This document shows, piece after piece, positions 1-40,188 of a stretch of 40,188 nucleotides of DNA (positions within the stretch are counted from its first letter, which is position 1; the number at the start of each line of letters is the position of its first letter). The position numbers were made by a program, and so were the translations under genes. The stretch is from Pseudomonadota bacterium (GTDB lineage Bacteria > Pseudomonadota > Alphaproteobacteria > Rhizobiales > Xanthobacteraceae): contig JACQAE010000051.1 in NCBI GenBank assembly GCA_016195095.1, forward strand, positions 1-40,188. Direction: 5' to 3'. Below the pieces are notes generated by a model. The model saw only the letters and a list, made by a program, of their open reading frames with translations. It searched no databases and was not told the origin of the DNA.

Positions 1-589
1 GCGTCGGATCGCCGGAGGGATGGTTGTGTACCAGGATGACGGCACTGGCCGAGAGTTCAAGCGCGCGCTTGACGACCTCGCGCGGGTAGACAGGCGTGTG
101 ATCGACGGTGCCGACCTGCTGCAACTCATCGACGATCAGCTGGTTGCGCTTATCGAGAAAGAGGACACGGAACTGCTCCTTGTCCAGGAACGCCTGCGCG
201 GCGCGGCAATAGTCGAGCACGCTTGACCAGGACGACAATACCGGGCGGCGCTTGACCTGGCCGCGCGCCAGCCGATGCGCGGCCGCCTGCACGATCTTGA
301 ACTCGGTGATCGCCGCCTCGCCGAGGCCGGTAACCTCGGCCAGCCGCGCTGGCGGCGCCGATATGACCTCCGCGAACGACCCGAACTTGGCGATCAGCGC
401 CTTGGCCAGCGGCTTGACGTCGCGCCGGGGCAAGGCGCGAAAGAGCACCAGTTCGAGCAATTCATAGTCGGTGACCGCATCGCTGCCCGCCTCGCGGAAG
501 CGCTCGCGCAGGCGTTCGCGATGACCGAAGTAGTGCGGCGTCGCGTCGGACAGGCCGATGGGCGGATCAGGATCGTCGATTGGCGACAT
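1..589 (-). CDS. radC: DNA repair protein RadC (JAB/MPN domain), C-terminus cut by window edge
   Basis: Reverse-strand reading gives [31 protein letters not shown]...[28 protein letters not shown]...[33 protein letters not shown]; the HNHPSGDPT signature is at the left edge. Not in the ORF track because it runs off the window. Confidence 0.93.
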
Positions 590-700
590 CGGAGGCACTT
601 CGAACTTCCGGCCGAAACTCCCGCCGCTAACGGATTTTGCGCTGGCACGTTAGGATGACGGTATTCCGGCGATTTGCAATCGCCCGCGCGGCATTTCCTG

Positions 701-1537
701 TCAGTCGGCACTCGTCGCCGGCTTGTCGATCCCGCCGGGCGACAGCGTGAATATCTCGACCCCGGCGTCGGTAACGCCAACCGAATGCTCGAACTGTGCC
801 GACAGCGAGCGATCACGGGTCACCGCGGTCCAGCCATCGGCCAGGACCTTCACATGTGGCCGGCCGAGATTGATCATCGGCTCGACAGTGAACAGCATGC
901 CCGGCTTGAGCGGGATTCCCTCGCCGGGACGTCCGACATGCACGATATTCGGCTCGTCATGGAATAGCTGGCCAAGCCCATGGCCGCAAAAGTCACGCAC
1001 CACACTCATATGATGCCCCTCGACAAAGGTCTGGATGGCGGCGCCGATGTCGCCGGTCGTGGCGCCGGGCCGGATCGACGCGATGCCGCGCATCATCGCC
1101 TCATAGGTCACGTCGATGAGGCGCTGCGCGCGCCGCGGGATGCGCCCGACGCCGAAGGTGCGGCTGGAATCGCCATGCCAGCCGTCGACGATGAAGGTGA
1201 CGTCGACGTTGACGATATCGCCGTCGCGCAGCGGCTTCTCGTTGGGGATGCCGTGGCAGACCACGTGATTGACCGAGGTGCAGGTCGACTTGGTGTAGCC
1301 GCGATACATCAGCGTCGCCGGCCACGCCCCGTGCTCGCGGCCGAACGCGCAGGCAAGGCGGTCGATGCGCTCGGTTGTGACGCCCGGGCGGACTTCGCCC
1401 GCAAGCATGTCCAGGCATTGCGCCGCGACCCGCCCCGCCTTGTGCATGGCCGCGAAGGCCGCCGGGCCGTGCAGCTTAATCTGCCCGTTTTTACGCGCCG
1501 GCGCGCTCGCGGCATCGACATAGGTCATTTCGAGCAC
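701..1537 (-). CDS. map: Type I methionine aminopeptidase
   Basis: 278 aa; STCTSVNHVVCHGIPNEKPLRDGDIVNVDVTFIVDGWHGDSSRTF, GHGLGQLFHDEPNIVH, GMLFTVEPMIN motifs. Confidence 0.96.
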   Translation of the reverse strand: MLEMTYVDAASAPARKNGQIKLHGPAAFAAMHKAGRVAAQCLDMLAGEVRPGVTTERIDRLACAFGREHGAWPATLMYRGYTKSTCTSVNHVVCHGIPNEKPLRDGDIVNVDVTFIVDGWHGDSSRTFGVGRIPRRAQRLIDVTYEAMMRGIASIRPGATTGDIGAAIQTFVEGHHMSVVRDFCGHGLGQLFHDEPNIVHVGRPGEGIPLKPGMLFTVEPMINLGRPHVKVLADGWTAVTRDRSLSAQFEHSVGVTDAGVEIFTLSPGGIDKPATSAD

Positions 1538-1603
1538 TCCGATGGTCGGCCTGCGACCGCCTACTCATAGATAATCGGTGCGGTGGACGCGCTCAATGCC
1601 CTA

Positions 1604-2314
1604 TTACGTGATCGGTATGGGCGCGGCAACGCGGATTTCAGCCAGGGTGAGGGTACAGCGCCAGGCGAACGTTTCGACTCCCGCGGCGCGCGCGCGCCCG
1701 AAAGCGCGCGCGTAGGTCGGGTCAATATCGCGGGCGAGTGAAAAACGCTGCGCCGATCCAATCTGAACAAGAAAAAGCATGACCGCACGCTGGCCCGCCG
1801 CCGCCACCTGTTCGAGTTCGGCAAGGTGCTTGGCGCCGCGCGCGGTCACCGCGTCGGGAAACTCCGCCAGGCCCGCCGCGCGCATGAGATGTACGTTCTT
1901 GACCTCGACATAGCACGCGGGACGATCGCGATGCTCAAGCAGGAAATCGATGCGCGAATTGGCGCCGTATTTTACCTCCCGGCGCAGCGACGCATAGCCC
2001 CCGAGGGGCGGGATGGCCGCCTCGGCAAGCGCCTGTGCCACAATGGCATTGGGACGGCCGGTGTTGACGCCGACAAGCTCCGTGCCGGCGCCGAGATCGA
2101 CCTCCACCAATTCCCAGGAATGGGCGAGCTTGCGCGCCGGGTTGTCCGAGCGTGACAGCCAGACTTTCGATCCCGGCACCGCGAGCCCCGTCATCGCACC
2201 AGGATTGGCGACATGCGCGGTGACCGTCTGCCCGTCATCGAGCACGACGTCGGCAAGAAAGCGCTTATAGCGGCGCGTGAGCGTCGCGGGAACGAGCGGC
2301 GCGGGAAGGCGCAT
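1604..2314 (-). CDS. sfsA: SfsA family (sugar fermentation stimulation protein homologue)
   Basis: 236 aa; [31 protein letters not shown]...NSRIDFLLE...[10 protein letters not shown]...[16 protein letters not shown]. Confidence 0.95.
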
Positions 2315-2316
2315 GC

Positions 2317-3417
2317 CTAGCGTTTCGCGCCGGCGGCGGGCGCGCCCGCGGCAAGCTTACCAAGGCGCGCGAAGGCGTCGGCGACCAGGCCGCGCGTCAG
2401 TTCGCCGGCGCCCATTTCGCGCGCCAGCGCCGCCGCCTGCCCCGCCCACATCGACGTGAAGTCGCCGCTGCCGCGCGTCTCGCCAGCGCGCGCAAGCACG
2501 GCGACGGCGTTGGCCGCGAACGGAAACGCCGGCGCCACGTCACTCATCGGCCCCACCTCGCGTACCAGCCGGTTGACAAAGGCGCGCGCTGGGCGGCCGG
2601 TAAAGACGTTGGTAAGCATCGTCACGTGTTCGCGCGCCGAGGCCAAGGCCGCGCGATGCGATGCGCCGAGCTTGATCTCAGGACATAACAGATAGGCGGT
2701 ACCCGGCTGGATCGCGTCGGCTCCGAGCGCGAAGGCCGCCGCGGCGCCGCGCGCGTCGCTGATCGCGCCGGCGGCAATGACCGGAACATTCACGGCATCG
2801 ACCACCTGCGGCACCAGTGCGAAAGTCCCGACCTGCGCGCCAATATCCATATCGAGAAACATGCCGCGATGGCCGCCCGCCTCCAACCCTTGCGCCACCA
2901 CGATGTCACAGCCGAGATCGACCAGGCGGCGTGCCTCCGCGACCGTCGTCGCCGACGACGCAACGACGCATCCTGCACCCTTGACGCGCGCCAACAGCCG
3001 CTCAGCCGGTACCCCGAAATGAAAGCTCGCAAGCTTGGGCGCCGCCGCGACGACCGCGTCGCACATCGCCTCGTCGAACGGCGCGCGCGCCGGCGCCGGC
3101 GCGCCGTCGGACGCGATCCCCAGTTCCGCGTAATAGGGCGACAATCGCGCGCGCCACGCCGCTTGCGCCTCCGCCGTAGCCAGCACCGGCGCGTGGCAGA
3201 AGAAATTGAGGTTAAAGCTGCGATTGGTGTGCGCGCGGATATTCGCCGCGAGATCGATAACCTCCGCCGGCGACAGGCGCGAACAACCATATGAGCCAAG
3301 TCCGCCGGCATTGGACACCGCGGCCACGAGTTCGACCGACGACGCGCCGGCCATCGGCGCCTGCACGATCGGAATGTCAATTTCGAGCATGTTCAGCAGT
3401 TTCTTAGTCGAGCGCAT
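2317..3417 (-). CDS. Nitronate monooxygenase / 2-nitropropane dioxygenase family
   Basis: 366 aa; [30 protein letters not shown], ...[13 protein letters not shown]..., [33 protein letters not shown]. Stop lies 2 bp from the sfsA start, suggesting an operon. Confidence 0.9.
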
Positions 3418-3550
3418 GACTTTCCTACTCCCGCGGGTTGAATATCTATCGACGAAATTGCGACACTCTACTCTTGGCCCAAGCCGCTTGCCTTACCCCG
3501 CGCACCGCATTGCCGCGCCGGCATCACTCGCAGACGCCAACCTCAACGCG

Positions 3551-4537
3551 TTAGCGTGCGATGACGCCATTGAGCTCATCGTCGATATGAACGCGAATAA
3601 TGTCGTCGAAATTCGCCTCGACGCCAAATCCAAGCGCCAGCGCGCGGCGCGGATCGAACCGTCGCGGCCACCCGGCGACAATGCGCTCGACCAGCGGGTC
3701 GTGCGCGCGACGGATGCGCGCGGCCACGGCGTCGCCGGCAACCCGGCGCAGCGCCGCGATCTGCTCGCCCACGGTGCAGCACACGCCCGGCATGGTCAAC
3801 GCGACGCGGGTGCCGAGCGCCTCGCGCTCGAGGGTCGCGGCGTGCACCAGAAAGCCCACCGCCGCGCGCGGGCTCGCATGCCAGTGCAAAACGTCCTCGT
3901 CCACCGGCAGCAATGCCTCCATGCCGGCGAGCGGCTCGCGGATGATGCCGGAAAAAAAACCCGACGCCGCCCGGTTAGGCAGCCCCGGGCGGACGACAAT
4001 GCTGGGCAGCCGCAGCGCCACGGCGTCGAGGAATTCGCGCCGCGCATAGTCGGCGATGAGAAGTTCGCATATCGCCTTTTGCGTGCCGTAGGAGGTGAGC
4101 GGCGTCAAATGAAAGTCATCGGCGATCGCTTGCGGGAATGGCGCGCCGAAGACGGCGATCGAGGAGGCGAATACGAGGCGCGGACGATAGCCCTCGCCAA
4201 CGGCGCGAATGGCTTCGAGGAGCGCGCGCGTGCCGTCGAGGTTGACGTCATAGCCCTTGTCGAAATCGAGTTCGGCTTCCGCGGAGACGACGCCGGCGAG
4301 GTGAAAGATCACGTCCGGCCGAGCGGCGATGAGGCGCGCCGCAACGCCCGGCGACGCCAGGTCGGCGGTTGACGACGCCACGCGGCCGGCGAACCCGGTC
4401 ACGTCCGGCGACGCCACGACATCGACCAGGGTCAGCGCGTCGATCGCGCTCTTGCCAATGGCACCGTCCACGGAAATCCGCGTCGTCAATTTGCGCCCGA
4501 TCATGCCGGCGGCGCCGGTAATGAGAACGTGCGTCAA
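3551..4537 (-). CDS. NAD-dependent epimerase/dehydratase (extended SDR), DenD (D-erythronate dehydrogenase)-like
   Basis: 328 aa; MTHVLITGAAGMIGRKL (GxxGxxG), SYGTQKAICELLIADYARR, LRLPSIVVRPG; overall layout resembles DenD. Confidence 0.85.
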   Translation of the reverse strand: MTHVLITGAAGMIGRKLTTRISVDGAIGKSAIDALTLVDVVASPDVTGFAGRVASSTADLASPGVAARLIAARPDVIFHLAGVVSAEAELDFDKGYDVNLDGTRALLEAIRAVGEGYRPRLVFASSIAVFGAPFPQAIADDFHLTPLTSYGTQKAICELLIADYARREFLDAVALRLPSIVVRPGLPNRAASGFFSGIIREPLAGMEALLPVDEDVLHWHASPRAAVGFLVHAATLEREALGTRVALTMPGVCCTVGEQIAALRRVAGDAVAARIRRAHDPLVERIVAGWPRRFDPRRALALGFGVEANFDDIIRVHIDDELNGVIAR

Positions 4538-4598
4538 TGCGCCCCCCTTCGATGCCCGAGCGCGTGAGGCAATCCCGCGCCGCGCGCGCCGGCCAAGG

Positions 4599-4958
4599 TC
4601 AATAACAATAGCTTACCGCGTCAAGCACGGCGCATTGCTTCTTGTAGGGTGAATTGGGGTTGTCGAGCGGCACCGATCCCCTGCCTTGGCCAACGAATAC
4701 GCCTGGCCCAACCTGAACCGACGGCCGGTTGCCGATAATCACGCTCTGATGCGGCGTCGCGCTCGACTTCGTCCCGTCAGACCAGATGATGGCATCGCCG
4801 GTGAACACGCCGCGTCGCCCATCGGCGCAGGTAACGGCGTTGCCTTGCCGCGTACAGCCCTGCGCGAGGGCCGCCGGCAGCGTGACGCCAACCAGGGCAA
4901 CGACGACGATCAAGCGCGCGAGCATGCGCGCGGCGGGACGAGTGCGAGCCGTCAACAT
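4599..4958 (-). CDS. Small secreted hypothetical protein
   Basis: Within the 152-aa ORF. Preferred start MLTARTRPAARMLARLIVVVALVGVTLPAALAQG (signal peptide, AxA-type site) preceded by GGAGG-like sequence. Mature part CTRQGNAVTCADGRRGVFTGDAIIWSDGTKSS...; no family recognised. Confidence 0.65.
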   Translation of the reverse strand: MLTARTRPAARMLARLIVVVALVGVTLPAALAQGCTRQGNAVTCADGRRGVFTGDAIIWSDGTKSSATPHQSVIIGNRPSVQVGPGVFVGQGRGSVPLDNPNSPYKKQCAVLDAVSYCY

Positions 4959-5075
4959 GGAGAGCCTCCTCAACGACGCCGCGGGCCACGACCGCTTTCT
5001 ACCACACCGCATCGTTGCAGCGCATCTCCACGAGGCTTGCGAACTGCCGCACGGCATGTTCGCAGCTATAGGCCG

Positions 5076-5924
5076 TCACGCACGCCGGTGTAGGTCATCG
5101 CGGAAAAATCCGGTCACTTCGGCATGCGGCGCGGCATCGGCGAAAGTATCAAATCGACCCTCCTGCGCGATCTGCCGGGCCGAGCGCATGAACGCGCCAA
5201 ACGCCACGCGCATGAGCGCGCCGCCGACACTGACGCGGCGCGCGCCGAGCGCGGCAAGGTCGGCGACGACGAGCCCGAGCGGCGCCGGCATCAGCACGTT
5301 GACCGGCTTGGGCGCGAGCGCATCGATCACGGCGGCGATGTGCTCGCGGCTGCGCAGACCAGGCGCATAAAGGCAATCGGCGCCCGCGCCGGCATAGGCC
5401 TTGAGCCGGCGCAACGCCTCGTCGATGTCGGGACGCCCGACGAGAAAGCACTCCGCCCGCCCGGTGAGCATGACGTCGGCGCCAGCCCTGTCGATGGCGG
5501 CGCGCGCCGCCGCGATGCGCGCGACCGCGTCGCCGATATCGTAAAGTGGCCTGTCGCGATCGCCGGTCGCGTCTTCGATCGACAGACCGGCAACGCCGGT
5601 TTCGGCGCATAGCCGCACGCTTTCCGCCACGCCCTGTGGCGTGGGTGCATAGCCGGATTCGAAATCGGCATTCACGGGCAGGTCGCTCGCCGCGACGATT
5701 TCCGCCACATGGGCAAGCATGGCGTCGCGCGCGACGCCGCCATCCGGCAGGCCGCGCGAGAACGCGAAGCCGGCGCTGGTCGAAGCCAGCGCCTTGAAGC
5801 CGAGATGTTGCAGATAGCGCGCGGTTCCGATGTCCCAGGGATTGGGTATGACAAAGCAGCCTTGCGCATGCAGCGCGCGAAAGGCGCGCCGCTTATCGGC
5901 GGCATTCGCCGCGCGGTCATTCAT
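5076..5924 (-). CDS. Isocitrate lyase / PEP mutase family protein
   Basis: 282 aa; FRALHAQGCFVIPNPWDIGTARYLQHLGFKALASTSAGFAFSRG...LPVNADFESGYA...GVAGLSIEDATGD...; typical ICL/PEPM lyase. Confidence 0.9.
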   Translation of the reverse strand: MNDRAANAADKRRAFRALHAQGCFVIPNPWDIGTARYLQHLGFKALASTSAGFAFSRGLPDGGVARDAMLAHVAEIVAASDLPVNADFESGYAPTPQGVAESVRLCAETGVAGLSIEDATGDRDRPLYDIGDAVARIAAARAAIDRAGADVMLTGRAECFLVGRPDIDEALRRLKAYAGAGADCLYAPGLRSREHIAAVIDALAPKPVNVLMPAPLGLVVADLAALGARRVSVGGALMRVAFGAFMRSARQIAQEGRFDTFADAAPHAEVTGFFRDDLHRRA

Positions 5925-6019
5925 GGTCGGAGCCCCCGTCGGCAGCGGGGGCAGGCTCGCATTTTCCCGAGTGCGCGCGCAACTGCGAAATGGCCATCAC
6001 GATCACGCAGAGAGACAAT

Positions 6020-7675
6020 CTACAGTCCGGGCAGGAAGGTCGCAATTTTCGGGAACATGGCGACAATCGCCACGACCACAAGCAGCACGAACCAGTACGG
6101 CATGGCGCCGCGGAAGATTTCGCCGAGCTGCACGGTGTCGTCGGGAACCGCCGCCTTGACCGTGAACACGCATAGGCCAAAAGGCGGCGTGATCAGGCCG
6201 GTCTCGATGGCGAGAATGCCGATGATGGCGAAGGCCAGCGGATCAAAGCCCAATTGCGTCGCGATCGGCGCGAAGATCGGAACCGTCAGCAGGATGATCG
6301 AGATCGAATCGATGAGGCAGCCGAGCACGACCCAGATCGCGACCATGAGAACGAGAATACCCCAGGGGCCAAGGCCGGTCCCGAGCAGGAAGGTCTGCGC
6401 GGCGTCGGTGAAGCCGGTCATCGAGAGAACGCGGGAATAGAGCTGCGCGCAAAATAGCAGCAGCAGCAGCGGCCCGGCGGTGCGGCCGACGTTAAGGATC
6501 ACCTGCCAGACCTCGCGCAGGTTGATGCCCTTGATCAGGGCCAGGATCAGCGCGCCCACGGCACCGACCCCGGCGCCTTCCGTCGGCGTGCACAGGCCAA
6601 GCCAAATGGAGCCGAGCACGCCGATGATCAGCGCGACGACGAGGCTGGTGCTGGCAAGCAGCGGTCCGAGCGGGCGTTCGTCCTCGCAAAGCTCGATGGC
6701 GACCGGCCGGGCAAGCGCCGCGCCGACCGGCGCGCGCGCCATGGGCGTGAGCCGCCCGCTGCCGGCGATCGCCGGGTTGAGCACGGCCGCGCCGATCGCA
6801 TAAAGGCAGAACAGACCGCTCAGCAGGATGCCCGGCAGCACGCCGGCGAGGAACAATTTGCCGATCGAGAGTTCGGTCAAAACTCCCCATACGATCATCA
6901 GCACCGACGGAGGAATAAGCATGCCAAGGCAAGCGCTGCCGGCGATGCAGCCGAGCGAAAATTCGCGCTTGTAGCCGTAGCGTACCATTTCGGGATAGGC
7001 GATGCGCGAGAAAGCCGCCGCGGCGGCGATGCTCACGCCGGTGACAAAGGCGAACAAGGCATTGGACACGATCGTCGCCACCGCAAGCCGCGCCGGCATC
7101 CAGTGCGTGAGCCGGTTGGCAAGCGCATAAAGATCGCTCGCCGCGCCGCATTTGGCGAGAAAATCGCCCATCAGCATGAACAGCGGGATGACGGCGAACA
7201 CGTAGTCGCGCAGTGCCTCATAGGCTGAAAAATAGGTCACGGCGGCGAGCAACGATCCGATGAGAATGACCAATCGCGCCGGCCATACCGGCACGCGCAA
7301 CGCCCCCTCGCCTTCGAATTCGCCGCTCGTCCATGCGTAAAGCGTCGGCTCGAAGCTGCCCCAGAAGATCAGTCCGAAGAAGATGAGGCCCAGAATCCCG
7401 GAAAGCAGCGTCGCGGCGTGCTGGCCGCGCATGCCGAACGCGCCGACAATCACGTCGGTCGAGATCATACTGCGCGACTGCACGGCATAGGCAGCAAGCA
7501 GGAAGCAGATGATCACGATCGACATCGAGACCATTTCCGGCGTGCCCTTGACCGGCTTGGAAAAAATGGCGCGGCCCAGCACGTCGGCCACGACCAGAAA
7601 ACTGAGCAGAAAAGTCAGCAGCGCCGCGCCGGCGAGCAGCAGATGGACGAACCGCGTATTGAGCCGATCGAACAT
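6020..7675 (-). CDS. TRAP transporter permease: DctQ fused in frame to an N-terminally shortened DctM
   Basis: Start at MFDRLNTRFVHLLLAGAALL inside the 628-aa ORF. DctQ-like 4-TM part (PEMVSMSIVIICFLLAAYAVQSRSMISTDV) followed by DctM core (VIPLFMLMGDFLAKCG...GMLIPPSVLMIVWGVLTE...FAIIGILAIETGLITPPFGLCVFTVKAA). Confidence 0.88.
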   Translation of the reverse strand: MFDRLNTRFVHLLLAGAALLTFLLSFLVVADVLGRAIFSKPVKGTPEMVSMSIVIICFLLAAYAVQSRSMISTDVIVGAFGMRGQHAATLLSGILGLIFFGLIFWGSFEPTLYAWTSGEFEGEGALRVPVWPARLVILIGSLLAAVTYFSAYEALRDYVFAVIPLFMLMGDFLAKCGAASDLYALANRLTHWMPARLAVATIVSNALFAFVTGVSIAAAAAFSRIAYPEMVRYGYKREFSLGCIAGSACLGMLIPPSVLMIVWGVLTELSIGKLFLAGVLPGILLSGLFCLYAIGAAVLNPAIAGSGRLTPMARAPVGAALARPVAIELCEDERPLGPLLASTSLVVALIIGVLGSIWLGLCTPTEGAGVGAVGALILALIKGINLREVWQVILNVGRTAGPLLLLLFCAQLYSRVLSMTGFTDAAQTFLLGTGLGPWGILVLMVAIWVVLGCLIDSISIILLTVPIFAPIATQLGFDPLAFAIIGILAIETGLITPPFGLCVFTVKAAVPDDTVQLGEIFRGAMPYWFVLLVVVAIVAMFPKIATFLPGL

Positions 7676-7772
7676 GCTCCGACCTCCTACGCCCGGCAGC
7701 GAAGCCACGACGCCCGCGCCGCATGAACGCCCGGCAATCTTGGTCGGCCGCAACGCCGCGGCTGATCGCGCC

Positions 7773-8867
7773 TTAGTTGATCTTATAACGGACCGGCCAC
7801 TTATAGCCGAGCTTCTCGGTTTCGCTGATGACGAGATTGAGCACCTGCGTCGCGGGCAGCCCCTGGGCGTCGAGTTCCTTGGCCTTTTGCGCGGGCCAGC
7901 CGGCAAGCGACGTCGCCCAGTCCTGGCGCACCTTCTCCTGCAGCGCGCGCACGACCGCGCCGCGGTTCTTGAGTTCCGCGATCTGCTGCGTATAGCGCTC
8001 GTCGGCCATGACGCCGGATTTTATCGACGTCTCCTTGGCCACTTCGAGAATGATATCGCGCACGTCTTGCGGCAGCTTACCCCAGCGCGCGCTGTTGATC
8101 GTGAGCACGTACCATGTGACGGAGCCAAAACCGATCTCGGTGTAGTACTTGGCCGGCTCATAGAGCTTGAAGCCGAGCCAAGCGGAGGGGAAGAGGATGA
8201 GGCCGCTATAAACGCCGGTCTGCAGCGAGGTGTAGACCTCGGGCAGATTGGTCTGCACCGGCGTCGCACCGGCGAATTCCAGCCATTTGAGATTGAGACC
8301 GGCGCCGGCGAGCTTCTTGCCCTTGAGCTCGGCCACGTCGTTCCACTCGAACGTGGTGCCGAGATTGTAGCCATTGTCGGTCATGATCGCGAGCAGCTTT
8401 TGCTTGAACTTGTCCTCGAACACTTTGGTCATGTAGGGAACTTTGTCGTAGATCGTCTGCGCGACCTTGAGGCTCGTGACCGCGCTTGTGGTGCCGAACG
8501 GCGTCATCACGTGGAACGCGTGCAGCGGCAGGTTCGAGGGTTCAAAGCAGATGCAATAGCCGCCGATGTCGATGATGCCCGACTGCGCGCCCTCCAGCGT
8601 ATCGAACACCTTGACCATGGCGCCGCCATAGCCCTCGACGAATTCGATCTTGTGCTTGGTGCGCTCGGCAACGCGCTTGGTGACTTCGGGGACGAAATAT
8701 TGCTGCATCAGCTCGACATAGGACAGCGCCGGTGCGTGGCCTGACGCGATGCGCAGACGGATGGGCCTTATGCGTGGCCGTTTCACCGATCGGTTCACAT
8801 TAACGGTGCGAGCGCATGCGCGCCAAAAGTGTGAGCGCATGCGCGCTGGCGAACCGCAGCATGTCAT
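7773..8867 (-). CDS. TRAP transporter DctP-like solute-binding protein, N-terminally degraded paralogue (no signal peptide)
   Basis: 364 aa; strongly similar to the neighbouring 8901..9971 product from IRLRIASGH onward. N-terminus MTCCGSPARMRSHFWRACARTVNVNRSVKRPRIRP is unrelated; start codon uncertain. Confidence 0.85.
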   Translation of the reverse strand: MTCCGSPARMRSHFWRACARTVNVNRSVKRPRIRPIRLRIASGHAPALSYVELMQQYFVPEVTKRVAERTKHKIEFVEGYGGAMVKVFDTLEGAQSGIIDIGGYCICFEPSNLPLHAFHVMTPFGTTSAVTSLKVAQTIYDKVPYMTKVFEDKFKQKLLAIMTDNGYNLGTTFEWNDVAELKGKKLAGAGLNLKWLEFAGATPVQTNLPEVYTSLQTGVYSGLILFPSAWLGFKLYEPAKYYTEIGFGSVTWYVLTINSARWGKLPQDVRDIILEVAKETSIKSGVMADERYTQQIAELKNRGAVVRALQEKVRQDWATSLAGWPAQKAKELDAQGLPATQVLNLVISETEKLGYKWPVRYKIN

Positions 8868-8900
8868 TGTGCGCTCACGGCACAGGCACCGAAATCACGA

Positions 8901-9971
8901 TTATTTTACCTGGTAGCGTACCGGCCATTTGTGCCCGAGCTTTTCGGCTTCCTCGAGCGCGAGTTTGAGCACTTGCGATCCAGGCAAGCCGGCCTTGTCG
9001 AGCTCAGCGGCTTTTTCCTGCGGCCAGTTCTTGAGCGAGTTGGCCCAATCGATGCGCACCGAATCCGGCACCGCCTTGACGACGCTGCCGACGCTTTTGA
9101 GCTGGGCGATCTGTTTTGGGTAGTTCTCGGCGTTGACCGTGCCGGTCTTGTCTTCGTATTCCTTGGCCACTTCCACGATGATGTCCTTGACCTCCTTTGG
9201 CAGCTTCGCCCAGCGCGCCTTGTTCACCGTCAGGCCGTGCCAGGTGATCGCGCCGAAGCCGATCTCGGTATAGTACTTGCCCTGTTCGTAGAGCTTGAAA
9301 TTGATCCAGCCGGACGGAAACATGATCCAGCCGAGATAGACGCCGGTCTGCAGGCCGGTATAGGCCTCCACCAGCGATCCCTGCACCGGCACGGCACCGG
9401 CGAATTCCAGCCACTTGAGATTGAGGCCGGCGCCGGCAAGCTTCTTGCCCTTGATCTCGGCGACCGAATTCCAATCGAACGTCGTCCCCAGGTTGTAGCC
9501 GTTGTCGGCGATCAGCGCGAGCAGGTGTTGGTTGAACTTGTCCTCGAACACTTTCGCCATATACGGCACCTTGGCATACACGGCGCGCGCCAGCTTGACG
9601 CTCTTGACGGCGTCCATGGTGCCGAATGGCAGCATCACCTGGAAGGCATGCAATGGCAGGTTCGATGGCTCGAAACAGAAGCAATAGCCGCCGATATCGA
9701 TGATCCCCGACTGCACGCCTTCGAGCGTGTCGGCGACCTTGACCATGGCGCCGCCGTAACCTTCGACGAATTCAACCTTGTGCTTGGTGCGCTGGGCGAC
9801 GCGCTTGGTCACTTCCGGGACAAAGAAATTCTGCATCAGGTTGACGTAGGTATTCACGGCCGGATGGCCGGAGGCGATACGCAACCGTATCGTTTCCTGC
9901 GCATGCGCGGCGCCGACCGCGCCGGCCATGGTCGCGGCGGCAATCAGACCGGCCATCAATCGCAATTGCAT
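8901..9971 (-). CDS. TRAP transporter DctP-like solute-binding protein
   Basis: 356 aa; signal peptide MQLRLMAGLIAAATMAGAVGAAHAQ then ETIRLRIASGHPAVNTYVNLMQNFFVPEVTKRVAQRTKHKVEFVEGYGGAMVK... Confidence 0.92.
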   Translation of the reverse strand: MQLRLMAGLIAAATMAGAVGAAHAQETIRLRIASGHPAVNTYVNLMQNFFVPEVTKRVAQRTKHKVEFVEGYGGAMVKVADTLEGVQSGIIDIGGYCFCFEPSNLPLHAFQVMLPFGTMDAVKSVKLARAVYAKVPYMAKVFEDKFNQHLLALIADNGYNLGTTFDWNSVAEIKGKKLAGAGLNLKWLEFAGAVPVQGSLVEAYTGLQTGVYLGWIMFPSGWINFKLYEQGKYYTEIGFGAITWHGLTVNKARWAKLPKEVKDIIVEVAKEYEDKTGTVNAENYPKQIAQLKSVGSVVKAVPDSVRIDWANSLKNWPQEKAAELDKAGLPGSQVLKLALEEAEKLGHKWPVRYQVK

Positions 9972-10184
9972 TGCGTGTCCTTCCTTGGCGTTTCCGTCCC
10001 CGGCATTGCTCGCCGTATTCGGCGATTATCGAATGTTATGGCCAATACCATCGGACGCGCGCGCACCTGCTGTCAACTCCTGTGCCCGCGCATGGCGGGG
10101 TAAGCATGGACGGCGGCAATGTTGCGCGCGCCGGCGCGCAAATCGCTCGCGTGCGGCGCCGCGCCCCGCGCCCGTCCCACAACG

Positions 10185-12002
10185 TCAATGATTGTCGCGC
10201 TGCGCACCGGCGACCTGCGCCACGCGCTGATATTTCACCGCCGGCGCCAATACCATGCCGTCGGCCAATTGCCCGACCATGCCGCGCTGAATTTCCTGCC
10301 ATGGCGTCTGGCTTGGCGGATAGGGATAGCCGCCCTGACGCGCGAGCGCGGCGCGACGGCGGGCCAATTGCGCCCGCGACACGAGGATATCGGCGCGGCC
10401 GCGTTTGAGATCGATGCGCACGCGATCGCCGGTACGCAGGAGCGCCAGCCCGCCGCCAATGGCTGCCTCCGGCGAGGCGTTGAGGATCGATGGCGAGCCC
10501 GACGTGCCGGACTGGCGGCCGTCACCAATGCAAGGCAGCGCAGTGATGCCGCGGCGGATCAGGCGTGCCGGCGGCTGCATATTGACCACCTCGCAACTTC
10601 CGGGATAGGCGATCGGCCCGGCGCCGCGCATGAACAGTAGGGTATTCTCGTCGATCTTGAGCGCCTTGTCGTCGATGCGCTTGTGGTAGTCCTCCGGCCC
10701 GTCAAAGACGACGGCGCGGCCTTCGAACGCGTCCGGGTCGCGCGGATTGCACAGGTAACGCGCGCGGAACTGTGGCGAAATCACGCTGGTTTTCATGATG
10801 GCGGAATCGAACATGTTGCCGGTCAGCACCTTGAAGCCGGCCCGCGGCATGATCGGCCTGCGGTAGGGGCGGATGATTTCGGGATCGCTTGTGGCGACGC
10901 CACGCAGGTTCCGCGCCAGCACGCGGCCGTTGACGGTGAGCGCATTGCCATGCAGGCGGCCGGCCTTGTGTAGTTCGCGCATCACCGCCGGCAGGCCGCC
11001 GGCGCGAAAATAATCCTCGCCGAGATAACGGCCGGCTGGCTGCATGTCGACCAAGAGCGGCACGTCGTAACCGATACGCTCCCAATCGCCGATCGTGAGC
11101 TTGACGCCGACATGGCGCGCGATGGCGTTGATGTGAATCGGCGCATTGGTTGATCCGCCGATCGCCGAGCAGGCGACGATGGCGTTCTCGAAGGCGGCGC
11201 GGGTGAGAATGTCGGACGGCTTGAGGTCCTCCCAGGCGATTTCGACCGCGCGCAGCCCGGTATCGTAGGCCATCTGCGCGCGTTCACGGTAAGGCGCGGG
11301 AATGGCGGCGCAGCCGGGCAGCGCCATGCCCAGCGCCTCGGCCAGCGCGTTCATGGTCGAAGCCGTCCCCATCGTGTTGCAATGGCCGATGGACGGCGCG
11401 GAGGCCGCGGCGATGGCCATGAATTCCTCGTCGTCAATGCGCCCGGCGGCGCGCTCCTCGCGCGCCTGCCACAGCGCCATGCCTGAGCCACAGCGCTCGC
11501 CCTTCCACCAGCCATTGAGCATCGGCCCGCCGCACAGAACGATGGCCGGGATATTGACCGTCGCCGCCGCCATCAGGCAGGCGGGCGTCGTCTTGTCGCA
11601 ACCGGTGGTGAGCACGACGGCGTCGAGGGGATAGCCGTAGAGCAGCTCGACCAGCCCAAGATAGGCGAGATTGCGGTCGAGCGCGGCGGTCGGGCGTTTG
11701 CCAGTCTCCTGGATCGGGTGCACGGGAAACTCGAACGCGATACCGCCCGCCGAACGGATGCCATCGCGCACGCGCGCAGCCAGTTCCAGGTGATGGCGGT
11801 TGCAAGGCGCGAGATCCGAACCGGTCTGCGCAATGCCGATGATCGGCCGGCCGCCCTGCAATTCCGCGCGCGTGAGGCCGAAATTGAGATAGCGCTCGAG
11901 ATAAAGCGCCGTCATGCCGGGATTATCGGCGTTATCGAACCACAGGCGCGAACGCAATTCATGCGCGCGCTTGCGCCCGCCACGCTGGCCATGCCTGCGC
12001 AT
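10185..12002 (-). CDS. IlvD/Edd family dehydratase (sugar-acid / dihydroxy-acid dehydratase)
   Basis: Start at [42 protein letters not shown] within the 666-aa ORF, preceded by GGAGGATTACAG. Motifs [30 protein letters not shown] and [23 protein letters not shown]. Substrate not assignable by eye. Confidence 0.93.
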
Positions 12003-12250
12003 CTGTAATCCTCCAGGCGGGCCTGAGCGCCGCCGTAATCTACGTTTCGCCCGCGGAGAGGATGCCTTGTTCCCGCGCGCCAAGGCAATCCTCGTCGCGC
12101 GGGCCAAATTGGCGGCGGGCGGCGGGGATCCGCACGCGGGCACAAGCGCTTGAAATCGTCCGCGTCGTTGTCGATGCTTTGCCAAGACGCCTAGTCCGTC
12201 ACCGGGATCGCCTTATCGGGCGCCCGGTCGCGCAAAACGAGGCCCAATCA

Positions 12251-13432
12251 ATGCTCAAGACAATTGCCGCCTTCGAGCGTATCGGCGAGGAGAATGCGTT
12301 CGCCGTGCTTGCCCGCGCCAATGCGCTTGCCGCGCAGGGCCGCGACATCATCAATCTCGGCATCGGCCAACCTGACTTTCGCACCCCCGACCATGTTGTC
12401 GAGGCGGCGGTAAAGGCGCTGCGCGACGGCCATCACGGCTATACGCCGGCGGTTGGCATCGCACCGCTGCGCGAGGCCGTGGCCGCGGACCTTTACCGGC
12501 GCCATGCGGTCACGGTGTCGCCCGACGAGGTGATGATCCTGCCCGGCGGCAAGCCGGCCATGTTCATGTGCATCCTCATGTTCGGCGAGCCGGGGGCCGA
12601 AATCCTTTATCCCGACCCTGGGTTTCCGATCTACCGTTCGATGATCGACTTTACCGGCGCGCGCGCGGTGCCGGTTCCCATATGCGAGGAAAACGCCTTT
12701 TCATTCTCGGCCGAGGAAACGCTGGCGCTGATCACGCCCCGCACCCGTCTCCTGATCCTTAACTCGCCGGCCAATCCGACCGGCGGGGTGACACCGCGCC
12801 GCGAAGTCGAAAAGCTCGTCGCCGGGCTTGAACGCTTTCCCGACGTCGCCATCTTGTCGGACGAGATCTATGACAACATGATCTATGACGGTGAGGCGCA
12901 TGTGTGTCTGCTCGCCTATCCCGCCATCCGCGACCGGCTGATCCTGCTCAATGGCTGGTCGAAGACCTACGCCATGACCGGCTGGCGGCTTGGCTACGCC
13001 GTGTGGCCGGGCAAGCTCTACGACTACGCGCGCAAGCTGGCGGTCAACCTGCATTCCTGCGTCAACGCCGCTGCGCAATATGGCGGGCTTGCCGCGCTGT
13101 CCGGACCGCAGGACGCCGCGTGCCACATGGTGGCGGAGTTCGACCGCCGCCGCCGTGTCGTCGTTGAGGGACTGAACCGACTGCCCGGCATAAGTTGCGC
13201 GACGCCGAAGGGAGCTTTTTACGCCTTCCCCAACATCACGCGCACCGGCTGGACGGCCAAGGCGCTTGCCTCCGCGCTACTCGACGAGGCTGGCGTCGCC
13301 ATTATCGGCGGTCCGGATTTCGGCGTCTTGGGCGAAGGATACGTGCGCGTCTCCTACGCCAATTCGACGCAGAATATCGCTACGGCGCTGACGCGCATGG
13401 AGGAATTCCTGACAACGCGCAAGGCGGCGTGA
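12251..13432 (+). CDS. Pyridoxal phosphate-dependent aminotransferase (class I/II)
   Basis: Start MLKTIAAFERIGEENAFAVLARANALAAQGRDIINLGIGQPDF; NSPANPTGG and LNGWSKTYAMTGWRLGY (PLP lysine region). Confidence 0.95.
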   Translation: MLKTIAAFERIGEENAFAVLARANALAAQGRDIINLGIGQPDFRTPDHVVEAAVKALRDGHHGYTPAVGIAPLREAVAADLYRRHAVTVSPDEVMILPGGKPAMFMCILMFGEPGAEILYPDPGFPIYRSMIDFTGARAVPVPICEENAFSFSAEETLALITPRTRLLILNSPANPTGGVTPRREVEKLVAGLERFPDVAILSDEIYDNMIYDGEAHVCLLAYPAIRDRLILLNGWSKTYAMTGWRLGYAVWPGKLYDYARKLAVNLHSCVNAAAQYGGLAALSGPQDAACHMVAEFDRRRRVVVEGLNRLPGISCATPKGAFYAFPNITRTGWTAKALASALLDEAGVAIIGGPDFGVLGEGYVRVSYANSTQNIATALTRMEEFLTTRKAA

Positions 13433-13469
13433 TCGTGCCGAAGCGCCTATCGCGCCGGCACGAGGCGCG

Positions 13470-14780
13470 CTAATCGCCGGGCGGCTCGACGACGACGCGG
13501 ATCGGCTCGTTGAACTGAACGTCGCGCACCGGAAATGGAATGGCGACGCCCTCGCGCTTGAAAATATCCCACAATGCCAGCAACACCTCGCTGCGGACAT
13601 TGGTGATGCCTTCGGTCGGATCGCGTATCCAGAAACGCAGTATGAAATCGAGCGAAAAATCGCCGAACTTGGTCAGATGGCAAACCGGCGCCGGGTCGCG
13701 CAGGATGCGCCTGACACCTGCGGCGGCGGCGACCGCGATCGCCTTGACCACGTGCGGATCGCTGCCATAGCTCACGCCGAACGGCACTTCGAGCCGGATC
13801 TGGTCGTTGGAATGCGACCAGTTAATGACGCGCTGCGTCACCAGGTCTTCATTGGGAATGAGGATCTCGCGTCCGTCGCGCACCACCACCGAGGTAAAGC
13901 GCGCGCCCATCGTATCGACCCAGCCGAAACTTTCCCCAACGGAAATCACATCGCCCGGCTTGATCGACTTGTCGGCCAATAGAATGATACCGCTGAACAG
14001 GTTGGACACGATCTTTTGCAGGCCGAAGCCGATGCCGACACCGACGGCGCCGGAGAACAAGGCGAGCGCGGAGAGGTCGATGCCGACGCTGCTAAGCACG
14101 ATGACGATGGCAAGCGTCACCAACGCGATGCGCAACAGCTTGCCAATGAGCACCTTCATCGACGGCGTGAGGTCGGAAACCGCGCGCACGCGCCGGTCGA
14201 GAAAATCGCCGGCCGCCGTCGCGAACCATAGCGTGACCAGCAGGAACAGCGCCGTTTTCAGCACCAGGAGAAGCGAAATGCGCAGCCCGCCCAGCGTCAC
14301 CGCCACGGCGTCGAGCAGCTTGGCGAACGGATCAAGCAGGCCGAGGATACTCAGTGCCGCCAACGTCCAAGCCGTTGCGACGACGACGGCGTAGAAGAAC
14401 TGGTTGCGGATGAGCCCGGCGAGCACCGCGATTGCCACCCAAGCACTGCCAAGGCTGACGGCGACGCCGACCACGTAGCTCTGGCTTGGCCAGAACAATT
14501 GCAGCATGACCGCCCGAATCGCCGCGGCAATGACAACGAAGACGATGGCGGCGAGGTGGCGATTGACGGCATGCGCCACCTGACGCGCCAACGCCGGCCA
14601 TCCCATCGTCAGCGCCACCACGTCGAGCCGGCGGCGGATGATCCATGCCGCGGTCAGGCCCAAGACGGCGGCCAGCGCAATGAGGCCGAACTGGAGCGGA
14701 AACCAGACCGAGGAAATCTCGGCGCCAACGAGGCGGACCGTATCGTGCAACAGTCCGAGAAAGCGCTCAACATCATTCAT
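13470..14780 (-). CDS. Mechanosensitive ion channel family protein (MscS-like)
   Basis: Start MNDVERFLGLLHDTVRLVG; core LALFSGAVGVGIGFGLQKIVSNLFSGIILLADKSIKPGDVISVGESFGWVDTMGARFTSVVVRDGREILIPNEDLVTQRVINWS. Confidence 0.95.
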   Translation of the reverse strand: MNDVERFLGLLHDTVRLVGAEISSVWFPLQFGLIALAAVLGLTAAWIIRRRLDVVALTMGWPALARQVAHAVNRHLAAIVFVVIAAAIRAVMLQLFWPSQSYVVGVAVSLGSAWVAIAVLAGLIRNQFFYAVVVATAWTLAALSILGLLDPFAKLLDAVAVTLGGLRISLLLVLKTALFLLVTLWFATAAGDFLDRRVRAVSDLTPSMKVLIGKLLRIALVTLAIVIVLSSVGIDLSALALFSGAVGVGIGFGLQKIVSNLFSGIILLADKSIKPGDVISVGESFGWVDTMGARFTSVVVRDGREILIPNEDLVTQRVINWSHSNDQIRLEVPFGVSYGSDPHVVKAIAVAAAAGVRRILRDPAPVCHLTKFGDFSLDFILRFWIRDPTEGITNVRSEVLLALWDIFKREGVAIPFPVRDVQFNEPIRVVVEPPGD

Positions 14781-14958
14781 GACAGCGATCCGCGCCGGCA
14801 CAGAATCGCGGCCGGCCTGCGTGAGGTATATATAACATTCGGTCGGTCGCACGCTCGCCGCCTTGCGCACCCGCGCGCGTCGACCGGATTTAGCTCCGCA
14901 CCTATCCAGGCTAAAGTATCATTCCGTCGACCAGCGCAGCCTGAGGAACCGCCATCCC

Positions 14959-16200
14959 ATGACCATCATTCAGCGTCTTCTTTCCGAAGAGCAGACCTTG
15001 ATGCGCGAGAGTTGCCGCGCCTTCGTCGACGACGTCGTCATTCCGTTCATCCGCAAGGATTGGCAACGCGAATGGAGCATGACTCCCGACGACCGCCTGC
15101 CGCGCGAAATACTCGAGGGCGCCGACCGCATCGGTATCCGCACGCTCGGCGTGCCAGACGAGTTCGGCGGCGTCGAACTCGACAAGGCAAGCGAGGTGCG
15201 CACCTTCGCGCTCATCTCCGAGGAAATTGCGCGCGGCGATTCGGGGCTTTCCGACAAGCTGGTGCAGAACTGGAAAGTTTCGGTCCTGCTGCGCAATCTC
15301 GCCCCACGTCACCTGCAGGAAAAGTGGTTTACCCGCCTGGTCAAGGACCCGCAATTCCTGCTCGCGCATTGCCTCACCGAACCGCGCGGCGCGTCCGACC
15401 GCTGGCTGCCCTATAACGTGCCCGAAGCGGCCATGCAGACCCGCGCCGTGCGCCGCGACGGCGGCTGGGTGATCAATGGGCGCAAGCAGTTTATCTCCAA
15501 TGGCTACGACGCCGGCCTCTATGTGGTCTACGCCAACACCGATCCCAAGGTCGGCATGATGCAGGGGACATCGTCGTTCCTGGTGCCGCGCGAAACGCCT
15601 GGGCTGACAGTCGCGCGCTGCAACGAGACGTTGGGCTGCCGCTTCATGAACAATGGCGAGCTGGTGTTCGAGGACATGGTGGTCCCGCAAGACCATCTCC
15701 TGGTCGAGAACGAGGCACTTGGCAAGGCCGGCATCTACTTCCAGCCCGGCAAGATCATCCAGGCATCGAAAAACCTTGGCGTTGGCGTGCGTGCGTTCGA
15801 AGCCACCGCCGAATACGTTCAGAACTACGTGCAGGGCGGGCGCATCCTCATCAAGCATCAGGCGGTGGCGCTGCGCCTGGCAGATATGGCGACCCGCATC
15901 GAGGCCGTACGCGCGCTGCGCGATCGCGCGGCGCAGGCGGTCGACGACGGCGCGACCGACGCCGACGTGCTGTGCAACATGGCCAAAGTCTACGCGTCCG
16001 AAGAGATGATGAAGGTCGCCCAGCACGCGTTGGAGTTGCATGGCGGCAACGGCGTCATGCTCGATTTCGGTATCGAGAAACTGTTCCGCGACGCAGCCAT
16101 ATTCCTGCACATGGACGCCACGGCGGACGTCTCGCGCTTCAAGATCGTCAAATCGCTGTTTCCACATAGCGCCGGCAAATATGCCGGGCCGGAGGCATAA
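14959..16200 (+). CDS. Acyl-CoA dehydrogenase family protein
   Basis: Start MTIIQRLLSEEQTLMRESCRAFVDD; VPDEFGGVELDKASEVRTFALISEEIARGDSG, GGWVINGRKQFISNG, ALELHGGNGVMLDFGIEKLFRDA. Confidence 0.94.
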   Translation: MTIIQRLLSEEQTLMRESCRAFVDDVVIPFIRKDWQREWSMTPDDRLPREILEGADRIGIRTLGVPDEFGGVELDKASEVRTFALISEEIARGDSGLSDKLVQNWKVSVLLRNLAPRHLQEKWFTRLVKDPQFLLAHCLTEPRGASDRWLPYNVPEAAMQTRAVRRDGGWVINGRKQFISNGYDAGLYVVYANTDPKVGMMQGTSSFLVPRETPGLTVARCNETLGCRFMNNGELVFEDMVVPQDHLLVENEALGKAGIYFQPGKIIQASKNLGVGVRAFEATAEYVQNYVQGGRILIKHQAVALRLADMATRIEAVRALRDRAAQAVDDGATDADVLCNMAKVYASEEMMKVAQHALELHGGNGVMLDFGIEKLFRDAAIFLHMDATADVSRFKIVKSLFPHSAGKYAGPEA

Positions 16201-16225
16201 GCGGCGCGGCGCCGTGCAACTTACG

Positions 16226-16702
16226 CTATTTGTCCTTTGTGGCGTCTTCGGCGATCTTGGCGAATATGCCATCGAGTTCGCCGGCAAGCGTCTTGAGCTC
16301 GGCGCCGCCTTCCGTCATGTAGGGCGCGAAAACGCTCGAGGGCTTGCGGTAGGACAGCGTCGCGGTGTTGTCGGGATTTTCCGTGAGATAGAATCGGATC
16401 GGCGCCTCGATACCCGACGCGACGCTCGCCGTGAGCATGCGGCGCGCGAAGTCGTTGCGGAAAACGCCGACGACGCGGTTGCCGGGAATCGTGAAACCCT
16501 GCGCCTTGGCGCCGGCCGAGGCGCTCGCCGTCGTCACCGCCGCCATCTTGTTCGCGCTCACCGCCTTTTCGAGCTTGTCGACAAGCGCCGCGAAGCCGAG
16601 TTTGGTGTCGATCACGACCCATCCCTCGCGCGGGGCGAGCGTGCCGGCAGCCGCCGGCAGAATCACGAACAACGTCACAAAAACGGCCAACAAAGCCCGC
16701 AT
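16226..16702 (-). CDS. DUF302-type protein with signal peptide
   Basis: 158 aa; MRALLAVFVTLFVILPAAAGTLA...GWVVIDTKLGFAALVDKLEKAVSANKMAAVTTASAS...GFTIPGNRVVGVFRNDFARRML... Confidence 0.82.
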   Translation of the reverse strand: MRALLAVFVTLFVILPAAAGTLAPREGWVVIDTKLGFAALVDKLEKAVSANKMAAVTTASASAGAKAQGFTIPGNRVVGVFRNDFARRMLTASVASGIEAPIRFYLTENPDNTATLSYRKPSSVFAPYMTEGGAELKTLAGELDGIFAKIAEDATKDK

Positions 16703-16787
16703 GGCAATCTCCTCTTGCGCAAGCGACGCAGCATTTCACGCCGACGCCACGCCTGGCCAATCACGCCTGCTTGATGCCGCAAGCGGC

Positions 16788-17738
16788 TTATACTCGCTGG
16801 GTGAGACGAAACCCGGCCATGACGACGACCAGCCCGGCGAGCTGGGTCAAGCTTGGAACCTCGCCAAGCACGATAAACCCGATCAGCAGCGTGAATCCAG
16901 GCACCAGTGAAGGAAAAACCGCCGCGCGACCGGCGCCAAGAAGCATCACCGCGCGGGCGAATAGATAGATGGCGCCGGCGCCAGCCAACACGCCCTGCGC
17001 CAATGCCTGCGCCATGTTCTCCCACAGGCCGAGAGCAACAATATGGCCGAACCCGAAGAATGCCGCATGCAAAGGAACGAACCCCAGCGCCAGCGCGCTG
17101 ACGGCAAATGTCGCCGCGATCGGCCCGATGCGCCACTGTCGCAGTAGGATGCCGAAAATGGAAAACAGGAAGCCCGCAAGCATGAAAGCGAAATCGCCGA
17201 GCAGGCCGTGCGACCCAAAGCTTGAGAGGCTCTCGCCGCCAATAATAACAAGGCCGCCGACGATGGCTAAGGCGCCAAATAGCCGACGCCGCGGCAGTCG
17301 CTCGCCCAGCACAAGCGTCGCCATGGCAAGCCCGCCAAGCGCGGCGCAGGACGGCTGAATGACGCCGGCATGGCCGAGCGGCACCAGCAGAAAGCCGTAA
17401 TAGCTGATGAGTGCGAGCGGAGGGCCGCCGCAGCAGGTCAGCGCCAAGGCGCGACCCCAGCCGATGGCGCCGAATTCGGGTGTTGCACGCAAAAGCAGCA
17501 GCGGCAAAAACGCCAAACCGGGCCACACGAACCGATGCAGCGCAAGATCGGCCGGGGAAAAGCCCGCGTCGATGCCATGCCGCGCGGCGACAAAACCAAT
17601 GGCCCAGAACAGCGCCGCGCCGGTCCCGCTGGCGACCCCGGCGACGATTGTTCCGCGCGGCTTGCGCGCCCAGTCCCGCCCAGCCTGCACCGCCTGCCCT
17701 CCGCGTGCTATGCGCCGGCATACCTTGGTCCCCAGCAA
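16788..17738 (-). CDS. DMT/EamA family transporter
   Basis: 316 aa; GTGAALFWAIGFVAARHGIDAGFSPADLALHRFVW...; paired EamA-type TM repeats; PSLVPGFTLLIGFIVLGEVPSLTQLAGLVVVMAGF. Start position uncertain. Confidence 0.9.
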   Translation of the reverse strand: MLGTKVCRRIARGGQAVQAGRDWARKPRGTIVAGVASGTGAALFWAIGFVAARHGIDAGFSPADLALHRFVWPGLAFLPLLLLRATPEFGAIGWGRALALTCCGGPPLALISYYGFLLVPLGHAGVIQPSCAALGGLAMATLVLGERLPRRRLFGALAIVGGLVIIGGESLSSFGSHGLLGDFAFMLAGFLFSIFGILLRQWRIGPIAATFAVSALALGFVPLHAAFFGFGHIVALGLWENMAQALAQGVLAGAGAIYLFARAVMLLGAGRAAVFPSLVPGFTLLIGFIVLGEVPSLTQLAGLVVVMAGFRLTQRV

Positions 17739-17942
17739 CAGACCATGGGCGAAAATTCACATCTGCCGGTCGCGCAACGCCGGCGCCGGTCCCGACGACC
17801 GGCGCCGCATCGTCGATGGCGATACGATCAGGCGTCCAATTCGCCCCGAATTGCCCATTTGCACGTTTGCATTGCGCCAGATGAACGGTCATGCTCGCGC
17901 GCCTTCGTACGCGGGCCGGCAACCCCGCTAGAGGTGACGATC

Positions 17943-18869
17943 GTGAAAAAGCCCAGGCAGCGTGTCATGTGCATCGGCGAAGTCGTCATCGAGCTGGCGC
18001 GCGGCGGCGATGGCCGTTTCGCGCTCGGCTGCGGCGGCGATACGTTCAACACTGCCGTCTATCTCGCGCGCGCCGGAAACGACGTGGCCTTTGCCAGCGC
18101 CGTCGGCGATGACCGCTATTCCGATACGGTTTTTGCCATGGCCGCCGCCGAAGGCATCGATTGCACCTACCTATTGCGCGTACCGGGCCGGTTGCCGGGC
18201 CTGTGCCTTCTCGACGCGGGCGCGCAAGGCGCCAAGCGAACGCATTTTTGGCGCGACGGTTCGCCGGCACGCGAACTGTTTGAACTCCCCGACTGGGGAC
18301 AGGTGGCCGAGGCGCTGCTAGGCGCGCGCCTCGTCTTTCTTTCTGGCATCACGCTATCGCTTTATTCCAACACCGGGATCGGCCGTGTTCTCGCTGTCCT
18401 TGAGCTTGCGCGCCGCAACGGCTGCATGGTTGCTTTCGACGGCAATTTCCGGCCGCACGGTTGGAATGGCGACCTCGGGCGCGCGCGTGCCGTCTGCATC
18501 GAGGCGCTCAAGCGCACCGATATTGCGCTGCCGGCCTTCGACGACGAGGCCGTACTGTGGGGCGACCCCAGTCCGGAGGCGACCGTTGACCGGTTGCAGG
18601 CTTTTGGCATCGGCGAGATCGCCGTCAAGAACGGGCCAGGCAACGCGCTCATCGCCGTGGCAACGGGGCGCGAGGCGGTGCCGGTGCCCGAAATCGTCGA
18701 TCCGGTCGATCCCATGGCGGCGGGCGATGGCTTCAACGCCGGTTACCTTGCCGCCCGGCTTGCCGGAGAATCCCCCGCGAATGCCGCCGCCAGCGCCCAT
18801 CGCCTTGCTGGCGCCGTGATCCGCCATCGCGGCTCCATCTTGCCCCGCGCCGGCGTCGCCGTGCACTAA
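17943..18869 (+). CDS. PfkB-family carbohydrate kinase, 2-dehydro-3-deoxygluconokinase-like
   Basis: Within the 499-aa ORF; likely GTG start VKKPRQRVMCIGEVVIELARGGDGRFALGCGGDTFNTAVYLARAG; PfkB signature DPVDPMAAGDGFNAGYLAARLAG. Confidence 0.88.
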   Translation: MKKPRQRVMCIGEVVIELARGGDGRFALGCGGDTFNTAVYLARAGNDVAFASAVGDDRYSDTVFAMAAAEGIDCTYLLRVPGRLPGLCLLDAGAQGAKRTHFWRDGSPARELFELPDWGQVAEALLGARLVFLSGITLSLYSNTGIGRVLAVLELARRNGCMVAFDGNFRPHGWNGDLGRARAVCIEALKRTDIALPAFDDEAVLWGDPSPEATVDRLQAFGIGEIAVKNGPGNALIAVATGREAVPVPEIVDPVDPMAAGDGFNAGYLAARLAGESPANAAASAHRLAGAVIRHRGSILPRAGVAVH

Positions 18870-18888
18870 ATCGCGACAAAATCGGATC

Positions 18889-18923
18889 AGAATCGATCCT
18901 CGTTCGTGAACGAGATTGATTCT
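18889..18923. repeat. Palindromic intergenic element (hairpin), copy A
   Basis: AGAATCGATCCTCGTTC-GT-GAACGAGATTGATTCT; near-perfect inverted repeat just downstream of the kinase gene, resembling the element at 30090..30122. Confidence 0.7.
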
Positions 18924-19128
18924 CGTCGTTTGATGCAGCGTACCGCCTGAAATCTGCTTCGCATATTTCGGCGGCACGGTCTAACCCGCCAATTTCACCT
19001 GTGGGCGCGCGACATCGCCGCTATTGCGCTGGCGTACCTGCTCGGGCCACGATACGTCCGGGAGGACGTTGGTGCGGCGCGGTGCGCGGCATTGCGATTG
19101 CCGAACGCACGCGTCGGCCGCTGGTGGT

Positions 19129-19170
19129 CTGACCCCGGACATTTGAATTCCAAATGTCGGGGCAAGTCAG
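19129..19170. repeat. Long inverted repeat CTGACCCCGGACATTTG-AATTC-CAAATGTCGGGGCAAGTCAG
   Basis: Arms pair as CCCC(G)GACATTTG / CAAATGTCGGGG with outer CTGAC / GTCAG; intergenic, upstream of dctQ. Confidence 0.8.
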
Positions 19171-19365
19171 CCCACGTATGTATGCAATCCGTGGCGCGAC
19201 TTTTCCGAACAGATGACGACCTTCTGTTTGGGTCTCACCACGAGGCATGGCGGCCGAACGGCGGAGGCTTTCAACGCCGATCTTCCGGGGAAACGCCGGC
19301 GCCCATGGGGCTGGCGCACGCGGAACGCGTCACGGCGCGACGCCGCAGAGAGGAAATGGCGGGCC

Positions 19366-19935
19366 ATGCTCAAGGTCCTCGATCGGCTCGAGGAGATCCT
19401 GATCGCAACGCTGATCGCGGCAGCGACATTGATCATCTTCGTCGCCGTCGTTCATCGTTACGGGGCGGGCGTTCCACTCCTCTATCCCTATCTGTTCTGG
19501 ATCGACCTGAGCTGGGCGCAGGAACTGTGCATCTACATGTTCGTTTGGATGGCCAAGTTCGGCGCCGCCTATGGCGTGCGCACCGGCATTCATGTCGGCG
19601 TCGACGTGCTCGTCAACCTCTTGTCCCCCGAACGTCGGCGCAAGGTGGTCCTGTTCAGCCTGTTCTGCGGCGCGCTATTCACCTTCATCGTCGGAACCAT
19701 GGGCGCCAAGTTCGTCATCGAGCTCTATCCGACCGGGCAGGTTTCGCCCGACATGGAAATTCCGCGCTGGTTCGTGTTCGCATGCGTCCCGCTCGGTTCC
19801 TACCTCATGTGCTTTCGCTTCCTGCAGGTGGCGTGGACCTTCTGGCATACCGGCGATCTGCCGCGTCACGACCCGGGCCGCGTTGAAGGGGTTACCGTCA
19901 CCGACATCGATTCCACGCCGGAGGCGGCGCGATGA
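19366..19935 (+). CDS. TRAP transporter small permease (DctQ)
   Basis: Start MLKVLDRLEEILIATLIAAATLIIFVAVVHRYGAGV...LSWAQELCIYMFVWMAKFGAAYGVRTGIHVGVDVLVNLL; typical DctQ. Confidence 0.92.
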   Translation: MLKVLDRLEEILIATLIAAATLIIFVAVVHRYGAGVPLLYPYLFWIDLSWAQELCIYMFVWMAKFGAAYGVRTGIHVGVDVLVNLLSPERRRKVVLFSLFCGALFTFIVGTMGAKFVIELYPTGQVSPDMEIPRWFVFACVPLGSYLMCFRFLQVAWTFWHTGDLPRHDPGRVEGVTVTDIDSTPEAAR

Positions 19936-21257
19936 GCACGTTTTTGATCTTTGGCCTGCTCGTCGCCCTGATGCTCACCGGCATGCCGATCTCGATCGCG
20001 CTCGGCCTGACGGTGCTGAGCTTCCTGTTCCTCATGACACAAGTGCCGATCGAGGCCGTGGCGCTGAAGCTGTTCACCGGGATCGAAAGCTTCGAGATCA
20101 TGGCGATCCCGTTCTTCATCCTGGCCGGCAACTTCCTCACTCATGGCGGCGTGGCGCGGCGCATGATCCATTTCGCCACGACCATGGTCGGCCATTGGTA
20201 TGGCGGCCTCGGGCTCGCCGGCGTCGTCGCCTGCGCGCTGTTCGCCTCGGTGTCGGGGTCTTCGCCGGCGACGGTCGTCGCCGTCGGCTCGATCATTCTT
20301 CCGGCGATGGTCAAGCAAGGGTTTCCCAAACGTTTCGGCGCCGGCGTCGTCGCCACTTCCGGCGCGCTCGGCATCCTCATTCCGCCGTCGATCGTCATGG
20401 TCATCTTCGCCGTCGCGACCGGCGGCTCGGTCGCGCTCGATCCCGAGGGCAAGCGCGTGCTCTCCGCCTCGGTCGGCCAATTGTTCATCGCCGGGGTCCT
20501 TCCCGGGCTCATGCTGGCGTCGATGTTGTTCATGACCACGTTCTACCGCGCCTGGAAGAATGGCTATCCGCGCCTGCCGCGCGCCGATTGGGGCGAGCGG
20601 CTGACGGCGCTGCGCGAATCGTTTTGGGGGCTGGCGCTCATCATCATCGTGCTCGGCGGCATCTATAGCGGCTTGTTCACGCCGACCGAGGCAGCCGCCA
20701 TGTCGGCGGTCTACGCCTTCGTGATCGCCGTCTTCGTCTATCGCGACATGGACCTCAAGGACGTGCCCAAGGTCCTGCTCGGCTCCGCCAATATGAGCGC
20801 GATGATCCTCTACATCATCACCAATGCGGTGCTGTTTTCGTTCCTGATGACGCACGAGCAGATACCGCAGCGAATGACCGAGTGGATCACTGGCGCCGGC
20901 CTGACCTGGATCGAATTCCTGCTCATCGTCAATATCATCCTGCTCATGGCCGGCAACGTCATGGAGCCGTCATCGATCGTGCTCATCACGGCGCCGATCC
21001 TGTTTCCCATCGCCGTCAAGCTCGGCATCCACCCGGTGCATCTCGGCATCCTCATGACGGTGAACATGGAAGTGGGACTGTGCCATCCCCCGGTCGGCCT
21101 CAATCTCTACGTCGCCTCCGGCGTCGCCAAGATGGGCATCACCGAACTCACCATCGCCACCTGGCCGTGGCTGGTGACGATGCTCATCTTCCTCGTGATC
21201 GTGACCTATGTCCCGGAAATCTCGCTGTTCCTGCCGCAGCTGCTGGGAATGTTGTAG
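19932..21257 (+). CDS. TRAP transporter large permease (DctM)
   Basis: 441 aa; overlaps dctQ by ATGA; GMPISIALGLTVLSFLF...FEIMAIPFFILAGNFLTHGGVARRMI...LGILIPPSIVMVIFA...FTPTEAAAM. Confidence 0.96.
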   Translation: MSTFLIFGLLVALMLTGMPISIALGLTVLSFLFLMTQVPIEAVALKLFTGIESFEIMAIPFFILAGNFLTHGGVARRMIHFATTMVGHWYGGLGLAGVVACALFASVSGSSPATVVAVGSIILPAMVKQGFPKRFGAGVVATSGALGILIPPSIVMVIFAVATGGSVALDPEGKRVLSASVGQLFIAGVLPGLMLASMLFMTTFYRAWKNGYPRLPRADWGERLTALRESFWGLALIIIVLGGIYSGLFTPTEAAAMSAVYAFVIAVFVYRDMDLKDVPKVLLGSANMSAMILYIITNAVLFSFLMTHEQIPQRMTEWITGAGLTWIEFLLIVNIILLMAGNVMEPSSIVLITAPILFPIAVKLGIHPVHLGILMTVNMEVGLCHPPVGLNLYVASGVAKMGITELTIATWPWLVTMLIFLVIVTYVPEISLFLPQLLGML

Positions 21258-21273
21258 CCGCCCATGCGGCCGC

Positions 21274-21648
21274 TCACGAAAAGTGGCGAACGATGGCGAG
21301 CCCAGCGAGGAGACCGGCGAGGGAGAGGATGACGGATCCCGCGACATAAAGCGCCGCCGCGGCGACCGCGCCACGTTCGTAGAGCAGCACCGCGTCGAGC
21401 GAAAACGCGGAAAATGTCGTATAGCCGCCGAGCACACCGGTGGTGAGAAACAGCCGTACGTGCTGCGAGGCTTCGCCGCGGAAGGCGAAATAGCCGGCGA
21501 TCAGTCCCATGACCAGCGAGCCGGTCACGTTCACCATCAGCGTCGCATAGGGAAACGACGCGCCTAACGCCCTGGCGCCGACGACGTTGACCAAATGGCG
21601 TAAAGTCGCGCCCAGTCCGCCGCCGAGAAAGACGAAAAGATAGGCCAT
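21274..21648 (-). CDS. crcB: Fluoride efflux transporter CrcB/Fluc
   Basis: MAYLFVFLGGGLGATLRHLVNVVGA...FPYATLMVNVTGSLVMGLIAGYFAF...TTGVLGGYTTFSAFSLDAVLL. Confidence 0.95.
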   Translation of the reverse strand: MAYLFVFLGGGLGATLRHLVNVVGARALGASFPYATLMVNVTGSLVMGLIAGYFAFRGEASQHVRLFLTTGVLGGYTTFSAFSLDAVLLYERGAVAAAALYVAGSVILSLAGLLAGLAIVRHFS

Positions 21649-21655
21649 CGCGCGA

Positions 21656-22642
21656 TCACTGCTGCATCGGCCGCAGCCCAAGGCGGCGCATCAAATGGCG
21701 ATCATGGTCGGGCTGCGGATTGGGTGTCGTCAAAAGCCGCGCACCGAAGAACACGGAATTGGCGCCGGCGAGGAAACAGAGCGCCTGCGTCTCCTCGCTC
21801 ATGTCCTCGCGTCCCGCCGACAGGCGCACCACCGACGCCGGCATGGCGATGCGCGCCACGGCGACGGTGCGCACGAATTCGAGCGGATCGAGCGGCGCCT
21901 CCTGCGCCAAGGGCGTGCCGGCGACGCGCACCAGCATGTTGATCGGCACCGATTCCGGGTGCGCCGGCAGGCCGGCCAGCGTCGCGATCATGCCGACGCG
22001 GTCCTCGCGCGTTTCGCCCATGCCGACGATGCCGCCGCAGCACACCGCGACGCCCGCCGCGCGCACATGCGCGAGCGTATCGAGCCGTTCCGCGTAGGTA
22101 CGCGTGGTGATGATGGAACCGTAATATTCCGGCGAGGTATCGAGATTATGGTTGTAGTAATCAAGGCCCGCGGCGCGCAGGCGCGCGGCCTGCCCAGCGG
22201 TGAGCATGCCGAGCGTGGCGCAGGTTTCGAGCCCGAGCGCCTTGACCTCGGCGATCATGGCGCAGACTGGATCGATGTCGCGCTCTTTCGGCGCGCGCCA
22301 AGCAGCGCCCATGCAGAAGCGGCTGGCGCCGGCATCCTTGGCTGCGCGCGCGGCTTCAAGGACGGCGTCGAGCGCCATCAGCTTGTCCGCCTTGACCCCG
22401 GTCTCGTAGGCGGCGCTCTGCGGACAATAGGCGCAATCCTCGGGGCAGCCGCCGGTCTTGATCGAAAGCAACGTCGATATCTGCACCGCGCAGGGATCAA
22501 AATAGCGCCGATGCGCAAGCTGCGCGCGAAACATGAGTTCAGGAAAGGCGAGATCGAACAGCGCACGGACTTCCGCCCTCGTCCAGTCGTGACGCAGGAC
22601 GTCTGCGCGGACGGAGGACTCGTCGGCAAGGGCCACGGACAT
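21656..22642 (-). CDS. bioB: Biotin synthase
   Basis: 328 aa; [20 protein letters not shown] (radical SAM CxxxCxxC), [45 protein letters not shown]. Confidence 0.98.
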
Positions 22643-22748
22643 GGGGAACGCCGCTCCGGTTCACCGCGACCGCGTCAGCGGCAGCGTGTGCGGGTGCAAG
22701 CTCAAACGCCTATTCCGCGCCGGGGTCAAGCCTACCGATGGCGACCGG

Positions 22749-25535
22749 TCATTCCGCCGCCTGCCGCCCCACAACCAGGGGCTCAACTTTCGCCGCGCAA
22801 AACTTGAATTCCGGGATTTTGCCGAACGGGTCGAGCGCCGGATTGGTGAGCAAATTGGCCGCCGCCTCGGCATAGGCAAAGGGAATGAAAACGACGCCGT
22901 CGGGGACCGAATCGTCCTGACGAACGGCGAGTTCGATGACGCCGCGCCGGGTAGATACGCGCACGCGCTCGCCCGGCGCAATGGCGAGCCGGCTGATTTC
23001 CCGGCGCGATAGGCAAGCAACGGCGCCGGGCTCAAGCGCATCAAGCATCGTCGCCCGGCGCGTCATCGCGCCGGTGTGCCAATGTTCGAGCTGGCGGCCG
23101 GTAGTGAGAATCATAGGGAAATCAGCGTCGGGCCGCTCGTCCGGTGGCGTGAGTTTCGCGGCAACGAGCTTGCCGAGCCGGCCCGGACGCGGGAAGCCAT
23201 CGCCGAATACCACCGCACGGCCCGGCTTGTCGGGCGCATCGGAAGGGTAGGTGACGGAACTCTCGCGCTCAATTCGCTCCCAGGAAATGTTGTCGAGCGA
23301 AGGCATCAACGCGGCCATCTCGGCATAGATCTCGCGCGGATGTGTATAGGTCCAATTCACCCCCATGCGGTTGGCGATATCCTGGGTGATCCACCAGTCG
23401 GGCCTCGCCTCGCCGGGCAGCGGCAGCGCCTTGCGGCCAAGCTGCACCTGCCGATTGGTATTTGTGACGGTACCGTCTTTTTCCGGCCAGGCGGAGGCAG
23501 GCAGGATCACGTCGGCATAGACCGCGGTTTCGGTGAGGAAAATATCCTGCACGACAAGGTGGGAAAGGTGCGCGAGCGCTTCGCGCGCATGATTGAGGTC
23601 AGGATCCGACATCGCCGGATTTTCGCCCAGGATATACATGCCCTTGATCGTGCCGGCGTGGACCGCATTCATGATTTCGACGACGGTAAGGCCGCGCTTG
23701 GGATCAAGCCGCGTGCCCCAGGCATGTTCGAATTTCGCGCGGATGTCCTTGTTCTCGACCGAGGCATAGTCGGGAAAAAACATCGGAATGAGCCCGGCGT
23801 CGGACGCTCCCTGCACGTTGTTCTGGCCGCGCAGCGGATGCAGGCCCGTCCCGGGGCGGCCGACCTGCCCCGTGAGCAGTGCGAGCGCGATCAGGCAGCG
23901 CGCGTTGTCGGTGCCATGCGTGTGCTGCGACACGCCCATGCCCCAGAAAATGATAGCGCGTTCGGCCCGCGCATAGGTGCGCGCGACCTCACGCAGCGTG
24001 TCGGCTGAGATGCCGCAGATCGGCGCCATTTCCTCCGGCGTGAAATCCTTGACATGGGCGGCGAGCTCGGCGAATCCCTCCGTATAGGTCTGCACGTATT
24101 GCTGGTCGTAAAGTTTTTCGCCCACGATCACATTGAGCATGGCGTTGAGCAAGGCGACGTCCGCGCCGTTGCGGAACTGGAGCATATGGGTGGCGTGGCG
24201 CTTGAGCGCCTGGCCGCGCGGGTCCATGACGATCAGCTTGGCGCCGCGCTTGGCCGCCTGCTTGAAAAAGGTCGCCGCGACCGGATGGTTCTCGGTCGGG
24301 TTGGCACCGATTACGACGATGACGTCGGAATTGGCGCATTCATTGAACGTCGCGGTGACCGCGGCGGAACCGATCCCCTCGATGAGCGCGGCAACCGATG
24401 AGGCATGGCACAGGCGGGTGCAATGATCGACATTGTTGGTGCCGAACGCGGTACGCACGAGCTTCTGGAAGAGATAGGCCTCCTCGTTCGACGCCTTGGC
24501 GGAGCCGAACCCGGCCAGCGCCTTGGAGCCATGCTGCTCGCGCACCTGCTTCAGCCCAGAGGCAGCGAATGCAAGCGCTTCTTCCCAGGTCGCCTTGCGG
24601 AAATGCGTCCAGGGATTGCGCGGGTCAACCTTGTCATGCGCGACCTTGGCAACGCCCTCCTTGCGGATCAGCGGCTGCGTGAGGCGATCGCGGTTGTGCA
24701 CATAGTCGAAACCGAAGCGGCCCTTGACGCAGAGCCGGTTCTCGTTGGCGGGCCCGTCGCGACCGGACACGGAAATGAGCCTATCATCCTTGATGTGATA
24801 GGTCAGAAGACAGCCGACGCCGCAATAGGGGCACACGCTGTCAACCGTGCGATCGGCGAATTCGCTACGCACGTTGTTGGCATCGACCAGCGAGGACGGC
24901 ATCAGCGCGCCGGTCGGGCAGGCCTGCACGCACTCCCCGCAGGCGACGCAGGTCGACGCGCCCATCGGATCGTCGAAATCGAACACGATCTTGGCGCCAT
25001 GACCGCGGCCGGCCATGCCGATGACGTCGTTGACCTGCACTTCGCGGCAAGCGCGCACGCACAGATTGCAGTGGATGCAGGCGTCGAGATTGACCGCCAT
25101 CGCCGGGTGGCTGCGATCCGATACCGGGCGGAGATCGGCGGGGAAGCGGCTCGCGACCACGTCCTGGCGCGCCGCCGTTTTCCAGAATTCCGACTGCGGG
25201 TCATGCGCCGTCGCGCGCGCCGGCTGGTCGGCGGCGAGCAATTCAAGCACCATCTTGCGCGCGGCCATGGCGCGATTGCTTTGCGTCGTCACCTGCATGC
25301 CCGGCGTCGGCGTGCGAATGCAGCTGGCGGCGAGCACGCGCTCGCCTTCGATCTCGACCATGCATACGCGACAATTGCCGTCCGGCCGATAGCCGGGCTT
25401 TGGCAGATAGCACAGATGCGGCAGCTTGATGCCGACACGGCGCGCGGCGCGAAAGATCGTCTCGCCGGCGCGAATGTCCACCTCCCGGCCGTCGAGCGTG
25501 AAGGCGTTCTTGATCATCGCATCCGTCCTGCTCAT
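22749..25535 (-). CDS. fdsA: Formate dehydrogenase alpha subunit (NAD-dependent, molybdo/bis-MGD)
   Basis: Start MSRTDAMIKNAFTLDGREVDIRAGETIFRAARRVGIKLPHLCYLP (NuoG-like 2Fe-2S domain); ferredoxin CxxCxxC; VCPYCGVGC; NNVDHCTRLCHASSV (active-site Cys, not Sec); C-terminal VRQDDSVPDGVVFIPF. Confidence 0.95.
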   Translation of the reverse strand: MSRTDAMIKNAFTLDGREVDIRAGETIFRAARRVGIKLPHLCYLPKPGYRPDGNCRVCMVEIEGERVLAASCIRTPTPGMQVTTQSNRAMAARKMVLELLAADQPARATAHDPQSEFWKTAARQDVVASRFPADLRPVSDRSHPAMAVNLDACIHCNLCVRACREVQVNDVIGMAGRGHGAKIVFDFDDPMGASTCVACGECVQACPTGALMPSSLVDANNVRSEFADRTVDSVCPYCGVGCLLTYHIKDDRLISVSGRDGPANENRLCVKGRFGFDYVHNRDRLTQPLIRKEGVAKVAHDKVDPRNPWTHFRKATWEEALAFAASGLKQVREQHGSKALAGFGSAKASNEEAYLFQKLVRTAFGTNNVDHCTRLCHASSVAALIEGIGSAAVTATFNECANSDVIVVIGANPTENHPVAATFFKQAAKRGAKLIVMDPRGQALKRHATHMLQFRNGADVALLNAMLNVIVGEKLYDQQYVQTYTEGFAELAAHVKDFTPEEMAPICGISADTLREVARTYARAERAIIFWGMGVSQHTHGTDNARCLIALALLTGQVGRPGTGLHPLRGQNNVQGASDAGLIPMFFPDYASVENKDIRAKFEHAWGTRLDPKRGLTVVEIMNAVHAGTIKGMYILGENPAMSDPDLNHAREALAHLSHLVVQDIFLTETAVYADVILPASAWPEKDGTVTNTNRQVQLGRKALPLPGEARPDWWITQDIANRMGVNWTYTHPREIYAEMAALMPSLDNISWERIERESSVTYPSDAPDKPGRAVVFGDGFPRPGRLGKLVAAKLTPPDERPDADFPMILTTGRQLEHWHTGAMTRRATMLDALEPGAVACLSRREISRLAIAPGERVRVSTRRGVIELAVRQDDSVPDGVVFIPFAYAEAAANLLTNPALDPFGKIPEFKFCAAKVEPLVVGRQAAE

Positions 25536-25590
25536 CGCTTCATCCGATTCGGAGCCCGCCAGCTTAGCGTGGTTTGTCCACGGTCGGACG

Positions 25591-27282
25591 TCACCAGCCC
25601 GACAGCGGCCGCGCCAAATCCTCGCGAAAATGCTTGCGCACGCTGGCCAGCGGATTTGGCGCCGCCTGCCCGAGGCCGCAAATGGAGGCGTCGCGCATGG
25701 CGTCGGACAACTCGTTGAGCAGCACCTCGTCCCAGGGGCCGCTGGCCATAAGCTTGACCGCCTTTTCCGTCCCAACCCGGCAGGGCGTGCACTGGCCGCA
25801 GCTTTCGTCCTCGAAGAAGCGCATCAGATTGAGCGCCACCGCCTTCATGTCGTCCTTGTCCGATAGCACCACAACGGCATGCGAGCCGACAAAGCAGCCA
25901 TGCGGCTCAAGCGTACCGAAATCGAGCGGAATGTCCGCCATGGCAGCGGGCAGGATGCCACCCGAGGCGCCGCCGGGAAGATAGGCTTTGAACGTGTGCC
26001 CTTGGGCCATGCCATTGCAAAACTCGTGGATCAGTTCATAGGCGGTCACGCCCGCGGGCGCCAACTTGACGCCAGGCTCGCGTACGCGCCCGGAGACCGA
26101 GAAGCTGCGCAAGCCCTTGCGCTCGCGCCGGCCATGCGCGGTGAACCATCCCGCGCCCTTTTCGATGATGTCGCGCACCCAATAGAGCGTCTCGACGTTC
26201 TGCACCAGCGTCGGACGGCCGAACAGGCCGACCTGCGCCACATAGGGCGGACGATGGCGCGGCAGCCCGCGCTTGCCTTCGATCGACTCAATCATCGCCG
26301 ATTCCTCGCCGCAGATATAAGCGCCAGCGCCGCGACGCAGGTGGATCCTGGTTTGCGCCGACAGCCCGGCGGTTTCGAGCCTGGCGATCTCGGCGAGGAG
26401 CATCAGGCGGATCTCGGGATATTCATCGCGCAAATAGATGTAGACGTCGTGCGCGTCCACGATCCAGGCGGCAATCAGCATGCCCTCGAGAAAGCGGTGC
26501 GGGTCGCGCTCGAGATAATGGCGATCCTTGAAAGTGCCGGGCTCGCCTTCATCGGCATTGACCGCCATAAGCCGCGGCCCAGGCTCCGCGCGCACCAGCG
26601 TCCATTTGCGCCCGGTCGGAAAGCCAGCGCCGCCAAGGCCGCGCAGGCCGGCGTCGCTGACCTTGGCGATGATATCCTCGCGCTTGCGCTTGCCCGCGAG
26701 ACAATCGGCGAGATGGATATAGCCGCCGCCGGCGCGATAGGTCGCAAAGTCGCGGCCCGGCGTCACGGCCGTCGGATGCGCGTGCACGGCGCATGCCGCC
26801 ACGACCTTGCCCGGCGTCGCCGCCATCACCTGCGCATGCCCGACCGCGACGACCGGCGCGCGGTCGCAGGCGCCCATGCATGGCGCGCGCACGACGCGCA
26901 CGCCCGCGCCGAGCCGCCCCGGCAGCTCCGCCAGGAGGCGTTCGGCGCCGGCCATGGCGCAGGACAAGCTGTCGCACACGCGCACCGTCAGCGGCGGCGG
27001 CGGCGCGCCGGCCTTGATCACGTCGAAATGCGCGTAGAACGTCGCCACCTCGTAGACTTCCGTTTGCGCCAACTTCATCTCCTGCGCCAATGCGGCCAGA
27101 TGATCGCCGGAGAGAAAGCCGTAGCGGTCCTGGATCAGGTGCAGGTGCTCGATGAGCAGGTCGCGCCGCCGCTCGCGCTCGCCGAGCAGAAGGCGGATGT
27201 CGTCGAGCGCGCGTGGCTCGACCTGCCGCCCCTTCGGCGTCTTGGGCGGGCGTCGTCTGCCGCTGGCAGGTGTCTCGCTCAT
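25591..27282 (-). CDS. fdsB: Formate dehydrogenase beta subunit, NuoE-NuoF (FdsG-FdsB) fusion
   Basis: NuoE-like part (LIEHLHLIQDRYGFLSGDHLAALAQEM...VCDSLSCAMAG...RAPCMGACDRAP) followed by NuoF-like part (GLGGAGFPTGRKW, NADEGEPGTFKDRHYLERDPH, GAGAYICGEESAMIES, ESCGQCTPCRVGTEK). Confidence 0.94.
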   Translation of the reverse strand: MSETPASGRRRPPKTPKGRQVEPRALDDIRLLLGERERRRDLLIEHLHLIQDRYGFLSGDHLAALAQEMKLAQTEVYEVATFYAHFDVIKAGAPPPPLTVRVCDSLSCAMAGAERLLAELPGRLGAGVRVVRAPCMGACDRAPVVAVGHAQVMAATPGKVVAACAVHAHPTAVTPGRDFATYRAGGGYIHLADCLAGKRKREDIIAKVSDAGLRGLGGAGFPTGRKWTLVRAEPGPRLMAVNADEGEPGTFKDRHYLERDPHRFLEGMLIAAWIVDAHDVYIYLRDEYPEIRLMLLAEIARLETAGLSAQTRIHLRRGAGAYICGEESAMIESIEGKRGLPRHRPPYVAQVGLFGRPTLVQNVETLYWVRDIIEKGAGWFTAHGRRERKGLRSFSVSGRVREPGVKLAPAGVTAYELIHEFCNGMAQGHTFKAYLPGGASGGILPAAMADIPLDFGTLEPHGCFVGSHAVVVLSDKDDMKAVALNLMRFFEDESCGQCTPCRVGTEKAVKLMASGPWDEVLLNELSDAMRDASICGLGQAAPNPLASVRKHFREDLARPLSGW

Positions 27283-27299
27283 GTCGATTAAACCACGGC

Positions 27300-28997
27300 T
27301 CAAAACAGGCCAACGATGCGGCCGTCGGCGCCGACGTCGATGGCGTCGGCCGCGGGCACGCGCGGCAGGCCGGGCATGGTCATGATGTCACCGCAGATCG
27401 CCACCACGAATTCGGCTCCGGCGGAGAGCCGTACCTCGCGCAGCGGAATCGTGTGATCGGCCGGCGCGCCCTTGGCGTCGGGATTGGTCGAGAAGCTATA
27501 CTGGGTCTTGGCGATGCAAACCGGAAGCTTGCCGTATCCCATGGCCTCGAAATTGGCGAGCTGGTCGCGCACCGCCTTGTCCGCCGCGACGTCCTTGGCG
27601 CGGTAGATTTCCTTGGCGATGGTGCGCACCTTCTCAAACAGGGGCATTTCGTCGGGGTAGAGGAGCTTAAGTCGGCTCTTGCCGGAATCGACGACCTTGA
27701 CCACCGCGCGCGCGACGTCGGCAGCGCCCTTGCCACCCATCGCCCAATGATCGGCCATGACCGCCTCGACGCCCAACTTGGCACAGGCGCTCGTCACCAG
27801 CGCGATCTCGGCGTCGCTATCGGCGGAAAAGCGGTTGATGGAAACCACCGGCACGATGCCGAATTTCTGGATGTTCTCGACGTGGCGCTCGAGGTTGGCC
27901 ATGCCGGCGGCGAGCGCCTTGAGATTTTCCGTTTTGAGATTTTCCTTCTTGACGCCGCCATGCATCTTGAGCGCGCGAATGGTCGCCACGATCACCGCGC
28001 AGTCAGGTGTCAGGCCGCTCTTGCGGCACTTGATGTCGAGAAACTTCTCGCCGCCGAGGTCGGCGCCGAAACCGGCTTCGGTGACCACATAGTCGGCGAG
28101 CTTGAGCGCCGTCGTGGTCGCCAGCACCGAGTTGCAGCCATGCGCGATATTGGCGAACGGCCCGCCATGGATGAAGGCGGGCGTGCCTTCGAGCGTCTGC
28201 ACGAGATTGGGCGAGAGCGCGTCCTTGAGCAATGCCGTCATTGGGCCCTGCGCCTTGAGATCGCCGGCGCGCACCGGCTTGCGCTCGCGCGTATAGCCGA
28301 CGATGACATTGGAGAGCCGCTTCTTGAGATCCTCAAGATCGCTGGCAAGACAGAAGATCGCCATGACCTCCGAAGCGACCGTGATGTCGAAGCCGTCTTC
28401 GCGCGCGAAGCCATTGGCGACGCCGCCAAGCGAGGACACGATGGCGCGTAGCGAGCGGTCGTTCATGTCGATCGCGCGCCGCCAGGCGACGCGGCGGCTG
28501 TCGATGCCGAGCGCGTTGCCCCAATAGATATGGTTGTCGATGAGCGCCGAGAGCAGATTATGCGCGGTACCGATGGCGTGGAAGTCTCCTGTGAAATGCA
28601 GGTTGATATCCTCCATCGGTACGACTTGCGCATAGCCGCCGCCGGCGGCGCCGCCCTTGACGCCGAAACAAGGTCCGAGCGAGGGCTCGCGCAGGCACAG
28701 CATTGCCTTCTTGCCGATGTGATTGAGCGCGTCGGTGAGCCCGACCGTGGTCGTCGTCTTGCCTTCGCCCGCCGGCGTTGGCGTAATTGCCGTAACGAGA
28801 ATGAGCTTGCCGTTGGGCTTTGCCTTTAAAGAGCGAATGTAGTCCATCGATATCTTGGCCTTATAGTGGCCATAGGGATCGAGGTTTTTCGCATCGATGC
28901 CAAGCTTCTCGCGCGCGATGTCGAGGATCGGCTGTTTGTTCGCGGCCTGGGCGATGTCAATGTCGGATTTGGGGTTCTGGTGCTGCGAGGCGGGCAT
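27300..28997 (-). CDS. fhs: Formate--tetrahydrofolate ligase
   Basis: 565 aa; [69 protein letters not shown]. Confidence 0.97.
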
Positions 28998-29038
28998 TAT
29001 TCGGTTCCGTTGTTCAAGCGATGAAAAATTTCGTCGGT

Positions 29039-29968
29039 TCAGCCGAGGCGCTTGCCGGCCGTGAGGCCGCTTGCTGCCGCGAATTCTCCCGCCGCGATCT
29101 TGCCGCCGTCCGCCGGTTTCACGCGCAGCACCTTGATGCGGCCATCCGCACAGGCCACCACAAATCCATCGCCGTCAACAGCGACGACTTCGCCCACTTT
29201 GCCGCCGATGCCCTTGGGGTCGCGCGCGGGAAGTGGTTTTGATTCGAAAATCTGCAATGGCTTGCCGGCGAACGCGGTAACGGCGCCGGGCGCGGGATTG
29301 CAACCACGGATGAGGTCGTGGATCTGCCGCCACGGCTTGCCCCAATCAATGCGCGCATTGTCGGCGGTGCAGCGGCCCTCATAGGTCGCCTGGTGATGAT
29401 CCTGTTTGATGCGCGGCGCCTTGCCCCCCTTGACCAGATCGACGGCCTCGAGCATGGCCGCGACGCCCATGGGGAACAGGCGGTCGAAATAGACCGAGCC
29501 GAGCGAATCGTCGGGACCGATCGGCGTCGTCTTTTGCAGCAGCACGTCGCCGGTATCGAGCCCATCATCCGGCCAGAAGATCGACAGGCCGGTTTGCGTC
29601 TCGCCCATGATGATCGGCCAATTGATGGCGCTTGGGCCGCGATATTTTGGCAGCAGCGAGGGGTGGTACTGGATTGAGCCGCGCGTCGGAACATTGAGAA
29701 ATTCCGACGGCACGAACAGGGTCACGAAGGCCATGACCTGCAGGTCGGGCTTGAGGGCGCGAAAATCCTCCCAAACCGGCGGCTGACGATAGGACGCGGG
29801 CTGAAAGACCGGCAGCTTGGCGGCCAGCGCCGCCTCCTTGAGCGGGTCGGCACGCGCGCCTTCCTTCTCAGGCGCGGCATAGACGGCAACCACGTCGTCG
29901 CCGCGCTTGATCAGCGCCTCGAGCACCGCCTTGCCGAATGCCTGCTGGCCGTGCACAACGATCCGCAT
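29039..29968 (-). CDS. Stand-alone formyltransferase-family protein resembling the ALDH1L1 10-formyl-THF hydrolase domain (Fmt fold)
   Basis: [43 protein letters not shown]...[48 protein letters not shown]...[17 protein letters not shown]. Catalytic His/Asp motifs retained; no ALDH domain. Confidence 0.88.
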
Positions 29969-30089
29969 CTTGCCTCCTCCCCGCCTCGCGCGCCGCCGCG
30001 CTCGCCGCGACCGCATCGCTTGCCGCTCCTGGAAAGTCCAGGACCCGGCGGCCAGGCAATCCTTGTCTAGATCACGACGATTTCGGATC

Positions 30090-30122
30090 GAATCGATCTA
30101 AAATCATGCACGTGATCGATTC
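30090..30122. repeat. Palindromic intergenic element, copy B
   Basis: GAATCGATC-taaaatcatgcacgt-GATCGATTC; perfect 9-bp arms. Left flank TCACGAC..TTTCGGATC resembles the flank of copy A (TCGCGAC..AATCGGATC). Confidence 0.65.
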
Positions 30123-30127
30123 TTATT

Positions 30128-31660
30128 CTAGGCGGCCGCAGCCTTGGTCTTTTCCGGCGCGGTAATGGCGCCGGAGGCTCGGATCTCGGCGATTTCCATT
30201 TCGGAATAGCCAAGCTCCTTGCCAAGAATCTCGCTCGTATGCTCACCAAGCAGCGGAGAGCGCACGACATCGCTTATTGAATCTGACATCTTGATCGGAT
30301 TGCCGACGCTCAGGTACTTGCCGCGCGTGGGATGATCGATCTCGACAATGGTGCCGGTGGCGCGCAGCGATTGCTCCTCGGCGATCTCCTTCATCGACAG
30401 GATCGGACCGACTGGAATATCTACCCTATTGCAGATATCCATCACCTCGAACTTGGTCCGGGTCTTGGTCCATTCCTCGATCGTATCGAAGATGCGGCGC
30501 AGGCGCGGCAGGCGCGCACGCGGCGTGGCGTAATCGGGATCGGTCTTCCACTCGGGCCTGCCGATCAGGTCGCAGATCGATTCCCACACCGGTGCCTGGG
30601 TGATGAAATAGATGTAGGCGTCGGGATCGCTCTCCCAGCCCTTGCATTTGAGAATCCAACCCGGCTGCCCGCCACCGGAATCATTGCCGGCACGCGGCAC
30701 CGCGTCGCCGAAGGGGACGCCTTCGCCATATTGGCTGTATTCGGAAAGCGGACCATGCTTGAGCCGCTGCTGGTCGCGCAGCTTGACGCGGCACAGGTTG
30801 AGGACGCCGTCTTGCATCGCCGCCAGCACCTTCTGCCCGCGTCCGCTGCGGTTGCGCTGATACAGTGCGCAGACGATGCCGAGCGCGAGATGAATCCCGG
30901 TGCCGGAATCGCCGATCTGCGCGCCGGTGACGAGTGGGGGACCGTCGCGAAAACCAGTGGTCGAAGCCGATCCGCCGGCGCATTGCGCGACATTCTCATA
31001 GACCTTGCAGTCCTCATAAGGACCTGGACCGAAACCTTTCACCGACGCGACGATCATGCGCGGATTGAGCTTATGGATATGCTTCCAGGTCAGCCCCATG
31101 CGATCGAGCGCGCCGGGCGCGAAATTCTCCACCAGCACGTCGCAGTGCCGCACCAGGCGATCGAGGATTTCCTTGCCCCTGGGATGTTTGGAATCGATCG
31201 TGATCGAGCGCTTGTTGTGGTTGAGCATGGTGAAATACAGGCTGTCGGCATTGGGTACGTCGCGCAATTGCCCGCGCGTGATGTCGCCAACGCCGGGGCG
31301 CTCGACCTTGATCACGTCGGCGCCGAACCAGGCCAGAAGCTGCGTGCAGGTCGGGCCCGATTGCACGTGCGTGAAGTCGAGAATACGAACGCCGTCGAGT
31401 GCCTTGCCGGCCTGGCCGAACGGCCGCGTGGTCGGTGGCGGAACCCGCGGCCGCGCCGCTTTCGCCGCCGTCGAGTTCTTCGCCGCCGGCTTGGTGCCGG
31501 TCGACGGTTTCACGACCTTGCGTGACTTCGCAGCGTTCTGAGTGGCCTTCCTCGCTGCAATGTTTTTTGCTGCCGCGTTCTTCATCCCCGCTTTTCTTGT
31601 ACCGATATTTCTCCCGACCGCTTTTTTGTTGCCTATCTTTTTCTTGCCCGTTTTCGTCAT
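30128..31660 (-). CDS. frc: Formyl-CoA transferase (class III CoA transferase) with an atypical basic N-terminal extension
   Basis: Conserved body [64 protein letters not shown] (catalytic Asp region), [15 protein letters not shown] (glycine loop). Start at [13 protein letters not shown]. Confidence 0.92.
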
Positions 31661-31742
31661 TGCCGTTCCCCTTGCCCGATCCTGCGGATGGTGCGTCACG
31701 CACCGCTAGCGCAGCGCCCGCCTAGCCGCTCTCACGACAGCA

Positions 31743-33497
31743 CTATTTGTACATCGTCTGGTTTTTCGTCCCTGGCGCGTACTCGTTGGGGTCCACCCAG
31801 ACATTGACCACCGCCGACTTGCCGGATTTGGCCACCTGCTCGCGCGCCTGGCGCAGCGCCGGCGCGATTTTCGCGGCCTCGCGCACCTCGATTCCCCAGC
31901 CGCCCCATTGCCGCGCGAAATGCGAGAACTCCATGTCGCCGAGCTTGTTGCCGATATTGCCGCGCTGCGCGCCGTATTTTGCGATCTGACCGTAACGGAT
32001 CTGGTTCATGGCCGAATTGTTGCCAATAACCGCGATATAGGGCGCACCGAAACGATCGGCGGTTTCCATGTCGAAGGCGGTCATGCCAAAGGAGCCGTCG
32101 CCGTAGTAGCAAAGCACTTCCTTCTTGGGATGCGCGAGCCGCGCCGCCATCGCGAAGCCGGTACCAACGCCGAGCGAGCCGAGCGCGCCGGGGTCCATCC
32201 AGTTGCCGGGGCCGCGCGGGCGCACCGCCTGTGCGGAGATGGTGACCACGTCGCCGCCATCGCCGATATAGATCGTATCCTCGGTGAGAAACTCATTGAT
32301 CTCATAGGCGACGCGGTAGGGATGGATCGGCGATTGATCCGACGTGAATACCGGCATCAGCTTTTCGAGCGCCGCGTCCTCGGCGGCCTGCAATTCCTTC
32401 ATCCATTGCCGACGCGCTTGACGGCGGTCATTCTTGAGCCGCCTGCTCGCGGCCTTGAGCAGCGCCGCGCACACCGCGCCCGGATGGCCGACAATACCGA
32501 GCGCGACGTCGCGGTTCTTGCCGACGGTGCGGTAGTCCATGTCGACCTGGACAAGCGTCGGCACGCTGATGCGCTTGCCATAACCCATGCGGAAGTCGAA
32601 CGGCGTGCCGATGATGACGATGACGTCGGCCTTACCGAAGGCGAGCGAGCGGGTGCGGTCGAAATGGTGCGGGTCGCCGGGCGGCAGCGTGCCGCGGCTG
32701 CCGCCGTTGAAATAGCCGGGAATATCGAGCCCACGCAAAAGCGCGACCGCCTCGTCGTGGCCACGCGCGGCCCAGACCTGCTGGCCGAACAGGATCGCCG
32801 GGCGCTCGGAATTGAGCAAAATGTCCGCCAGCTTCTCGATGTCGTTGGGATCGCCGATCGATTGCACGGACGCGCGATAATGGCCGGGCTTGGGTAGGAC
32901 AGCGCGCGAAAGATCGACCTCGCGGTCGAGCACGTCGCGCGGAATCTCGAGATAGCTCGGTCCATAGGCGCCCGCGAAACACTCGCGCGCCGCCATCGAC
33001 ACCATGTCGGCGACGCGCTCGGTGGACATGACCGTGGACGCGAATTTGGTGATCGGGCGCATGATGTCGACATGCGGCAGGTCCTGTAGACCGCCCATGC
33101 GCCATTGGTTGAGCGCACTTTGCCCGCCAATATGCAACACCGGGCTTTCCGAGCGGAACGCGGTGGCGATGCCGGTCACCGCATTGGTGCAGCCGGGACC
33201 AGCCGTCGTCACCACGCAACCGAGCTTGCCGGTCTGGCGCGCGTAGCCGTCGGCGGCGTGCGCGGCGGTCTGCTCGTGGCGCACGTCGACGATGCGGATG
33301 CCTTCGTCGAGGCAGCCGTCATAGATATCGATGATGTGGCCGCCGCACAGGGTGAAGATCGTATCGACGCCCTCCGCCTTGAGCGCTTTGGCGACGAGAT
33401 GGCCGCCCGAAATGACATTGGCGTCCCTGCTCTTCTGCTTGAGCGTGTCGTCGGCGGTCGTCGTGGCCGGCTTCGCGGCTGCGGTCGCTTGCGCCAT
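31743..33497 (-). CDS. ThDP-dependent enzyme of the acetolactate synthase / oxalyl-CoA decarboxylase / 2-hydroxyacyl-CoA lyase superfamily
   Basis: 584 aa; GGHIIDIYDGCLDEGIRIVDVRHEQTAAHAADGYARQ (cofactor Glu region), TAGPGCTNAVTGIATAF, ThDP/Mg site GDGSFGMTAFDMETADRFGAPYIAVIGNNSAMNQ. Adjacent to frc. Confidence 0.85.
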   Translation of the reverse strand: MAQATAAAKPATTTADDTLKQKSRDANVISGGHLVAKALKAEGVDTIFTLCGGHIIDIYDGCLDEGIRIVDVRHEQTAAHAADGYARQTGKLGCVVTTAGPGCTNAVTGIATAFRSESPVLHIGGQSALNQWRMGGLQDLPHVDIMRPITKFASTVMSTERVADMVSMAARECFAGAYGPSYLEIPRDVLDREVDLSRAVLPKPGHYRASVQSIGDPNDIEKLADILLNSERPAILFGQQVWAARGHDEAVALLRGLDIPGYFNGGSRGTLPPGDPHHFDRTRSLAFGKADVIVIIGTPFDFRMGYGKRISVPTLVQVDMDYRTVGKNRDVALGIVGHPGAVCAALLKAASRRLKNDRRQARRQWMKELQAAEDAALEKLMPVFTSDQSPIHPYRVAYEINEFLTEDTIYIGDGGDVVTISAQAVRPRGPGNWMDPGALGSLGVGTGFAMAARLAHPKKEVLCYYGDGSFGMTAFDMETADRFGAPYIAVIGNNSAMNQIRYGQIAKYGAQRGNIGNKLGDMEFSHFARQWGGWGIEVREAAKIAPALRQAREQVAKSGKSAVVNVWVDPNEYAPGTKNQTMYK

Positions 33498-33530
33498 GGG
33501 ACGAGTCCCTCCTGGATTTATCCGCTGCGT

Positions 33531-34259
33531 TCAATCGAGATAGTCGGCGTGGCGCGCGACGTGCTCGGCGAGACCAAGCGCGTGGCTGCGCACCAAGTTT
33601 TCCGCGCGCGCGGTGTCACGCGATTCGATGGCCTGGATGATGTTGAGATGATCGCGGATCGAGCGGTCGGCGCGATCCTCCTCGCCGATGGTCTTGCGCC
33701 GGATCATGCGCATGTGGGCGAACAGATTCTCCGCCAGGTCGATCAACACGCCATTCTTGCTCATGCGGATGATGGACTGGTGAAATTCGATATTCACCTC
33801 GGAATATTCGTCGAGCCGTGCATGCAGCTCGCCGTTTTCAAAGCGCGTGAACATGCGCCGAAGCGTGGCGATCTCCTTGTCCTCGGCGTGCTGCGTGATC
33901 AACCGCGCCGCCATGCTTTCCAAGGCCGCCCAGGCGGTTATCAGCTCGATGACCTCTTGGCGCGTCTTGCGCACCACGTAGATGCCGCGCCGCGGCACCG
34001 AGCGCACAAAGCCCTCGCGCTCCAGCTGCGCCATGGCTTCGCGTACGGGCGTTCGCGAGATTCCGAGATCCTGCGCCAGTTGGCGCTCGTCGAGGCGCAC
34101 GTCGTCAGGCTGGTCATAGATCACGTCGCGCAGCGCGGTATAGGCGCGATCGGCGAAAGTCGAGGTATCCCCAATCGGCGCCAGGGCCACACGCCCAAGG
34201 CTGGAGGAACTGGAAGGGCCGGAGGCCGGAGGAACGGAATTCATCAACTCTGCTCCCAC
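33531..34259 (-). CDS. GntR family transcriptional regulator, FCD (FadR-type) effector domain
   Basis: 242 aa; TFADRAYTALRDVIYD...LDERQLAQDLGISRTPVREAMAQLEREGFVRSVPRRGIYVV then an all-alpha FCD-like C-terminus with HQSI. Confidence 0.95.
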   Translation of the reverse strand: MGAELMNSVPPASGPSSSSSLGRVALAPIGDTSTFADRAYTALRDVIYDQPDDVRLDERQLAQDLGISRTPVREAMAQLEREGFVRSVPRRGIYVVRKTRQEVIELITAWAALESMAARLITQHAEDKEIATLRRMFTRFENGELHARLDEYSEVNIEFHQSIIRMSKNGVLIDLAENLFAHMRMIRRKTIGEEDRADRSIRDHLNIIQAIESRDTARAENLVRSHALGLAEHVARHADYLD

Positions 34260-34281
34260 GCGGTGCGGTTCAACGTGATTG

Positions 34282-34298
34282 TGGTATACATAATTCCA
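34282..34298. promoter_or_regulatory. Candidate operator, site 1: TGGTATACATAATTCCA
   Basis: Imperfect dyad TGGNAT-N5-ATNCCA 23 bp upstream of the gntR start codon; same pattern as 37657..37673. Confidence 0.55.
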
Positions 34299-34363
34299 TA
34301 TTATTTACAAGTGGTTTGCGATATGGCGGGGGGGGGGGGGACGAAACCGGGCGCCGCTCCTGC

Positions 34364-35884
34364 CTAAGCGCGTCCCGAGGACGCCGGCGATGCGGCCAGC
34401 CGCAGGCGCGTCCAGCCGACCTGGATTGCTCCCCAGAACAAGGCGATCAGACCCAGCGCCATGATGGTGCCCACAAGGCCGTTCGCCCAGAAGATGGTCA
34501 GGCTGCCCTGCGATGCGAGCAGCGACTGGCGGAATGTCTCTTCCGCCTTGTCACCGAGCACGATGGCGAGCACGAGCGGGGCCAGCGGATAATTGCATTT
34601 TTTGAGCACATAGCCGAGCACGCCGAAGACGAGCATCAGCACGACATCGAAGACGCTGTTGTGCACGGTGTAGGCGCCGATGGCGCAGATCACCAGGATG
34701 AGCGGCGCAATGATGCTGAACGGAATGCGCAGAATCGCCGCGAAGACCGGAACGCAGGTCAGCACAACGATCAGTCCGGCGATGTTGCCGAGATACATGC
34801 TGGCGATCAGGCCCCAGACGAACTCCTTCTGCTCGACGAACAAGAGCGGGCCCGGTTGCAGTCCCCAGATGAGCAAGCCGCCAAGCAGCACGGCAGCCGT
34901 GGGCGAGCCTGGCACGCCGAGCGCGAGCATCGGCAGAAGCGCCGCCGTGCCCGCCGCGTGTGCCGCCGTTTCCGGCGCAATGACGCCTTCGATCTCGCCG
35001 CTGCCGAATTTGTCGCCGTTCTTCGAGGCGCGCTTCGCGATGCCGTAGCTCATGAATGAGGCCGGCGTCGCGCCCGCCGGCGATATGCCCATCCAGCAGC
35101 CGATCAGGCACGACCGCAATGACGTCGCCCAATAGCGCGGTAACCGCGCCCAGGTCTGGAACACGACGCGCGGATTGATGCCTGCCTTGCCGCCCTTGAA
35201 GCTCAGCCCCTCTTCGATCGTGAGCAGGATTTCGCCAATGCCGAACAGGCCGATCACGGCGATGAGGAAATCAAACCCGTTGAGCATGGATTCGAATCCG
35301 AAGGTCAGCCGCAATTGCCCGGTGACCTGGTCGAGCCCGACCGCTGCGAGCGCGAAGCCGATCATCATCGAGGCGACCGTCTTGGTCGGCGGCTCCTTGC
35401 TCATTCCGACAAAGCTGCAAAAGGCGAGAAAATAGACGGAGAACTGTTCCGCCGGACCGAACTTGAGCGCGAAATTCGCCACCAGCGGCGCCACCAGTGT
35501 GATCATGATCACCGCAAACAGCGCGCCGATGAAGGACGAGGTGAACGCGGCGGTCAGCGCCTCTCCGGCTTGGCCCTTTTGCGCCATCGGATGGCCGTCG
35601 AAGGTCGTCGCCACCGACCATGGTTCGCCGGGAATGTTGAACAGGACCGAGGTGATAGCGCCGCCAAACAGCGCGCCCCAATAGATGCAGGAGAGCATGA
35701 TGATCGCCGATGTCGGCGACATGGTGAAGGTGAGCGGCAACAGGATGGCCACGCCATTGGCGCCGCCCAGCCCCGGCAGCACTCCAATCAGCACGCCGAG
35801 AATGATGCCGATGAACATCACCATGATGTTGAACGGCTGCAGCACGACGGCAAAGCCGTGAAACAGGTTGGTGAGTTCTTCCAT
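34364..35884 (-). CDS. tctA: Tripartite tricarboxylate transporter large permease TctA
   Basis: Start MEELTNLFHGFAVVLQPFNIMVMFIGIILGVLIGVLPGLGGANGVAILLPLTF; GALFGGAITSVLFNIPGEPWSVATTFDGHPMAQKGQAGEAL; LALGVPGSPTAAVLLGGLLIWGLQPGP. Confidence 0.97.
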   Translation of the reverse strand: MEELTNLFHGFAVVLQPFNIMVMFIGIILGVLIGVLPGLGGANGVAILLPLTFTMSPTSAIIMLSCIYWGALFGGAITSVLFNIPGEPWSVATTFDGHPMAQKGQAGEALTAAFTSSFIGALFAVIMITLVAPLVANFALKFGPAEQFSVYFLAFCSFVGMSKEPPTKTVASMMIGFALAAVGLDQVTGQLRLTFGFESMLNGFDFLIAVIGLFGIGEILLTIEEGLSFKGGKAGINPRVVFQTWARLPRYWATSLRSCLIGCWMGISPAGATPASFMSYGIAKRASKNGDKFGSGEIEGVIAPETAAHAAGTAALLPMLALGVPGSPTAAVLLGGLLIWGLQPGPLLFVEQKEFVWGLIASMYLGNIAGLIVVLTCVPVFAAILRIPFSIIAPLILVICAIGAYTVHNSVFDVVLMLVFGVLGYVLKKCNYPLAPLVLAIVLGDKAEETFRQSLLASQGSLTIFWANGLVGTIMALGLIALFWGAIQVGWTRLRLAASPASSGRA

Positions 35885-35930
35885 GGTCGCGTTTCCCCGA
35901 ATTGCGCGCCGGCCTAAGTGACCACCTGTC

Positions 35931-36458
35931 TCACAGCCCCAGCAGATTCTCGATCGGCCCCTTCGGCAGCGGCACGAGAAACCAGCGTTCGAACACCAGG
36001 AAGAACGCCAACGGCACACCGACCGATACCGCGGCGATCAGCGCCCAGCCATAGCGGCCGAGCCAGCGCATGAAGAAGCCGATCAGCACAGCCGAGGCGA
36101 AGTAAATCCCGACCCATGGCAACACCGCGACATAGATCGCCGTGGGGATGACCACGGACAGAACCTGGCGCAACGCGCTCCACTCGGCGAACAATCGCTC
36201 GCCGGCGATACGCGCGCGCGCCTGCAATAGATTGATGACGCTGGCGGCGAAAATTATGAGACCGACATAGAATGGAAAAAATCCCGCCTTCGGTCCCTCG
36301 TCGCCCCAACCGATCCCAACCTGCAGGCTGCCAACGATCACGACCAGCGCAAAGCCCACCATTCCCAGCGCAACGCCGGCCTCTACCGCGCGCTGCGAAG
36401 GGCCGCCGGCATCGGCGGATTGTGTATTTTCGGCCATGCCCAAGATCTCCGGACGCAT
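35931..36458 (-). CDS. tctB: Tripartite tricarboxylate transporter small permease TctB
   Basis: MRPEILGMAENTQSADAGGPSQRAVEAGVALGMVGFALVVIVGSLQVGIGW...GPKAGFFPFYVGLIIFAASVINLLQA; start could alternatively be 36437. Confidence 0.87.
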   Translation of the reverse strand: MRPEILGMAENTQSADAGGPSQRAVEAGVALGMVGFALVVIVGSLQVGIGWGDEGPKAGFFPFYVGLIIFAASVINLLQARARIAGERLFAEWSALRQVLSVVIPTAIYVAVLPWVGIYFASAVLIGFFMRWLGRYGWALIAAVSVGVPLAFFLVFERWFLVPLPKGPIENLLGL

Positions 36459-36511
36459 GTCGTTCGCGCCCGCCGGCGCGGAATATTGCGGGCGGGCGCG
36501 CTGGCGGCGTG

Positions 36512-37519
36512 TTATTTCGCGGCCATGAAGCCGGCGGCCTTCATCAGCTCTTCGTGACGCTTTTCTTCTCTCGCAACCCACTTGGCATAGTCGTCGCCGG
36601 CCATGAAGGTTGTGTTGAAGGCGCCGTTCTTCATGAGGTCCGTCCACTCCGGCGTCGCACGTACCTTCTTGAACAATTCGACGTAGAAGGCGACCGCTTC
36701 CTTGTCGACACCGCCGGGCATGAAGATGCCGCGCAGCATGAGATACTCGACATCGAGCCCCTGCGACTTGCAGGTCGGCACGTCCTTCCAAGCCATGCCA
36801 TCGACCATCTTCTCATCGTAATGCACCGGCTGCTCATCGAAGATGCACAGCGGACGCACCTTACCTGCGCGCCAATGCGCGACCGCCTCGATCGGGTTGT
36901 TGACGGTCGAGTCGACGTGGTTGCCGACAAGCTGAACGGCAACGGCACCGCCGCCACGCTGCGGGATATAGATGAACTTGGCGCCGGTGGATTTCTGGAT
37001 CGCCTCGGTGATGATCTGATCTTCCTGCTTGGAGCCAGTGCCGCCCATCTTGAACGTGCCGTTCGCCGCCTTGGCGGCCTCGATATATTCCTTGGTCGTC
37101 TTGTAGGGTTTTTCGGCGTTGACCCAGAGAATGAATTCGTCGAGCGCCAGCATCGCCACCGGCGTCAGGTCTTTCCAGTTGAACGGAATGCCGGTCGCCA
37201 TCGGCGTCGTGAACAGGTTCGACAGCGTGATGATTATCTTGTGCGGGTTGCCCTTGGAATTCTTGACGTCAAGAAATCCTTCGCCGCCGGCGCCGCCGGA
37301 CTTGTTGACGACGACCATCGACTGAGTCATCAATTTGTGCTTGGTGACGATGCCCTGGATCGTGCGCGCCATTTGGTCGGCGCCACCGCCGGTCCCGGCA
37401 GGAATAATGAATTCAACCGGACGGGTTGGCTCCCACGCAGCGCTTGCCGCAATTGGTGCCAGCGCGATTGCAGCGCCGATCCCCAAACCCAATCCCCAAG
37501 CAACGATTTTACGCTCCAT
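36512..37519 (-). CDS. tctC: Tripartite tricarboxylate transporter solute-binding protein (TctC/Bug family)
   Basis: Start MERKIVAWGLGLGIGAAIALAPIAASAAWEPTRPVEFIIPAGTGGGADQMARTIQGIV; signal peptide plus Bug-type N-terminal motif. Confidence 0.94.
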   Translation of the reverse strand: MERKIVAWGLGLGIGAAIALAPIAASAAWEPTRPVEFIIPAGTGGGADQMARTIQGIVTKHKLMTQSMVVVNKSGGAGGEGFLDVKNSKGNPHKIIITLSNLFTTPMATGIPFNWKDLTPVAMLALDEFILWVNAEKPYKTTKEYIEAAKAANGTFKMGGTGSKQEDQIITEAIQKSTGAKFIYIPQRGGGAVAVQLVGNHVDSTVNNPIEAVAHWRAGKVRPLCIFDEQPVHYDEKMVDGMAWKDVPTCKSQGLDVEYLMLRGIFMPGGVDKEAVAFYVELFKKVRATPEWTDLMKNGAFNTTFMAGDDYAKWVAREEKRHEELMKAAGFMAAK

Positions 37520-37552
37520 ATCGACTGCCTCCCTGTTTGGCGACACCCTGGC

Positions 37553-37600
37553 GTTAAATCTGCGCGGCCATCTATTTAACCTGCGCAGCCAGATGTTTAG
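37553..37600. repeat. Imperfect ~21-bp direct repeat in the tctC leader
   Basis: CTGCGCGGCCATCTATTTA (37560-) and CTGCGCAGCCAGATGTTTA (37581-), 21 bp apart, preceded by TTAAAT. Confidence 0.6.
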
Positions 37601-37656
37601 CCTCCATAGCATAGGCCAAAACAGGCCCTGCTCCATGACCGGCGCGTGGAAAACAG

Positions 37657-37673
37657 TGGTATAACATATGCCA
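37657..37673. promoter_or_regulatory. Candidate operator, site 2: TGGTATAACATATGCCA
   Basis: Dyad TGGNAT-N5-ATNCCA (extended GTGG...CCAC) 137 bp upstream of the tctC start codon; matches the dyad upstream of gntR. Confidence 0.55.
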
Positions 37674-37789
37674 CGGCGCGTCCAGACCGGATTTACATTC
37701 TGGACGCTGGGCTGGGGATGAATCGGAGCGACCTGCGCGAGCAGGTGCGGCAACGATAGGGTGGCTGAGGGCTTGCGCCGAGCGCAGCG

Positions 37790-38665
37790 TCAGAACGGCT
37801 TGCCGAAACGCACGGCGATTTCGTGACGCTGGAAGTTGACTAAATCAAGCGCCCCAGGAAATCCCATTGCGTGTCCGGCGACTTGAATGTTCCATACGCC
37901 CGCCACCCAGGCGTCGCCGGACAATGGCACGTAAAAGGTTGGCCCGACAAAAAGCGCGTCTCCAGCCGACCTGTTAAGCACCAAACCTTCATAGGCGCGC
38001 GCGTAGCGGACTTCACCGCCAACAAAAACGCCGCCGGCAACATGCGTCGCGACGGCGCCGGAGACCCCGAACATCGACGCTCGCGACCAAACATCGGTGA
38101 TGCGCGAGCGCGACGCGACGGGATCGTAAGTCAGGTTGACGGCGGCGAATAATCTGCCGTGAACGATTTCGCGGTCGGCGGAAATCGCTGTTGCGACGCT
38201 ATAGGTATCGACCGGTCCGCCGCTTGTGGGGTCGATACGCGCCCACGCCGGGAAGACGGTCACCGTCAGACCGAATGGCGCTTTCGCACGATTGAGCAGG
38301 CGGTACTTGGTTTCGAAACTTATGCCCTCGAATGCGGCCCGATGGTGATTGTCGAGGCCGGGCACGCCGCTGATCGCGTGATATGCAACGGTCGCTCCCG
38401 GCGCGATGCGGAAATCATCGAAGATCGTGAATTTGCCCTGCGCCGTGGTTGAAACGGCCGCGTAAGTCCCGCGCCGCTTGCCGAAGCGACCAAAAGCCTC
38501 AAGCTCGAGTTCCTTTTCACCCTTTTCGCCGATATCGGAACCTTCGGTGAAGCCGAAAAGGTGCTCACTATCGATACCTGCGCCGCGCGCGCCTCCGCCC
38601 ACAGGCAATATCAACGCACCGACTACCAACGCGCCGACGCGCCACCAGGAATTTCCAGCAAACAT
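37790..38665 (-). CDS. Hypothetical secreted protein, probable outer-membrane beta-barrel
   Basis: 291 aa; N-terminal hydrophobic segment then alternating-residue strand pattern ending ...NFQRHEIAVRFGKPF (C-terminal Phe). Confidence 0.7.
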   Translation of the reverse strand: MFAGNSWWRVGALVVGALILPVGGGARGAGIDSEHLFGFTEGSDIGEKGEKELELEAFGRFGKRRGTYAAVSTTAQGKFTIFDDFRIAPGATVAYHAISGVPGLDNHHRAAFEGISFETKYRLLNRAKAPFGLTVTVFPAWARIDPTSGGPVDTYSVATAISADREIVHGRLFAAVNLTYDPVASRSRITDVWSRASMFGVSGAVATHVAGGVFVGGEVRYARAYEGLVLNRSAGDALFVGPTFYVPLSGDAWVAGVWNIQVAGHAMGFPGALDLVNFQRHEIAVRFGKPF

Positions 38666-39076
38666 AAACTCCCCCGACTTTTTCGTGTCCTCGCATCGCG
38701 TAAAGTTTGCCGCGTTGAACTAAAGCGTGCCCAATATTTGCACCACACATATCGTTTTGACTGGCACCAAAAATGCCTGAGGTAGCCATTATAAATGCAA
38801 ATGCCTCGCATATGCAATAATCGGCGCCACCGCTTTATCTGCGTTGTACGCTCGAAATTTCTCGCCCAGCATGGGCGGTTTCTTGAAACCTTTGAAACAG
38901 CCATCCGCGCCTCCGGTCGCGCGAACCAAGAAGCTGCAAGCAGATTAGGCGCAAGCTGCCGCCTGGTGGTCGACCGCTCCCAACCGATCGGCATGCGTCA
39001 CAGCTTGGTGGAGCGCCTCCGTCGCCATCAACACCGCTCTGGTGCAAAAAGTCCGTGGCTCGTTGCCGTGACGACA

Positions 39077-39412
39077 TCAGGGATCGTTGGCGAATTTCAG
39101 CCGTCCGACGGGCCGCAACGTTTTGGTATCAAAGGTGCGAATTTCAACCGTTCCGGCCGTCTCCAGCGTGACCGCGATCCGCGCGTCGGTGACGCTCGTC
39201 GCCACGATGCGTGCGCCTTTTGGAATAAGCGCGGTGACGTCGGTAATGCTTCCATCGCTGCGAAAAACGCGGTAGCCGATAACGCCGACGACAACGGCAA
39301 TGCCGAGCACGGTGGCTAGACCCGACAGCGCCATCAGCCAGCGCACCTTGGCGACGATCTTGGCTTGCGCCGGATCGAGAGGCCGTTCGTCGTCCGCCGG
39401 CGGATTGTTCAT
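39077..39412 (-). CDS. Small single-TM protein (DUF6476-like)
   Basis: 111 aa; RPLDPAQAKIVAKVRWLMALSGLATVLGIAVVVGVIGYRVFR...; divergent neighbour of the rluD-type gene. Confidence 0.75.
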   Translation of the reverse strand: MNNPPADDERPLDPAQAKIVAKVRWLMALSGLATVLGIAVVVGVIGYRVFRSDGSITDVTALIPKGARIVATSVTDARIAVTLETAGTVEIRTFDTKTLRPVGRLKFANDP

Positions 39413-40188
39413 GACGTCAGAAGCCCGGATCGAAAAACTGACAATTGCCGATGCAGATGCCGGTCAGCGGCTTGACCGTGCGCTGGCAGCCGGCCTTGCC
39501 GACACGTCGCGATCCCGACTCAAGACGTTGATCCTGGCGGGAAACGTGTCGATCGACGGCCGCACGATCCGCGATCCCGCATACCACGTCAATGCCCGCG
39601 ACGAAGTCGCCATTGTCATGCCGGCACCAGTGCCGGCACAGCCGCAGCCGGAGCGCATCGCGCTGACGATCCTGTTCGAGGACGCCGAGCTGATCGTCAT
39701 CGACAAGCCCAAGGGGCTTGTTGTGCATCCTGCCGCCGGGCACCTGCGCGGAACGTTGGTCAACGCGCTGGTCGCCCATTGCGGCGACACGCTGTCGGGC
39801 ATCGGCGGCGTGCGGCGTCCGGGAATCGTGCATCGCCTCGACAAGGACACGACGGGGCTGATGGTAATCGCTAAAACCGATCGCGCGCATCGCCTACTCG
39901 CCCGGCAGTTCGCCGATCACGGCCGCAGCGGCCCGCTTGCACGCGGCTATCGTGCCTTCGCCTGGGGCCGTCCCGATCGGCCAAGAGGCACAATCGACCG
40001 ACCGCTGGGGCGCCATCCGCACGCGCGCGACAGGGTCGCCATTCGTGCCGATGGCCGCGAGGCGATTACGCATTGGAGCATCGTCGAGCACTATGTCGGC
40101 AGCAATGGCAAGCCGGTCGCCAGCCTCATCGATTGTCGGCTCGAAACGGGACGCACGCACCAGATCCGCGTGCATCTTGCCGCCGCCG
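39411..40188 (+). CDS. RluA-family 23S rRNA pseudouridine synthase (RluD-type), truncated by window edge
   Basis: MTSEARIEKLTIADADAGQRLDRALAAGLADTSRSRLKTLILAGNVSIDG (S4-like) ... VIDKPKGLVVHPAAGHLRGTLVNAL...GIVHRLDKDTTGLMVIAKTDRAH...LETGRTHQIRVHLAAA; not in the ORF track because it has no stop in the window. Confidence 0.95.
   Translation, partial: MTSEARIEKLTIADADAGQRLDRALAAGLADTSRSRLKTLILAGNVSIDGRTIRDPAYHVNARDEVAIVMPAPVPAQPQPERIALTILFEDAELIVIDKPKGLVVHPAAGHLRGTLVNALVAHCGDTLSGIGGVRRPGIVHRLDKDTTGLMVIAKTDRAHRLLARQFADHGRSGPLARGYRAFAWGRPDRPRGTIDRPLGRHPHARDRVAIRADGREAITHWSIVEHYVGSNGKPVASLIDCRLETGRTHQIRVHLAAA

Follow-up and report, generated by a model that had tools for sequence, protein, structure and literature searches.

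Oxalate ranks among the major exudates of plants and fungi, and the standard marker of its bacterial consumers is the gene oxc. In type II oxalate degradation, known from Oxalobacter, Cupriavidus necator and Paraburkholderia phytofirmans, oxalate is broken down by the enzyme pair Frc and OXC. We know of no TTT receptor that binds oxalate.

The window analysed here is a DNA stretch of 40,188 nucleotides. Its source genome is a 96% complete assembly, which bears on the genome-wide absences given below. The window holds a ten-gene module on the minus strand (22749-37519) in the order tctC-tctB-tctA-gntR-ThDP-frc-FTH-fhs-fdsB-fdsA. All ten co-directional genes listed in the preliminary description are present, and domain searches of all products agree with the domains assigned there. 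It had also treated the genes as one module, and a synteny search of the kind it called for showed the module to be conserved; it is kept, for example, in loci L014, L016, L036, L075, L077, L082 and L093. The core is found again in Alpha-, Beta- and Gammaproteobacteria, and in 68 of the 70 homologous loci whose downstream sequence is long enough, frc lies directly 3' of the ThDP gene. The linkage of these genes is thus not due to chance. The cluster is probably an operon for oxalate uptake and degradation in which the ThDP enzyme stands in for oxc. The acid had earlier been left open. Our evidence points to oxalate as the best-supported substrate, because OxlT replaces TctABC in sister loci, PanE is frequent there, and the ThDP gene and oxc are nearly mutually exclusive. 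Two marine loci (L087 and L090) have no adjacent frc, which counts against the oxalate reading.

The most interesting part of the module is the ThDP enzyme, ahead of the TTT link. The gene (31743..33497, minus strand) encodes three TPP-enzyme domains, and we propose that the product is a non-orthologous oxalyl-CoA decarboxylase. OXC and 2-hydroxyacyl-CoA lyase had been the earlier candidates. Both are wrong as family assignments, since the protein falls below both curated cut-offs: it scores 207 bits against the canonical OXC model TIGR03254 (equivalog cut-off 739) and 347 bits against the AcHACL-type lyase model NF058623 (cut-off 600). The OXC active site is formed by E56, Y120, E121, Y483, S553 and R555 in O. 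formigenes numbering (PMC10192776). Only E56 is kept in the ThDP clade; the other five are replaced by L, Q, I, N/A and T, respectively, in 78-79 of 79 sequences, which counts against a role as oxalyl-CoA decarboxylase. In the tree, the ThDP family is a separate clade (100/100) and OXC forms its own (100/100), with the two not monophyletic; the deep branching order is unsure because of long branches. Membership of the canonical OXC family is ruled out by score, residues and tree. Identity within the ThDP family is 75-90% across Proteobacteria and 64% in Actinobacteria. Databases name it only "thiamine pyrophosphate-binding protein". A literature search found no biochemistry on any member of the clade and no paper pairing Frc with this database name.

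The nearest solved enzymes, by sequence and by fold, are 2-hydroxyacyl-CoA lyases, and this also counts against an OXC-like role. A lyase-type Gln is invariant (79/79) at the position of OXC Glu121, and the lyase model outscores the OXC model. These features would suit a module in which an imported 2-hydroxy acid is activated by Frc with formyl-CoA and then split by the ThDP enzyme into formyl-CoA and an aldehyde or ketone. We regard this as unlikely. AcHACL membership is ruled out by the score and by the position of the acid/base catalyst Glu493, which is Ile in 79 of 79 sequences. Frc is an oxalate-type transferase, no conserved aldehyde-handling enzyme occurs within the TTT-type clusters, and the OxlT and PanE neighbours, the exclusion of OXC and the oxalotrophy of OXC-negative strains favour oxalate. 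The predicted structure of the ThDP protein has a mean pLDDT of 74; the active-site loops (128-150 and 494-520) have values under 50, for which reason the pocket was not interpreted.

The frc gene (30128..31699, minus strand; CoA_transf_3, 325 bits) encodes a formyl-CoA:oxalate CoA-transferase. The product scores 720 bits against the equivalog TIGR03253 (oxalate_frc; cut-off 504) and 570 bits against YfdW. Its motif QIGDSGTG aligns with ALGDSNTG of YfdW, and the conserved Asp of the GDS.TG motif is kept. The reading frame has an N-terminal extension of about 95 residues that is rich in Lys and Ala. Formyl-CoA-driven CoA transfer, as proposed in the preliminary description, is borne out by the score above the equivalog cut-off. 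This is the sole copy above the cut-off in the window's genome. The same genome has no canonical oxc at E 1e-120, no OxdC was found in it, and it has no PanE match at 1e-60. With one Frc and none of these three, oxalyl-CoA would need another outlet.

Across genomes, the ThDP gene and OXC seldom occur together, although the counts that follow are inflated by common ancestry: 14 and about 40-42 of 60 Cupriavidus genomes, with both in 1 (Fisher 2e-8); 40 and 143 of 300 Burkholderiaceae genomes, with both in 5 (Fisher 8e-7); and 6 and 34 of 61 genomes of the window's near relatives, with both in 0 (Fisher 0.005). In the window's own family, OXC is present in 30 of 37 genera and absent from both genera that have the ThDP gene. 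OXC above the cut-off is found in 8 of 81 ThDP-carrying genomes (~10%), which counts against strict replacement. In Cupriavidus, the two genes occupy similar PanE-GntR-FAH-LysR contexts. The C. metallidurans locus reads PanE-GntR-SucDC-ThDP-Frc-ACS-FAH-c7-LysR-OxlT-LysR, and the counterpart in OXC-bearing genomes reads PanE-GntR-Frc-FAH...OXC-Frc...c7-LysR. Assignment of the 'oxc' of C. necator H16 (PMC7486775) to the ThDP family is not supported by genus-level counts, because canonical OXC is present in 40 of 60 Cupriavidus genomes and is nearly exclusive with the ThDP gene.

Oxalate degradation has been published for P. graminis C4D1M/LMG18924, P. tuberum LMG21444 and P. phenoliruptrix LMG22037 (PMC3886118 Table 1). 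The first two and C. grimmiae R27/LMG27580 are among the oxalate degraders of a 2026 paper, which describes Burkholderia-group oxalotrophs that "lacked oxc" and names no replacement (PMC13184526). All four strains have the ThDP gene and no OXC. No bicupin oxalate decarboxylase is present in P. graminis C4D1M, P. tuberum LMG21444 or P. phenoliruptrix LMG22037. For C. metallidurans CH34, nothing on an oxalate phenotype was found in the literature. The adjacency to frc, the mutual exclusion, the locus context and these strains together suggest that the ThDP enzyme replaces OXC.

The phenotype strains also carry PanE, so reductive oxalate use could explain part of the phenotype. A member of the PanE family, ApbA2 of C. 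necator, is a proposed oxalyl-CoA reductase (PMC7486775). Oxalyl-CoA might then be consumed only by PanE reduction, with the ThDP enzyme performing another step, such as a carboligation that joins formyl-CoA to glyoxylate or formaldehyde. HACL-type enzymes operate in the direction of ligation (PMC13327070), which favours such a step, and the neighbours PanE and SucCD, in places with glycerate kinase and BhcR, point to glyoxylate assimilation in many loci. We nevertheless consider this highly improbable: the window's genome, G029 and G061 have the module without a PanE match at 1e-60, and the exclusion between the ThDP gene and OXC would be left unexplained. A glyoxylate carboligase-like role is ruled out, since the ThDP-activating Glu is present.

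The window's importer consists of TctC (36512..37519; PF03401, 107 bits), a periplasmic solute-binding protein and candidate oxalate receptor, the small membrane subunit TctB (35931..36458; PF07331, 67 bits) and the large membrane subunit TctA (34364..35884; PF01970, 497 bits). All three are encoded on the minus strand in one operon and score above the cut-offs, which places the system in the TTT family. The nearest solved relatives of TctC (4x9t and 25hk) are generic TTT binding proteins and are uninformative about its ligand. No oxlT is present within the window. In sister loci, OxlT (TIGR04259, 565 bits; cut-off 335) takes the place of TctABC, and the oxalyl-CoA reductase-like PanE is often present. 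Across the loci, 12 have Tct, 36 have OxlT, 1 has both and 9 have neither. This alternation points, indirectly, to oxalate as the ligand of TctABC. The phenotype strains all carry OxlT-type clusters rather than TTT-type ones, which counts against transfer of their phenotype to the window, and TTT receptors bind many carboxylates. The TTT-type cluster might hence handle a different acid despite the related enzymes. This is rather unlikely, given that ThDP and Frc are 75-90% identical across both cluster types and keep one set of invariant active-site residues, that L023 has both transporters around one ThDP-Frc pair, and that PanE also adjoins the TTT-type loci L074, L077 and L088. The preliminary description had singled out a TTT importer coupled to this chemistry as its strongest candidate for an undescribed system, and the literature searched held no paper that joins such an importer with oxalyl-CoA.

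The FCD-type gntR gene (33531..34259, minus strand; GntR and FCD domains) encodes the probable local regulator and in most loci closely precedes the ThDP gene. An operator-like palindrome, TGGTATAACA (37657..37666), with one mismatch to TGGTATACCA, is located upstream of tctC. A second, TGGTATACAT (34282..34291), with two mismatches, is located upstream of gntR and is weak alone in the window. The 6 matches in the window against 3.6 expected are not significant; only the enrichment across homologous loci is, with matches upstream of tctC in 7 of 18 (0.23 expected), of panE in 6 of 31 (0.36 expected) and of sucC in 5 of 25 (0.34 expected). The palindrome is common to the regions before gntR, tctC and panE. 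GntR may control the transporter and the enzymes through an operator of the TGGTATACCA type.

The remaining four genes, all on the minus strand, concern formyl groups and formate. FTH (29039..29968, start probably at 29968; Formyl_trans_N+C) resembles the hydrolase domain of ALDH1L1. Formate-tetrahydrofolate ligase, Fhs (27300..28997; FTHFS, 898 bits), scores 929 bits against NF010030 (cut-off 652). The formate dehydrogenase comprises FdsB (25591..27282; NuoE-like and Complex1_51K), a NuoE-NuoF fusion that forms the NAD/FMN subunit, and the molybdenum catalytic subunit FdsA (22749..25517, start probably at about 25517; molybdopterin Fdh), with 745 bits against TIGR01591 (cut-off 666). Across loci, FTH-Fhs alternates with an ADP-forming acyl-CoA synthetase.

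In the proposed mechanism, TctABC would import oxalate. Frc, a close match to its characterised family, would transfer the CoA of formyl-CoA onto oxalate, with oxalyl-CoA and formate as the products. The ThDP protein, which belongs to a different branch of the ThDP superfamily, would do the job of oxc and convert oxalyl-CoA to formyl-CoA and CO2, as genomic displacement and published phenotypes suggest. Formyl-CoA would return to Frc, so that the net cycle would be oxalate to formate and CO2. FdsAB would oxidise the formate to CO2 with NAD, which is the established family function of Fds. We further infer formyl transfer between formyl-CoA and THF by FTH. FTH and Fhs could turn formyl-CoA and formate into each other by way of 10-formyl-THF, at a cost or gain of ATP; this route might prime the catalytic pool of formyl-CoA or draw it down, and might supply C1 units. 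That the module is a second full oxalate pathway, with TTT uptake, a non-orthologous decarboxylase and an ATP-coupled, THF-linked FTH/Fhs shuttle for formyl-CoA, is a tentative proposal, with the balance slightly against it. If true, the shuttle would allow formate to prime formyl-CoA, or the energy of formyl-CoA to be recovered. To our knowledge, a TTT oxalate importer and a formyl-CoA:THF formyltransferase would both be first examples.

If the ThDP family is the missing decarboxylase, oxc-based surveys overlook a large share of degraders, marine and soil lineages included, and the Burkholderia-group oxalotrophs reported without oxc (PMC13184526) are explained. The family gives oxc-negative oxalotrophy a named gene that is open to deletion or complementation. 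A decarboxylase that lacks the catalytic residues known from OXC would be of value to studies of enzyme mechanism and to synthetic C1 pathways built on formyl-CoA.

Several described systems are related to this module. In ALDH1L1, the formyl group passes to a phosphopantetheine thiol; for HypX, transfer to CoA has been proposed (PMC6802093). FTH has the same His106/Ser108/Asp142 triad as the ALDH1L1 hydrolase domain and the HypX N-terminal domain (conserved 19/19), but is a stand-alone protein inside a formyl-CoA operon. The AcHACL-type lyase is the nearest solved homologue of the ThDP protein (260 bits) and has the same fold, and its system likewise yields formyl-CoA and oxidises formate downstream. 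The ThDP protein differs in lying below the family cut-off, with Ile for Glu493, and the module differs in that Frc takes the activating role of an ATP-dependent ligase and that acetone-handling genes are absent. HACL1/HACS enzymes (RuHACL 6XN8, 8VZC) are acyl-CoA ThDP enzymes of the same fold that share the catalytic Gln; the ThDP protein is only ~26% identical to them over the fold alignment, and they branch beside canonical OXC, apart from the ThDP family. With Frc-OXC type II degradation, the module shares the Frc equivalog and a formate dehydrogenase, and the accessory genes PanE, GntR, FAH, LysR and OxlT are common to type II and the sister loci. In place of canonical OXC, the window has a decarboxylase candidate from another ThDP clade with other active-site residues; its importer is TTT rather than OxlT, and THF-linked genes are added.

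All ten genes of the preliminary description (tctC, tctB, tctA, gntR, the ThDP gene, frc, FTH, fhs, fdsB and fdsA) were found co-directionally on the minus strand at 22749-37519, with the domains it assigned to them. Frc, Fhs and FdsA exceed their curated equivalog cut-offs. The most plausible reading is an oxalate operon in which a TTT importer, TctABC, and a non-orthologous decarboxylase are combined with known Frc (formyl-CoA:oxalate CoA-transferase) chemistry. The source assembly (3.8 Mb, 307 contigs) is 96% complete, and the window is one entire contig. The tctA-gntR gap includes about 13 consecutive C (34330-34345), which may be a slippage-prone tract or an assembly artefact. Two more tripartite importers, of TRAP type, are encoded on this contig, at 6020-9956 (a DctQM fusion, with two adjacent paralogous genes at 7773-9956) and at 19366-21257 (a second DctM).

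The ThDP-dependent enzyme (31743-33497, minus strand) is neither canonical oxalyl-CoA decarboxylase (OXC; 207 bits against an equivalog cut-off of 739) nor the 2-hydroxyacyl-CoA lyase AcHACL (347 against 600). Its top NCBIfam model, 'acetolactate synthase', also scores below cut-off. Alignment to O. formigenes OXC shows that the ThDP-activating E56 is conserved in the family. The active-site residues Y120, E121, Y483, S553 and R555 (PMC10192776) are replaced by L, Q, I, N/A and T in virtually all of the 79 members, and the position of AcHACL Glu493 (PMC13327070) is Ile in 79 of 79. The family forms a 100/100 clade separate from canonical OXC, in a tree with long branches and an unsure deep order. 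In fold comparison, the AlphaFold model (mean pLDDT 74) is closest to formyl-CoA-producing 2-hydroxyacyl-CoA lyases, with E. coli OXC ranked lower. The window's genome encodes one Frc above cut-off; searches of it found no OXC, no bicupin oxalate decarboxylase (OxdC) and no match at 1e-60 to PanE, the oxalyl-CoA reductase-like family. This leaves oxalyl-CoA without a recognised outlet, which makes the ThDP enzyme the natural candidate; it would act as the decarboxylase.

The ThDP gene and OXC tend to exclude each other. OXC, the ThDP gene and both occur in 42, 14 and 1 of 60 Cupriavidus genomes (Fisher 2e-8), in 143, 40 and 5 of 300 Burkholderiaceae (P 8e-7), and in 34, 6 and 0 of 61 relatives of the window (P 0.005). 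OXC is present in 30 of the 37 genera of the family to which the window belongs; neither of the two genera that carry the ThDP gene (G000, the window's own genome, and G029) is among them. Among 81 genomes, picked as ThDP-gene carriers or the window's own, OXC is above cut-off in eight and a fragment in one. The two genes occupy similar gene company in Cupriavidus: C. metallidurans CH34 has the order PanE-GntR-SucDC-ThDP-Frc-ACS-FAH-c7-LysR-OxlT-LysR, and OXC genomes have PanE-GntR-Frc-FAH plus OXC-Frc, with c7-LysR and OxlT close by.

Published phenotypes point to oxalate as the probable substrate. Calcium oxalate degradation has been published for P. graminis LMG18924, P. tuberum LMG21444 and P. 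phenoliruptrix LMG22037 (PMC3886118). Oxalate degradation was confirmed for P. graminis C4D1M (listed as LMG 18924), P. tuberum LMG21444 and C. grimmiae LMG27580 (R27) in a study in which several oxalotrophic strains 'lacked oxc' (PMC13184526). All four strains carry a ThDP-Frc-OxlT cluster (loci L067, L050, L059 and L070 for P. graminis, P. tuberum, P. phenoliruptrix and C. grimmiae R27). OXC was not found in these four genomes, nor was bicupin oxalate decarboxylase in the three searched (P. graminis, P. tuberum and P. phenoliruptrix). Deletion of the single oxc of P. phytofirmans abolishes oxalotrophy (PMC3886118). C. necator does not grow on oxalate without frc-oxc, and deletion of its reductase gene apbA2 merely slows this growth (PMC7486775).

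One scan returned 588 stretches encoding ThDP homologues; the best 80 loci, at 75-90% identity, are from Alpha-, Beta- and Gammaproteobacteria. Plasmid-collection records hold 63-64% identical versions in Streptomyces and Nonomuraea, and in these records RefSeq labels the Streptomyces and Phyllobacterium members 'thiamine pyrophosphate-binding protein'. Plasmid p1 (927 kb) of Streptomyces fungicidicus has a compact cassette of ThDP gene, frc, ADP-forming acyl-CoA synthetase and OFA transporter (L107:8983-15679; 64% identity). In Phyllobacterium (L108:14226-15056) the cluster borders a gene annotated as BhcR, the beta-hydroxyaspartate cycle regulator, which suggests a link of oxalate to glyoxylate metabolism.

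In 68 of 70 loci frc immediately follows the ThDP gene; in the other two, both from marine assemblies (TMED61, UBA7447; L087:10001-13000 and L090:3439-6200), TctCBA-ThDP-FTH precedes an AceK-like gene and frc is not adjacent. Frc of the window and of L009, L014, L018 and L019 has a Lys/Ala-rich, histone H1-like N-terminal extension of 60-120 residues (31400-31699 in the window), seen in lineages near the window and missing from L020, L036 and L077.

Two parts of the cluster are interchangeable, the transporter and the formyl-CoA-handling step. Well-covered loci have TctA alone (12), the antiporter OxlT alone (36), both (1) or neither (9; Fisher 3.5e-6). For the formyl-CoA-handling step, loci have FTH and/or Fhs alone (14), ADP-forming acyl-CoA synthetase alone (27), both (1) or neither (12; P 3.6e-5). 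Both P values overstate independence because lineages share ancestry. L020 (TctABC with acyl-CoA synthetase) and L023 (both transporters) break the pattern. A representative OxlT exceeds its equivalog cut-off (565 against 335), and in the TctABC loci oxalate would enter through the TTT importer. Of the 13 TctA loci, 4 have Fds (formate dehydrogenase) genes inside the stretch that was fetched, against 2 of the 36 OxlT loci. This split would fit formate export by the antiporter, with the TTT importer keeping formate inside for oxidation.

The cluster is putatively under GntR control. The palindrome TGGTATACCA was first spotted upstream of gntR, where its count (20/66) is not independent because the motif was discovered there. 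It also lies upstream of tctC (7/18 loci, 0.23 expected), panE (6/31, 0.36), sucC (5/25, 0.34) and the acyl-CoA synthetase gene (4/33, 0.44), against 8/449 for unrelated genes (5.5 expected). The window's copies have one mismatch at tctC and two at gntR.

The nearest relative of FTH is the ALDH1L1 hydrolase domain, which hands formyl to a phosphopantetheine thiol; HypX, a relative of that domain, is a proposed formyl donor to CoA (PMC6802093). As a pure hydrolase beside Fhs, FTH would create a futile cycle. We propose instead that FTH may transfer formyl between CoA and THF, so that FTH-Fhs would form an ATP-linked formyl-CoA/formate converter, which matches its replacement by acyl-CoA synthetase in other loci. 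FTH shares with the ALDH1L1 hydrolase domain its triad, retained in all 19 aligned members.
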